Below are positions 1 to 64,000 of a stretch of 64,000 nt of DNA, in pieces. The notes below the pieces were generated by a model that did not search any database, was not told the DNA's origin, and saw only the letters and a list, made by a program, of their open reading frames with translations. This DNA is from Alentia gelatinosa (taxonomy: Eukaryota > Annelida > Polychaeta > Phyllodocida > Polynoidae). The translations under genes and the position numbers were made by a program. Position 1 is the stretch's first letter; each line of letters starts with the position of its first letter. The DNA is taken from NCBI GenBank assembly GCA_950022655.1, contig OX465579.1:14607088-14671087 (forward strand), read 5' to 3'.

Positions 1-1830
1 CCTATGGCTGCTTATAAAAATTTGTAGCTATTTTGGTGGGCATCATGTGGCGAGTGCGGATAAAATTAGATATTTTGTGTCCAACCTGTTTCATGAGCTG
101 GTGGAATTGCTTTTCAAAGTTTAGGGTTCAGTCAAGCTCAAAACCTATGTAGTTGTAAGAGCTAACTACATTAAGCTTATTTCGGCTTTTTCTTTGCATT
201 TACTGTTAAAAAATCACTTTTGCACGAGTCCATGGAATTATCTAAATCCTTTTGTTATACAGGCTGAATGACTGACGTATCAGCACGACTATAGTAGAGC
301 ACCAAATCGTCTGCGTACAGTAAAGATTTTGCTGATGTCAGAACTGTATTCATTGGTGAAATATACAAATAGAAGAGGGCCCAAGACTAAACCCTGTGGA
401 ACCCCATAGCAAAACGTTTTCCAGTTAGAACAATGTCTCAGAAAGTGTACACGTTGCTTATGTCCATCTAAGTAGGATCTAAGCCACAGAACATGAGAGT
501 CAGATAACACAAGTTGATCTATTTTTGTGATTAGCAAGCTATGATGCAGACTGTCAAATCTATGACCCCCCCCCCCCCCCAGTCACCAATCGGTTGTCCC
601 TTGCCAAATTTAAGTTGTTGACCAATGAATAAACTGCATCTGCTGTCCCCATGTTTCTTACAATACCCATACTACCCTTCTTCAGGTAATCTGATAGGTA
701 TGAATGGAACAGATTTTCTGCAATTTTGCCAGGAACAGGATGTAAACTATTTGGTCCCCAATTGTTTGAATCAGAAAGGTCTCCAGATTCAGGTATCATT
801 GTGATATTAGCCATTTCCCATGAGGTGGAGAAATGACTGAAGTCGAGGCAAGTTTGGTACAGATGTGTGAGTTGGTCTAAAATGAGAAGCATGCACTCTA
901 TAACCCATTCAAGCCGGGTGATGCCTTGAGGCATCAACCAGGGCTGGCCGGGTGATGTCCAAGGCATCATCCGGGGCTGGCCGGGTGATGCCTTGAGGCA
1001 TCATTTACAAAATGTTCGGTTTTTTAATATAATTGAAAATAATGGCTCAATAAGCATGAAACTTTCAGAGAATGTAGATATAACATCATTTTTTTAATAT
1101 TTCTGGGTGAAATGAAAAATAGTATCACGTGTCATTTCACGTGACCCAAAAATGAAATTTTACAATAGGCCTATGTACCCGGCCTCTAGCGGCATTCATT
1201 GGCACAAGTACCCGGCTCCATGACTAGCCCTGCCGCGGGTACCCGGCGCGATAGGGTTAAGTAATGATGTCCTGATATCTTTAATCCCCAAGGTTTTGCC
1301 TGTTGACAACTCATTTATCAAACCTAAAAGCTCACTTTTATCAATTATAAAATCTGGTGGCACAGGAGTCCGCAGAGTCTTAGCTCCTCCAGACTGGCAT
1401 CGACATTGAAGTTGCTTGCAGATGCAAGCACTTCCCCAACCTAAGAAAAATGAGTATTTAAGTATTCAGATTCAGTAACAGCAATATTATCAAGTGGCTC
1501 CAGGTCAGTCAGAGACGGTGAGTTGGCCTCAACACAAGGATAAGTAATTCTTGATTTTATGCCACAATTTCTTAGGTTTAAAAGCAATGGTCGGAAGAGT
1601 ATTATGAATATAATCAGCCTTGGCATGCTTAATGGCATTCCTAATTTGTCTTTTCAGTTTCCGTGCAGTATCCATATAATGCTTGCTGTTAGTATGAGGT
1701 TTAGCACTAAGCCTCGTTCTTTCAGGCCACTGGAAATGGTGTTTTGTAAAAGGGTATCTGTGGTTTCAGCTGGTTCACTTTGGCTCCCTATCGTGACCAC
1801 GAGTGTCACCTGTCTTTGAAAATCCTTTTT
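1..1830 (-). pseudogene. Decayed LINE ORF2 fragment (linker, RT fingers to thumb)
   Basis: Reading the minus strand from about 1830 down to 1 gives non-LTR retrotransposon pieces in the right order but in several frames. First comes the linker between endonuclease and RT (1440-1830). Then RT fingers near 700-850, with a relic of the ..NNW.P.SL.PVPGKI block. Then palm sequence with GVPQG.VLGP near 385-420 and a YADD catalytic motif near 305-319. Thumb-like sequence with LTVNAKK runs toward position 1, so the element continues off the window. Stops and frameshifts are frequent, so it is dead. It is interrupted at 904-1256 by a piggyBac-type MITE. The clade (CR1/L2/Jockey-like) is inferred from motif style only. 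Confidence 0.85.
904..1256. mobile_element. piggyBac-type MITE, copy 1
   Basis: A 353-bp noncoding insertion in the antisense LINE. It starts CCC and ends GGG, with TTAA on the right flank and ATAA on the left, so the expected TTAA duplication has one change. Subterminal sequence holds three copies of a GGGTGATG..GGCATCA palindrome-like motif. The same architecture and internal motifs recur at 32771-33086 with a perfect TTAA duplication. TTAA targets and CCC..GGG ends are hallmarks of piggyBac elements. No transposase is present. Confidence 0.75.
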
Positions 1831-1884
1831 AGGTTGGTCTCTGTCGACCATCCATGTTTTGTCTCCCCTGCTGTGATTGGGTGG

Positions 1885-2460
1885 CTGCAGCCACTCTATC
1901 AGAGCTGTGTTCTGATTGGATCTAGCCCCCTGCTACAGCCACTCTATCAGAGCTGTGTTCTGATTGGATCTAGTCCCCTGCTACAGCCACTCTATCAGAC
2001 CTGTGTTCTGATTGGATCTAGCCCCCTGCTACAGCCACTCTATCAGAGCTGTGTACTGATTGGATCTAGCTCCCTGCTACAGCCACTCTATCAGAGCTGT
2101 GTTCTGATTTGATCTAGCCCCCTGCTACAGCCACTCTATCAGAGCTGTGTTCTGATTGGATCTAGCTCCCTGCTACAGCCACTCTATCAGAGCTGTGTTC
2201 TGATTGGATCTAGCCCCCTGCTACAGCCACTCTATCAGAGCTGTGTTCTGATTGGATCTAGCTCCCTGCTACAGCCACTCTATCAGAGCTGTGTTCTGAT
2301 TGGATCTAGCCCCCTGCTACAGCCACTCTATCAGAGCTGTGTTCTGATTGGATCTAGCTCCCTGCTACAGCCACTCTATCAGAGCTGTGTTCTGATTGGA
2401 TCTAGCCCCCTGCTACAGCCACTCTATCAGAGCTGTGTTCTGATTGGATCCAGCTCCCTG
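1885..2460 (+). repeat. 48-bp minisatellite, 12 copies with 96-bp higher-order alternation
   Basis: Twelve head-to-tail copies of a 48-bp unit (CAGCCACTCTATCAGAGCTG.. through GGATCTAGCYCCCTG). From copy 3 onward the units alternate strictly between a GCCCCCTG end and a GCTCCCTG end, so the array has grown as 96-bp dimers. The overlapping open frame is a by-product of a period divisible by three. The array starts about 50 bp beyond the LINE relic. Confidence 0.97.
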
Positions 2461-2606
2461 CTCTCTCTGTCCACTGTGTGAGCGCCCTCAGTGCAATGCG
2501 CTCCTGTTGGACCCCACCTGTATGTGTCCTCACCCTGAAAAAGTCTCTTTCACAGACACTTGGAGGCGCACAAGGCAGCCTGACAAGGGTCTGTTGGAGT
2601 CTAGTG

Positions 2607-3100
2607 CCCTAGAGCTCACAATTCATAAATAAACCTCGGCAATCCAACCCAAACACAGGGTTGATTTTCAACATACCCACATTTAAAGAGGAGAGATACA
2701 AACCATCTCGACTCAGACCACACCGAACTGTAAATGCCGCAGCACCTCGCCTGATGAGACGACTTAGGATCGTCGAAACCACATATCCCATGTACCCTCT
2801 TTTTCTGTGTCAAAACTCACAAACACCCTTTTACAACAGGCCCCACATAGCCCATACACAGGGGGGTGGACACATACCAACCACCCTACACCCTCCCCTT
2901 CACAGCACACAGTGCACTGACAGGGGCAGCACACAGCTTGGGCCAATCACCCAACAGGATACGTTTGTGATTCACACAAGAACCAATAAAGAGAGAGGTT
3001 AGGGACCTAATTTAAATAAGCGGGAAAATCCGCTGCAAGTGGGTCCCTGAGGTCTATATGTGGTCGCGAGCTCGACATAAGCAAACGTCCAACATACTAC
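2607..3100. mobile_element. Candidate TPRT-type insertion with hammerhead-like core
   Basis: A 494-bp segment is bounded by identical 16-bp direct repeats, CTGTTGGAGTCTAGTG at 2591-2606 and 3101-3116. That is what a long target-site duplication from target-primed reverse transcription would look like. It contains the hammerhead-like core at 2751-2780, AATAAA strings near 2628 and 2986, and a small GCGGGAAAATCCGC hairpin near 3020. No long ORF is present. It could be a SINE-like or Penelope-related nonautonomous element. Alternatively the 16-bp repeat may be a relic of a local duplication. Confidence 0.5.
2751..2780 (+). ncRNA. Hammerhead-ribozyme-like core 1
   Basis: The sequence reads CTGATGA, a perfect 5-bp stem II (GACGA/TCGTC) closing a 7-nt loop, then GAAAC. 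These are the invariant CUGAUGA and GAAA strings of a hammerhead core in the correct order and spacing. I could not close stems I and III nearby, so a complete self-cleaving ribozyme is not shown. A second core on the minus strand at 29288-29315 keeps the invariant parts but has a different stem II. Confidence 0.5.
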
Positions 3101-3116
3101 CTGTTGGAGTCTAGTG

Positions 3117-4686
3117 GCTGAGGTAGACTCTAGTACAGTCCGTTGTCACCAGGGCCAGGACGCACAGGCTCTCATACTGGGACTGTTTTGCGCTGCCATT
3201 TTAAGGTGGGAATTCCTACCTTCTTCCCAACATGCACCTGGAAAATGGCGGATCGCTGGTTCTAACCTTGTGTGTACTGCGATCCAGTAACCAGCAATAT
3301 GATACAGTATCCCTCTTGTCAAACTGATCCTATAAATAGAACAGCCAACCCTACAATTCCTCTCACTACAGGTGTCTGGCCAGTCAGAGCCAAGCTCTGT
3401 TAGACCTTCACGTACCGTAACCCGGAGGCGGCGCGGTGCGTGAACGGACTAGTGGCTGAGGTAGGGAATTCCATACCCGGAAGCAGTATGGCGGCTGAAA
3501 TGATGTCTTGTTTATACACGTATGAAGTAGCTGTCAAAGCCACCAATATTTTTTCCTATTAAATTTCGAACATAATATGATAAAAGTCTTTTAAGTTTCC
3601 CTCTTCTCAACCCATTACATTGGTGTGATACCCAGATATAAGTTTAGCTCCCACAATCGGCAGATCTCATACTGAAAGACAGCTTGCACGTGTGGATTTG
3701 TTTGGTATTTCCTGGGTTTGAATCCGTGCTCTTTTTAGCATGCCCAACGAGAAAATTCAGATACCAGCCAATGAGCGCCCAGCCCTGGTAGATGCCTACG
3801 GACCCTCGTCAGTGTGCCCTGTGCGCCTCGAGCGGTCGTGAAAGAGACTAACCCTGGAACAGAGTCTAGACAGACGTGGCGGCCAATTCACCCCCAACAC
3901 AGTTTTCCCCAGCACAATAGCCGGATTGCTTCCAAGCCAAATGCATTCCAGTAGGTACTGATATAGCTTTCCAGATTCCTGTTGTTGGAACGGATTAGGG
4001 AATGTATACCATATCAGCCCAGACAATGGACCTATTTACTCGCTCGGAATGGACAGCAAATAGTCACGTGACCCTCCAGGGTTAGTAGGTCAGCTGAATC
4101 TGTATGAACTGGGAACTAATGGTATGTTCATCATTGATGAATGAGCGTGCAGCAATTAAAAGGCTTATAAAATGTTTAAGTCATTAACCAAGACGAAATC
4201 ATTGGCTAATTTGGCAAAAACACCATTGTGTGAATTCTTTTATTTTAGGAACATCAGGTCTACAAGATTAATAAACTGCATTTATGCTATTATGTACAAG
4301 CAATAGGTTAAAAAAGAAATATTGCTTATACGAGCCTGGTGTGTTGTGGCCATATCAAATTGTGTGAAACTGGTCTCAGTAAAAACAACCGTTATTAAAA
4401 GAAAAAAAGGCTGGGATTTGATTCAGTTATTAGGTCATAACCTAGTCGGCAACCAGCTACATCTATAAAAAAATTTTTTCAGACATTGCCAGAACTCTGG
4501 CCGACTGAAAAAATACCACAAATACATCTATAATTTCCTTTGGAGTGTCCAAATATGTCAAGCACAAGTAGGTCACTGAGTAAAGTCAGTCTGTAGTAGT
4601 TGGTCATGGTCAGCTGGTGACTCTTCTGAGATACTGGCCCACTGCACCATACCAATGTCACATGGGTAGGTTTTGCAGTACATAGA
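3117..4686. other. No gene recognised
   Basis: Unique-looking AT-rich sequence with no supported ORF. A CTAGTGGCTGAGGTAG string occurs at both 3112-3127 and about 3449-3464, hinting at a local duplication. The sequence near 4125-4160 (GATGAATGAGCGTGCA) recurs near 30750, so it belongs to a dispersed repeat. Confidence 0.6.
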
Positions 4687-5073
4687 CAATAATTGATGGT
4701 TTTTGTGGACAGGCGACCGTAAACCACGAGAGGTTGCCGCGTAGTAATACACAAGTATGTTACGACGTCAACCTCGAGTGGTTTACAGAGCTGCCTGTCA
4801 ACAAAACCATCGTTTATTACATTTATTATCCATCTTTTCGAATAAATCAAACCCAGTAATTGGCACATTAAAGGGTATAACAATAGGGACTATTTCTTTG
4901 CTCTATAGCAAAAGGGACTATTATCGCATGTACCATGGTTTTGAGGCCGTATACCATAGGTTTGAATCCGTATACCACAGTTGTAGCATCTGACAGGTTT
5001 TATATAATGGGTCGTGGTTTACTGAGTCCCCATATATTTTCAATGGGGGCTTTGTATACGATGGATAATAAAA
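4687..5073 (+). repeat. Head-tail palindromic element, family P1, copy A
   Basis: The head is an imperfect palindrome of about 125 bp starting at GTGGACAGGCGACCGTAAAC and centred near 4750. The tail runs from a TTATTATCCATC end to a GATGGATAATAA end. It contains repeats of the word GTATACCA (forms CCGTATACCA.AG). Three more copies lie at 5361-5755, 28253-28645 (minus) and 45288-45684. No coding capacity. Confidence 0.85.
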
Positions 5074-5084
5074 TGAAATATGCT

Positions 5085-5350
5085 TAAAGAAGAAACCAAC
5101 AAGTTTTGTTTTTGAAAAGTCGTCATTCTCCATGAGTTTAATGCAACCGAGGCTAAAGCTGAATGAACTTCACAAAATGCTCCAACGAGTTGGAAAAGAA
5201 CGACTTTGACCAAAACGAGTTGGTTTCTGTATTTATCTCACCCCTGTACAGTCTAAATGAATGGATATTGCACGAGATATAGACCATGGGGAACGGACTG
5301 CAATACTTGTAGGGGCATGGAGAACGAGTTCCCAATTTTTATTTTTATTT
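5085..5350 (+). repeat. Head-tail palindromic element, family P8, copy A
   Basis: The head arms run from AAACCAACAAG near 5091 to the complementary GAGTTGGTTT near 5226, with a GAGGCTAAAGC centre. The tail starts at TTTATCTCACCCCTG and contains GGAGAACGAGTTCCCAA; its far end looks lost. The inverted relative is at 22826-23088. It sits between two P1 copies. Confidence 0.7.
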
Positions 5351-5360
5351 TATGTATGCA

Positions 5361-5755
5361 TTAATCGATGGTTTTGTGGACAGGCGGCCGTAAACCACGA
5401 GTGGTTGACGCGTCGTAATACACGAGCGCTAGTGAGTGTATTATGACGTCAACCTTGAGTGGTTTAAAGAGCCGCCTGTCCACAAAATCATCATTTGTTG
5501 TATTTTTTATCCATATTTTCGAATAAAATAAACTTAATTATTGCCATAATAAATGGTATAACAATAGGGACTATTCCTCTGCTCTATAGCAAAAGGAACT
5601 ATTTTTCCCGTATACCATGGTTTTGAGGCCTTATACCACAGGTTTGAATCCGTATACCACAGTTATGGTATATGACAGGTTGTATACAATGGGTCATGGT
5701 TTACTGAGTCCCTATGCATTTTCAATGGGGGCTTTGTATAGATGGATAATAAATA
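5361..5755 (+). repeat. Head-tail palindromic element, family P1, copy B
   Basis: Best-preserved P1 copy. Head arms of about 57 bp (GATGGTTTTGTGGACAGGCG outward) flank a loop of roughly 13 nt (GAGCGCTAGTGAG). The right arm carries a TGACGTCA-type (CRE-like) string. The tail holds GTATACCA-type words three times direct and once inverted. It ends at GATGGATAATAAA, complementary to the TTTATCCAT at the tail start. Confidence 0.88.
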
Positions 5756-6447
5756 TTTAGACTACACAGGCCTCAGCCTTCATCGGCTGGTTTTATGGCC
5801 CATGCAGTGGGCAGGAGTAACGATGCAGTACAAATGATATTGGACGGAAGTTACAACATGTAGTTGGTAGGATTTCTGCCTCAAGTTATGACTAGCACAA
5901 GTACAATTCTGTGAATCCTTAACTTACAATCATGTTTTCAGTACGACTTCCTGGAGCATAGTAGTTTGATGAGTCGCCTTACAATTCCACAAAAGATCAA
6001 TGACATGGCAGGTCAATTCAACCTTATAACAAATCAGTGAAGCCCCTTATTTATAAGTAAAAGTCATGTTGATAGTCTTCAAGGGCAGTTGTAATTTCAA
6101 GTTAGAAATTAAATACTGAAGAGTATAACATCAACAGTGATGCAGCAGTCAGTCATTATACAAACAAGAGTATGCAATAAGCTCTTGCAGGAAACAGAGC
6201 CAAGTACAATACTGTCATTGGTGTGTGGTATGACACCCCAGGCACTAGCAGCACACTCTTGACACAGCATATATTTTTGGATGAGCTTAAAACTGTCGTA
6301 GCTGTTTACACACCTGATTGACAAAGGTAAGTTCAATTTCACCGCACCACGGTACATGGTACCCATTCTATACCTCTGGCACCTGGGCGTGATTGTCTTA
6401 AAGACAGTACCAGCAAATAAGCGGGTATTCCTACGAGGGGACTGTAT
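5756..6447. other. No gene recognised
   Basis: No supported ORF, RNA gene or recognisable repeat. AT-rich spacer between the P1/P8 cluster and the dispersed repeat at 6448. Confidence 0.6.
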
Positions 6448-6610
6448 ATTATCTCACCCCTGGTACAAGCTTAGCCATAGAAATACCATTAGAAAAAAAT
6501 ACTCAACGATCACCCCAGTAAAGTAACAATACTACGCCACGGCCGTGGCGTAGTAAATTTGAGATGACGTCACATGGGTTTGCTTAGTATATTTTAAATA
6601 TTTTGATGTT
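6448..6610 (+). repeat. Dispersed palindromic repeat, copy 1
   Basis: Starts at ATCTCACCCCTGGTACAAG and includes a perfect hairpin around ACTACGCCACGGCCGTGGCGTAGT followed by GATGACGTCA. The same order of elements recurs at 38700-38860 with a different hairpin word (CTATGCCATGG..GGCATAG). The word differs between copies while both sides of the hairpin change together. Confidence 0.7.
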
Positions 6611-6837
6611 GTGATGTTAAATATTTTGATGTTGTGTCATATTTCATCGACACTACACCCGCACTTTTCCCTTCCTTTGTACTCTGTTCGCTTATTAACT
6701 ATGCTTTTTCTTATTTGTCTTGACATGAATCATGCACTATGAATGACATACAATAGTAATTTCTTAATCATTATTTTTATTGTTGCAACAACCGATTCTA
6801 ATCTCGATGTATTTAATTATGCTCGCTACAAGGCCGA

Positions 6838-7115
6838 GATGGGTATTTATATAGAATATCCTGAACATGCTGTACAAGCCGCAAAATGAGCTGATAATTT
6901 ACAGTTCGTACGGAACGAGGCGTTTTCGCCGAGTGCCGTACAAATAATTATCGAGTTTTATGGCTTGTACAAGCATGGTAATTAGGAAAAATCAATTCAT
7001 TTTGGCCTAACAACTAATATTTTAGTCAACGTGTATGGGAAGATGTTCCGTACAGTATCTTTACGTGATATGGTGAAACGGTGCGGATTAACAATATACA
7101 AGGCATGGGTATATA
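6838..7115 (+). repeat. Head-tail palindromic element, family P6, copy A
   Basis: The head palindrome spans about 6862-6985, with CATGCTGTACAAGC and GCTTGTACAAGCATG ends and a GAGGCGTTTTCGCCGAG centre. The tail ends at GGGTATATAGTAAAT. The head word GTTCGTACGGAAC reappears in the tail as GTTCCGTACAG. The inverse-orientation relative is at 59092-59440. Confidence 0.8.
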
Positions 7116-7123
7116 GTAAATAC

Positions 7124-7447
7124 ACAATATTACCATGATTTCGATATATTTCGATTTCGGTATTCTCCGCGTAGTTGTCGCGTAGTAATATTAGTAGCGT
7201 CAACTACAAGGAGAATACGGCCACACAGATCGAAATTATGGTAATGTTGTATTTATTACTCACTTATCTTTAGATTTAAGCAATAAATATGATCGTTAGA
7301 AAACTTTTCAACGTGATTAAGAAGTTATGTTTGGGACTACTTTCATCTCAAAAATACGTATCCTCCTAGGAGGGTACGGAGCTCCGTATCCTCCTCAGTA
7401 GCGATCTGTAATATCCATGGGCTTAGTATGGAGACTCCGTATCAGGT
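7124..7447 (+). repeat. Head-tail palindromic element, family P6b
   Basis: The head palindrome spans about 7124-7250, with CAATATTACCATGATTTCGAT and its complement as arms. The tail runs from TTTATTACTCAC to GTGGGTAATAAAG. The tail word CCGTATCCTCCT occurs twice, plus an inverted AGGAGGGTACGG. The head arm contains AGGAGAATACGG, the same word in inverse. It directly abuts copy P6 A. Confidence 0.8.
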
Positions 7448-7565
7448 GGGTAATAAAGTGGAAGACTGCTCGGCATGTATTTTAAAAGCGAACTATATTC
7501 CAATAAAAACTTTATGATAAACCAAAAGAAAATCAAAATTGAAAGTCTATATAACCTGTCCCTAA

Positions 7566-7716
7566 CTAAAGCGCCAAATCCACTAAGGCGACCAAGCGAA
7601 TGCGTCTGCGATCCGTGCGACTGTCCATGCGAACGTCTGCGAACGTCTGCGAACGACTGCGAACGTCTGCGAACCCAAATTCGCATGGAAAATCGCCTTA
7701 GTGGATCTGGCACTTT
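7566..7716. mobile_element. Short TIR MITE, family T1, copy 1
   Basis: About 150 bp bounded by long inverted ends: AAGCGCCAAATCCACTAAGG on the left and the complement of CCAGATCCACTAAGGCGA on the right. TA flanks both sides, consistent with a TA target. The interior has tandem CGAACGTCTG units. Relatives form the compound element at 10322-10708. Confidence 0.8.
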
Positions 7717-8202
7717 ATGGCAGCGTATCTGACCCTGTACCACGCTCATGAAAGGATCTCTGTTATCCCGGGGGCAATTCAGTGCCCCGGGCTCGTAGGA
7801 ACTTCAATTCCCCTTCAGTACTAAGTAATTAACTATGCCTCTACACAACACCGACCTGGGATTCACCTTTACATACCGACTGACATTTCCTCCAGCCAAT
7901 TAGATTGGCAACCAACCCCTGTCTGTGCTGAGCTACGAAATAGGGGTTGGTCGGGGTAAATCACATACAGCATCTCCTGTGTGCGCCTCAAACCAATTAG
8001 TTTCGTTCTATATAGGGTCTAAAAGCAGAATACTTGGTGAGAAATACCCATAGCTAACAAATAACAAATCAAGCTTTATGTTCATTATATCTTGAAAGAA
8101 TAGACGGGAAAGGAAATAAGGAAATGAAAAATTGGCTCCAAGCGGTACAAAAGGTCCGACCGGAGAGTAACAGACATGTCCCTGTATTCTGGTTCTCCGG
8201 GT
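7717..8202. other. No gene recognised
   Basis: No supported coding or RNA feature. Mixed-composition spacer between the T1 MITE and the hairpin at 8203. Confidence 0.6.
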
Positions 8203-8262
8203 ATCACGCTGGAAGCCTGCGCATCTACTGCTCATCCCGATTGTGTGCAGGCTTCCAGCGTG
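8203..8262. repeat. Near-perfect isolated hairpin
   Basis: CACGCTGGAAGCCTGCGCA and its near-perfect complement TGTGCAGGCTTCCAGCGTG flank a loop of about 25 nt. It is isolated, with no recognised transposon ends around it, so its nature is unknown. Confidence 0.75.
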
Positions 8263-9984
8263 CTCAAGTATCCGCTAGGAAGCTTGATGGGTTTCAGCTT
8301 GTTGTAAAGAATCTATCCCTTCACTATCCATGCTCCAACTATAAAGGCCAGGTAAAATGTTCAGGTGTCCAGTATCCAGCCTTACCATACCCCTGCCCCA
8401 CTACTAACTTGGTTCCTAAAAATAAACATTTATCATTAAATGATAAACATTTATTTATGAATACTGTAATCTGCTATTAGAAAAAGAAACTGTTAGATGA
8501 TAAATAACTAAATGTGCTATCTACATTTTCAAATCTGGTGGGACAGACCTAAATACACTGTATTCAGTGTGTCAGAACTGATTGGACAGATCTAAATACA
8601 CCTTAGTCAGACACTCTTTGTTCAGAGCTCACAAACCAGTTTTACTCCCTTCAATCCTGTCACTAAGCCATGCACCTGAGACTTAACCATAGACTTGCTA
8701 AAACCCTTGACCATGGATCCCCAAGAAGACGGGGAGGGAGACACAGAATGACATATATAGATTTCTTTTTAAAATAGGTTACTGACAGATGATTCATATA
8801 AACAGATAAACATACATTATCTTTAACCAAGCAGTCAGTAGAGAAAAGGAGACAGATAGAGAGACAATGAGACAGAGTCAAACATACATGCCAACCAACA
8901 GGGACAGAGACAAGGGTATAGAATGACATACATATGAACAGACAGGGACAGAGACAAAGATATAAACAGGGAGAGTTATACATACAGTATACAGACAGGG
9001 ATAGCCAAAGAGACAGACAGAGAGGTGGACAGCTGCAGACAGAAAACAGACATAAACAAATGGAAATAGACATAAATTTTAACAGACAGGGACAGATTAA
9101 GATTTAGGTATAACAGTCTGGACCTGAAGCCACTCTACAGTCATGCCATAATAGCCCTGACCCCCTCCCCTTCCACAACCACTCCATCTACTTTACTGAC
9201 AGTTAGCTACACTCAAGTGCCTGTTTGTTCTGGCTCACTGGTCTCCTACCACTTTACAATACATGTACATTTCAAATCTGGTGGGACAGGCCTGACTGTA
9301 AAGCATTGGAACACTGATGGGACAGACCATTCACTATGCTCTTCAAAGAAAGACAGACCCAGTAAGGAGGTATGGGGTTGGTAGAAGGGTAGGCCAACCA
9401 AGTCACTCCATATTAGCACTTCTCCCCCACTCCCACACACACACTCCTTACCTTCATCCACTGACCAGGTTATTGAACCTGTCATACTCAGACCCATATA
9501 GGACTAGATTTCTGAGACTTGATTAGTATTCCTGTTCATGACACTTGAGAACAACAATTAAATCAATTTTCTAGGTTTATTGAAACTTTCATGACACTTA
9601 ATCCTCGATCAAATAAAGATGGCTCAAATACATAATTTCTTATGATATTCTCTTACTTTTATTTCATGAAGTAATTTAGGTACACTGCGCCCTTCCATTG
9701 AAAATGGAAATAACGTTAGTTCCTAGTCTTTATTTATCCTACGGGGGCATCGGTGTGCTTACCCCCGCAGCATGAAAAAAAATAATATACTGGAGTTACT
9801 ATTCAAAATTTCTTTCACACAGAAGGAGGGTTGGACCCATAAAGATAAATTGGTTCAAGTCTCAGCTTGATTAAATCATTTTGGCTTCAATCAAGTCAAT
9901 ACGATGTATCTAGGAGATACGTAGTGGATAGTCTTTCCACATTTTATTTGTGGTAGTCAGTCCCTATACGATGTTGTCACCGGA
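8263..9984. other. No gene; degenerate purine-rich simple sequence
   Basis: No supported gene. The 8740-9090 stretch is degenerate GACAGA/GGGACAGAGACA repeat. The phrase CAAATCTGGTGGGACAG occurs at about 8530 and 9275, marking an old local duplication of roughly 80 bp. The cysteine/leucine-rich antisense frame over 8663-9073 is a reading of this simple repeat. Confidence 0.6.
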
Positions 9985-10265
9985 GATTGTATCCTACCCC
10001 TCATATAAATCTCCATAGACTTAACATGGTGGGCCTGTATGCCACGGTTATGCCATAAAATATTTATATGCCACTGATGACATATGAAGTTAAAAACATG
10101 TGACAGGGTAGGATAAAATCTTAACATCACTCAATTTCATATAATTGTTTACATGCCATTTGTTGTCTTCCGCTACAGATGTAACTCAGCTCCAGTTTGT
10201 GATATCATCTTTCTGCGAAGACAACTCATGCCATACAAACAATCATATGAAATTTTGTGATGTTT
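9985..10265 (-). repeat. Head-tail palindromic element, family P2, copy A
   Basis: In inverse orientation, the tail lies at about 9988-10117 between TATCCTACCCCT and GGGGTAGGATAAAA-type ends. It carries GCCACGGTTATGCCATAA and ATATGCCAC words plus the conserved TCCATAGACTTAACATGG block. The head palindrome lies at about 10128-10263, with arms of ATTTCATATAATTGTTTACA and its complement. Closely related to 24296-24573. Confidence 0.85.
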
Positions 10266-10321
10266 CATGATAGTTTTACGCAATGTGAGTTTCTTCAAAG
10301 GTGACAAATTATCATACGTAG

Positions 10322-10708
10322 AGCGCCAGATCCACTGAAGCGCCAGATCCACTAAGGCGATTTTCCATGCGAATTTGGGTCTGCAGACGTTTGCAGACAT
10401 TCGCAGACGTTCACATGGACATGCGAGTGCCTTGCGACTATATTCATTATATTAAATATCATCGCACGGGATTCGCACAGTCGCATGGATCGCAGACGCA
10501 TTCGCTTGGTCGCCTTAGTGGATCTGGCGCTTTTAAGGAGACCAAGCGAATGCGTCTGTGATCCATGCGACTGTGCAAACCCCATGCGATGATATTCAAT
10601 ATATTGAATATTATCGCAAGGCATTCACCTGTCCATGCGAACGTCTGCGAACGTCTGCGAACCCAAATTCGCAAGGAAAATCGCCTTAGTGGATTTGGCC
10701 CTTTAGTC
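10322..10708. mobile_element. Compound T1 MITE with two inverted monomers
   Basis: Two T1 units in opposite orientation share the end sequence CGCCTTAGTGGATCTGGCGC in the middle (about 10510-10535). Both flanks repeat it inverted, and the left end is itself duplicated (GCGCCAGATCCACTGAAGCGCC). The interiors carry GCGAATGCGTCTG and AATATATTGAATATT type palindromes. Looks like insertion of one copy beside another, or end-to-end joining. Confidence 0.8.
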
Positions 10709-11729
10709 TCATAGTAGTCTTATCACAGTTTTTTTTACTTTAACAACATTGGGATAATTTCGTGAATACATATTTGAATACATATAACATGGCTTGCTTA
10801 TTCTTGTGAAATTCCTAATAAAATTGAATTCTTTCCCATGAGCATCTATTTATATATCTGGACGGTGAGACAGGCTAATGTTATATACGAGACAGAAACC
10901 AAAAGGCCGTGTACTGTACCCGTCATGGTGACAATCCCCTCACTAGTTCTCTGATGGACCGCTAGGTGTCAGCTTGGGGAGGTATCTGGCATATTTCAGG
11001 GCCATTTAAGTGCAGCCAGCTCTGGCAGCCTCCCACACAATGCCTTCCCCCGTGTGTGTTTACTCTACAGTGTTTGTGTTAGCATTGGAATTCATGGTCG
11101 AGCATCTCCTGCAGTATGTTCATTGTAGGGGGAGTGGCAAGAACTGGTCACGCTCTCCTTAGAAAACATGTCTGGCAGAAATTCTAGATTCTGGATCAGC
11201 TATACCATGGATTATGACAATAATGTCCTATATCCTCTTACATACTCCATTTTCTCACAAGCTCTAACTGCCATGCCTTTTTGAATGATTAAATGACCAA
11301 GTTAATATTACAAATGTAGCGTTTATTATATATACCATCGTTACTACTACTATAGTTATCATTAACGAGAGAATGAGATATATTGTTATTCTTGATATTC
11401 TTTCTATAGTAAGCACAAAGATGTCAATGTGTTTTATGCATCAAAGTTGCTCCTACTGCAGCCTGTGTGATTGGGCAAATGGAAGTCCGCGACAATGCAT
11501 GTATTCGAACTTCCCAAAATGAACCAAAAAATGAACTGAAAAACAGAACAAAACATGTGAGTGTGTATATAATTGCATTGAAACTCAGTATAATATTGGA
11601 TATATCCTAATGAAGCAATCCCACATCATCCTCCATTTTGTACTGTTTTTCTTATTTTAAATAATTTCTGCATTAACTCAATCTCTGTGTGTACGTTTAT
11701 TCTTGCCCTTTCCTGCACACTGTTTGCCC

Positions 11730-11764
<35 letters not shown>

Positions 11765-12430
11765 ATGTACTTACTATCATGGTCACTTACTCTTTGGTCA
11801 TCAAATATGTGCTTTCTAAGTATTGCAAAATAGTTCACACCGAAATAGACGTCGGAAGAATTATCAATCGAAAGGTACTTATTGGATGTTGAGCAGAATA
11901 ATTTTCGTACTTGCGATTGGAATGATAAAAACGAGAGCCCAGGTAATGACATAGAATGGCATTCCCATGAGGCAATTATTACCTACTCGCTTTTTCTGAT
12001 TATCCCACGCTCATTCTCTTTCAAATGTGCCTCAGCAGAATCTAGAGCTCACCTCCCACCATGGAGATGTCCCATTACCTTAATTCCATATAAGGAATAC
12101 AGTAGACCGAGTAGCCAATGACTGCATTCGCAGCAAACCCGACCTTCACCCTGACCTCCTTACATAATATTTTCTAGCGCCTTGGGACGGCTCTGCAGTC
12201 GAGAGTTGACCTCGAATTTTAGGGGCCACAACTACCCTCCTATGGTGACTTAAGACTTCTGATAATCTGAGTTATCTAGTATGACTGATAGATCTTAATG
12301 ATAGGAATATATTACATAGGAATATAAAGGCGAGGCCTACAAATAGAGTCAGTCAGGGTGGTGGGGTGGAACGATTATGCCAGACTTAGTAACAGCTTAC
12401 TGACTGTTGTTATTGGTGTTATATAGAGTA
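10709..12430. other. No gene recognised; one TCTG microsatellite
   Basis: No supported gene. A (GTCT)n microsatellite occupies about 11727-11764. The remainder is unique-looking AT-rich sequence. Confidence 0.6.
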
Positions 12431-13020
12431 TGTCCTATCAATGTGTAGAATGCACCACTGACCCACAGGAGGGTTTAGCAATTATGCGTGTCCTATCAAT
12501 GTATAGAGTGCACCACTGACCCACAGGAGGGTTTAGCAATTATGCATGTCCTATCAATGTGTAGAGTGCACCACTTACCCACAGGAGGGTTTAGCAGTTA
12601 TGCATGTCCTATCAATGTGTAGAGTGCACCACAGACCCACAGGAGGGTTTAGCAGTTATGCATGTCCTATCAATGTGTAGAGTGCACCACAGACCCACAG
12701 GAGGGTTCAGCAGTTATGCATGTCCTTTCAATGTGTAGAGTGCACCACAGACCCACAGGAGGGTTCAGCAGTTATGCATGTCCTATCAATGTGTAGAGTG
12801 CACCACAGACCCACAGGAGGGTTTAGCAGTTATGCGTGTCCTATCAATGTGTAGAGTGCACCACTGACCCACAGGAGGTTTTAGCAGTTGTGCAGTGTCC
12901 TATCAATGTGTAGAATGCACCACTTACCCACAGGAGGGTTCAGCAGTTATGCATGTCCTATCAATGTGTAGAGTGCACCACTGACTCACAGGAGGGTTTC
13001 GCAATTGTGCAGTGTCCTAT
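12431..13020 (+). repeat. 58-bp minisatellite, about 10 copies
   Basis: Ten full copies plus a partial one of a 58-bp unit beginning TGTCCTATCAATGTGTAGAG and ending in GGGTTTAGCAGTTATGCA. Copy starts fall at 12431, 12489, 12547 and so on. Two late units are 59 bp (TGCAGTGTCC variant). Central copies share ACAGACCC while edge copies have ACTGACCC or ACTTACCC, a pattern of expansion from the middle. Confidence 0.96.
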
Positions 13021-13950
13021 GTGTTGCTTTGGGGAATAAATCACGGATGTGTCACATTGAAATAACCACTGGATGCAGGTTGATTTCCAGCAGTTACTGG
13101 AATACCATAGCTGAAGTGAGGTAGGTTGTAGAGTATTGCTTGGCAGTGTCATCCCTTCACAGATAAGATCTTCTGTAGAGGTACTTCTATGATTCTTTAT
13201 TGAGTCCACAAATGATATACTTCTCGTCCACTCAGGCCAAAGAACCTAGGGTGATGGTACAACTAGCTTATAAAGGAAACATCAAAGCTGAATACAATGG
13301 CAAGGTTGCTTCTCCCAAACACCATATATCCTTATTTTTAGCTCCCTGTGCTTGACCCTTGGCAGGGTGAAGGACACTCAATGCTCACACCCACTGTGAT
13401 GGGCCAGGTGCCCATATATGGCCAAGGACTCTCTCTGTCCTTGGGCCAAGTGGAGAGCTGTGATATACTTATACCTGTAGTTCTTATCAGCTCACAGATA
13501 TATTTGTAGTTTTTCTTTCTGAATTATGTTATTTGTGCATGGATCTGGTGCAATGCAGTGGCACCCCCTCCCCCCTGGAACTTTGGCTAAGCTTTGAAAA
13601 TGCCTCCTGTGGACATGTGCCTTTGTCGCTGATAAATTGCAATCCAATATTCTGATATCGGGACAGATAGATTAATGAACATTTTCCTTACCGGTTTTTT
13701 TTAAATAGCTTTATTGCGTTAGACACATACAGGTCGCTCTTCCAGCAACAGCAGATACAAATCAACAAAACAGAGATGAGTATATATACAGATGAGTTTT
13801 CATATACTTTCTCTCATAATAGCTAACTTGAATATATATCCCTTTACTATTCTACAATTGATAGTTTACTATATGATATCGAAGATTACACCAATCGATG
13901 TTTGTGATTGAATGTCGATATGTTACATATAAATTGCAAGGGCAAAACCA
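13021..13950. other. No gene recognised
   Basis: No supported gene. A T-run followed by AATAGCTTTATTGCG near 13692 resembles the reverse complement of a retroposon tail, but the body is not recognisable. Confidence 0.5.
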
Positions 13951-14213
13951 ACCTCAATAAAAGGTCGTATTGAGCATGGTAGCAACCTGAGCGGACGTGT
14001 ACACTCGCAGCTCCGGTGATTTCCAAATATTTTGACTTCCACACACGAGAGAATTACTGACCGACAGAGGACAATCTGGACATAGGGTAGGAGAACAACG
14101 AGGTTAAGTTGGGTTGATGCAAGATCAAGGTAAAAAGCAATTTAAGTATCTTTTCTCTGAGATCACTCACTATACATTGTTACTCCCCTGTTATCGTCCA
14201 TACCGGCAGTAAT

Positions 14214-15278
14214 ATGGAAAGCCAATTAGCCGAACAGGCGGTAAAGGATCTACAAATGCGTGCCAAACCAAAAATGCGGGCAGGTTCAACTACTGAAGAC
14301 AGTGAATTCACCTTATCGAGAATTTCCCTAACGTTAGATTATCTGGTTAAATCTGCAAAAAAGACCGAAGATAAACTGACTACACTAGATGATATTAAAC
14401 AATCGATCGAGTATAACCACGGTGAAGTTGATGACTTAAAAGCAGAAAACCAACAGCTCAAACATGACTTGAAAGCAGTAAACGAGAGACTGGATAAACT
14501 AGGACTCGGTATGAAAATAGCCAACACAAAAATCACCAACATACATGAGAAAACACTCACAAACGACCATAACACACGAAAACACAATTTGGTAATTGAA
14601 GGCGTCGATGTGATGGACAATGAAGAACCGCTTGCCATAGCCTACGATATACTTAGGTATATTAATAGTTCTCTCACACCCAATGACCTGGACACAGCGT
14701 ACCGTGTCGGGCCACCCGGCCGCAGTAACAGACCGCTTGTGGCCACATTCGTAAAGACATCGATGAGAGACCAACTCCTTAGAACAAAGAGTAAACTGAG
14801 AAAATACCCAGACATGTCTAAGGTCTACATCTCCGAGGATACTAATCCTGAGATAAAAGCGCAGAAGGCTGATGTTAGAGCAGTCGCCAGGTTGGCAGAC
14901 AAGATAGGAGAGGAAGCTAAGGCTAGAGGACGGGGTATTGTTTATCAGGGAAAGTATTACCGACACCACTCACTTCATAAATTACCCCCACACATCAGCT
15001 TGGAGTACACCAAGACAAGAACAACACCCACATTCGTAGCATACCACAGCCATCATGCCCCTCTAAGTAACATGTACCCTGCGAAAATAGTCAGAGATGG
15101 TTTAGAATTTTCCTCAGTCGAACAGGCGTACTGCTACCGCAAGGTGGAATTTGCGAATACACCCAGCCTGGCTCTCCAAGTCCTCAGCACCCCCGACCCA
15201 TACCAGTGCAAGCGTATCACCAAACCAATAGATACAAAGGAAGGCAGGCAGTTGCAGAAGAAGAGTTGCGTCGTTTGA
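14214..15278 (+). CDS. LINE ORF1: coiled coil + RNA-binding region + N-terminal half of NADAR
   Basis: Starts at ATG 14214, 354 codons. Residues about 60-105 are heptad-rich (DLKAENQQLKHDLKAVNERL), a likely coiled coil. Residues about 120-250 match the L1 ORF1p-type RRM and C-terminal RNA-binding layout (RKHNLVIEGV.., RPLVATFVK.., YISEDTNPE..). From about residue 272 the sequence switches to a NADAR domain: PLSNMYPAKI..DGLEF then SSVEQAYCYRK, and DPYQCKRITK. The frame ends in an irrelevant tail. The NADAR C-half continues in the -1 frame from about 15225, so this copy carries an indel unless frameshifting is programmed. NADAR enzymes remove ADP-ribose from guanine in nucleic acids. A role against host ADP-ribosylation is inference. 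Confidence 0.85.
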   Translation: MESQLAEQAVKDLQMRAKPKMRAGSTTEDSEFTLSRISLTLDYLVKSAKKTEDKLTTLDDIKQSIEYNHGEVDDLKAENQQLKHDLKAVNERLDKLGLGMKIANTKITNIHEKTLTNDHNTRKHNLVIEGVDVMDNEEPLAIAYDILRYINSSLTPNDLDTAYRVGPPGRSNRPLVATFVKTSMRDQLLRTKSKLRKYPDMSKVYISEDTNPEIKAQKADVRAVARLADKIGEEAKARGRGIVYQGKYYRHHSLHKLPPHISLEYTKTRTTPTFVAYHSHHAPLSNMYPAKIVRDGLEFSSVEQAYCYRKVEFANTPSLALQVLSTPDPYQCKRITKPIDTKEGRQLQKKSCVV

Positions 15279-15571
15279 ACCAACTTAAGTTCACCCAGAA
15301 TCCGCAGCTCAAACAAAAGTTGATGCAAACAGGTACACGCAAGATATATGAAGCAACCCTAGACAATCAGTGGGGTACAGGGTGTGGTTTAAATTTCCAA
15401 CTTCCACTAGGCACTTTCACAGGAAGCAACGCAGCAGGCGCCATCCTTATGGAACTAAGGACGGAATACGATATCGACAGCGAATTCCGAAGAGAGAAAC
15501 GCACCGACACCTGGAAAATCGCAGAAAATCGGGAAAAAGAGGACGAAAACGACAACAAGGAAGACAGCTAA
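15206..15571 (+). CDS. C-terminal half of the LINE NADAR domain, shifted frame
   Basis: Frame -1 relative to the preceding ORF, overlapping it by about 70 nt. The useful part starts near 15228 and carries the second half of the NADAR signature: KFTQNPQLKQKLMQTG, IYEATLDNQWGTG, then G.N..G.ILMELR. It ends with an acidic, lysine-rich tail (DENDNKEDS) at 15571. Together the halves cover the whole domain. The overlap has no canonical slippery heptamer in the right phase, so a simple indel is likelier than programmed frameshifting. A 209-nt gap with hairpin h1 separates it from the SGNH ORF. The listed start is only the first ATG in this frame, probably not a true start. Confidence 0.8.
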   Translation: MQAYHQTNRYKGRQAVAEEELRRLNQLKFTQNPQLKQKLMQTGTRKIYEATLDNQWGTGCGLNFQLPLGTFTGSNAAGAILMELRTEYDIDSEFRREKRTDTWKIAENREKEDENDNKEDS

Positions 15572-15702
15572 GTGAATCTCTAACCCACAAAGCCATAGAC
15601 TTACACACTATTAAGAAGCGGTACCAAAAAACGCATTAAATAAGATATCCATCGGTTTTTTTTCCATTAGAACACGCAGAACTAGAAGTCCAGATAAAAA
15701 AA

Positions 15703-15725
15703 GCAAGATTGTGATTACGACTTGC
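15703..15725 (+). promoter_or_regulatory. Constant-loop hairpin h1 (inter-ORF)
   Basis: Stem GCAAG/CTTGC closes the 13-nt loop ATTGTGATTACGA. The same loop sits on different stems in the 3' UTR of this LINE (20768, 20833, 20903, 21138 and a variant at 21030). It lies between the NADAR frame and the SGNH ORF, where a structured RNA could affect translation or be bound by an element protein (inference). Confidence 0.65.
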
Positions 15726-15780
15726 CTAATTTTATCTCTATCACTCATTTATACTATACGGAAACATTTTCTACTGCAAA

Positions 15781-16485
15781 ATGAGAGCATTAGTCTTAAG
15801 TGATTCACGTGGCTTTGGCATAAAAGGGCACATGCTGACTGAAATGTCAAACCATTTTGTGGTAAAAGCATACTCAGGATTGGGATACACTGAAATATCT
15901 GATAAAGCGCTAGGCTATGTCATAAACTTAAACCCCGATATCGTAATCATGTACGCAGGAATATGCGATATCACATACAAGAACTCGTTAACAAAAGATG
16001 TTTTTCTCGGAAATAATGATATACAAGATCTCGTGGCTGGGGTGATGTGGAAAATCTCGAATTCATTTAACAAGATATGGAGGGAATCTGCTAAAAGAAA
16101 GCTGTTTCTACCCGTTATAGGGCTAGATATACAAAAATTCAACGCAAAGCATAAGCGACCTCTACTAAGTACTCCACAAGAAAGCACCAGTAGGAGCAAC
16201 CATGACGAACAACCCGCACAACTACAACCACATCCAGATCAAGAAAAACTCAATGATGCGATCATCCGACTAAACACTGATATAACGAAATTCAATTATG
16301 ATAACTCATTACCAACACCTTGGACAGCTACCCCATTTCACAGAAGTAAGGGCAGGGGCCGGATAACCCATAGATATGATTATTTGTACGATGGATGCCA
16401 TTTGGCACCCGACGATTCACAGAAACTGCTCAAAACAATCGATACCTGCTTACACTTGAAAAGATGGGAGATACTCAATCTGTGA
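15781..16485 (+). CDS. SGNH/GDSL hydrolase-like ORF of the LINE
   Basis: 234 codons from ATG 15781. Block I is VLSDSRG (Ser9 as nucleophile candidate). A central YAGICDIT (residues 58-65) sits where SGNH enzymes have the Gly/Asn blocks, though the usual Asn is not obvious. The C-terminal YDGCHLAPDD supplies the Asp-x-x-His pair (D204, H207). The catalytic Ser/Asp/His set is therefore present. Esterase domains of this family occur in ORF1 of CR1-type LINEs and some other retroelements, with a proposed lipid or membrane-linked role. Here it is a separate ORF between the NADAR ORF and the endonuclease/RT ORF. The frame is intact. Residues 125-150 are a low-complexity Q/S/H linker. Confidence 0.8.
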   Translation: MRALVLSDSRGFGIKGHMLTEMSNHFVVKAYSGLGYTEISDKALGYVINLNPDIVIMYAGICDITYKNSLTKDVFLGNNDIQDLVAGVMWKISNSFNKIWRESAKRKLFLPVIGLDIQKFNAKHKRPLLSTPQESTSRSNHDEQPAQLQPHPDQEKLNDAIIRLNTDITKFNYDNSLPTPWTATPFHRSKGRGRITHRYDYLYDGCHLAPDDSQKLLKTIDTCLHLKRWEILNL

Positions 16486-16734
16486 ATACCACAGCAAAAC
16501 CAGGTTTTTCTGACCTAAAACACTTAAATATTATCTTAGTATGTAAAAAATATTCTACTTTACTCTAACAAGCACTGGAGCTGTATAGTGTGACAGTGCC
16601 AACATTCGTATAGTAATGACTACCGATATACATGTAACTTTCATTACAGTCATATTCATCCTCAAATCAAATTCATGCTCAATAGTCGAAGTACACTTGG
16701 TCCTGGAGAATAGTGATAATTCTAATGTAAATCA

Positions 16735-17139
16735 ATGGCGATGTTAAGAGATGTTAAACAAGAAAAAGGATTAAAATTTTTAAGTGTGAACGTCTGGAGT
16801 ATAATTCCAAATTTAGAGAACCTTACAAACTTACTAATAAATTTTGATGTAGTTGCAATATCAGAAACATGGCTAGATCCAAGACAACCGAATGCTACTG
16901 TATCAATAGAGGGATACCAACTGGTACGATTGGACAGGAAGCCACATGTGAATAAGAAAGGGGGGGGTCTAATTATATACATAAAAGATCGCATATTGTA
17001 TGATAAAATCGAAGAACATTGTATTATCACTCCGTTATATGAACTGTGTACAGTAGAAATTTTAGTTGGCAAAACAAAATATATTGTGGTTAATGCGTTA
17101 CAACACCAACCCAAATGTACGAAAAACTTACGGAAATAG
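16735..17139 (+). pseudogene. LINE ORF3, N-terminal part of apurinic-type endonuclease
   Basis: Starts at ATG 16735, 250 nt after the SGNH ORF. It encodes the beginning of an exonuclease III-type endonuclease: FLSVNV (Asn19) and VVAISETWLDP (catalytic-type Glu44), followed by GGGLIIYIKD. This nuclease nicks target DNA for target-primed reverse transcription. The frame breaks near 17115-17139, and the domain continues in another frame at 17115-17513. The first ATG is plausible as the real start because conserved endonuclease sequence begins within 20 residues. Confidence 0.8.
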
Positions 17140-17350
17140 TTAATAGTTACCCACAAAACAGACCAATAGTGATTATGGGGGATCTCAACGTAGATATCCT
17201 AGACAAGAAGAACAAAAAATCATTTATGGATCGATTTTGTAAATCAAATTCTCTGATGCAACTGATCAACTCCCCAACGAGGTATACAGAAACCTCCTGT
17301 ACCTTAATTGACCACATATATGGTCTATTCTCCCAGATCGTGATCGATGG
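17115..17350 (+). pseudogene. LINE endonuclease, middle part, frameshifted
   Basis: Continues the endonuclease in a new frame with PIVIMGDLNVD (conserved GDxN block) and SCTLIDHIYG. The useful homology stops at about 17350, where a 1.07-kb element is inserted. Codons from there to 17513 are read from the insertion. The final SDH-type block reappears after the insertion near 18503 as DHLPVYL. Confidence 0.78.
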
Positions 17351-18416
17351 CCCACGTACGGTGACCTATAATTCAAAGGGTTGTTTTCATATCTATAAAA
17401 CATTTTATTATATCAGAAATGATATTAGTGTCTGTAGAAATGACAGATCTGCCATGGGAACCCCACTTTCATGTACCTATATCGATAAAAAAATTGATAA
17501 ACCCCTAAAATAGGCATTTTTTAGCTCAAATTCATAGGTGAAACCTATATAACCAGATTTTGAAGACCTCTTATAAATTTGTAACTATATATGTTTATCT
17601 ATTCTGAATGTGGGATACCCACAAATGTGTTGCAGAACATATAAATTATAATAAATGTAGAGATGGGGAAATCTATATATAGTCTAGGTGTAAAAAATCA
17701 GTGGTGTAGGGTATGTCACCGTACATGGGCAAGCCACTTTAAAAGGTACAAAAATTATAGAAAAGTACTTTTTTGGGTACTTTTTAATCCTTCAAGTAAA
17801 AGAGGTATGTGTACAGGTTTCATAAGATCTGGAGTGTATAAAGTAATCCTTCCATCAAATATACCACAGCTAAATGAACATGGGTGGTGAACTTTATTTG
17901 GTCACCGTACATGGGCAGAACTTATAAGGTTTTGCTTATGTAAGGAAGAAGATTTACAATATTATTGAATAATATTTTATACATAAATAGAGTATAATGG
18001 AACCATTAACATCTGCAATTTGCAAGGACTTCAGGCATGTTAATGCCAAGAAATATACATGTATTTTTAGGTATGTCACCGTATATGGGCCCGTCACCGT
18101 ACGTGGGCATTATATTCTGAATAGTAATAATCAACTCTGATTTATTCAATATAATTAGAGTTTCATTTTCTGAAAATGAAAATCTGATTTTGCTTATAAA
18201 TAACAATCAATATTTCCCCTAAGGCCTTGTGAACCCCACTTTCCCACGTACGGTGACATAGGACTTATAAGGTTAAATTCATTCAGCTAAAAAAATAATT
18301 TCCAATAAAGATTAGTGTTCCCAACTTTTACACATGCCTAATATTGTCTTCTACTGTATATTTCCACATTTTTATAAAGATCTAACTAGTTTGAATTTTT
18401 GGTCACCGTACGTGGG
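17351..18416. mobile_element. DNA element inserted in the LINE, with repeated GTCACCGTACGTGGGC motif
   Basis: About 1,066 bp with inverted ends CCCACGTACGGTGACC (17351) and GGTCACCGTACGTGGG (18401). The same 16-bp motif occurs internally at 17715, 17901, 18075, 18093 and, inverted, 18243. That makes seven copies in all, a subterminal-repeat pattern typical of transposase binding sites. No transposase is encoded. Oddly, the inverted symmetry extends about 45 bp beyond the right end (18417-18461), where an inverted copy of the LINE sequence left of the element (17306-17350) appears. Confidence 0.75.
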
Positions 18417-18499
18417 CATCGATCACAATCTGGGAGAATTGACCATATACGAATGTCAAAAATATTTCAAAATATGGCGTACTCAATTACATAATCAAG

Positions 18500-19498
18500 G
18501 ACCATCTCCCTGTCTATCTCATAATAAAAGCCAAACGTAATAAAATAGTGAAGGAGGAGATAAAAGCTAGGACATACAAAAACTTTAATAGACAACAATT
18601 TATTGATACTCTCCTGAACTCAAACTGGGAAAAATTCACGCTAGACCAACATCCTGATACTCTATGAGCTCAAATGTTAAAATATATTACATCTGCACTG
18701 AACGCCTCATCACCGATCGTAACCTTTTACGCTAGTAAACATAAACCTGATTGGCTTAATAAAGATATTCTTAACTCTATTAAAAATCGTGACTATTATT
18801 ATAGAAAAGCGCACCGCACCCAAAACCTAGACGATTGGCGAATTGCCAAATATCACCGGAATCGGACACAAGCAATGATTCGTGCAAGCAAACAAAGTTT
18901 GATAGACAAACTTATAGTGAACAATAATGGTGATACTAAAGCATTTTGGAGAGGAATACGAAAAATTCTTCCTAAAGAGGTTGCACCACCTGTAGGGGAA
19001 ATGATTAATGAAGATACTAATCAAGCAGTTGAGAAAAACAAAAGAGCTGACCACATTAACCAATACTTTGCCACCATAGGAAATAAGCTAGCTAATAAAC
19101 TACCAAAAATTAATATACCTACCCCACCCTTTGACAATAGACCCAATGAGATCGATACTGACATACTTGAAGACAACATCACTATTGATGAGATAGTTAA
19201 TGCTATAAAAGATACTAATTTCAATAAATCATCATCCATACCGAATATTAAATCATACATCCTTAAAATAGCATTTCTGGCTACCCTTGACAAACTACAG
19301 ATAATCTTTAACTCCTCTATACGACAAAATATCTTCCCATCAGAATGGAAACGAACGAAACTAACCCCAATCCCAAAAAAAGGTAACCTAAAACTTTTAA
19401 GTAATTTTCGGCCCATCAGCTTATTGCCTCTCCCCAGCAAAATATTTGAAAAAATAATAAACAAGAGACTAAAAGATTATCTAGAGGGGAAGAACTAG
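18500..19498 (+). pseudogene. LINE ORF3: endonuclease end, linker and RT N-terminus
   Basis: Resumes with the endonuclease DHLPVYL block, crosses a TGA at 18665, then is open from ATG 18674 to the TAG at 19496 (274 codons). Contents: a linker with KPDWLNKDILNSIKNRDYYYRKA, then the RT fingers with LTPIPKKG and NFRPISLLPLPSKIFEKIIN. It ends at an in-frame stop just before the AQHGFR..HST block, so the break is a point nonsense change. The parent protein was a CR1/Jockey-type APE-RT. Confidence 0.85.
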
Positions 19499-20706
19499 TT
19501 ATCCACAGCCCAACATGGTTTTAGAGCTAAACATTCAACAACCTCAGCAATAAATAGTTACTTAACACAAATATATACATCTATTAACGAAAATAAAGAA
19601 CCTATAACAGCATACCTAGATTTTAAGAAACCTTCGATACCGTCTCCCATCCACTACTAATCCATAAACTCCACCAACTAGGCCTATCGAATAATAGTTG
19701 CTTATGGTTTAAAGACTACTTATATAATAGGACCCAGCAAACAACAGTAGATAACATAACATCGGAACAACAATACATAACCTGTGGAATACCGCAGGGA
19801 TCAGTATTAGGTCCGACTCTTTTCCTCACGTATATTAATAGTCTAACTGCATACTTAAAGAATTATCCATGTAACATAACTCTATACGCTGACGATACCA
19901 CGATAACAACATCTAATACTGAGGATATGCGTATAGTACTACCAATTGCTTACAAATGGTGTACAGAAAACTTATTAACTATTAATGAAAATAAGACAAA
20001 ATTGATGTATTTTAATCATATTGGGGGAAACGCTAATGAGTTGAGGGAAAATACGATAAAACTTAATAACATACCGTTGGAATTGGTGAAAACCTACAAC
20101 TATCTGGGTCTTACGATGGATAATAAACTAAGATTTAATGAGCATAGACAAAATACAATGAGAAGGGTTTCTGACAAAATTTATTTACTTAACAAGATTA
20201 GAAATTTAATCAGTACACAAACAGCCCTTAAAATATACACAAGTAAAATATTACCCTACCTTGATTACTGCGACTATATATACGATCCACAGACCGCCCA
20301 AGGGGCCTATGAACTGCAGCTACTTCAAAACAGGGCATTGAGATCGATTTATAAAATAAAATTAGGGCCGAACCAATTATACACAACCATAGAACTACAT
20401 AACAAAGCCTCTATTAAATACCTGAATGAAAGAAGAAAACTACATCTATTACACTACTCACACTCATTGACTCAAATTCCCAAATTGATAGATAAAAGAG
20501 ATATTCCGACTAGGAGACATGAAGGCCTCATGTTACTACTGCCCCAAACTAGGAGCCCCCTTTTCGAGAAATCGTTTTATCTGAGAGGCATCAAGCAATG
20601 GAATACACTAAAACCAGGTCATGCAAAAATAATGGATATAAAAACATTCAAAATCAACACTAAATTTAGCTTCCCTAATTGTATATATCAAATAAACTAT
20701 GAGTAG
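19499..20706 (+). pseudogene. LINE ORF3: RT palm, thumb and C-terminal domain
   Basis: Begins with QHGFRAKHSTTSAI in the upstream frame. A one-base loss near 19632 shifts the frame inside the FxKAFDTV-type block. The palm continues with CGIPQGSVLGP and the YADD catalytic motif at 19885-19896. From 19927 to 20706 the frame stays open through the thumb (LLTINENKTKLMYF, YNYLGLTMD) and the C-terminal domain, ending ..KFSFPNCIYQINYE. Polymerisation residues are present but the copy cannot make a full protein. Confidence 0.88.
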
Positions 20707-20767
20707 AAAGAGTACAAACATATTTGCTAGAATATAATAACATTTCAATAATGAACAGAAAATACCA

Positions 20768-20792
20768 CTCCTGATTGTGGTTACGACAGGAG
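20768..20792 (+). promoter_or_regulatory. Constant-loop hairpin h2
   Basis: Stem CTCCTG/CAGGAG (6 bp) with loop ATTGTGGTTACGA. The stem is unrelated in sequence to h1 but fully paired. Confidence 0.65.
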
Positions 20793-20832
20793 CCCAGACA
20801 TTTAAAAAACAAATAACCAACCATTACCAATG

Positions 20833-20857
20833 ACTCAGATTGTGATTACGACTGAGT
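20833..20857 (+). promoter_or_regulatory. Constant-loop hairpin h3
   Basis: Stem ACTCAG/CTGAGT (6 bp) with loop ATTGTGATTACGA, identical to the h1 loop. Confidence 0.65.
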
Positions 20858-20902
20858 TGACTAGATATTGTATATTTTTCCTTACTACCTAACTGCCCAA
20901 TA

Positions 20903-20929
20903 AGCTCAGATTGTGACTACGACTGTGCT
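20903..20929 (+). promoter_or_regulatory. Constant-loop hairpin h4
   Basis: Stem AGCTCAG/CTGTGCT (one T-T mismatch) with loop ATTGTGACTACGA. Repeated exactly at 21138-21164. Confidence 0.6.
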
Positions 20930-21028
20930 AACCTTGGGTATTACTGTCACTTATTCTTCTCTAATTGTATCAATGTTATAAACATGTAGTATCCTATTCA
21001 TGATAATTAAATTGTTCGTTCACATCAC

Positions 21029-21055
21029 AACTCAGACTGTGTCTCGTACTGAGTT
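21029..21055 (+). promoter_or_regulatory. Constant-loop hairpin h5, variant loop
   Basis: Stem AACTCAG/CTGAGTT (7 bp) with a diverged 13-nt loop ACTGTGTCTCGTA. A partial tandem copy of its right half follows. Confidence 0.55.
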
Positions 21056-21137
21056 AACTGGATATTGTGTCTCGTACTGAGTTGACTAGATATCATATTG
21101 TATCGTATACATCTCTTCCCTATCAAATTGCCTAATA

Positions 21138-21164
21138 AGCTCAGATTGTGACTACGACTGTGCT
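21138..21164 (+). promoter_or_regulatory. Constant-loop hairpin h6
   Basis: Second copy of h4: AGCTCAG, loop ATTGTGACTACGA, CTGTGCT, inside a 233-bp-spaced duplication. Confidence 0.6.
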
Positions 21165-21742
21165 AAACTTGGGTATTCTCTCCACACATTTTCCCACTGT
21201 ATCAATGTTGTCAAAATATAATATCCAATGCGTGAAAATAAGTGAGGTTGACATTAAACGAAATATGCCAACTACAAATCATATATGCTAAGGACCCTGC
21301 TCCTGATTTGAATCATCATATGTACTACAAAAATACTGATGTAGATATAGATAACAGATAATAGTGCATAACATGTGTTATGTAATCATATATGCTCTGA
21401 AGACTTTACCTACCTGTTATTTGATTGTATTACTGTTGTACTGTATTTCTTCGTATAAGTCTCGACATGCCATACACAATGTTATTTTGTTCTCGGGGAC
21501 TGCTACTATTATTGTACCTACGACTAAATTTATCAATAACCATCTCATCTCATTATTCCATCCCTTCACTGTGAAATCGGGTTGTCTGATATTTGATGTA
21601 TCGGCTTATCAAAGCTCCACTGGAACTACTATGTACTGAATAGTCCCCGATTGAGAGGGCCTGGACGGAAGAACGGCAGAATTGCCGAGTTCAGTGTTTG
21701 TATGATACAATACCCTAATAAAAATTGATAAAAAAAAAAAAT

Positions 21743-22825
21743 AACACAAACTACCAGTAGGTAATTCCCTTTTCAGTGACATAATCAAAAATTCCAGTTT
21801 CTTATTTTTTATACTGAGCTTTTGTCGCTTCCTTTTGAACCGCAGAGTCTAGTGAGTTCCAGAATTTAATGCCAGTGACAACAAAATTTAAGAAATACCC
21901 ACCCTCCCCCCTGTGGTGCCAACCAATATTGGCCCCTAATTAGTCGCTGGGTGAGGAGAAATGGCCCTGCCACACACAGACTGAGACCCGCTCAGCCCCA
22001 CTCACTGATCCTGCCCCCGGAAACCGACGTGTTCCTTTATCAGTGGCCTCAGATCGCTCAGAATATCGTAAGTCAGTCGTCCAGTGTAGACAGAATTAAC
22101 TCACGATTAACTCCCACTAATGACCACCACCCCCACCCAGAGATCCTGATGTGATGGTCAACGCCCTGCACAAATTTGCCTGAGATACCATAAAACTAGC
22201 TTGCGATTAAGGGAGCTAATCGGTGGGAACAAAATCGTACAGTGTGTTTGCCACTTTCGATATTTAGAGGGAGAAGAAATACATGCTTCGTGACATTATT
22301 TAGTCGCGTGACTTAGTCTAGTGTCCACTAAAGGTCCAGACCCACGTCGCATACATTTTATTGCCCATCGGTGGCCTACGGACCATATTTTATTGCACCA
22401 ACTGCTATGGATTCATGGCACTCAATCGCAAATAAAATCCAAGGTATGCCCCATCGGTGCGATGGATCGATCGCAATGCTTGTGGCACCATCTATGTATA
22501 GGCCTAGGTGCACAACTTTATTTCTAATATCATTAGATATACATACTTGATTATGATTATATTAGCTCTCACCCCTCACACTTTTCCAGGCATCAGAATT
22601 ACACCTAGGCTACAGCCACAGCCTGCCTTTTTCAGTTTTCACACCCTTGTTGATGCTGTCAGATGTGGTAGTCATTGACTGTAGTAGGCCCCAGGTGCCA
22701 ATATTAAGGGTAACAGTATACATGTAGTTAAGTATACCTCTGAGGACTTTTCTTAGTTAAATACAATAAGAACTACTCGATACATGTGCGTTAAATCCGT
22801 CACAGATCATGAACATTTCTAGATT
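21743..22825. other. No gene recognised
   Basis: Sequence downstream of the LINE, with moderately C-rich stretches at 21900-22150. No supported ORF or RNA. CGTCGCATAC and CCATCGGTGG-like words around 22340-22460 loosely resemble sequence at 23090-23230, perhaps an eroded inverted-repeat element. Confidence 0.5.
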
Positions 22826-23088
22826 TATCTTACCCCTGTTATTTTTCTCCCATAGACTTATCATTGGGAACTCGTTCTCCATGCCCGCACAAGTACTGCA
22901 GTCCAGTCTCCGTGGTTTATAGCCTGTGTGTTGTTAATTCTTTTAGTGTGTACAGGGGTGAGATATTAGCAACTAGTTTTGGTCAAAGTGTTTGTTCTCC
23001 AACTCGTTTGAATGCTGCATGATATTCACTCGGCTGTCGCCTCGTTCATATCACTCCACATTAAACTTGTTGGTTTCTTCTTTAGTGC
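22826..23088 (-). repeat. Head-tail palindromic element, family P8, copy B
   Basis: In inverse orientation, the tail lies between ATTTATCTTACCCCTG (22819) and CAGGGGTGAGATATT (22957), with CCCATAGACTTATCATTGGG and AACTCGTTCTCCATGCC. The head palindrome at about 22985-23088 has an ACTCGGCTGTCGCCTCG centre. Matches copy A at 5085-5350. Confidence 0.75.
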
Positions 23089-23242
23089 GAGGCGACGGAT
23101 CTGTCGCATCGCACACAATCGCACACGCGCGCAAGCCCTGCCCCACTGGAACGATTGCGATGCTTTTATGACCATCGCCGCCCGTGTATGACCTTCTATG
23201 GACTTGCGATGAAACCGTCGCACCATTGGGGCCGGGTCTTAA

Positions 23243-23775
23243 GCCTATAAGACACCGAAATTTGTTCCCGATATATCCCGACCATCGGCTCGGTGAGCGT
23301 CGGGAATAAAATTTCGGTGTCTTATACCTATAAGACAGCGACATCTACACTATTCCTGATCCCACTTCCTCCTTTTATAACCTCGTAAATTATCCGGGAT
23401 AAGATCAAAGGAAGCGGCCGGGTGCCGGGCCCGGCTGGGCCCCGGGCCGGGTGATAAGTATATATAGGTAATGATGCAAAGTTTAGTAACTTCTGGTCTA
23501 TTTAAAATATCAGATAACGGTTTTCAGAGTTTAAAACGGGCTGCTCAGAATCAGGAACAGTCGGTGAAAGTGTGTACACCGAAATCTTAAGGTCGGGGAG
23601 AGTCGGTCATATCTGACATGGTAGTAATGCCCGATGCATCGAGAAAAGCAATAAAATCGGGTCGGTGAAGCGCGTACATCGACCCGATTGATGCAGATTG
23701 TCACAGACCCGACGGATCCGTCGGGGAAAGCTAGAATCGGGCACAGCCGTCGGGTCGGTGTCTTATAGGCTTTAC
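23243..23775 (+). repeat. Palindromic element, family P9
   Basis: The head 23248-23330 is a near-perfect palindrome (CTATAAGACACCGAAATTT and its complement, centre near ATCGGCTCGGTGAGCG). CCTATAAGACAGCGA follows. The segment closes at about 23770 with GGTCGGTGTCTTATAGG, inverted relative to the start. CGTCGGGTCGG and CATCGACCCGA words recur inside. A GC-rich CCGGGCCCGG tract lies near 23420-23450. Confidence 0.65.
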
Positions 23776-24295
23776 ATATAAGAAGGGCAAAGGACGTGGC
23801 GAAAATAATCAACTTAGATAATCTCAGACCACGTTTGTGAACCTGGATACTAAGTTCATCAATTAACTGGCGGCAGATTGACATCTATTTGGAGTCCTGA
23901 CAATTAGTAAGCTGTCCTGAAATAACCCAAATGCCACGCTAAAAACTGGCCTGGATGATTGTCTCCCTGCAGCCATATGTAACTCCCATCCTGTCCTTAC
24001 CTGTGCATTTTTCTTATGGGTGAATAGGATGATCTATAAGCTATAATTTCCTGCCTTATTCATGTTATCGAAATAATCCTGAGAAAACCGCCAATTTTCT
24101 GAACTGAGCTTGTTTGTGATTGCTTCATATTAAGAGGCCAGCTCTTTTTCCTTTGTCACTAATGTGGCCCAGTTCTGACCACTCCCTGGAGCCTGTGGTT
24201 GTATTTCTACGGTGTCCTCTAAATGAAGTATCCTGGTTTCTCTCATTATCAGTCTGTCGGATCTTGTCACTTGTCCAAGTGGAATAATATCAAGA

Positions 24296-24573
24296 AATGT
24301 CACGAAATTTCATATGATTGTTTATGTATGGCACGAGTTGTGCACGCGGAATAATATCACGAAGCGGAGCTGAGTGATATCTGTAGCTGAAGGCAACGAA
24401 TGCCATGTAAACAATTATATGAAATTGAGTGTCATTTAGATTTTATCCTACCCCGTCACATGTTTTTAACCTCGTATGTGACCCGTGGCATATAAATAAT
24501 TTATGGCATAACCGTGGCATACAGTCACACCATGTTAAGCCTATGGTGATTTATATGAGGGGTAGGATAATAG
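24296..24573 (+). repeat. Head-tail palindromic element, family P2, copy B
   Basis: Head 24307-24438 (ATTTCATATGATTGTTTATG.. with complement, centre GAAGCGGAGCTGAG). Tail 24448-24573 from TTTTATCCTACCCC to GGGGTAGGATAA. TGGCATA occurs three times and the conserved CATGTTAAGCCTATGG block lies just inside the right end. Confidence 0.85.
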
Positions 24574-24659
24574 TGATTATCTTAAAAGGTAATTAATGAA
24601 CATGTATACAAGTGTGTATAGATATATGATTGTATTGAAGCTGAGTACAAATGAGATAT

Positions 24660-24992
24660 ATACACAATATTGACTGGTTTCAGATACAAGCGGCCGTATG
24701 TTCCGAGGAGTTGACGCGTAATAATATCCGAGCGTATGCGAGGATATTGCCGAGAGTCAACTCCGAGGAGCATACAACCGCTTTTATCTGAAACCAGTCT
24801 ATATTGTATTTATTATCCACCTTTTCTGGGCGAGTGTCATGTCAATATCAGTTCATTTTAGTTATGCACTACTTTTCTGTACGCACTATTTTTCCATATG
24901 CGCCACCCGGAGCATAGAACATATCCGTATCCGTATGTCCATACACACTCCCTATGTTTTTTCTATGGACACTTCGCATTAGGTGGATAATA
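24660..24992 (+). repeat. Head-tail palindromic element, family P5
   Basis: Head 24670-24800 is a palindrome with 58-bp arms (GACTGGTTTCAGATA.. and complement) around a GAGCGTATGCGA loop. The tail runs from TTTATTATCCACC to AGGTGGATAATAAA. The head word GCCGTATGTTCC recurs in the tail as CCGTATGTCC. Confidence 0.85.
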
Positions 24993-25329
24993 AATAACAT
25001 TACACATATCCTAATGGAGAAATCCCTCATCATCCTCAATTTTCCACTCTTTTTGCTGTTGTTAAAAACGTTCCTACATTTAACCTACATTCCCTCATTA
25101 ATTTCATTAACTAGACTTAAACCTATACCAGAAGCCCGCACCATTGCCTGCACCAAAGCATAAATATTCAGCAATCTGTTTTTAAATTTTAATTCCCATC
25201 CCTCCGCTGAGACAGATCATCCAATTCAGATCCGCTTTGTTTTAGCGCATTGATTGACAGACAATACGGCCATATTTCCATCGAGCGGTGCTATTAATAT
25301 TTTTTTTATCTCTCTCTCGTCTTGAGTCC

Positions 25330-26190
25330 CGGTGGTCAGCAGCTATTAGGCGGGAGGTAGAACCCAGAGGAGAGCAGTGCCGGTGTGGGGTGGGTCGGAG
25401 TCCACATGAGAGCCAGCCCACAAAACCTGTGTCGGTGACAGCTTCCGCTGGCCTTTAATAAGGGACGGCGGCGGGGGGGAGGCACTGCCCCGACCAACCT
25501 ACTAACCAGGCCGCCCCTCACAGTGGGCGGGTTGGGCAGGTGGCCGGCAGGGACAACCTCCATGTCCAGTGCCGGTACACGCCGGGGGAGGGCCCGCCCA
25601 GCGGCGGCGGCGGCGGCGGCGGAAAGCATCCGCTCACTTGCACGGCGGCGGAGGCACAGCGGAGCACGGCACAGACACAACCAGCGCCAGATATGCTAAA
25701 CATGCGGAGCGCTGCAAGCCAGCGCGCACGTTCATAATAGCATGTGCATACATTTGATGGTACACACCACCACCGGGGGACATGAGGAGGAGGAGGAGGA
25801 GGAGGAGGAGGCTGGGAGCTGGTGACAGCGGGCGGAGGAAGTGCACTGACCTAACCGTGGAGGAGCACGCCGGAGGAGGAGGAGGAGCCGTGACACCTTT
25901 CTGAGACTGACCCAGGCACAGAGTAGACCGTGGAGAGGGCTTGCAGGCCGCCTGTCCTCCAGCAGCAAGCCCCCCGCCCGCGCACACAGGATGCTAGCCC
26001 CGGTGTCTACCCACCGCCGGCCCCCGCGAGTAGTATAACACCAAGTGGGCCTGGCGCAGGCTTCGCCGTGGAGGAGGGTGGCCAACCTGGGTTTCCCTGT
26101 CACCTGTACACTCAGTACGCAAGCCCACAGGTAGGTGTACCCGCTGCCAGCGGTAAAGCACGGGCAGGGATTTACTCGCCCTGTTAAGCA
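25330..26190. promoter_or_regulatory. CpG-rich island with CGG and GAG triplet runs
   Basis: GC content and CpG frequency rise sharply against the AT-rich surroundings. It contains a (CGG)7-type run near 25600-25621 and (GAG)n near 25785-25811. A CCCACAGGTAGGTG string at about 26123 would suit a 5' splice donor. This could be the promoter and first exon of a gene lying outside my recognition. Overlapping frames on both strands have no recognisable domain and some lack ATG starts. No TATA box or host protein is identifiable. Confidence 0.5.
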
Positions 26191-26379
26191 TTGCGCTCTG
26201 TATCTCTGCACACTCGTACACACACTAGTATATGTAGACACAATGGGAATCCAACACACACAATCGATATAGCCTAGAGCGGGTGTAAATAGACACTATA
26301 GTGTCCACTGAGGAGTAGCATGTTTTCGTGTCGCCAGACTATGGATCACACTTATTCGCGGCTATACGGTACTAATAAG

Positions 26380-26684
26380 GAACTGCATCGAGATCCATAG
26401 CCACTGTAAATATGCTATGAGTTTCGCTTGCGGAGTAATCTCCCGAGGCAAAGCCGGTGAGATTGTGTAGCACACCAAAATGAATGGCATATTATCAATG
26501 GCTATGGATCGAGTGCGGTTCAGATTTTATCTCACCTCTATCATTGATTAATTGGCTAATATGTGGGACATCATTCCCCATTGAGTGTTTTATACAATAC
26601 TCCACGGGCGGTGAGTACGAGTTTCCAATGTTAAGTCTATGGGGGGGGGGGGGGGTACCAGGGGTGAGATAAAACCTAATACTT
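26380..26684 (+). repeat. Head-tail palindromic element, family P4
   Basis: The head about 26384-26515 has GAGATCCATAGCCA and its complement TGGCTATGGATCGAG as outer arms, with CCCGAGGCAAAGCCGG inside. The tail runs from TTTTATCTCACC to GGGGTGAGATAAAA. CCATTGAGTG and GGTGAGTACGAGTTTCC words precede the conserved CAATGTTAAGTCTATGG block, which runs into a G15-type run. Confidence 0.8.
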
Positions 26685-26689
26685 GGGCT

Positions 26690-28060
26690 GTATTTCATCC
26701 CACTGGACCCCACATAGGGTTCTACCCATATCTGCCATCTGCCTCAGTGATGTACGTATGCCGCTCACGCTTACACAGACAACTCCCATGCGTGTGGATC
26801 ACTGCCTCTCTGTATTACTATAGACACCTACCCTTTCACCCCCTTTACAATTGACAATGATCAATAAGCCACAGTGTCGAGATCCCCACCCTGCAAACGA
26901 CATAGGGATTCTATCAATATTTCAGAGAGCCCTCATTATATGGTCCTATACAGTCATCAGAGGTTATATTCTTAGTTCAACAAGCGTAGTTTAATGGTTG
27001 AATTGCAATTCAGCATAGTGTTCCCCTTTAGGCTATGTAAATGATGTAAACTGTAATGATATGATGTCCTTATTTAGACTGATTGATGTCTTTCCAAATA
27101 TAGAATTCCCGATAGGTCATATATTTTCATTTGCCTGCCACTCCCAGGCTTCAGGCCGCTTTAAATGAATAATGCGCCCACACAATACCAATGCATGCTT
27201 TTGTGTGAGCAGTCTATAGTAGGGAGTCCTCTTGCATTTTTGTGTTTGTGTACACTAGGCCTTACTATGGCAAGATTATTAGATCAATTCTCTTCATGGT
27301 TATTTCCAGATTTAGAAACCACTGTTTTTAGAAGGGAACTTAATACCTCGTGTAAATGTTATTAGAATTTGATATCAATCGTGAGGTTAGTGGCTATCCG
27401 AAACTGCGAGCAAATAAAAGCACTTTCATAATACCATGACTCGATAAGGTCATATTTCCATGTAGTGTTCATAATTTGAAAAGACTTTAAAGGTGTATAA
27501 CTTCCGAAATTCTAAATTCTAATTGAACAAATTAGAGGTTTAACTACCCAAACAAGAATTCTGAAATTCTCCTTTGTAAAAGGTCCCTGGCCCCATATAG
27601 GACTTCATAAATGGTAGAATTAACTAAGGTTATTCATTGTAAACCACATTAATCATATGTATATCACATGGTTTCTTCTGGGTGATGTAGAAGGGGTAAT
27701 GTATGTTGTGTTGTTTTGGGTTAAGTTCTTTAATCTTCCATGAATAATATTCAGGAGGAAAATAATATGCGAGGGTTGTTTGTACATCAAAACCTTTATT
27801 TATAAAGAGCGTGTTCAGCATTATAACCAGTGCTTATATAAGAAGAACATATCATCTTCTTTCTTTCTTCTAATCTGCATACGTATTTGTGAATATGAAT
27901 CATGACTACCTAGCAGTGTTTTTAAAAAATATATCATTTATCATTCATATCAAATAGCGTCTACAAACCATCTTTTTCATCTGAACTATACTAATGACCA
28001 TAACTCTTAAGTGAGATATAGTGTTATTCTACCACATCTCAAATATTCTCCTATGATAGA
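26690..28060. other. No gene recognised
   Basis: AT-rich sequence with only short spurious frames. No domain, RNA gene or repeat structure identified. Confidence 0.55.
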
Positions 28061-28065
28061 ACTGT

Positions 28066-28155
28066 TAAAGGCATATTGAAAGGATCAATGTCAATATATA
28101 GAAAAAAAACCCACTAGGTGACACCGCTGCGGATTATAGGATATGCCTTTAAATA
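28066..28155. mobile_element. Very short MITE-like repeat
   Basis: About 88 bp with inverted ends TTAAAGGCATAT and ATATGCCTTTAA. Its right part (CACCGCTGCGGATTATAGG) recurs inverted near 30635-30690 as CCTGCAATCCGCAGCGGT, so it is dispersed. Confidence 0.6.
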
Positions 28156-28252
28156 CATTCCTCGTACAGTGGTGAAGTGATAACTCTATCTCAATGCCGG
28201 CGAGGATACTATGGCGTGAATGACGATCATTCTGTCCCCATAATGTAATTTG

Positions 28253-28645
28253 CTTTATAATCCATCGCATACAAAGCCCCCATTGAAAATGTATGGGGAG
28301 TCAGTAAACCACTACCCATCGTATAAAACCTTTCAGATACCATAACTGTGGTATACGGATTCAAAGCTGTGGTATACGGCCTCAAAACCATGGTATACAG
28401 GAAATAGTCCCCTTTGCTATAGAGCAAAGAAAGAGTTCCTAATGCTATACCCGTTAATATGGCAATTACTGGGTTTAATTTATTCGAAAAGATAGTAAAT
28501 GCAACAAACGATGATTCCTTGGATAAGCGGCTCTGTAATCCACTCGCGGTTGACGTCGTAATACAATTGCTAGGGCTCCTGTATTACGACGCGTCAACCT
28601 CTCGTGGTGTACGGCCGCCTGTCCACAAAACCATCGATCATTGTC
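28253..28645 (-). repeat. Head-tail palindromic element, family P1, copy C
   Basis: Inverse orientation of the P1 type. The tail starts at TTATAATCCATC, with GTATACGG..GTGGTATACGGCC words. It ends in a head palindrome (about 28500-28640) that carries TTGACGTCGTAATA and CGGCCGCCTGTCCAC. Confidence 0.85.
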
Positions 28646-29287
28646 TATTTGTTTACGACTTTACCTGATGAGCGGCTCGGGAAATAATGCCGGTGAGAAT
28701 GAGTGAACTTCCTGGGGACCCTAATATCTAGGGCGTGCTATGGCAACCAGGAGCACACGTGGGGGAGATTAGAGAGTGTGTATAGGGCGCAGGGATTGTT
28801 GATTCCATCGTCCTATTACAGGAAATTGGCGTAGTTCGACTGCGACACATAGCAAGGACGCCATACAGGTCACTGTTTATTCGCAGGCTAATTGCAACTT
28901 TGTTCCGTAGATATAGGGCACAGAGTGATTGCTAGTTCTACCATCATCCGCTATAACATAGGGCCACTGTTATTAGTTGTTATAATATGTTGATAACCAT
29001 GAGATGAATCTAAAACCCCGCTATGACAAGCCCCCCACACCCTCTCCCAATAGAGAAAATCCATTGATAACTGTGTTTTGTTTGGCATCGGAAGCAAGAT
29101 GGCCGCTTCCTTTGGTTGCCGTTGGGGGGAAGATGGCGACGCGCATACCGTGATCGCTAGGTACCCAATATGTGCGTTATTGGTCTGACTAAGCACTCTG
29201 CCTGGCTATGGCAGGTCTGTGTGGTTTTAACTCAATATTCATTGAGTGAGAAATTCCCCTTGGTTTGAGTTATTGCGTTGTATTGTG
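28646..29287. other. No gene recognised
   Basis: No supported gene or repeat. CTGATGAGCGG near 28667 resembles a hammerhead string but lacks the rest. Confidence 0.55.
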
Positions 29288-29315
29288 GTTTCGACCCTTG
29301 GGGAAGTCTCATCAG
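29288..29315 (-). ncRNA. Hammerhead-ribozyme-like core 2
   Basis: On the minus strand: CTGATGA, stem II GACTT/GGGTC (two G-U pairs) with a 6-nt loop CCCCAA, then GAAAC. The flanks match core 1: CACCTC.C before and CACA after. Stem II sequence differs from core 1 but still pairs. Stems I and III were not found nearby. The surrounding minus-strand frame (29239-29490) has no recognised domain. Confidence 0.5.
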
Positions 29316-31130
29316 GTGAGGTGCGTACCCTTGTGTTGATATGGTTTACTAGTGGCTTGGACCCACCGGTGTAAAGAAAGAAGATTGTATCTTTGGTCAT
29401 AGTTCGTTTTAATAGTCGTCGTTTGAAAAGTCCCCGGTCTTTTTCCAACACTGAAAGGAGACAGGCACACACCCTCAACCATGCATACATAATCGTAGTA
29501 AAGAAGAAACATACATCGACAATAGGGAAAGGAGGACTAGGATAGGAGATGCACCTATCTTGAAATCACATCATTTAAATCTGGAAACATTCATACGAAG
29601 TGTCTGGTACAATGCAGCAGAGGAGTGGAAAAAATTTGAGTCCTACAATGAGAACTATACCATGCTATGATGAAACATACAAAGGAAGACCTGATTGCCC
29701 TCAGACTGTTTTACTAATAGGGTGCGTTATATTCTGTCTCCCACCCCAACTCCTACCAACAAGCCTTAATTATGTAAATCAAAACACCACATACACATTG
29801 TAAATACCATACCAATTTGTTAATACCTTTATCTGTAAATTTAATTTTAGATTATAGAAAAAAGGAACATGCTTGGTCATGGAGGCTGACCAAATGGGCC
29901 ATGCTCTATACAGCAGGAACTCAAATTGCTGAAACTACAGCAGGCTTCCTTGGCCTGTTTTTAAGCAGGCTCACAAACAAGGTGATATATATTAGTGAGT
30001 GGGAGAGCCGCTGGTAATATAGGGAGACATGGTTAGTGTGCCCGAATGAAATCTGTTCCGAATTGTTTTGGACGGGAATGTTCACCGAGTTCGCAGAACG
30101 AGGAGAATATTTCAGGCCGAAATACAACAAGAAACATATGTAATTCAGACACGCTCTCTCCTTATTATCATATACCTGGAAGTCATTAAAATGTCATTTT
30201 ACAGTGGTCACATGGTACAGAATGACATATGAATATCATTTCGTCTCTCAGTGACGAATGGAAGTTACCTGTTAGGTGACTTATGAAATGACTGCAGCGC
30301 ATGTTAATTGCGTTAAGCACTAAACAAAGAAGATTGAATAATCTCCAGTACAGTTGTTACAAATAAAATATTTGCGACGATGGAAGACCGCCCATGTAGG
30401 CAAATTGTTGACAATAATAAAAATCCATACTCCTAGTCAGTAAACGTGAGGCATTCGCCAATAAACATACATGATAACTACCTGTACCCCTTCCCTACAG
30501 AAATCCGATCTTATTACAATAGACACGCCAGTAAGGACATTATTGCATGTGCATATAATATAGAGTTATTGAAGTGGAGACCAGAAACATGAATAGGTGA
30601 TAGTGGTAACAAGCGAGTAGAGGATTTGTCTTAAAGGCATATCCTGCAATCCGCAGCGGTACCACTTGGTAATTTGAAATATTGACATCTATCCCTTCAA
30701 ATTGGTTCTTTGGGACGTATTTTAATACTAGGAGCACATAAGATATTCATCATAGATGAATGAGCGTGCAATTATAATTATTAAAAGGTTTGGGTTTGAT
30801 TCAGTCTATGGATCGTTTTTTATAACCCACTTCGACCTAGTCCACTTGCCATTTCTGCAACTGCCTATCTAGGATCCAAACACATCAATCACCAGTGGGT
30901 CTTGAGGTATTTCGGTCTTGAGTGATTGGTCATGGTCAGGTGGGCACACCTCTAAGACCCTGATACACTGGCTCCCTGCTCTATTCTCACTATCACAGTG
31001 AACAGCATGCAGATAGTAAAGGGATAGTTTTCTGAAAGCACAATTTAAGTTCAATGTGACCACTCTAACCTCTAGATGATGAATTTAGTGCGTGCAAGTA
31101 CGCTCGAACTAGTTGAATGGCATCCAATAT
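29316..31130. other. No gene recognised
   Basis: Short spurious frames only. Fragments of dispersed repeats occur near 30625-30690 (shared with 28066-28155) and 30740-30800 (shared with 4125-4160 and 4410-4430). Confidence 0.55.
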
Positions 31131-31450
31131 TTTTCCAGCTTGTCCTAACCCAATATGTGAAATAGGCCTATTTACAGTTGCTGATTTATATAGGTAATAT
31201 ACTGAAAAATATGGTTTTCTTCAATTCTCTCAAAATTGTGTTCAGTGACCTACAGTGTTCATAACTTAGATGTGTAGTACTACTCATTAACTATATTTTG
31301 TGAAGATTTGAAGAAAATGAAATGGAATATACTGTGTAAAAACTAACTTTTAAAATTTCCTATCGATCTCTAGATCAGAAACCAGCATGATGACCCACCA
31401 GCTTTTATATTAACTATGTGTTCTACAACACTTGAAGATCATCATATTCA
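31130..31450 (+). repeat. Dispersed repeat R1, copy 1
   Basis: Runs from about ATAGGCCTATTTACA through ATGGTTTTCTTCAATTCTCT to TGTTCTACAACACTTGAAG. The same blocks appear in reverse order and orientation at 40515-40780. Noncoding; no terminal structure recognised. Confidence 0.7.
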
Positions 31451-31728
31451 ACCGCTTATATTAACGGAGCATATAACCGCTTATATCTAAAACCTTCTAT
31501 GGACACTTTGTATTAGCTGTAGCAGACAGTAGTGTGGCATAATAAGCAAAAAACTACAATCAATGAACAATCAGGTTTTATACTACTGCAGGGAATTATT
31601 CACCTGTGTAAATAGTGTAACCAAACTCGAGTTTGGTCAGGTCTGGTCTGTTCCTCACTACACTCAACTAACGCTTCGCGTAGTAACACACAACCTTCCC
31701 GTCATGGCATAAACACTGACAAGTCTAA

Positions 31729-32044
31729 AGCCCAATGCCCATCTACCGATTTCGGAACATTTATGTACGTTTGTCGGCGACAAACGGAGGGTAATTTGTC
31801 TAAGCCGAGCCATCCTAACAGAGTCGGTAGATGTAGGACAGCTAGGCAAGGCTACCCAGCGATTAGTGAACACTCGGTTTCATTGGTTTTTGCCCTCCCC
31901 CAGCGATTAGTGGACCATACACCGATTTTATCAGTGTGCGGATCGAACGAGGGGTTACGTAATTTGCCTGCGACAAGGTGACCAACTCCTATACGAATTG
32001 GGAACTAATTGTTCTACCCTAAATCGGTAGATGGGCATCCGGCT
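31729..32044 (+). mobile_element. PIF/Harbinger-type MITE, family H1, copy 1
   Basis: 316 bp flanked by TAA on both sides. Inverted ends are AGCCCAATGCCCATCTACCG and the complement of AGCCGGATGCCCATCTACCG. The interior has paired CCAGCGATTAGTG words and a TTTGTCGGCGACAAA palindrome. The full-length copy at 61943-62258 has exactly the same length with TTA flanks. A 3-bp TWA duplication is the PIF/Harbinger signature. No transposase. Confidence 0.88.
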
Positions 32045-32159
32045 TAACTCTCGTTCGGTTCCTACTAATTCCACAACTATGATGTTAAAGTACAACCTCT
32101 CCCACCCACTCAATTGCTCAATCAACAGAGTCAGTACATGTAGTTATCACCAGACCTAT

Positions 32160-32550
32160 GCCCTATTCACTTCCTGGTTGTTGTTTGCCGAGAAGTGGCA
32201 AAAACATGTAAAGTGCAATATGATTATATACCTGTGGCCACATGTCCTACGTATACCGCTCGCTCCTAGCCATATTGTTTTTATGACCATACAACACGTA
32301 CCTGTCGTGTGGGGTATGTATGTGGCGTACAGGGTATGTACGGCAGTGAAACCTAACACACCATCCAAAAGTGAAAGTAAAAAATGGCTATTTTAAGGTA
32401 TATAGTAATACGAAAACAGGTATACAGTATGTGTATGTGATAAATACTTGGTATAATTGACGACCAGATGAAACTCTGCCTTCGGTACCGGTTCAGCTCA
32501 TTGTATATTTTAGCGGGTATGTATCACATGCAGTCCCAGTAACCCGGTTT
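32160..32550 (-). repeat. Head-tail palindromic element, family P7, copy A
   Basis: In inverse orientation, the tail ends at AAGGTATATAGTAATACG (about 32394). The head lies at about 32410-32540, with GTGTATGTGATAAATAC and GGTATGTATCACATGCAG arms and a CTGCCTTCGGTACCGG centre. GTACGGCAG and GGCGTACAGGGTATG words lie in the tail. Matches 51440-51772. Confidence 0.75.
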
Positions 32551-32584
32551 CTGTATAATGTAGCTTGTATTACAATATTTTCAA

Positions 32585-32712
32585 AAAAATGTCACAATAT
32601 TTCATGATTCTTTAATATGGCATGAGTTGTCTTCCCGGAATGATATCACAAAGCAGAAGTGAGTGATGTCTGTAGCTGAAGACAATGAACGTCATATAAA
32701 CAATTGTAGTGG
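32585..32712 (+). repeat. Isolated head of family P2
   Basis: Palindromic head alone: ATATTTCATGATTCTTTAATAT on the left, CATATAAACAATTG on the right, GCAGAAGTGAGTGATGTC in the centre. The matching tail is absent here; a P2 tail without a head is at 33720-33847. Confidence 0.65.
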
Positions 32713-32770
32713 TCACTTGGTTAGGTTAGTTACTTGGCCATAAAGATGAAGCTTACCCAACTTCGGTTAA

Positions 32771-33086
32771 CCCTTTCCCCACGGGCGAATGATGCCATAT
32801 GGCATTACCGGCCACGGGCGAATGATGACAAATGGCATCATTTGATATTTCACAATTCAAGCTCATAATCCGTGAAATACTCAATACTTTAACACCATTT
32901 TTACACAAAATATGTATTCAGATATGACCAATATAATTATTGAAAAAGAAAAAGGATGCCATAGTGACACAAATTATGTCACGTGACACCATTTTAAAAA
33001 TTTGGTGCTCGCCCTAACTGATCATTCACGTGAGCTGGCATCGCCGCCCAAACGATGCAACACTAAAATCTTTCGTATGGATTGGG
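32771..33086. mobile_element. piggyBac-type MITE, copy 2
   Basis: 316 bp between perfect TTAA duplications (32767-32770 and 33087-33090), starting CCC and ending GGG. Subterminal ACGGGCGAATGATG..GGCAT motifs are repeated twice. An internal TCACGTGACACCATTTT block is shared with 904-1256. Confidence 0.9.
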
Positions 33087-33450
33087 TTAAAAGCTGCCCT
33101 GTGATTTGCTGAACTACAGGTCGGTTCAAGGTTGGAAAGAACCAGATAATTGGGGTTCCTCCTCATTGCTAAAAAGGATTAGCTAAGAGAGCCGAGGTTT
33201 ATATCGAATTTACGAGGCTTAGCTGTTCACTCCTGCACCCAAATTTTTTCCAACCCAAGGATCTACACGTAGAGCCTAGCGGAACGAAAAAATCCACGAA
33301 ATAAGAGAGCCGAGGTTACCGGGTTACCATACCCTAGCCGAAGCTAGGTTACTCATAGGCGGGTTGGATACAGTCAATCAAGGTTTAACAACCCAGACCC
33401 AGCCACCGAAGGAGTAGGGAAACTCCACACTAACTCTGAGAACACAGGTA
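33087..33450. other. No gene recognised
   Basis: Spacer after the piggyBac MITE. AGAGAGCCGAGGTT occurs at about 33187 and 33304, a short local duplication. Confidence 0.55.
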
Positions 33451-33452
33451 TG

Positions 33453-33517
<65 letters not shown>

Positions 33518-33562
33518 GTCTCACTCACTCTCTGTCTGTCTGTCTGTCTGTTCCTCTCTCTC
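33453..33562 (+). repeat. CT/CTGT microsatellite
   Basis: (CT)n interrupted by TATC, passing into (CTGT)n at 33533-33551. Confidence 0.95.
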
Positions 33563-33719
33563 TAGAAGCATAGCAATGTATACAGTTATGTTCTGTAACA
33601 AAGGTCGAACCCGTGGCACTTCTGTGCATAGGCTCATCTCCGCTACTCACAGCCAGGGGCAGACACGACACCTTCTCTGACAAGAAAGAACCACCGCTTG
33701 ATAACCACACAATTGAGTG

Positions 33720-33847
33720 ACAATCAGATTTTATCTATACCTTGTCATTTGTCATACTTGACATATAGATATTTTATGGCATGACCTTAGCATACAGTCA
33801 CACCGTGTTAAGTCAATCAAGATTTATATGAGGGGTAGGATAGAAAA
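33720..33847 (+). repeat. Isolated tail of family P2
   Basis: From CAGATTTTATCTATACC to GAGGGGTAGGATAGA. It keeps ATGGCATGACCTTAGCATA words and the CGTGTTAAGTCAATCAAG version of the conserved block. No palindromic head is attached. Confidence 0.7.
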
Positions 33848-33871
33848 CATCATATTGAACAAAACCAACTG

Positions 33872-33873
33872 TC

Positions 33874-33947
<74 letters not shown>

Positions 33948-33955
33948 ATTATATG
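33872..33955. repeat. AT dinucleotide microsatellite
   Basis: About 80 bp of (TA)n immediately upstream of the LINE at 34022, a possible insertion target or post-insertion expansion. Confidence 0.95.
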
Positions 33956-34021
33956 ACATATCTATATCTAATCTACACCATTCCTACATTTCATGCTCAG
34001 TTGACATCATGAGTACGTCCC

Positions 34022-36796
34022 ATGACAACTGTAATCTCAACTTCAAATAATTTTGATATAATATGTCTTACAGAAACCTGGTTAGATGTCAGAATCTATG
34101 ATTCATTTGTTGCATTACATGACTATGATTTATTTAGGGAAGATAGAACGTGGATAAACCCGACTACAAATGATATTAAAAAAGGTGGGGGTGTGGCTAT
34201 ATTTGTGAAAAAATCGCTCAAAGCGGTCAGAGTTGATAATCTGAATATAAATGAATCTACAGTTCGTTTAGAATCATTATGGGTAAAACTTAGGCCACAT
34301 AACCAAAAAGAATTGTTTGTTGCTTCCATGTACAGGCCAAGAGATGGTCAAGTCGATCATGGTATAGAAAGGATGAAAGAAATGATTGATGTGTTTGATT
34401 TAATCAAAAAGAACATTATAATTTTAGGGGATTTTAATTTAAACTGGCTAGAGAGAGGAAATGCAATAGTTAAAGATTTAAAAAATTGGTTAAAACAAAG
34501 AGGTTTAAAGCAGTTAATTAAAGAATTCACACAAAGCAATGACAGGTCCAACACGTGTATTGACTGGATAATAACAAATGTTGAAAATAGAAAAGGCGAG
34601 GGTATATTAAACTTTAGTATAAGTGATCACCTACCAATATATACAATTCTTGGTAAATTTAAAAAACAAAAATCAATGATATCATTTGATGGTAGGTCCC
34701 ACCGTAAATTTGATGAACAAAAATTTATTCAAAATATTTCAAATATAAATTGGCAGGATTTTTATCAACTTGAGGATATTAACAGGGCGTGGCATTTTAT
34801 GATCGATAAATTTGAAGGCATCCTTGATACCCAATGTCCTACAAAAAAATTCAAAATTTCTAGATGCAAAGAACCATGGGTTACAAACGAGCTACTTGAG
34901 GCTATTAAAGATAAAGATAAGGCTCTTAAAACTGCAAGAACTTCGAATGACCATGATGATTGGCTACGTGCACGCAGATTAAGAAATGATACTAAGAAAA
35001 TGTTGAAAAAAGCCAAGGCTGATTTTGTGAAGGAAAACTTAGCTCATCATAAGAAAGATGGAAAGAAATTAAGGCGAGAAATTCGCTCGGTTTTTCCAAA
35101 TGATACTACTTCACAAAGCATTATCATAGAGGACGCTGAACAAAATCCTGTAGATGAGAATCTTTTACCTGACCTGATAAATTCGTTTTTTGTACAAATT
35201 GGGCCAAACTTGGCCAAGGATATGAATGATGAATGGTCATATTATGGTGAACCTAGCTATTCTAATATTGAGGATCTTGGAACCGATAAAGAAGAGGTTT
35301 TAAAATATCTAAAATCCATTGATATCTGGAAATCTTCTGGAGTTCCTAATATGTCATCGAAATTTCTAAAAATAGCACTTTCAACTGCAATTGATCAAGT
35401 TACATATTTAATCAATCTATCATTTACAAAACGGGATATCCCTACCATGTGGAAAAGAGCAAGAGTAGTCCCTTTAGTAAAAAACAAAAATGTTAGAACA
35501 ATTTCAAATCTTAGGCCCATATCTAAACTTCCGGTTATGAGCAAAATTATAGAAAAAATTGTACATTCTAGACTAAATTTGTATGTAGAAGAACATCATC
35601 TCCTGTCTGACTACCAGGGAGGTTTTCGCTCAGGGCACTCCACTATTGACACAACAACCAAATTAATAGAGAACATACTCCAGGGAATAAATAAAAATAA
35701 AATAATCTTAGCTACATTTATTGATCAATCTAAAGCTTTCGATACTGTGAATCATCAAATATTGTTAATGAAATTATCTAAATTGGGAATTAAGGGGACT
35801 CTTTTTAATTGGATTCAAAATTACCTACAGGATAGAACACAATATACAGAAATAAATGGGTTAAAATCAAAGTTGGGTGACATAGTATGTGGAGTGCCCC
35901 AAGGCTCAATCCTGGGTCCTTTTTTCTTTTTAATTCATATCGATGATTTAACACATGCCTTAGAAAACAAAGATGTATATTTGTATGCAGATGATACTGT
36001 TCTATTTGTACAAGGAAGTGATTTTCATACTTTGCAAAGAGAAATGAATACTCGTCTAACTACAGTCTACTCCTGGTGTAAACAGAATAAACTTACGATT
36101 AATTCGGGTAAATCAAAAAGCATGGTTTTTGGTACAAGAAACAAATTGAACAAGATTGATGTATGTAATGTCTTTATTGATACTCATCACTTGGAGAGAG
36201 TCTATACTTACAAGTACCTTGGAATATCTCTTGATCCTGTATTATCTTTCAAGAAACATATCGACCAATGTCTTCAAATAAGGTCACATAAAGTATATCT
36301 ACTTGCTAAGATTCGTAAGTTCCTAGATTTTCATACCTCGTTATGTATAGTTAAGTCCATGATAATGCCTTATATAGATTATGGGGATGTATTTTATGGA
36401 AATTCATCAAGAGCTTTACTGACAAAATTGCAAGGCTTGCAATCAAGAGCGTTAAAGATTGTCTGTCAAGTGCCTATCTATACAAGCACCCTATGGGTTC
36501 ATAAGAAAGCGAAAATGCCCTTTCTTGAAAAAAGACGTGAAATGCATCTTGTAAATTATATGTTTAAGCACAAAAATGATGATGATTTGAAAGTCCGAGA
36601 TACTAGAAAGACACGCCAAAATGATGCAGTTACTTTTATTGTTCTACGACCTCGTCTTGAAATCTACAAAAAAAGTGTATTATACAGAGGGTCAATACTT
36701 TGGAATGGACTGTCAGCCGAACTGAGACAAATAGATACCTACACAAACTTTAAATGGGAGATGAAAAAGAAGTCAATTGCTCACCTGTTTAGTTAA
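34022..36796 (+). CDS. Intact LINE APE-reverse transcriptase ORF (924 codons)
   Basis: Continuous frame from ATG 34022, with an in-frame TGA at 34010-34012. Endonuclease: IICLTETWLD (catalytic Glu), GDFNLNW, and SDHLP at residues 201-205. The extreme N-terminal Asn block is missing, so the element is probably 5' truncated. Linker follows. RT: LRPISKLPVMSKIIEKI, then GGFRSGHST, FIDQSKAFDTVNH, GVPQGSILGP and the catalytic YADD at residues 655-658. The C-terminal domain has SVLYRGSILWN and ends ..KKKSIAHLFS. Codon use is AT-rich like the surrounding DNA. A long undamaged ORF implies a young insertion. It belongs to the CR1/Jockey-like group but is distinct from the NADAR LINE, and no ORF1 precedes it. 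Confidence 0.93.
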   Translation: MTTVISTSNNFDIICLTETWLDVRIYDSFVALHDYDLFREDRTWINPTTNDIKKGGGVAIFVKKSLKAVRVDNLNINESTVRLESLWVKLRPHNQKELFVASMYRPRDGQVDHGIERMKEMIDVFDLIKKNIIILGDFNLNWLERGNAIVKDLKNWLKQRGLKQLIKEFTQSNDRSNTCIDWIITNVENRKGEGILNFSISDHLPIYTILGKFKKQKSMISFDGRSHRKFDEQKFIQNISNINWQDFYQLEDINRAWHFMIDKFEGILDTQCPTKKFKISRCKEPWVTNELLEAIKDKDKALKTARTSNDHDDWLRARRLRNDTKKMLKKAKADFVKENLAHHKKDGKKLRREIRSVFPNDTTSQSIIIEDAEQNPVDENLLPDLINSFFVQIGPNLAKDMNDEWSYYGEPSYSNIEDLGTDKEEVLKYLKSIDIWKSSGVPNMSSKFLKIALSTAIDQVTYLINLSFTKRDIPTMWKRARVVPLVKNKNVRTISNLRPISKLPVMSKIIEKIVHSRLNLYVEEHHLLSDYQGGFRSGHSTIDTTTKLIENILQGINKNKIILATFIDQSKAFDTVNHQILLMKLSKLGIKGTLFNWIQNYLQDRTQYTEINGLKSKLGDIVCGVPQGSILGPFFFLIHIDDLTHALENKDVYLYADDTVLFVQGSDFHTLQREMNTRLTTVYSWCKQNKLTINSGKSKSMVFGTRNKLNKIDVCNVFIDTHHLERVYTYKYLGISLDPVLSFKKHIDQCLQIRSHKVYLLAKIRKFLDFHTSLCIVKSMIMPYIDYGDVFYGNSSRALLTKLQGLQSRALKIVCQVPIYTSTLWVHKKAKMPFLEKRREMHLVNYMFKHKNDDDLKVRDTRKTRQNDAVTFIVLRPRLEIYKKSVLYRGSILWNGLSAELRQIDTYTNFKWEMKKKSIAHLFS

Positions 36797-37357
36797 AGTA
36801 AGAACAGCTTTCTCATCCCTTTCTCACATGTACTCTATAAAAGGAGATGTAATATGTGGTTTTTTTGTATAAAGTATTTTATCCATAACTATCTGCCTGA
36901 TAGGCACTAAAATCCCTTGGTGAAATTATGTCTATGATGTATTGTATATTGGTGTCTTACCACAAGCTTTTCTACTTATATAATTTTTATATCATAAGAT
37001 TGTAACAGATCAATAGCTAAGCTATTGACTAAATGAGTGATACTCTCATATCATAAGTTAATGATGATATTGATATCCCACTTGATGATTGTAAAGTGGT
37101 TGAGAAATGGAAGTGTCAACTCAAAGTGTATTATGACTTACCTGTTTTGCTGTAAAGGTAACTCATACCGGTCGTAAGACCGGTATGAGTTGACCGGTGA
37201 GACTTGAAAATTAAAAGCTACTAATCTGTTAAATCCAATAGATGGCAAGAGGGTAGATTCACTCAAAGATAACACTTGCAGGCTTATTTATAGTTCTGAA
37301 CACTGTGCAGACATCGTAACGAAACTGCCATTGTGGATTATACTTTTGAGAGGATAT
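36797..37357 (+). other. 3' UTR of the LINE and flanking sequence
   Basis: AT-rich noncoding sequence after the LINE stop; the element 3' end is not clear. A 14-bp perfect hairpin lies at 37160-37191 (AACTCATACCGGTC, loop GTAA, then complement). Confidence 0.55.
37160..37191 (+). promoter_or_regulatory. Perfect 14-bp hairpin with GTAA loop
   Basis: AACTCATACCGGTC pairs perfectly with GACCGGTATGAGTT across a GTAA tetraloop (GNRA-like). It lies 360 bp downstream of the LINE stop, so it may belong to that element's 3' UTR. No T-run follows, and a bacterial terminator is not expected here. Confidence 0.6.
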
Positions 37358-37361
37358 ACCC

Positions 37362-37645
37362 AAGCAAGCTCAGTGGCGTAATGGTAGGGTTTTTGCCTTG
37401 AGTATGGGAGGCTGGGGGTTCAAATCCTGGTCGGGTCATACCATACTCTTCCAGAAAATTGTACCCACTGCTCAATTGGCTTAATACCCGCCATTAGAAG
37501 GAGGATTTGGGAAGGATAGGTTTCACTGAAGAACATACAGTGACGAGCTGCTTATGTATAGGGCCTGAGTGGAAGAACGCCTGTATCGCCGAACTTGGTG
37601 GTTGCACAAAGGATATTCACTCAATAAGATTTTATTTTTGGTAAC
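37362..37645 (+). mobile_element. tRNA-derived SINE
   Basis: Pol III box A (TGGCGTAATGG, 37374-37384) and box B (GGTTCAAATCC, 37417-37427) have tRNA-like spacing. A tRNA-unrelated body and a tail from about 37560 follow: GGCCTG..GGAAGAACG..ATCGCCGAACTTG..CTCAATAAGATTTTATTTTT. The tail matches the last 85 bp of the NADAR LINE in order and spacing, which is how SINEs borrow LINE reverse transcriptase. It is not a functional tRNA because the acceptor arm is degraded. Confidence 0.85.
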
Positions 37646-38075
37646 AATTTCTTTATTGAGTCCGAAACATATACTTGATACATTAAATGCTCTGGTAAAT
37701 ACACTTTAAGGCATTTGACTCAATAAAAGGGGCACACGCCTCAATTTTTAGCAAATTGATTTTCATGGCGTAGCCATACAAAGATATACCCATACATATC
37801 AATAAAAACAACATATATGTGGCATATAGAACATTCAACAACCTTCAAATAAGTTTTACAACAGGGTAATACTAGTTCAAAAGAAAATTATAATCTCTTT
37901 AACCGTATACAGCCAAAAACCATGGAAGTTACATAGTCGATTTATACCTCATTATACGGTGTATCTTGCAAGTTTTGCATAATTCTATCTTTTGTAAGAG
38001 ATTTAAACATTTGATACGATTCTGTGTTTCTAACCATTGGCGTTTGTTTATTCCACAAATTTCCTCCATGATATT
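37646..38075 (-). pseudogene. Antisense LINE 3' fragment
   Basis: The minus strand ends a LINE RT C-terminal domain (..YHGGNLWNKQTP.VRNTESYQMFKSLTKDRI) with a stop near 37942. A 3' UTR then runs to an AATAAAGAAATTG end at about 37650. It lies tail-to-tail against the SINE. Confidence 0.7.
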
Positions 38076-39590
38076 GCAAAGATTTCATGTAACTTGAACA
38101 AAAAAAGAAAGAAAGAACAAAAAAGGATATACTGTCACTGGCAATATCTACAGCATAAACGAATACTATCACACAGCAAAACCACAACCAGGAAGTTTGA
38201 AGTAAAACCAGTTTATGAAATATGCGGTCATAAGACACCTCTCACAATAGTTAGGTGATTGGATATACTTGATACAGAATTTCCCACAAGAAAAATGTAA
38301 TGGTTTAAATCAATTCACAACGTGGTGATCATATTATATTATTATGGATTCAGCTTTTAGGATTTTAATATTATGAAAGTGATATGGAAACATGAATCAT
38401 GAAAGAAAAATTATTTGGAGCTACAACACACCTGGTGCATTCAACATCACATATTGGAGGGTTATAATTGTAATAAAACATGTGATTTAAGTGATTTATC
38501 AAGGGGTAAAAGGTGTTGTGAAAACAGCAATTTCACAATCATAACAATGTAATATCGAAATCCCTACCAAACTGCTGAAATTTCATAAACAAAGCTAAAT
38601 TACATCACTTGCCATTCCATGTGGGTTATACCACTAAACGTATAGAGAATATTCAGTGCGAAATCATTTTTCGATGCCTTAACTGTATTTGTAAAGAGTC
38701 TTGTGACGTTATTGTTGTCTCACTCCTGGTACAAGATACAGGAATAACATCAGAAAATTATATGCAACAATCACCTGCATAAAGTACCAAGGCTATGCCA
38801 TGGTTGTGGCATAGTGATACAAGATGACGTCTTGTATGACTGGCCAATCAGCAGCCAGGACTTTAAAAGGTAGGCAAGATGTCAACATGCAGATTAAACC
38901 TGTCGAACTGCATTTCATGAATTCCACGGTAACCGTGACACAGGCAGCCAGTCAAAAGCCTCTAGATATATCAAATATGTTTACATTTTCTTGTACTTTG
39001 AAACTTTTCTGACCAATTGTACTATTGCCATTACAAATATTATAGTTGCTCTAGTGCTGCACATGTGCAGATTGACCAAATACAGCAAGTGACATTCCAA
39101 AACGTGACAGAATTACAAGGGGTCAATGACCTCCTGGGCTGTGGCTCATCAAAAATCCATTGATACATTGCTAGTTCTAGGCATTTTTATTTCGTTTGTC
39201 TTCTGAAATGGGAAAGAGGGTTTTTGTTGACCTAAAATGTCAATCAATGATAACATTTCAACCTAAAATTTGCATGTCACAGCATGTAATTCCGTCACTG
39301 CGATCTTGCCACCTCCACTGCCCCTGCAGTAATACATGCAGTTGATAAAAGTGTTCAGAAATGCAAAACTCAAATTATATGAAAATGTCCTAAACACACA
39401 TTTTCCATGCCACTTTATATCTATGTTGTGATATCTGGACTTGAATCTGCCTATGTGGTGTGCTTTTGTATTTCCGTCCCAATGGAATTCATGATTTGCT
39501 TAAGCAATTTGAATTATTCTGTTATTGCAATGTTATTTAATGTCATTGAAAGCGGTGAGATGAATCCAGAATCATACTTGAATCCTACAA
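38076..39590. other. No gene recognised apart from a dispersed repeat
   Basis: AT-rich. The 38700-38860 part is the second copy of the repeat at 6448-6610: CTCACTCCTGGTACAAG, a CTATGCCATGG hairpin, then GATGACGTC. Confidence 0.6.
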
Positions 39591-39599
39591 CAAACCACA

Positions 39600-39690
39600 C
39601 CTCACTCGTTTGGATGCGCTATTATCGCCACAAGGCTTTGCCTCGATGACAATAACGGCACATCCAAACTCGTGGAGTATTGTTCATCCA
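39600..39690 (+). repeat. Isolated palindromic head
   Basis: ACTCGTTTGGATGCGCTATTATCG and its complement flank AAGGCTTTGCCTCGATG. The layout is the same GAGGC..GCC centre as the other head palindromes. No tail recognised. Confidence 0.65.
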
Positions 39691-39699
39691 TATCATTCT

Positions 39700-40167
39700 C
39701 AATCCTGTTCTATATAAGCTCTTCGCCATTTTATACAGGGAAGACTCCCCAACACCCAAGGTGGGCAATGGATGACGTTGTCGAAGCAGGAAGTTACTCG
39801 GGCACCGGAAATAGACCCCCTATCAGTGCCTGTTGTCCATGCACTTATGTCATTACCGTGAATGGGGGTTTCGGAGGGAGAAGAGAACTGATGAAATTAT
39901 CCTCCTTTGTGGCAATCGGGGGTGAAGAGGTCTAATTTGATATCGCACACACCTCAGTTGCTTTACCACACCATTACCTTAATCCCACCGGAGGCGTGGC
40001 TTTATGGGGTATTTCCATTAGTGACTGACGTATGGCCATCCCTGATGTGGATGTATCTGACCTAATATACGTGCAGTTGTTTGAATTATCTTTGATACTG
40101 TTACAACATACTAGGATGCCTATTGGTGGAAGCCATCGCCGCCGTTTCACTGTTCTAATATGTGTTA
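39700..40167. other. No gene recognised
   Basis: Short frames only; no domain seen. Confidence 0.55.
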
Positions 40168-40448
40168 GGCCCGGCGTCCACCTACTACTATAGAATCGTA
40201 GACCTCCCGATATGGCACCGATACAAAATGTCAAAATTGGTGCCATATCAGGAAGGTGGAAAATCGTAGACATATGTCTAGACATACCAATCCACCACGC
40301 ATTGTATTTTTTTCTATCGGTGTCTAATCGCAGAAATGTGGTCAACTGCCCCGATATTAGGTGACCTTCTGTTGCGATTTTGATTTTGTATCGGGAGGTC
40401 CATCGTAGACTAAATCGGAGCCATATCGTAGTAGGTGGACGCCGGACC
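40168..40448. mobile_element. PIF/Harbinger-type MITE, family H2
   Basis: 281 bp flanked by TTA on both sides (40165-40167, 40449-40451). Inverted ends are GGCCCGGCGTCCACCTACTA and the complement of GGTCCGGCGTCCACCTACTA. The interior has CTCCCGATATGGC and GGTGCCATATC palindromic words. GG..CC ends with a TTA target fit PIF/Harbinger. Confidence 0.88.
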
Positions 40449-40514
40449 TTAGAGGCAAATCGAACATTTTGTCTTGAAAATTAAAACCCATGTCATTTTT
40501 CTGAAAGATGAACA

Positions 40515-40780
40515 TGATGACTTCAAGGTGTTATAGAACACACATATCTAACTTAAAAATAGGGGGTCACCGTGCTAGTTTTCATCTAGAGATTGATATC
40601 TCAATAAAAGGATATTAGAATATGGACATTCTGAAACTAGAGGTCATCGTCCTTGTTTTTGAGAGAATCGAAGAAAACCATATCTTTCAGTATACCTAAA
40701 CCCGACAAATAAAATAATTAAAATAAAATAAGATAAACAGATAAAATGTAAATAGGTCTATTTTACTTATAAGGTTAGGG
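40515..40780 (-). repeat. Dispersed repeat R1, copy 2
   Basis: Inverse of 31130-31450. It shares CTTCAAGGTGTTATAGAACA, GAGAATCGAAGAAAACCATAT and AAATAGGTCTATTTTA in mirrored order. Confidence 0.7.
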
Positions 40781-41453
40781 TAAACTGGACAAAATTCTAC
40801 ATCATTTTCATTCAGTATGAGAATAAACCACAATGAATTGATAATCATGATATGGGCGCACGTTGAAACCAGTCCTCGGACTGAGTGCGTTTACCCAGGG
40901 TAAATAAATGTTTCCCCAAAAAATGAGACGTGGCAGTAACACCTCCTAAATAAGCCAGATATATGCTACCTTTATTTTAGAAAAAAATGAATGGTTAATC
41001 ATCAAGATTCTGAAATCCCAAGGTGGCGCCGGTGTAAATTGTAATATATGCCTGTAAAATATGAGTCTAGCTGAAGCCCAGCCTGGAGCTGCAGGTGGCT
41101 CTTTCCGACCACCCCTGATGAGCGCACTCCTGGCCTGACTCATCAGCGACTTAATGAGATTAGGTTTGCAAAGATTGAGAAGATGAATGCGAGGTAGGGG
41201 AGGCCTGTGAAACTAGGTATATCTCATCGGAGATTAATCAGTGGAATGCAAAGTGCCATATAGGCCAGTTTTTGTACATGGTATTTGGTTAATTTGGTTT
41301 TTATCGGTCCCTCCTCCGTAGTTCCGAAACTGAATATTTGATGTCAAACCGGAAGTTGGTGGACGGTGATCTCGTGTTAATTGTCGTCTGTCTAGGATGA
41401 TTCACTAAATTAACTTTGAATAAAATCTTTTTCGCTAGAAACTATCGCTTACC
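40781..41453. other. No gene recognised
   Basis: No supported ORF, RNA or terminal repeat. Confidence 0.55.
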
Positions 41454-42460
41454 CCGGCGTTTACACTAGACGATTCTGGCCGGCGATTCTTGCATTTTGC
41501 TGCTCCTGAGGTCTTAAAGCGTTAAATTGATAGAAATCGTGATTGTAAAGGGTAAATGAACTGAGTCTGGTGTGTTTTCTGTTGACTTGTAGACCTACAG
41601 TTTGTGGTCAGGAAGAAAGAAGATGACTTAACATGGGGATAAGACCTCCTGTATGAACAATGGACTAAAAACATTGACTCACCAGTTTTGAACTGGTACT
41701 ACTGTATTGAGTAAATTATGTTTAGTTATATAAGAGTGACATGGTCACATAAGGATGATGATTTCAATGAGATTGTACTATGGGTGTGCCAATGATACTG
41801 TAAGGGCACTAATACCAGCGCAATCTGACGTCTTTGCAGTCTAAATACACTAATAAAAAAATATAAAAAAAAGAAGAAAAAAAAAGCATGTGGCGACTAC
41901 AGATCTTCTGATTACGTCAGATTACTCAATTCAGCATTACCTGACGACCCTTGAACACGCTCTAACGTTGGCGACTATTTCAATCCGCCTTGAATTTGTC
42001 TACATGGGCAGCGATCTTGTGTCGTCAGTGTAAACGATCAAGGAAATTCTGAGCTCGACGACTTGTGCGGTGGACATTGCCATCACCTGGGACTTGTTTC
42101 AGTAGTCTCGTGACATTAGGCCTAGACAGACATCAACAGCGGCACCAACAGTGCAAGCAACAGCGGAAAAAGACTAGGAAATATCAGAAGATCGAAGTGG
42201 CCAAGCTTCTTCATATTTGGAAAAATTATAGATTAGATGTATCCCCTACTCATTTTAAAGTATCATTGTTTAATTCCTATGAGAAGTGAGTGAAACTCTG
42301 TGTGTCATCGATTGCAATCTTGTGATCTGTCCGTATGGTGCCACAGACGCCATCTAGACATGTCACGAAACTACTGAAACAGGTCCCAGGGGGCTGATGA
42401 TATTAGCTTGACGATCTACAGTCGCCATGTACTAAGTCGTCTAGTGTAAACGCCGGGTAC
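41454..42460. mobile_element. DNA element with CGGCGTTTACACTAGACGA ends
   Basis: About 1.0 kb bounded by CGGCGTTTACACTAGACGA at 41457 and its inverse at about 42436. The interior includes CGTCAGTGTAAACGATC and GATCTACAGTCG words. No transposase frame is recognised. It abuts a second copy of the end sequence at 42478. Confidence 0.65.
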
Positions 42461-42475
42461 TCGGCGCTTACATTA

Positions 42476-43045
42476 CCCGGCGTCTACACTAGACGACTAA
42501 ATACGGGACGACTGTAGATCGCCAGCCAATAGTCGTCAGGTGGTGGTAATGGCCACCACAAAAGTTGTCGAGCGTTTACACTGACGACTTAGTTTTCACA
42601 GAATTCCTTCCAGTCTAGAAAATTAATTCAAATCGGCTTGAAATAGACGCGGGTGATAGAGCGTGTCCAATAGTCGTCAGGTGGTACCAAATTGAATTAT
42701 CTGACATAATCAGATGCTCTGCAGTCGCTACACGCTTGGCGTTTACAGTAGACGATTTCTACTGCTAAAAGTCGTCAGGAGGTGTAAAGTACTGGGGGCC
42801 GTTTCATAATCCAGGATCGTACATGTAGACCCTTTTCTGTACGCCATAGAGACCCAGAGACAATGCGGTTCAATTTCATTCAACACTTATGGACGACCTT
42901 ATGGACGGCCAATATTGTCTTAGCCAACAGACTTAAATACTATTAGACGATAACCCTTGTACGAGGTACAGGAAAGGTTCTTCATGTACGATCCTAGATT
43001 ATGAAACTACCCCCAGAATCGCCCGTCAGAATCCTCCAGTGTAAA
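42476..43045. mobile_element. Cluster of further copies of the same TIR family, with a nested foldback
   Basis: The end word recurs at 42478 (CGGCGTCTACACTAGACGA), 42571, 42757 (GGCGTTTACAGTAGACGA) and, inverted, 43020 (CAGTGTAAACGTCCGG). The unit 42754-43038 is split by the foldback at 42796-43016. Serial insertion into like sequence is the simplest reading. Confidence 0.6.
42796..43016. mobile_element. Nested MITE with CTGGGGG ends
   Basis: About 220 bp with inverted arms CTGGGGGCCGTTTCATAAT and the complement of CTGGGGGTAGTTTCATAAT, continuing into GGATCGTACATG. It lies within another MITE. Family not assigned. Confidence 0.75.
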
Positions 43046-43685
43046 CGTCCGGTGAGATCACTTTACAACACAATCAGCTCTAATTCGATTCTACATACAC
43101 AATATAACATATCCTATGGCAGTCTCTTCCTATGGGTGGAATATAAAAACAAAGTTTCCATAGCTTCATCCCGGGCATGCTGGTATCCGGCAGCTATAAT
43201 GTCCGGCTCCGTTAGATTGAAGGTGACCAGCAAGGCTAGCAGGGTCAAGGGTTGAGCTCGGTACACATACATTCTCCCCAGCAGTTCCTATGCTCCCCGC
43301 CCCCATTTCCGGTGGCAGCACCGGAGGCAGAGGGTGGGGAATGGCTGAGAGGGACGGATGCCTCCATCCTGACCTACCCACCCGCCCACGCCTCTGGTGA
43401 TTCCTCTTGTCAGTCTTGGTCACTTCATCAGGGTGTGTCTTCCACACGACTGCCGCTGTTGCTATTGGCCAAGATTAAAGGTTTTCTCCTTGACTGCCTG
43501 TCAGCTATTGCTGGCATCATATAACACAGAGAACCGCCCCTTATCTCATCTCGGTATTTTTCTCCGTAGGCTTAACATTAGGAACTCTTATTGTATGCCA
43601 GTGCCAGTACGTTATACAAATACCTACCTCTAGGGTATTGGTATTAAATATATACTAGCAGAGTATGGTGGAATAAAATGATGTA
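43046..43685. other. No gene recognised
   Basis: Moderately GC-rich at 43240-43480 with short frames on both strands; no domain. CCGTAGGCTTAACATTAGGAAC near 43566 is an inverted stray copy of the conserved tail block. Confidence 0.55.
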
Positions 43686-43689
43686 CCAC

Positions 43690-43840
43690 TCTACTTTGAA
43701 AACACATTCTGATTGGCTGAAAAATAACTTGGTACGCACTCAACCGAGTTTGACCGCTACGTAATTCACTCAGCTTCGCTTCGTGTATTAATCCATAGTC
43801 AAACTCAGTGAAGTATAGAGCAAGTTATTTTCATCTCGTG
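43690..43840 (+). repeat. Palindromic head, family P11
   Basis: Arms AATAACTTGGTACGCACTC..GAGTTTGAC and GTCAAACTCAGTGAAG..GCAAGTTATTTT flank CACTCAGCTTCGCTTCGTG. Same design as the other heads. Confidence 0.65.
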
Positions 43841-44094
43841 GGTTTGGTTCTAATTATCTCATTGGGGCCATGCACAAAGTATTTACGCACTGAAGGGATG
43901 GGATAGTGGTGGGGGTAGAAATATTGGGAAACTTTGCGTATGTTCCTTCTTTGTTCTATTGCAACGGGTCAGAAACCCGAGAAATTCTGCTTACTTACTT
44001 CATGGATGGCCCCAAACCAACATGCATTTATTAGTAAGCATGTTATCATGCCCCCAAATTTGGTCTTCTCTGGGGAAGATAACAAATAGAAAAC

Positions 44095-44228
44095 CTTACC
44101 CTTAGCCCTATCCCTATCCCTAACCCTATCCCTAACCCTATCCATAATCTTAACCCCAACCCGAACTCTATCTCTGACCCTATCCCTAGGCCTATCCTTA
44201 GCGCTATCCCTAACCCTAACCCTAAATA
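44095..44228 (+). repeat. Degenerate telomere-like repeat
   Basis: Irregular (CCCTAA)n and (CCCTAT)n hexamers, about 20 units, so an interstitial or decayed telomere-type tract. Confidence 0.85.
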
Positions 44229-44309
44229 TAATTGTACTCTTTTTTCAAATCCGCTTGTTTATTTGTTTAAATGCTAACTAGTCTGATATGTCCTTCTATA
44301 TGAGTATCT

Positions 44310-44690
44310 GAAATGGGTCGAGTTCTCCAATCGAATTTTCCAAAACGGGTCGAGGTCTCCTGACAACTACAAGTCGAGTTCTTTTCGGGTCGAGTTCTCC
44401 GGACAACTAAAGGTCGAGTTCGTTTCGAGTCGAGTTCTCTAGACATCTTCCAGTCGAGTTCTTTTCGGGTCGAGTTCTCCGGACATCTTCAAGTCGAGTT
44501 CGTTCCGGATCGAGTTCTCCGGACAACTAAAGGTCGAGTTCGTTTCGGGTCGAGTTCTCTAGACATCTAAAGGTCGAGTTCGTTTCGGGTCGAGTTCTCC
44601 GGACATCTTCAAGTCGAGTTCGTTTCGGGTCGGGTTCTCCAGACATCTACAGGTCGAGTTCGTTTCGGGTCGAGTTCCTCAGTAACCATG
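44310..44690 (+). repeat. 40-bp minisatellite with internal half-repeat
   Basis: About 9 units of 40 bp. Each carries GTCGAGTTCTCCGGACATCT followed by AAGTCGAGTTCGTTTCGG. GTCGAGTTC appears twice per unit at 24 and 16 bp spacing, so it arose from an asymmetric dimer. Confidence 0.92.
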
Positions 44691-44837
44691 CAGTTAGACG
44701 AGCAGACCTTATAAGGGCACCACTGGCAGACCTCACACTGATAAGCGCAATACGCCAACATGGCACACTCTGGGTGTGGCACGCACACTCGCATCACTCG
44801 CGCGTGTGCACGTGTATGCTTGATGGGGTGTGGTACT

Positions 44838-45279
44838 AAGAAAGAAATCGATGAGTATTTGGTCTGTGTCCTCGTTCGCCATCGAGTTTGGCGTGCGCAG
44901 TAATATGAACGAGGCGATAGCCGAGTGAATATTCTGAATCACTCCAAACGAGATGGTGAACAAGGACTCAGACCAATTTCGAATAGGTTTCTGATTTTAT
45001 CTTAGCCTGGAAATAGTTATCTCTTTATCACCCGTTGAGAATGAGTTACCGTTCTCGCAAGCCCGTTGAGAACGAGTTCATAATGCTAAGCCTATGGAGG
45101 TTTATACCAGGCTAACGGGGACTCAGACCAATTAATAGGTTTCTGATTTTATCTTTGCCTGGAAATACTCATCTGTGTATCCCCCATTGAGTATGAGTTA
45201 CCGTACTTGCAAACCGGTTGAGTATGAATTCCTAATGTTAAGCCTATGGACGTTTATACCATGCTAAGATAAAGTCGGG
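44838..45279 (+). repeat. Head-tail palindromic element, family P3, with two tails
   Basis: The head 44850-44985 has TTTGGTCTGTGTCCTCGTTC and complement AAGGACTCAGACCAATTT, centre GAGGCGATAGCCGAG. Two successive tails follow (44991-45117 and 45140-45279), each starting CTGATTTTATCTT.GCCTGG. Each carries a TTGAG..GAGTT word twice, then the conserved AATG.TAAGCCTATGGA block and ATACCA.GCTAA end. Confidence 0.85.
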
Positions 45280-45287
45280 GGATAAAT

Positions 45288-45684
45288 GAACAATAAACGA
45301 TGGTTTTGTGGACAGGCGGCCGTGAAGCAGAGCTCTGAGTTTGACACGTAGTAATACACGAGTGCTAGCGAGTGTATTATCATGTCAACCTCGAGTGATT
45401 TACAGAGCTGCCAGTCCACATAACCATCGTTTGATGCTTTTATCATCCATCTTTTCGAACAGATCGAACCCAGTAATTGCCATATTAAAAGGTGTTACAC
45501 TTCTTTGCTCTATAGCAAAACGGGACTATTTTTCCTGTATACCATGGCTTTGAGGTCGTATACCACTTATTTGGATCCGTATACCACTGTTATGGAATCT
45601 GACAGGTTTTATACAATGGGTCGTGGTTTGCTGAGTCCTCTACATTTTCTGTGGGGACTTTGTATACGGTGGATAATAAAAGCC
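45288..45684 (+). repeat. Head-tail palindromic element, family P1, copy D
   Basis: Head from AACGATGGTTTTGTGGACAG at 45296, centre CACGAGTGCTAGCGAG. The tail has GTATACCATGG, CGTATACCAC and CGTATACCAC words, ending at GGTGGATAATAAAA. Immediately follows P3. Confidence 0.85.
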
Positions 45685-45775
45685 GGTCTGAACATGGAAG
45701 GGGAATCACGGAGGGGATTTCCCCGCAGCTGAGCGACGTCCTAAAATCAATCCGTAAACTGAGGAGTGGTAGAGT

Positions 45776-47728
45776 AGGGGAGGGTGGGTGGGAGGAAGGA
45801 AGGAAGGTAGTTAAGGAGGGAGAGATTGAGGGATGGGTGGAGGGAAGAGGGGAGGGAGGGTGGGAGGAAGGGATGGATGGAAGGAGGGAGGGATGGAAGA
45901 ATGGATGGAGGGAGGGATGGAGGGGGATGGGAGGGATGGATGGAGGGAAGGAGGGTGGGAGGGGTGGATGGAGGGATGGAGGGAGGGTGAGAGGGAGGGT
46001 GAGAGGGAGGGAGGGGGATGGGAAGGAAAGAGGGAGGGAGGGTGGGTAGGAGGGTGAGAGGGATGGATAGATGGAAGGAGGGATGGATAGATGGATGGAT
46101 GGAGGGAGGGAGGGGTGGATGGGAGGGAGGGAGGGATGGAAGGAGAGAGGGAGGGTTGGAGGGATGGATGGATGGAGGAATGGGCGGAAGGAGGGTGGGA
46201 GGGAGGGTGGGAGGGATGGATGGAGGGATGGGGGGAGGGAGGGTGGGAGGGAGGGGGGATGGGAGGGAGGGTGGGAGGGATGGATGGAGGGATGGAGGGA
46301 GGGAGGGAAGGAGGGTGGAGGGGGGAAGGAGGGTTGAAGGGAGGGAAGGAGGGGGGTGGATGGGAGGGAGGGAGGAATGGAAGGAGGGAGGGAGGGAGGG
46401 AGAGCAGGAGGGAGGGAGGGAGGGTCGGAGGGAGGGAGAGAGGGGGGGGGGGTGGGAGGGAGAGATAGAGATAGAGGGAGGGAGTGAGGGAGGGAGGCAG
46501 GGTGTGAGTGAGGGAGGGTGGGAAGGTGGATGGGAGGGAGAGATAGAGGGAGGGAGTGAGGGAGGGTGGGAGGGTGTGAGTGAGGGAGGGTGGGAGGGTG
46601 GATGGGAGGGAGAGATACAGGGAGGGAGTGAGGGAGGGTGGTAGGGTGTGAGTGAGGGAGGGTGGGAGGGTGGATGGGAGGGAGAGATACAGGGAGGGAG
46701 TGAGGGAGGGTGGGAGGGTGTGAGTGAGGGAGGGTGGGAGGGTGGATGGGAGGGAGAGATAGAGGGAGTGAGTGAGGGAGGGTGGGAGGGTGTGAGTGAG
46801 TGAGTGAGGGAGGGTGGGAGGGTGGATGGGAGGGAGAGATAGAGGGAGGGAGTGAGGGAGGCAGGCAGGGTGTGAGGGAGGGAGGGAGGGAGGCAGGGTG
46901 TGAGGGAGAGATAGAGGGAGGGAGTGAGGGAGGCAGGCAGGGTGTGAGGGAGGGAGGGAGGGAGGCAGGGTGTGAGGGAGGGATACAGGGAGGGAGGGAG
47001 GGAGGCAGGGTGGATGGGAGGGAGAGATAGAGTGAGGGAGTGAGGGAGGGTGGGAGGGTGTGAGTGAGGGAGGGTGGGAGGGTGGATGGGAGGGAGAGAT
47101 ACAGGGAGGGAGTGAGGGAGGGTGGGAGGGTGTGAGTGAGGGAGGGTGGGAGGGTGGATGGGAGGGAGAGATAGAGGGAGGGAGTGAGGGAGGGTGGGAG
47201 GGTGTGAGTGAGGGAGGGTGGGAGGGTGGATGGGAGGGAGAGATAGAGGGAGGGAGTGAGGGAGGCAGGCAGGGTGTGAGGGAGGGAGGGAGGGAGGCAG
47301 GGTGTGAGGGAGGGATACAGGGAGGGAGGGAGGGAGGCAGGGTGGATGGGAGGGAGAGATAGAGTGAGGGAGTGAGGGAGGGTGGGAGGGTGTGAGTGAG
47401 GGAGGGTGGGAGGGTGGATGGGAGGGAGAGATAGAGGGAGGGAGTGAGGGAGGGTGGGAGGGTGTGAGTGAGGGAGGGTGGGAGGGTGGATGGGAGGGAG
47501 AGATAGAGGGAGGGAGTGAGGGAGGCAGGCAGGGTGTGAGGGAGGGAGGGAGGGAGGCAGGGTGTGAGGGAGGGATACAGGGAGGGAGGGAGGGAGGCAG
47601 GGTGGATGGGAGGGAGAGATAGAGTGAGGGAGTGAGGGAGGGTGGGAGGGTGTGAGTGAGGGAGGGTGGGAGGGTGGATGGGAGGGAGAGATAGAGGGAG
47701 GGAGTGAGGGAGGCAGGCAGGGTGTGAG
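45776..47728 (+). repeat. G-rich minisatellite array with 72-bp and 260-bp periods
   Basis: About 1.95 kb of GGGA/GGTGG-type sequence, almost no C on the plus strand. From about 46500 a 72-bp unit is clear (GATGGGAGGGAGAGATA starts at 46529, 46601, 46673, 46745). Later a 260-bp unit containing a 72-bp subunit appears (AGAGTGAGGGAGTG blocks 260 and 332 bp apart). The minus strand reads as long proline/serine frames, an artefact of stop-free simple sequence. Strong purine asymmetry suits triplex or G-quadruplex formation. Confidence 0.95.
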
Positions 47729-48514
47729 TGCGTGCGCTGTGCACGTCCCTCAGCCGCCCTCACCTGGAGGATCGCATTGTCCCGTGGCACGCGCCTTGCA
47801 CGGCGGCCGACCGTTGACCGAGCACGTGAATAATTCATGGGAAGCGTCTTCTACCTCCCTCTGTTCAGGAGTGCTGACTCGGCAGAATGACATACTCGCA
47901 TAATGCCCCTCTCTGTCTGTGCGCCGCGGATCGCCCTGAATCCCATCCTCCTGCTCTTCCCGATAGACATGTGTCAGCGATTTGACGCGTTATTCTTATG
48001 AATCCAGACAGTCTGCCTGGTATGTTGGCAAGGCAGCTGTCTCTCTCTGGCAGTCTAGATACCATAGATTTGTATTTGTTACCTCCCCGGGTGAATTGTT
48101 ATCCCTTTTTTCACTGCTGACTACGATTTATATCATCGCTAACGTCTATAGCTCTCGTTTCCGGCACCATCAGTCAAATTCAGCATTTGATCCACTCGGT
48201 ATATATACATTAGAAATGGTCCCTGAAAATGTTGTTTATATATAGAATAACCTGTCAATGCTTCACAGCTACATTTCAAATAGATACCTCATATGTAAAA
48301 GGTGGTAATTTGCTGTGAACCAATGTAGATGTATAAAGTTAGCAAGAAATGACATTTAAACATTTCTCAAGCTAATAAGTAGTAAGACAAATTAGATGGA
48401 ATAGAAATGGCGTGAATAGATACAAAATATCTATTTTAGGGTCAATTCCTGTGCTTAAGTGGGGATAATGCAGGTTTTGAAAAATAGACTCATCTGTGGT
48501 GATATCAGATTACC

Positions 48515-48515
<1 letters not shown>
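47729..48515. other. No gene recognised
   Basis: A short CpG-rich patch (47725-47830) flanks the array, then AT-rich sequence. No supported frame. Confidence 0.55.
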
Positions 48516-48546
<31 letters not shown>

Positions 48547-48576
48547 TGTATGTATGTATGTATGTATGTATGTATG

Positions 48577-48635
<59 letters not shown>
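48516..48635. repeat. TATG/TA compound microsatellite
   Basis: (TATG)n to about 48582, then (TA)n to about 48632, ending TACATGCATACAGACATACATAC. Confidence 0.96.
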
Positions 48636-49291
48636 GCATACAGACATACATACTTCCTTTGGTCCTTTTCTCCTTTGTTCCTTTTCGGATGGATTCCCAT
48701 GTTGTGGCTCAATGAGGTTAATAAGTGTGCACTATGACCTGTCAAGCTGGTCGTTGGTGTTCTATTGTGTCTGTTGTTTACCAAAAATACTCACTTTATT
48801 CACGCCTCTCCAACGTAGGCGTTAATGCGTTCACGTCCCTCCTGTTATTGACGCCACAATTAATACACCTACACTCTTCCGATGACGTCACTGGGTAGTG
48901 TCATCTGCACAACAGGTGGATGAGATTGGTGTTTGTTTTTCGCGTTATCCTGCCAGAAGACCTAAATGGCAATACTTGAGGAGTATTGCAAGCTGCCTAT
49001 TTAACCTAAACTGGGATTCACACGATGGGACACATTGGCCTGAGACTGGTGTACTTCACACCTTTTCACCAGTCGGCTGCTATTTCTAGCTGGGTACAAA
49101 GTTTCACAGATTGGGGAGTTCTACAGTCTCAGGGTAACATGGCGGAATCAATTCACATGGGAAGACTTACCAGGTACATAGTCTCACCCATACACCCCTA
49201 CACAGGGTACACAGGGTACACAGGGTACACAGTCACCGACTCAGTGCACTTCCCCATGTGAATAGGTGTTATTTGGGACCACTGAGACTCA
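48636..49291. other. No gene recognised; short 10-bp tandem
   Basis: A TACACAGGGT tandem of four units lies at about 49199-49231. GGGATTCACACGATGGGA near 49013 is shared with the foldback at 50757. Confidence 0.55.
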
Positions 49292-50700
49292 CAGATATTA
49301 TTTTTTTTAGATCATTTTATTTACCCTGGGTACGATTAGGCAGTAACTTCCTGTTTACAATCAATAACCAGCATTCATAAGTCTCTGTAAACTGTAGTAG
49401 CTACGATTCCCTAACTGGCTAGGAGCATATTTAAAACAACATTTGAATACATATAATAAAGATTGGCATTTCCATAATACCGTTCAGTAGGTATTAGATA
49501 TTATCCATAGTGTATGTGTCTCTTGTTACCGACAAGTTATGATCACAAGTACAAATCCTGGTATCATACATACATCAACAGTAATGGTCTTCAATTCATT
49601 TCACATAGTATTGTTTGAAAAGCTCATCAAACGTTTTTTTATTTTTTTTTATTTACTTTTATTGTATCTCTCGTTAGGTACAAGTCTTTCAGATACAAAT
49701 ACAGGCATGAATACAAGGATAACAGTAACAGATTCACCATGAGTTTGAACAAATTTCTTCAATATGTACTGAGATGAGATGGAATATTGGTCATCTTGCG
49801 AATAACAGAAAAATATCTAACTGCCTATACAGCTGATTACTCTTGTTTTAAAGTCCTCCAAATTACTACTGGTTTGGACATCACTTGGAAGAGCATTCCA
49901 CAGCCGAGCCCCTCTCAGATATGGGCTCTTGAGAATCATATTACTTTTAGTGCAATATATCTTAAAAATAATTTTGTTAGTCACAGTTAGTAATAGACGC
50001 AAAAAGATAGAACTAAAAATTCAAGTATAGGCTATCAGAAAATGGGGATATAAATAAGGAGACCATTCCACATATATTAAATTATAAATAGTGTAGACGG
50101 CTATTTGAGAGAACAGTTTTTTCTTTATATTTAAATTTAGGATAGGTATCGATGCTTCATATTCACTTAGCATTTTATTCCAATGTTGGGCAGTTTTATA
50201 CAATACACTTCTTTTAAATGCAATGCGAACAACTTGATTAACATACAGTACAGGCGCATCATGTAAGCGTGTATTTCTAGGCAGTATAACAATATAGTTT
50301 TGGTCTCTACTACGTAGGTAAGCAAATTTTCTAGTGGCTGAGTCTCTTCTTTCTGATAAGAAATTAATGTTGGCATCCCTAAGCAAAGTTGCTATATTAG
50401 TTCTCAGTGGGCATCTATAGGCAATCCGTAAAGCTCGATTCTGCAGCAATTGGATTTTTGTCAGTGTTTTTTTATTTGATTCATGAAATAAAATATTCCC
50501 ATATTCCGCATATGGTAACACTTTGGTTTTGTATAGTAGGATTGATTGAGATTTAGTTAAATATGTTCTGATTTTAGCCATCAGGTAAATTTTGTGTGCA
50601 AATTTCCGAATGATTTCTTTCTTGTGGGGCTCATATGTCAATTTTTCATCTAACATTATTCCCAAATAGTTAAATTTATTTACATTTGGGGAGAATGTGT
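49292..50700 (-). pseudogene. Antisense LINE fragment (RT thumb, C-terminal domain, 3' UTR)
   Basis: Minus-strand frame 50021-50665 encodes YEPHKKEIIRKFAHKIYLMA, ALRIAYRCP and FKRSVLYKTAQHWNKM, the post-polymerase half of a CR1/Jockey-like RT. A further in-order piece at 49817-50002 (SNMILKSPYLRGARLWNALP) repeats the same end region. This suggests two overlapping fragments or an internal duplication. The 3' end is near 49292, by a run of A on the minus strand. 5' truncated. Confidence 0.82.
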
Positions 50701-50756
50701 GAAATACATTTGTCCCACTAAAATGTCCCGCTAAATTTTAAACCTGTTTAAAGTCA

Positions 50757-51139
50757 AAATCTCATGAGATTCTGTTCCTTGTTAGGGGTGATTGTAGCCG
50801 ACAATTGCAAGGGAAAAAAGTCGTCTCAGCAAAATCGAACCCTGTCATTCACACGAGGAGATGGTGTTTCAGTACCGAATCTCAACAGGATTTGTCTCAG
50901 ACAAACGGCCATTTGAGGTACGTGAATCGCATCGTATGAATCCCACTTAAGCGAGATTCACACGATGGGATTCATGTACCTCACAGGGTGTTTGTTTGAA
51001 ACAAATCCTGCTGAGATTCTGTACTCAAACACAATTTCTTCGTCTAAATTGTAGGGTTCTATTCCCCTGAGACTTGTTTTTCCCCAGCAATTGTTGGCGA
51101 CATTTACAGTTAAAAAGGAACAGAATCCCATGAGATTTG
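50757..51139. mobile_element. Foldback element, 380 bp imperfect palindrome
   Basis: Arms of about 190 bp pair across a centre near 50950 (CCCACTT..AAGCGAGATTCACACGATG). Examples: AATCTCATGAGATTCTGTTCC against GGAACAGAATCCCATGAGAT, and GACAATTGCAAGGG against CAGCAATTGTTGG. Noncoding. It inserts just beyond the antisense LINE. Confidence 0.8.
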
Positions 51140-51439
51140 GAACCAATTACTACAGTCATTTGAAACTGAAGTCTTTGAATACTTTAATGGCACGGATGGC
51201 ATGGTTAAATGCTTTTGCCATGTCGCCTATTCAGAAAATGATATATGTTTCGCTGGTTTGCTGTATTGTGTTGTGCGTCTATATTGTATGTCCTAAAATG
51301 TAAGTATCAGTGAAATCATACTGCTTATAATTGTATCCTACTCGATCAATCTGTATGCTTTTCCCATTGGAGCAACTAAGAAGACTACGAACATTGAATT
51401 ACTAAGGACGGCATGAACCTTTCATTATAATATACGTAA

Positions 51440-51772
51440 ACAGTGTTACTGTGGCTGTACGTGATAAATACGCGGTAAAATTGACGATAAAACGAACCGA
51501 TGCCGAAGGCAGCGATTCATTTTATCCTCAAATTTACCGCGAATTTATCACATACAGACACAGTATATCTGTTTTCGTATTATTATTTACCTTAAAATAT
51601 CCAATTTTTAACGTTGCTTCTGGGTGTTTTTTTTTTCTATTTCGCCGCCGTACATGCCCAGTACGCCACATACATACCCCGTACGTCACCTATGTGTCGT
51701 ACAGATATAAATATGACATTGGTAGGAGCGGGCCTTATGTGTAAGATATACTTCCACAGGTATATAATAATG
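51440..51772 (+). repeat. Head-tail palindromic element, family P7, copy B
   Basis: Head about 51447-51580 (CTGTACGTGATAAATACGCGG, centre GATGCCGAAGGCAGCG, then CCGCGAATTTATCACATACAG). The tail runs from TATTATTTACC to GGTATATAATAA with GTACGCCAC, CGTACGTCAC and GTACATG words. Confidence 0.8.
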
Positions 51773-51871
51773 TTGAATTACAGATGAGAGTTATACAACA
51801 GTCGATTTAGTACTTACTGACGTTCAACATTAAACATCGAGAATTATATGATTGTTCTAGTTTTGTCTGTA

Positions 51872-52268
51872 GGCCTGTCTCCACTGTGTGACTGGGGGAG
51901 CTTGCGATCCTGTACCTCCAGCCTCAGACTGGAGGTACCGGCTTGGCGTACCGCATGTACCTCGGATCGCAAGATATCATCGATTCTGTGTGGAGACACC
52001 CTCGCTTGCGACTGGAGGGCTTGCGATTCTGGGTACATAGGGTACGCCTAGTCTCAGACTGGGCGTACCAAATATCAAACATGTTTGATATTTAAAAAAC
52101 GCTTGCGATCCGGGGAACATGGGGTGTACCGGTACGCCCAGTCTCAGACTGGAGGGAACTTGCTGTCTCCACTATGCGTTTTGCCGAGTTGCGATCCTGG
52201 AGGTACGCCCAGTCTCAGACAGGACGTACCTATGTACCTAGAATCGCACAGTGGAGACAGGGCTTTAA
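51872..52268. mobile_element. TIR MITE with internal hairpins
   Basis: About 397 bp with ends GCCTGTCTCCACTGTG and its complement. The interior repeats CTTGCGATC and several GTCTCAGACTGG hairpins (GTACGCC.AGTCTCAGACTGG). TA-rich flanks; family not assigned. Confidence 0.8.
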
Positions 52269-52270
52269 GA

Positions 52271-53112
52271 GAGGTCCATGGAAGAACGCCTAATGTAGAT
52301 GGCGATTGTATTATTCTCTATATATTTCTCATTGAATTAAAAAAAAACCCCAAAAAAACAACAAAAAAACTGTGAAGTACATGAACCCCACAGTGTGAAT
52401 TCCACTTTAAATCCGACCTTTCATTATACTACTCACACAATGCATCGGTTTCATGGAAGCCGCCATACAGCAGTATCACGGTTCAATACAACCGATATCA
52501 AACATTGAGGGTATTACAATGAAAGTGCTTCACTGGGTATCAATAGTTAAAAACTCCATGGATTACTTTCGGTTCTATATTACTTGTATTGGTATTAGTC
52601 TATAACAAATCTTATTGTATTGGTCTTTTTTTTACCCCATTCATTGTGTATACCTTTGATGAAGGTATAATTGTCTTGTCTTTGTTCAATCCTGTTTGTA
52701 GAGACCATTTTCCTACCCCTAATAAAAAAACTCCATAGGCTTAACATTGGGTCACTGTATTCGGTCTGGAGTTCAGAAAAATTTAAATATCGCTCTAGTG
52801 GGATACACTTGACAAATGACTTCATCTGTTAATGTTGAAGTAATTTACGCGATCTTGCCATCGTGCAATAAACAACAACACGACTAACTCTTGTTTGGTT
52901 TCTCCATATTACTTTCTGTATTTCTATTTCCAGACGAACTATACCAACTTATGGATGGCCTACCCTCTAGTACTGCACACACAGTAAGTATACGCTACGA
53001 CTCCCATTGTCTGTACTTATTGATTAATAATGCATCATCGTCCTCATGATGCATGAGCATAAAAACACTACGCATAGTTTATTTAGCAAGAATATTGATG
53101 ACTAAGTGTGGA
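52271..53112. other. No gene recognised
   Basis: Contains a stray inverted piece of a P2-type tail near 52710-52765 (CCTACCCCTAATAA, then CTCCATAGGCTTAACATTGGG). Otherwise unique-looking. Confidence 0.55.
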
Positions 53113-53116
53113 TAAT

Positions 53117-53301
53117 AGGTTGCCCATGGCCAGTGGTCAGGGGTGGTCATTGCCCCCCCTGGTGAAACTACTCTACACTCGCGCACCCCTGCGCCACCTC
53201 TCCGCTCTCGGCCGCACTAAACATCAAAGTGCGCGAGTGCGACACTGTCCTCTGTCTCATTCGCTTCACTGGTCTCCTTCGCTCAACACCTATTTTTTCT
53301 A
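53117..53301 (+). repeat. Split direct repeat A1
   Basis: GGTTGCCCATGGCC..CACCTATTTTTTCTA. Nearly identical to A2 (57953-58137), differing at a few bases (AGT versus TTT after GGCC). Confidence 0.95.
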
Positions 53302-53410
53302 TCGCTCCTTGGCATATCGCCCTCCGTACCTTCGGTCTCCGTATTCCCCTGAATATCGGCAGACGAGGACAGGGTTACCAAGCGATTCAGTAAGGAATTA
53401 TAGTACAGTC

Positions 53411-54557
53411 ATGTTGACCAGAAGCGCTGTGGCGGCATCCGCACCCGCGGAGGCCGAGACGGACTCGGAAATAACGATAAGACAGCCGGCAGCCGAGAGC
53501 GACCACGTGGACTCGGTATCTCAACAGGGAACGAGCGCCAGCGCACGGACTCGGACTTCGCGCATCACAGCCCTGGAGGCCAACCTCGGGGGGGGTCAGG
53601 ACGGACGTCAACGAGGTAAAGACAGACGTCGGTGAAGTCAGGACGGATATGACTAAAATATCGCGCCAGATGGACGGCATGATGGACGCGATCATGCAGA
53701 TCTCCAGACCGACCTCGCGCCGGGCCGGCTCACGGGCTTCCTCAGCGGCCGAACGGACGAGAGACTGGGCCCAGGATCAGAACGAGCGCCTCCTCCCCGC
53801 GCCCAGGGCACTCCGAGAGGCATACACGACCGAGGAACACCTCCAGCGTGAATTCGGCCGTGAGGCCATGCGACACGACCGCACAACGGGTAAGAGCCTA
53901 CTTTCGTACATGTTTATGGACAGAGATGGGGTGTACACGCTGCACCAGAAACTGGACCTACGGTCGAGCCTCGGGCCTCTGGAGTACATTTCATGTTTTG
54001 TGGCCTTATTGAATGACGATCGCGCCTTGCACCCCGAGGACAAGGAGCATATGTTCAAACATCTATACCAGGTGACCGTTGATGCGCAGGCACGGCCGTG
54101 GGCCGGCGTCAGACGCTGGTCAAACTACGTTTTCGACCAGGTCGAGTCGGGCAGGATGCGATGGTCGGATCACGGCCGGATACAGGAAGAACGTGTCCGG
54201 CTCGCGATGACCAGTGCCCACACCGCAAACAACAGTCAAAACACGGAGACCGGACGTGCTCGGGGGAGCGAGGCCCCGTGCCGGGACTTCAATGGAGAGA
54301 GGGGGTGCCGCCACCGCAGCGACCACACTGAAGGGGGTATCCGGTGGTTGCACGTGTGCACGTTTTGCGACTCTGTGGACACGACAACACGGCGGCTCCC
54401 CCTGTACCCACACCGCGGCGGGTACCCCAGGCGGGGTATCAACTGCAGGCTACTACCAGGCCGGCGGCAGCGCAGAGTGTGGTACACCAACCCCAGCCGA
54501 GTTAAAAAAACGGGCCGGCCGCGCCCCGCCAGTAGACGAGGCGCGCAACAAAGATGA
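53411..54557 (+). CDS. Ngaro Gag-like protein (one homopolymer frameshift)
   Basis: Starts at ATG 53411 after A1. The first part (frame to 53635) is acidic and leads into a coiled-coil-like segment. The frame must change within a run of eight G at about 53588-53595, after which it is open from before 53649 to 54557. The second part contains a conserved Gag core (LLSYMFMDRDGVYTLHQKLD, LGPLEYISCFVAL). It then has a zinc-binding-type motif C.DFN..GC....H followed by H.C..C (residues about 211-240 of the downstream frame), typical of DIRS/Ngaro Gag. It overlaps the RT ORF by about 340 nt. The extra G may be an assembly error. Confidence 0.85.
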
Positions 54558-57453
54558 AAGGGGTGCCGGCAGGACGGAGTGTTGTGTTACGAATCCGGCT
54601 CCCCCACGTGACGTCACCGATCACGTGACCCCCTCGGCACGTGGCCGAGGGGTAGAGATAAACAACAACATTGACGGGGGGAATACACTCCCGGAGGAGA
54701 TACCCCCCGTTTCAGCGGCGGGGGCCGCCCCCGGCACTGTGGGGGATGATGGTCTCAGTCGCTTGCCGGGTGTTAGTGTTAGTGCGCCGGGCCGAGGTCA
54801 GGAATCTAACACCCCCGACTTTAAAGCACTCCGCGATGTCTGCGAAACGGGAATCCACCGGGAGGGCGTGAGTACGGACCCGTTAGCCTTCAAACAACAT
54901 CGCCGGGAGACTTGGCCGGAGTTCACGGCCGTGGGGCCCGCCAGGCACGCGGAAATATACCGGACCGTGCGTGACACGGGAATCCCCAACGCACTCGGGG
55001 CCAGGGTCGAGGTGCCTTCGGATCTAAACCTACCTGCATGGGACCATTACCTAGGACACGTGGAGGAGGCGCAGGAGCTCCTAGGCTTCCTGCGATACGG
55101 TTTCCCCCTGGGATACCTGGGACCGGAGAGTGATACCAGAGGGGTGGCCAACCACCCCAGCGCAACCTCTCACCCCGTGCAGGTAGAGAAGTTTCTCGAA
55201 AAGGAGGCGGGCTTTACCAATATGATGGGCCCGTTCGCCGAACCGCCTTTTAGCCCGTGGTGTCACGTGTCGCCACTCATGACACGGGAAAAGCGCGGGA
55301 CGGACGACCGGCGCATCATTACCGATATGACTTTCCCGAGGGAGTGCAGCGTGAACTCGTTCATCATTAAGAACTCGGTCTACGGACTGGAGCGAGAACA
55401 CGGCCTCCCTACGGTGGACGAGTTTGTGGCCAAACTCGTCAAGGCAGGCACGTCGGCCTACATGTCGTCCATCGACGTGTCGCGTGCCTACAAGAACTTT
55501 AGGTGCGATCCCCTCGATTGGCCTCTGTTATGTTTCACGTGGGAGGGCGGGCACTACTGCGATACGGCCATGCCGTTCGGCGCCCGTGCCTCCTCATACC
55601 ACATGCAGTGTGTGGCGGAGGCCATCGTGGGGATACTATCATCAAAGGGAGTCACGGCCGCGATGTACCTCGACGACCTCATCATCCTCTCCGAGGACCG
55701 AGGTAAGGCGGCCGAGGACTTCAGGATCGCGCGAGACCTTTTCTCGGAATTGGGCCTACCCGAGGCACGCGACAAAGCACAGGAGCCGAGCCAGACCGTG
55801 ACGTGGTTGGGGATAGAGATCGACGCCCGTGCCATGTCTCTATCGATCCCTACGGCCAAGCTGGAGGACATCCGTGGTCACGTGTCGGCCGTAGCCAAAC
55901 GACGGACGTTGACGAAACGACAGCTTCAGTCGGTGCTCGGCCGGATATTACACGTGGCCAGGTGTATACGTCCGGCGCGGGCATTCGTCTCAAAGCTACT
56001 CGAGGCCCTACGGGGGATGAAAGGCTTCTACATGAACATCAATTCCGAGATGCGCCAGGACCTCGACTGGTTCGTTAAGTTTGCCCGGGGCTGGAACGGC
56101 CGCGCCCTCATCCCTCGGGGTCCCCCGACGCGGAGGATCACGGTGGATGCGTGCCTGTCGGGCGTCGGAGGAACCGACGGCCGGTTCTCGTACTCCGGAC
56201 AGGTGTGCCCCGTCTTCGATCCCGTGGAGTGCATCTCAGAGCTCGAGGCTCTGAATACCATCTACGCACTCCACACATTTATCACAGACAGGGATCGGGG
56301 ATCACGGATTGAGGTGTTCTGTGATAACCTCGGAACTGTACAGACCCTCAATAGCGGGCGTGCCCGTAACCCTGTCCTGGCGGAGTGTGCCCGCCAGGCA
56401 TGGATGGTGCAGGCACGTCTGCAGGTGGAACTGATCTTCAGCCATATCCCCGGGTCGCAAAACGTCATCGCAGATGCCCTGAGCAGAGCCCATCTGTCGA
56501 GGACGGAATACGATAAGGCCACTTCCCTCATTCACATTCATGAGTTGTACCCTATCGTACCGTGTACCCATGCCTCTTTTGTACCCGTACTCCGTCTCTT
56601 CTGCAGATCGGGCGCTTCTCTTACTCCAGGCGAAGGCATCTGCGAGGCAGTCAGAGGCGCGTGCCCCAGGTACGCTCGCAAACCAGCGATCCGCAGTCAC
56701 CACCTACCTGGCGTTCTGCAACCGGATGAGGGCGGACCCCCGGGCACCGACCGTGAGCCTGATCACGTCGTATCTGGAATACGTGGCGGACCACGCCCCC
56801 TCGCCGGCCACGGTCGCCAACCAGTTATCGCACGTCCGGGCACACCTCCGACTGACGGGGGGGGACGTCCAGCCAACAGAGGACCCAACAGAGGATCACC
56901 GGGTGAAGCGTGCCCTCGAGGGCATGAGGAGAAACAAGCTGTACGTGCCAAACGTGAAGGCCCCCATACCAATGGATGTGTTCAGGGCGGTCCTCGACGC
57001 CCTGACGGGATCGCCCCTCCATACGGCAATGAGGGCGGGCATGCTCCTCATTTTCTACGCGGCCCTACGGCAGGGGGAGGTGGCGCCGCAGTCGGCTCGG
57101 GCATTCGACCCGGCTCGGAACCTCACTCGCGGGGACGTGGTCCTCGGCCGCCGGCATCTCACCATCACCATGAAGGCGGCCAAAAATCTTCAATACGTAG
57201 GGCAACAGAAAGTGATGCGCCTCGAGGCCGCGGACGATATCCGGGTGTGCCCGGTAGACGCGGTTCGAGGCCTACTACGGGCGGCCCCTACGGCTTCACT
57301 GCGGGACCCGTTCCTGACACTGCCCGATGGGACGACCATCACATCACGGGTTATGACCAACGAATGGGACCGCCTCCTACAGGCCACAGGCCAAACGGTG
57401 AAGACATACACCCTCCACAGCCTCAGGAAGGCCGCTGCCACTCAGGCTTTTGA
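54214..57453 (+). CDS. Ngaro reverse transcriptase-RNase H polyprotein
   Basis: Open frame of 1,079 codons. The first 190 residues overlap Gag and are low-complexity, so the true start may be later. RT palm: RRIITDMTFP, SSIDVSRAYKNF (catalytic Asp), MPFGARASS, YLDD at residues 485-488. RNase H: VDACLSGVGG (Asp645), SELEALN, VFCDNLGTVQTL, HIPGSQNVIADALSR. The part after about residue 775 (nucleotide 56540 on) overlaps the tyrosine recombinase in another frame and has no recognisable domain. It is probably just stop-free GC-rich sequence. Copies RNA into the circular DNA that the recombinase integrates. No integrase or protease is seen, as expected for this order. Confidence 0.93.
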   Translation: MPTPQTTVKTRRPDVLGGARPRAGTSMERGGAATAATTLKGVSGGCTCARFATLWTRQHGGSPCTHTAAGTPGGVSTAGYYQAGGSAECGTPTPAELKKRAGRAPPVDEARNKDERGAGRTECCVTNPAPPRDVTDHVTPSARGRGVEINNNIDGGNTLPEEIPPVSAAGAAPGTVGDDGLSRLPGVSVSAPGRGQESNTPDFKALRDVCETGIHREGVSTDPLAFKQHRRETWPEFTAVGPARHAEIYRTVRDTGIPNALGARVEVPSDLNLPAWDHYLGHVEEAQELLGFLRYGFPLGYLGPESDTRGVANHPSATSHPVQVEKFLEKEAGFTNMMGPFAEPPFSPWCHVSPLMTREKRGTDDRRIITDMTFPRECSVNSFIIKNSVYGLEREHGLPTVDEFVAKLVKAGTSAYMSSIDVSRAYKNFRCDPLDWPLLCFTWEGGHYCDTAMPFGARASSYHMQCVAEAIVGILSSKGVTAAMYLDDLIILSEDRGKAAEDFRIARDLFSELGLPEARDKAQEPSQTVTWLGIEIDARAMSLSIPTAKLEDIRGHVSAVAKRRTLTKRQLQSVLGRILHVARCIRPARAFVSKLLEALRGMKGFYMNINSEMRQDLDWFVKFARGWNGRALIPRGPPTRRITVDACLSGVGGTDGRFSYSGQVCPVFDPVECISELEALNTIYALHTFITDRDRGSRIEVFCDNLGTVQTLNSGRARNPVLAECARQAWMVQARLQVELIFSHIPGSQNVIADALSRAHLSRTEYDKATSLIHIHELYPIVPCTHASFVPVLRLFCRSGASLTPGEGICEAVRGACPRYARKPAIRSHHLPGVLQPDEGGPPGTDREPDHVVSGIRGGPRPLAGHGRQPVIARPGTPPTDGGGRPANRGPNRGSPGEACPRGHEEKQAVRAKREGPHTNGCVQGGPRRPDGIAPPYGNEGGHAPHFLRGPTAGGGGAAVGSGIRPGSEPHSRGRGPRPPASHHHHEGGQKSSIRRATESDAPRGRGRYPGVPGRRGSRPTTGGPYGFTAGPVPDTARWDDHHITGYDQRMGPPPTGHRPNGEDIHPPQPQEGRCHSGF

Positions 57454-57586
57454 GGCAGGAATACCTGAACTTAACATCCAGAGGTATGGAGGGTGGAGGT
57501 CCCAGGCTCATAGAGACTACATCAAAGTATCAGACCAAGAGACTGTCAACAAGTCTCTCATTGAGTCTCTCTCCTTCAAAAAGTGA
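56540..57586 (+). CDS. Ngaro tyrosine recombinase
   Basis: 348 codons from ATG 56540, in the frame +1 to RT. The N-terminal core-binding region has TLANQRSAVTTYLAFCNRM. The catalytic domain carries ALRQGEV (Arg177), HSLRKAA (His293, Arg296), GGWRSQAHRDYI with Trp319 and nucleophile Tyr327, the full R..H-x-x-R..W..Y set. It ends shortly before an A-run and B1. The upstream 913 nt of this ORF are also open in the RT frame. It integrates the circular element without target-site duplication, which agrees with the TAAT sites seen at the ends. Close relatives are recombinases of DIRS/Ngaro elements. Confidence 0.94.
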   Translation: MSCTLSYRVPMPLLYPYSVSSADRALLLLQAKASARQSEARAPGTLANQRSAVTTYLAFCNRMRADPRAPTVSLITSYLEYVADHAPSPATVANQLSHVRAHLRLTGGDVQPTEDPTEDHRVKRALEGMRRNKLYVPNVKAPIPMDVFRAVLDALTGSPLHTAMRAGMLLIFYAALRQGEVAPQSARAFDPARNLTRGDVVLGRRHLTITMKAAKNLQYVGQQKVMRLEAADDIRVCPVDAVRGLLRAAPTASLRDPFLTLPDGTTITSRVMTNEWDRLLQATGQTVKTYTLHSLRKAAATQAFEAGIPELNIQRYGGWRSQAHRDYIKVSDQETVNKSLIESLSFKK

Positions 57587-57646
57587 CTATAAAAAAAAAA
57601 AAAAAAAACTTTCCCACCCTCCTCTTCCCTTAACTATTGGCTTCTT

Positions 57647-57952
57647 GGCTATTTCTATTATTTTATCATCACATGTTATGTTTAACTATGTAATATCACA
57701 TAATCGTCATTTATCTTATATCAAATATTATCACAATTGACAAACACATATCTATGTCAATTTCAATATTTGTCATATTGTCACAAATCTTATCACAATT
57801 GACAAACACATATCTATGTCAATTTCTATATTTGTCTTATCATTGATACTCATGTATTTCTCTTATTCATATCAATAAGACTCATAAAATTAAATAAAAT
57901 TTTATAAGCCCACTACGGCCTTCACTCTGTTTCATTGGGGATCTGGGGTAAT
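57647..57952 (+). repeat. Split direct repeat B1
   Basis: GGCTATTTCTATTATTTTAT to GGGGATCTGGGGTAAT. Contains a tandem of two units of about 62 bp (CACAATTGACAAACACATAT). B2 at 58182-58487 is near-identical and of the same length. Confidence 0.95.
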
Positions 57953-58137
57953 GGGTTGCCCATGGCCTTTGGTCAGGGGTGGTCATTGCCCCCCCTGGTG
58001 AAACTACTCTACACTCGCGCACCCCTGCGCCACCTCTCCGCTCTCGGCCGCACTAAACATCAAAGTGCGCGAGTGCGACACTGTCCTCTGTCTCATTCGC
58101 TTCACTGGTCTCCTTCGCTCAACACCTATTTTTTCTA
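57953..58137 (+). repeat. Split direct repeat A2
   Basis: Second copy of A1, directly abutting B1 at GGGGTAAT/GGGTTGCCC. A 44-bp spacer of CCCA/TCCT-rich sequence separates it from B2. Confidence 0.95.
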
Positions 58138-58181
58138 CCCACCCACCCACTCCTTTTCTCTCCTACTCCTTACACTCGTAG

Positions 58182-58487
58182 GGCTATTTCTATTATTTTA
58201 TTATTACATGTTATGTTTAACTATGTAATATCACATAATCGTCATTTATCTTATATCAAATATTATCACAATTGACAAACACATATCTATGTCAATTTCA
58301 ATATTTGTCATATTGTCACAAATCTTATCACAATTGACAAACACATATCTATGTCAATTTCTATATTTGTCTTATCATTGATACTCATGTATTTCTCTTA
58401 TTCATATCAATAAGACTCATAAAATTAAATAAAATTTTATAAGCCCACTACGGCCTTCACTCTGTTTCATTGGGGATCTGGGGTAAT
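58182..58487 (+). repeat. Split direct repeat B2 (3' end)
   Basis: Ends GGGGATCTGGGGTAAT; flanking DNA continues GCTCTTTAG. Confidence 0.95.
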
Positions 58488-59091
58488 GCTCTTTAGATTC
58501 ATGAGTCACTAACATAAAAACGGATATATGTTAATTTATAGTCTACACAAAAGGACACCTATGTGGATACATTTGGCATTATTCATGATATATTGGTCGT
58601 CAACCTATCTAACAGGAAACACGAAATGTCTGAAATAGCAACGTGAATAACAAGGGACAAAAATATCACACGTCTTACTTCATATAGCTTATTATAAACA
58701 TATTAACAGTCGTAATCCATATATAAACTGACCTAGTTACTGGTATTTGCACATATCGGTTGCTGTTCATTAGTTTCTTTGGTTATATTTTTTAGTTTGG
58801 TTTTTCATTTCTTATTAACTGATAATATTCCCTTTTCATTCAAATTTTAGAAACTGCCATAACTTTCATTATCCTTCTTAGACTTCCATTATATTTGCTA
58901 TTCTATACACTGCAGCTGTACCTTAGTGTGTTTTTATATATGTAAATACAAAAAGGACACACACTATCGTCCATGGACGTTCTTCCCAGTATTGGTCTGT
59001 ACAAGACAAGACACTCAGGCATTCATCACATGTACACGCAATGCATGGAATACAAAAATACTAATACAATAATATGTGTTATAGACTATTA
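58488..59091. other. No gene recognised
   Basis: AT-rich flank of the Ngaro element with no supported frame. Confidence 0.6.
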
Positions 59092-59440
59092 CTATATACC
59101 CATGCCGTATATACTGTAAATACGCACCGTTTCGCCATATAACGTAAAAATACTGTACGGACCACTGGTCCGTACACTAAAATACGGACCACCTTGCCAT
59201 ATACGCTGACTAAAGTTTTAGTTGTTAGGCCACAAGTGAATTAATGATTTTTCCTAATTTCGGGTATATAGTAAATATATAACGACCTACCATGCTTGTA
59301 CAAGCTATAAAACTCGATGATAATTTACGGTTTGTACGGAACTCGGCATAAATGCCTCGGTCCGTACGAACCATAAATATCATCTCATTTTGTAGCTTGT
59401 ACAGCATGGTCAGGTCGTTCTATATAATTACCAATGTTTC
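59092..59440 (-). repeat. Head-tail palindromic element, family P6, copy B
   Basis: Inverse orientation. Tail 59095-59275 with TACGGACCACTGGTCCGTA and a further TACGGACCACC, ending GGGTATATAGTAAATAT. Head 59283-59424 (CATGCTTGTACAAGC, centre CTCGGCATAAATGCCTCGG, then GCTTGTACAGCATGG). The GGTCCGTAC word is present in both head and tail. Confidence 0.85.
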
Positions 59441-59589
59441 TACTGCATTTTGATTTTCTACTGAAAACTAAATATAATTACAATACTCAGTCAAATAAAC
59501 CAATATCCTCATTTGTAATGACTTAGTTTTAACTGCTGTTTTAAATTTGTCTAGTCTTCCTATTTAGTTAAAATATTCCAGTAGGTGCA

Positions 59590-59905
59590 CCGCTCTCATA
59601 AGATCTCACACTCTCTAAGTGGTATTCTGTACAAGGTTCTCACCACGATCTATGGGAGAAGAATTCTTAACGAACTAGGCTTAGAGCATTGAGAACCCAC
59701 TGGCACACAGTATTCCCGCTATGTGGCATCATTGAGATTATAGGAATCTTTGGGTTGCATTGATGTAATTCTTTAGCACGGGGGGCAGGCCAGTGGATTC
59801 TCAAGGCTCTAAGCCTAGTTCGTTAAGAATTATTCTCCTATAGAGCGTAGTAAGAGTACAGAATACCACTTAGAGAGTGTGAGATCTTATTAGAGTGGTG
59901 CTATT
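59590..59905. mobile_element. Foldback element with arms of about 120 bp
   Basis: Left arm from CACCGCTCTCATAAGATCTC through AACTAGGCTTAGAGC. The right arm is the complement (GCTCTAAGCCTAGTTCGTTA.. to GAGATCTTATTAGAGTGGTGC), with a unique centre of about 95 bp. No ORF. Confidence 0.85.
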
Positions 59906-61606
59906 TCGGGCCAATAAAAAATGAACTATTTTTATATTTCTCTCTGTTCGGTCTGGTTTTTTGTGTCTGAGTACAGGTTTACTAGCTGAAGGTGTTTTGC
60001 GGTGATGTTCGTCCTCTATGGGATTTTGATCTAATGCCCAACATTTAGTTAAGCTCATGGTATGTGTGAGTCTTCTAAACTTTAAACGTGAGAGTCTACA
60101 TTTATTAAGTAATATCTCGGTATGAATCTCATAAAAGATTTCTTATTTTCAAACAACATTAGAATGCATGAGTAAAGTTGATCTGTAAGGATTTCCTCAG
60201 ATTGTGTGCAAAATTCCACTGGATAGAGTAAGAGTATTCAATAACAGATAAAAGCATATACTTAGTAATTTTCAATCTCTGTTCAAAGTTGAGTAAATAG
60301 CGAATTGAACCAAATTTAAAGAGTTTTGCTCTATATTCAGCTGATATTTTTCAATTGTTCTTTGAAACATAAATGTCTATAAGTCAATGATAACTCCAAG
60401 GTAACAAATGGAATGATGTACCACAAAGATAAAAGAAAAATCAGTTCAGAGGTTCACTTTTTTTTTTAGCAAACTTTTTTAAATTTCTTCCTCATGTTAC
60501 ATAGGTTTCAAATTCTTCACAGTAGTTAATTTTCATTACATAGACATTCAATCATGCATGTAGTTGCTCTCAATTTTTTTCAATGACTCATCCTTATCTA
60601 ATCATCCTGACTGTGTTCAACTAATTTGGAAGTTGCCACCCATTCTATGTTATTCCTTATTCAGTTTGTGTACATTCCAGTGTTCTTATTTGTTCAGATT
60701 CAACAAAATGATGCCCATCACAATAGGTTCAATAGTCCTTCCAGGTAGTATATTTCAGGTGATACATGTCTACAGGGTGCTGACAAAACAATCCATACCT
60801 TATGCTAGGAGAAGTTCTCTATTTTCCTAGTCCTTTACAAATTATGATGATGGCAGTCATTTAAGTATTGACGCCTTGTCTGGTAAGTGTATATTCATGT
60901 CGAAATGTGTTTCATCAATGTGATTAATACTGCCACAGTCATTACACTACATTCATCGTACGATCCTTTGACTCAGCAGTAATTATAAGTGCATTAGAGT
61001 ATTGAACACTAATGCTGTCTGAACACTAGGTACGTATCTCTACATGTACCTAAGTCTACTTACCTATTAGGTAATATGAAGTTAAAGGGTTTCCACAACA
61101 AATCTACGCGAGAAGAATAACAGTGAATATAAGACCCTAGTGTAAATATGTACACAGTTACAGTATAAATATTTACACATGCTTTACTGACCTTTACCAC
61201 GCCCCAATATCTGTGTAAGCCAAGTCACGGACACCATTCCCTTTATTGTATCTGGTTTATATATGATATGTTTGTATGATCATTAGAGCAGTAACGTTGT
61301 GCCCTCGTGTTTAATTTAGGGTTTGGTAATAAATTCCAGTGCAGTCTGATAAAGTATTTCAAATGGTTCATTATATTTAGCAGTAACCTAGTTCAAACCA
61401 CTAAAATAAAGTAGTTTTAAAGTATTTTTGGTATAATAGCATTTAAACCTTCTTATTAACAATAGTTACATATTCGCCTTGCTAAGAAAATTAAGCTGGA
61501 AACACAATAAGCTGGAAAAAATAACGTGTATGTGAGCTATTATTCCGTATTTTATGTGATTTTTGCTAAATCATTGGTGGGAGATATTATAAGTAATTTA
61601 TCTCAG
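59906..61606. other. No gene recognised
   Basis: AT-rich with only short frames. A small hydrophobic frame at 60564-60830 shows no domain. Confidence 0.55.
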
Positions 61607-61942
61607 GTGAGGCATCCTAACGGATTTGGTCCTAGTCTGTAGATGTAGGACAGCTAGGCAAGAGTCAGCCAACTATTAGTGAATCATCCCACCCCCACCT
61701 CCTTTAGATGTCCATTTGTCGCTGACGAGTTGTGGTTCGATGTTCCTAAATCGGTCGCCAAATGTTTATCAACATGTTGATAAATCCAGTCGCTGACAAC
61801 GAAATGTTGGAAAATGGCCCTGGATTGGGTGGCCAACATGAGCCAAGGATTACATAATTTGCCTGCGAGAAGTTCACAGACACCTTTACGATTTGGGAAC
61901 TAATCCTTCAAACCTGAATCAGTAGATGTGTACTGGGCTTTA
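61607..61942 (+). mobile_element. PIF/Harbinger-type MITE, family H1, eroded copy 3
   Basis: Shares GCATCCTAACGG, GTAGATGTAGGACAGCTAGG, AATTTGCCTGCGA and TTGGGAACTAATC blocks with 31729-32044, in the same order and orientation. It ends GGGCT/TTA, abutting the next copy. Interior rearranged. Confidence 0.75.
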
Positions 61943-62258
61943 AGCCGGATGCCAATCTGCCGATTTAGGGTTGAACGATTAGTTCCCAAATCGTATAGGA
62001 GTCGGTCACCTTGTCGCAGGCAAATTACGTAACCCCTCGTTCGACCCGCACACTGATAAAATCGGTGTATGGTCCACTAATCGCTGGGAGAGGGCAAAAA
62101 CCAAAGAAACCGAGTGTTCACTAATCGCTGGGTAGCCTTGCCTAGCTGTCCTACATCTACCGACTACGTTAGGATGGCTTGGCTGGGACAAATTACCCTC
62201 CGTTTGTCGCCGACAAACGTACATAAATGTTCCGAAATCGGTAGATGGGCATTGGGCT
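61943..62258 (-). mobile_element. PIF/Harbinger-type MITE, family H1, copy 2
   Basis: 316 bp, inverse of 31729-32044, with TTA on both sides. The left TTA is also the right flank of copy 3, so one copy inserted exactly at the end of another. The open frame across it is unrelated to any transposase. Confidence 0.88.
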
Positions 62259-63291
62259 TTACAGTATAACCCATCAAAAGTTCATCATTTCCAAATGACA
62301 TTGTGGAAGAGGAAGGAGTTGTCTGAATGCATGGACGTCATGTAATATTCATGTGGTTTATCACACCGCCCACTCTCCCGCGGGCAATAACAAAGACCTA
62401 TTACAGTCGCCCATACAGGTACCGATCGTCTCTTTCTGATGTTAGCATTATGTCATAATGACAGGTAATACCCTCGGGCACACAATGTATGGAGGTGTTG
62501 ACACACGCCTGTCAGGATATTGGCGAGTCAGGGTGTGCAGGAACACCACCGCAATATCTAACCCAACGCGTGGACACAAACGGTCATCAGTGAGAAGGGC
62601 TGGGAGTTACACATTATCATTACAGGAAATCAATGGGTTGGATACCTATAAATAGACCAGAACGTCCCTTGGTCTATACTAAGATCCTATAATGAATGGT
62701 ATGTGAGAGCCGAAGTTTCCATTACCTGTAAGGTGCCTTAATAGGAAGCCAAAGTGAATCCCGCTAAAACGGCAGATACCCGTGCTCAGCAAAGGATTTC
62801 CGGAGGCCAGGAATAATGAGGCTTATTGCTAAAGCTCCGGGGGTTCGAGGCTAGAACCTCGTTTTTCTTGTCTTCATTGCTCGAGGCTAGAATCTCATTT
62901 TTCTTGTATTCATTGCTATAATTGAAACCCCCTTGAATACAGTCGTCTGTGAATAAGTTTGTCCTGAAGCTATGATGACAGTTGTAGAGCTTATCGAAAA
63001 TATGCATTTAAAAGATTGGAGAATGAGGCATATAATCTCAAACCTATATCGTTAAAGGACTGAGCGCCTATCTCCGGAAATGGTGTTTTGAGCACGGGTA
63101 GCTGCGGTTTCAGAGGGACCACTTTTGTGTTTGCACACACATCCACACACACCTCTAAACCTGTGAGTTGGTCTGCGGATTGCCAAATTTTGGGTTCGAG
63201 GTTTATCATGCCTCTGTATTTCCTACTTGTCTGATATCCTGATCTGAAAGATTTTATCTAACTGCAATATAAACCTTGATGTTGCTACTAT
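62259..63291. other. No gene recognised; 36-bp dimer
   Basis: Contains a two-unit 36-bp tandem at 62845-62916 (TCGAGGCTAGAAYCTCRTTT). No supported gene. Confidence 0.6.
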
Positions 63292-63578
63292 CGTAAAACT
63301 GGATGAGTTTTAATCTTGGCCACTGTATTCTACGACTGGAGTTTGGCATAGTGACTTAATGAGGCGAAGCCAAAACTCCAGGAGTGGCATGCGGTGGCCA
63401 AGATTAAAACGAATCAGGTTTTGATTTTATCCTACCCCCTCTCCTCGATTTTGGAATATTACGTGATAACAATTCTGTATGCCACTAGTGGCATATAAAA
63501 CTCCGTATGCCAGTCAGCGTGGCATACGGAAACCCAATGTTAGGCCTATGGAATTTTATATTAGGGGTAGGATAAAGC
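63292..63578 (+). repeat. Head-tail palindromic element, family P2, copy E
   Basis: Head about 63300-63412 (TTTTAATCTTGGCCACTG and complement, centre ATGAGGCGAAGCC). Tail 63421-63576 from TTTTATCCTACCCC to GGGGTAGGATAAA. GTGGCATACGG in the tail matches GTGGCATGCGG in the head arm. Conserved AATGTTAGGCCTATGGA block. Confidence 0.85.
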
Positions 63579-64000
63579 ATGAGACACTATCAATAAGGGG
63601 CCACCCAGTACGTACATTTTCTGAAAAATTGTACCCTCTTCCCTTACGCTTAGGCACTTTTCGGCCACTAAAAAAACCCAACTTGTTTCTCATCACTGCT
63701 TGCATAAGCAAAAACGTCTAAGTAGAAGATATTTCTTACTTCTTTTCTTAATATCAAACCTACTTTGCCAAGCGTATTGCAGAAAAACTAGGCAAATAAA
63801 TATCAAGTTTGATAAATCCTCTCTTCAATTATTTATTTAGTTCTGCATAAATGATTTTCACAGCTAGAAAAAGCTCCAAAGTTAAGCTGAGTACAAAGTC
63901 TTAAATCTATAAGTGACAAATTACAATCTGGAGATCGGAACATTTTTGAAAACTTAGAACTCAACTATCAATTTTTTTTAAAACAACCTGTATTTATTTT
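63579..64000. other. No gene recognised
   Basis: AT-rich window end with no supported feature. Confidence 0.55.

Follow-up and report, generated by a model that had tools for sequence, protein, structure and literature searches.

The C-terminal part of ORF1 in an abundant LINE of Alentia gelatinosa is a YbiA-type NADAR domain, which is a property of the whole LINE family and is under strong purifying selection, equal to that on the other conserved part of ORF1. The copy described here lies within a window of 64,000 nt, the whole stretch of DNA that was analysed (GCA_950022655.1, OX465579.1, 14,607,088-14,671,087, forward strand). It is a dead copy of a three-ORF element, in which ORF1 has a coiled coil, a presumed RNA-binding region and the NADAR, ORF2 is SGNH/GDSL esterase-like, and ORF3 has an endonuclease and a non-L1 reverse transcriptase. 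All of the features are on the + strand.

The NADAR domain and the structure of the element

ORF1 runs from ATG to TAA (14214..15571) and is broken by one frameshift, located between 15236 and 15245. The preliminary description had placed a NADAR in a LINE ORF1, split by this frameshift, and searches with the PF08719 profile confirm it in both frames. In frame 1 (14214-15275), the N-terminal half of the domain (15045..15236) matches profile positions 7-79 (hmmscan E 4.2e-4, 21 bits), below the Pfam cut-off of 35.1 bits, and in frame 2 (15071-15568) the C-terminal half (15245..15466) matches positions 86-161 (E 1e-11, 45.8 bits), above it. The motifs behind that description are present: PLSNMY (15060-15077), SSVEQAYCYRK (15111-15143), which holds the active-site E and K, KFTQNP (15287-15304), YEATLDNQWGTG (15347-15382), which holds the E, D and W, and ILMELR (15443-15460). 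In the naturally unbroken relative L047, the NADAR is matched in a single frame (E 1e-19, 71.8 bits). A mixed profile, A3, with the host gene as its first row, matches the NADAR structures 8bau (E 8.8e-26) and 2b3w (E 3e-24). The window counterparts of 8bau E43, K50, and K75 are in the first half and those of E125, D130, and W133 in the second; the W89 position coincides with the frameshift. The alignment behind this assignment had L045 among its LINE rows.

The N-terminal region of ORF1 (14214..14570) is coiled-coil-like and aligns in the relatives. The coiled coil reported earlier does find coiled-coil-type Pfam matches, but these are weak, every one of them below cut-off. Between it and the NADAR is a region (14571..15030) that is presumed to be RNA-binding and RRM-CTD-like. 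By hhalign, this region of the relatives is homologous to the ORF1s of three further NADAR-LINE groups (E 7.7e-12, 1.7e-22, and 2.5e-20), the second of these comparisons being with L1/Tx1-type LINEs from the same genome (probability 99.5). As to the earlier label of an L1-type RNA-binding region, this profile homology is clear, but a search for an RRM by PDB sequence and Pfam gave no PDB match and no convincing Pfam match.

The second ORF (15781..16485) is separate from ORF1. Such an SGNH-like ORF comes after the NADAR not only in the window but also in 12 of 14 relatives. On its own the window ORF has no Pfam match; the relatives to which it can be aligned do match Lipase_GDSL_2 / Lipase_GDSL, and a comparison of the SGNH profile with the LINE esterase structure 4c1b gives E 3.1e-4. 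Its motifs are SDSRG (15799), the G of SGLG (15868-15885), AGICD (15955), and YDGCH (16387). When blocks I (S), II (G), III (N), and V (DxxH) were scored, S, G, and DxxH were kept in all four window-group rows, while the N of block III was C in all four; of the 14 other rows, 13 have the N.

An apurinic endonuclease domain follows, its first part (16726..17320) broken in frame (Exo_endo_phos E 7.1e-6 and 9.5e-4) and split from the rest by an insertion (17321..18436), which is absent from L066 and has inverted ends of about 60 bp (17317-17377 and 18390-18449, 91.8 %). The remainder of the endonuclease and the reverse transcriptase lie in pieces at 18437..20706 (RVT_1 E 8.3e-25), matching L066. 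The 3′UTR (20707..21741) has AATAAA and poly(A) at its end, the poly(A) stopping at 21741, and this 3′ end is shared with L066, L067, and L068.

A covarying hairpin recurs in the window. Copy 1 (15700..15728) lies downstream of ORF1, in the spacer that precedes the SGNH ORF, and copies 2 to 5 (20766..20794, 20831..20859, 20902..20930, and 21137..21165) are in the 3′UTR. Across 13500-22000 there was no Rfam match at E<=1. The SGNH-like ORF, the non-L1 reverse transcriptase type, and the repeated hairpins go beyond the original observation of the NADAR.

Presence across the family and selection

Among 116 matches of the window ORF1 in the genome, its own included, 106 reach at least residue 335, which is inside the first half of the NADAR. 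As the preliminary description had proposed, relatives from the same genome were collected, and in 20 out of 20 that were fetched, picked for open frames, ORF1 is unbroken and reads from the coiled coil through the presumed RNA-binding region to the NADAR without a change of frame. The proposed dN/dS check likewise supports purifying selection: four usable pairs gave 0.034, 0.040, 0.058, and 0.095 for the NADAR, compared with 0.046-0.076 for the RRM-CTD and with a neutral evolution control, stops forbidden, in which the median was 0.77 and the lowest of 200 was 0.46. These pairs were drawn among the relatives, with the window's copy in none of them. A between-group pair, L002-L021, gave 0.507 at a near-saturated dS of 1.41.

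Because the NADAR is family-wide and under purifying selection, the suggestion that it is a chance insertion present only here fails. That one LINE copy received a host NADAR gene by chance has nothing in its favour and next to no probability, and is rejected, since those 106 family matches extend into the NADAR and in other LINE groups, too, the NADAR precedes reverse transcriptases. In addition, a tree separates the LINE NADARs, the non-LINE L045 being among their rows, from the host gene (L001), with support of 100. The near-identical L004, L005, L009, L019, L020, L023, L024, and L030 were left out of this tree, as were six of the 20 relatives in the window group.

Reverse transcriptase type and probable exchange of ORF1

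The window LINE has a non-L1 reverse transcriptase, outside the Tx1 / L1 superfamily. Both endonuclease and reverse transcriptase are present, and the latter, of the YADD type, is separated from those of L033, L036, and L044 by a 100/100 branch in the reverse transcriptase tree. The window piece has no match to L1 ORF2p at E<=1; L033 matches at 2e-110. The loci checked for a reverse transcriptase in range were L031-L044 and, within the window group, L066-L068.

The same ORF1 type occurs with L1/Tx1-type and with non-L1 reverse transcriptases, and the distances point to an exchange of ORF1 between the two kinds of LINE. The L068 reverse transcriptase pieces may come from another element and were left out of this distance comparison. 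As to the direction of the exchange, a cellular-outgroup tree lacking the B rows L016, L022, and L025 unites the non-L1 ORF1s, but at a support of only 67/30, and the alternative grouping of the window group with the L1-type is not rejected (p-AU 0.436). A single origin of the LINE NADARs is not rejected (p-AU 0.898, with a cellular sample of the best 120 of 6381 matches plus 8bau and the host gene), but it is absent from the free tree, and long branches are involved.

Known elements are alike in part. NADARs were reported in 2025 in ORF1 of several Crassostrea gigas Tx1 LINEs and in Ectocarpus Gypsy elements (PMC12477816). The preliminary description did not know of a published LINE with this layout, and the idea that there is none is not supported. 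The oyster elements share a YbiA-family NADAR in a LINE ORF1, but they are Tx1 (L1 superfamily), whereas the window reverse transcriptase is non-L1; the available text on them does not mention an SGNH ORF, a selection test, exchange, or a hairpin (PMC12477816). The Ectocarpus elements also have a conserved NADAR, but as LTR elements of an alga, at the N-terminus of Pol (PMC12477816). No published account was found of non-L1 NADAR carriers, the SGNH pairing, the exchange, or the hairpin. In the protein database, none of the 1504 candidates for the window ORF1 reached E<=1e-3, nor did any of the 12 for a single LINE NADAR reach E<=1e-4; profile A3 matched 6381 proteins, within a length range that excluded full-length LINE ORF1s.

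SGNH-type esterases are known from CR1/L2 LINEs such as ZfL2-1 (PMC3905857, PDB 4c1b), where the esterase sits within ORF1, whereas the window type is an ORF of its own beside an RNA-binding-type ORF1. None of the RepBase esterase ORF1s described in PMC3905857 had an RRM, and its authors suggest that the combination may be mutually exclusive; an RNA-binding-type ORF1 adjoining an esterase ORF speaks against this. Bdelloid LTR and Penelope-like elements have a GDSL/SGNH enzyme as a separate ORF3, common to retroelement types, but are not LINEs, and NADAR has no occurrence in the available text of PMC5408684. ORF1 types have also been swapped among LINE lineages of the Jockey superfamily (PMC4120745, in the available main text of which NADAR is absent), but that was CR1 against L2 within one superfamily, whereas here L1/Tx1-type and non-L1 reverse transcriptases are involved. 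Such an exchange would broaden the known shuffling of ORF1.

Active site and possible function

Residues were compared with 8bau in 50 rows assigned to LINEs by likeness, with L045 (an LRAT-NADAR frame) excluded; this analysis, also used for the origin, omits L004, L005, L009, L019, L020, L023, L024, L030, and L048. Equivalents of E43, K50, and W89 are present in 50 out of 50 rows, K75 in 48, and E125, D130, and W133 in 49 each; these seven residues surround the ADP-ribose (PMC11543638). At the E125 position, Glu is found in the YbiA family, Asp in BC4488/DarT1-linked NADARs, and His in phages (PMC11543638), and the Glu of the window and of 49 of the 50 rows places them with YbiA. Y84, D86, and R93 of 8bau, on the adenosine side and at one phosphate contact, are unconserved, the Y84 position being gapped in 44 of 50 rows. 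The substrate of the LINE NADAR may therefore differ.

NADARs act on guanine-ADP-ribose (PMC11543638, PMC11125620), and the tested enzymes are inactive on uracil-ADPr (PMC13036486). Each of the four E. coli NADAR types that were assayed, among them YbiA, removes guanine-ADPr in vitro (PMC11125620). Phage NADARs do so as well, yet neither they nor YbiA rescue cells from DarT1 (PMC11125620), so the in vitro activity may differ from the physiological one. Mutation of the E43 equivalent to Ala has a minor effect in vitro, whereas Gln inactivates (PMC11543638). The DarTG1 NADARs and Phytophthora 8bau share the domain family and ADP-ribose site (PMC11543638), but the DarTG1 domain is toxin-linked, and DarT (PF14487), the sole transferase family sought, has no match in the host genome; a DarT-linked antitoxin role is thus rejected. 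The preliminary suggestion that ADP-ribose is removed from element nucleic acid is supported by inference, from the kept active-site residues and from the action of NADARs on guanine-ADP-ribose. A comparable case is that of invertebrate RNA virus polyproteins, in which an RNA-based parasite uses a NADAR with a replication protein, but in the context of an RdRp rather than a retrotransposon ORF1 (PMC9503650).

There is about an even chance that, as a whole, the NADAR of ORF1p acts in cis to clear guanine ADP-ribose from element nucleic acid, that the hairpins are protein-bound, and that ORF1 has been exchanged between LINEs. ORF1p would cover the RNA of the element, and the NADAR in its particle would work as a glycosyl hydrolase, removing ADP-ribose, or a related N-glycosidic adduct, from guanine of the element RNA, first-strand cDNA, or nicked target DNA; reverse transcription would then not be blocked by host ADP-ribosylation. 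The covarying hairpins may best be read as RNA binding sites for an element protein (ORF1p or reverse transcriptase), and ORF1, usually with the SGNH ORF, would have been passed between L1/Tx1-type and non-L1 LINEs. More tentatively, an ADP-ribose-erasing ORF1 and, mostly, an SGNH ORF might be a counter-defence cassette traded among LINE superfamilies of an animal genome. The host would then mark retroelement nucleic acid by guanine ADP-ribosylation, an anti-transposon defence so far undescribed in animals, and in the window group the cassette would work on RNAs that carry the repeated cis hairpin as a tag.

It is unlikely, on balance, that the NADAR instead hydrolyses another substrate near the particle, such as small NAD/ADP-ribose derivatives or signals, NAD-capped or 2′-phosphate RNA intermediates, or riboflavin-type glycosides. 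The absent or altered adenine side would fit this, as would the further action of YbiA-type NADARs on riboflavin intermediates (PMC11543638, PMC9303266), the linkage of NADARs to RNA repair (PMC9503650), and the failure of YbiA to rescue cells. So would SNA-3, a NADAR protein essential in nematode trans-splicing, which is impaired by mutation of homologues of the YbiA active site, with misfolding conceded by the authors (PMC9303266). Against this, a NADAR fused to an ORF1 of presumed RNA-binding type is more in keeping with a nucleic-acid target, as is the in vitro guanine-ADPr cleavage by all four types. It is quite improbable that the domain is retained for binding, as a reader of ADP-ribose or a contact to RNA or protein, and not for catalysis. 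Catalysis does not follow from purifying selection by itself, and the first of the three SNA-3 NADARs is without residues that YbiA activity needs (PMC9303266), but E43 and K50 (50/50) and E125 (49/50) are kept in groups between which ORF1 has diverged by 2.4-3.1 substitutions per site.

That a selfish element keeps a NADAR active site over such long divergence points to a recurrent modification of retroelement nucleic acid by guanine ADP-ribosylation or something closely akin to it. The LINE NADARs supply many natural versions for testing, and the hairpin is a concrete handle on self-RNA recognition by a LINE. The occurrence of the same NADAR module in LINEs as unlike as these two kinds is a hint of a host defence, so far unrecognised, that the module may undo.

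The window copy and its family

In the window, ORF1 of the LINE lies at 14214-15571 on the plus strand, from an ATG start to a TAA stop, with one frameshift between 15236 and 15245. It had been proposed in the preliminary description, from motifs, that this ORF1 contains a NADAR domain split by the frameshift, and the profile search with PF08719 (hmmscan) bears this out, matching profile positions 7-79 in frame 1 (E 4.2e-4, below the Pfam cut-off) and 86-161 in frame 2 (E 1e-11, above it); six profile positions are absent at the frameshift. Downstream on the same strand are a second ORF at 15781-16485 (234 aa), an apurinic endonuclease (from 16726), a reverse transcriptase (RT, to 20706), and a 3′UTR (up to 21741) with terminal AATAAA and poly(A), the end of which is matched in three relatives. 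The endonuclease is interrupted by an insertion of ~1.1 kb (17321-18436) with inverted ends of ~60 bp (91.8 %) and several CACCGTACGTGGGC-like repeats, which looks like a foldback-type DNA element. This LINE copy is dead, broken at several points, and no function is claimed for the copy itself. The window also contains a G/A-rich (GGGA)n array of 1.9 kb (45778-47722; GC skew 0.82 over 46001-48000) and tandem arrays at 1884-2462 (48 bp x 12), 12430-13020 (58 bp x 10), and 44346-44677 (40 bp x 8).

NADAR is a property of the LINE family. In the genome (1.23 Gb, 101 contigs), a search with the window ORF1 protein gave 2931 candidates, 115 of them scored, and at least 116 matches; of the 116, 106 (own included) extend to query residue 335 or beyond, into the first half of NADAR, which excludes a chance insertion in the window copy alone. 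All 20 relatives, fetched because their matched part is without a stop, have a coiled-coil region, the presumed RNA-binding region, and NADAR in a single frame, as the preliminary description had suggested checking in intact copies. A NADAR search of the genome gave 3136 candidates; all 150 that were scored, the window's own broken domain not being among them, are above the Pfam cut-off, many within open frames of 500-800 aa. At least two of these 150 are non-LINE: L001, a stand-alone NADAR near animal NADARs, and L045, where a 1040-aa open frame (224-3343) combines LRAT (E 1.2e-6) with NADAR (E 3.9e-30). No RT match was found within the 9.5 kb examined at L045; in the NADAR tree, its domain is placed on the same side as the LINEs.

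The preliminary description knew of no published LINE with such a layout; however, the available text of PMC12477816 reports NADAR in Ectocarpus Gypsy elements and in several Tx1 LINEs of C. gigas, where it lies in ORF1, therefore NADAR in a LINE ORF1 was already known. The role suggested there for retroelement NADAR is RNA intermediate processing. In the literature searched, without most subscription journals and Repbase reports, no non-L1 NADAR carriers, NADAR-SGNH pairing, exchange across superfamilies, or selection and active-site evidence for LINE NADARs were found.

The second ORF and a probable exchange between LINEs

The window's second ORF has no Pfam match on its own. Among 18 aligned second-ORF rows (window included), six match Lipase_GDSL_2 and three Lipase_GDSL at E<=0.01. 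Against PDB sequences, the SGNH profile is closest to two designed proteins (E 7.6e-7 and 3.8e-6), followed by the ORF1-encoded protein 4c1b (E 3.1e-4), which we take to be the ZfL2-1 esterase, and then GDSL-like proteins. By sequence, the second ORF is predicted to be SGNH/GDSL-like, with the Ser, Gly, and DxxH of the four SGNH blocks preserved. Block III (window 15955-15969) reads GICD; its Asn is replaced by Cys in 4/4 window-group rows, while 13 of the 14 other rows have Asn; L011 also has Cys. Esterase activity of the window version is therefore doubtful. Among 14 NADAR loci with RT in reach (L031-L044, chosen for strong NADAR matches), 12 carry a same-strand SGNH ORF that separates NADAR from RT (10/10 non-L1, 2/4 L1-type). 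According to the available part of PMC3905857, an RRM is absent from every esterase-containing ORF1p in RepBase, and mutual exclusivity was suggested, whereas the present elements combine an esterase-like ORF with an RNA-binding-type ORF1. GDSL is likewise a separate ORF in bdelloid LTR and Penelope-like elements (PMC5408684, available text).

The carriers are of two kinds. The EN-RT of locus L033 matches human L1 ORF2p (E 2e-110), while that of L034 matches R2 (E 1.5e-10) and has no match to L1 at E<=0.1; in the RT tree, L033, L036, and L044 are split from 14 YADD-type RTs, window included (100/100). The RNA-binding-type region of the window group matches L1-type ORF1 (E 1.7e-22) and that of two other non-L1 groups (E 2.5e-20 and 7.7e-12), and the ORF1s are homologous beyond NADAR too. 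Distance trees were made from 12 RT rows and 12 ORF1 rows, largely from the same copies. From the window group, mean RT distance is 2.57 and 2.58 to the other non-L1 groups and 8.49 to the L1-type, a saturated value of which the order alone is meaningful, while mean ORF1 distance is 3.06 and 3.07 to the former and 2.41 to the latter. If both ORFs had descended vertically, this order would not be expected; a likely exchange of ORF1 (or of EN-RT) between L1-type and non-L1 LINEs, in either direction, does account for it. A branch separates the LINE NADARs, with L045 among their rows, from 17 cellular NADARs. In a tree with 122 cellular rows, a single origin of LINE NADARs is not rejected (p-AU 0.898).

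A covarying hairpin

The motif AGATTGTGATTACGACT, with five window matches at <=3 mismatches (0.16 expected), is the loop and closing pairs of a hairpin with covarying arms. Copies with the loop GATTGTGAYTACGAC or a near variant lie at 15700-15728, in the ORF1-SGNH spacer, and at 20766-20794, 20831-20859, 20902-20930, and 21137-21165; the hairpin is also present in the loci L046-L057, L059, L062, L064, L066, and L067, with several copies in the 3′UTR of the window, L066, and L067. In a set of 25 copies (22 distinct), partly chosen by its arms, pairing is seen in 91.7 % of cells (63.7 % in shuffles), and the covariation score is 0.713, against 0.187 (0/500 shuffles as high). By one of the five measures, pairs changed on both sides, 46/500 shuffles score as high. 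The signal is lost when partners are slid. A loop-only pattern, devised after viewing this set, has 34 sites at 31 distinct places, since two loci overlap at three of these; every site forms at least 3 of the 5 arm pairs. The pattern follows ORF1 directly in 15/20 relatives (120-303 bases past the stop covered). Run on 39 sources, a covariance model gave 37 matches at E<=1; these all lie within the window group, and L031-L045 have none. No family in Rfam, the one resource searched for it, matches the hairpin, which is a putative binding site for an element protein.

Selection, active site, and proposed function

Purifying selection on NADAR, which the preliminary description had proposed to look for, is indicated by Nei-Gojobori counts over the 190 pairs of the 20 codon-aligned relatives (usable dS 0.05-1.5). 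In the four usable pairs, NADAR dN/dS is 0.034, 0.040, 0.058, and 0.095, against a median of 0.77 and a minimum of 0.46 in 200 neutral simulations with stops forbidden; the choice of open frames is therefore not the cause of the low values. The presumed RNA-binding region gives 0.046-0.076 (its four usable pairs) and the coiled coil 0.089-0.57 (12 pairs). In other LINE groups, three NADAR pairs are in range: two give 0.037 each, and the third, which spans two groups at dS 1.41, gives 0.507.

A profile of 12 LINE NADARs and the host NADAR matches the Phytophthora structure 8bau (E 8.8e-26) and YbiA 2b3w (E 3e-24). Residues in the available text of PMC11543638 fit 8bau, by letter and by number, at an offset of two (11/11 checked). 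In 50 LINE rows (45 distinct), E43, K50, and W89 are conserved in 50, E125, D130, and W133 in 49, and K75 in 48; Y84, D86, and R93 are not conserved, the Y84 position being a gap in 44/50. E43 and E125 are the residues that hold the distal ribose. In the E. coli C7 NADAR, the counterpart of K50 is essential and that of E125, an Asp in this protein, is required; at the E43 position, a change to Gln matters in vitro and one to Ala hardly does (PMC11543638). With seven contact residues kept and the other three not, the site is preserved at its chemistry end and altered at its adenosine end. Glu at 125 excludes the DarT1-linked type, and the LINE NADARs are therefore assigned to the YbiA type.

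LINE ORF1p coats the element RNA, as is established for L1. A NADAR tethered on ORF1p would meet the nicked target as well as element RNA and its first-strand cDNA, and could erase host-made guanine ADP-ribose from this nucleic acid. Guanine-ADP-ribosylating proteins occur in animals. CARP-1 comes from a clam. It is named as one such protein (PMC11543638), and another is pierisin-1 of the cabbage butterfly (PMC11125620). Four E. coli NADAR types remove ADP-ribose from guanine, not thymine, in vitro, but YbiA and the phage-type NADAR do not rescue cells from DarT1 (PMC11125620, available text); the NADARs tested in the available part of PMC13036486 have no action on uracil adducts. NADAR also occurs within polyproteins of animal RNA viruses (PMC9503650), and trans-splicing requires a nematode NADAR protein (PMC9303266). 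The simplest account is that the LINE NADAR would strip host-made guanine ADP-ribose off the nucleic acid of the element.
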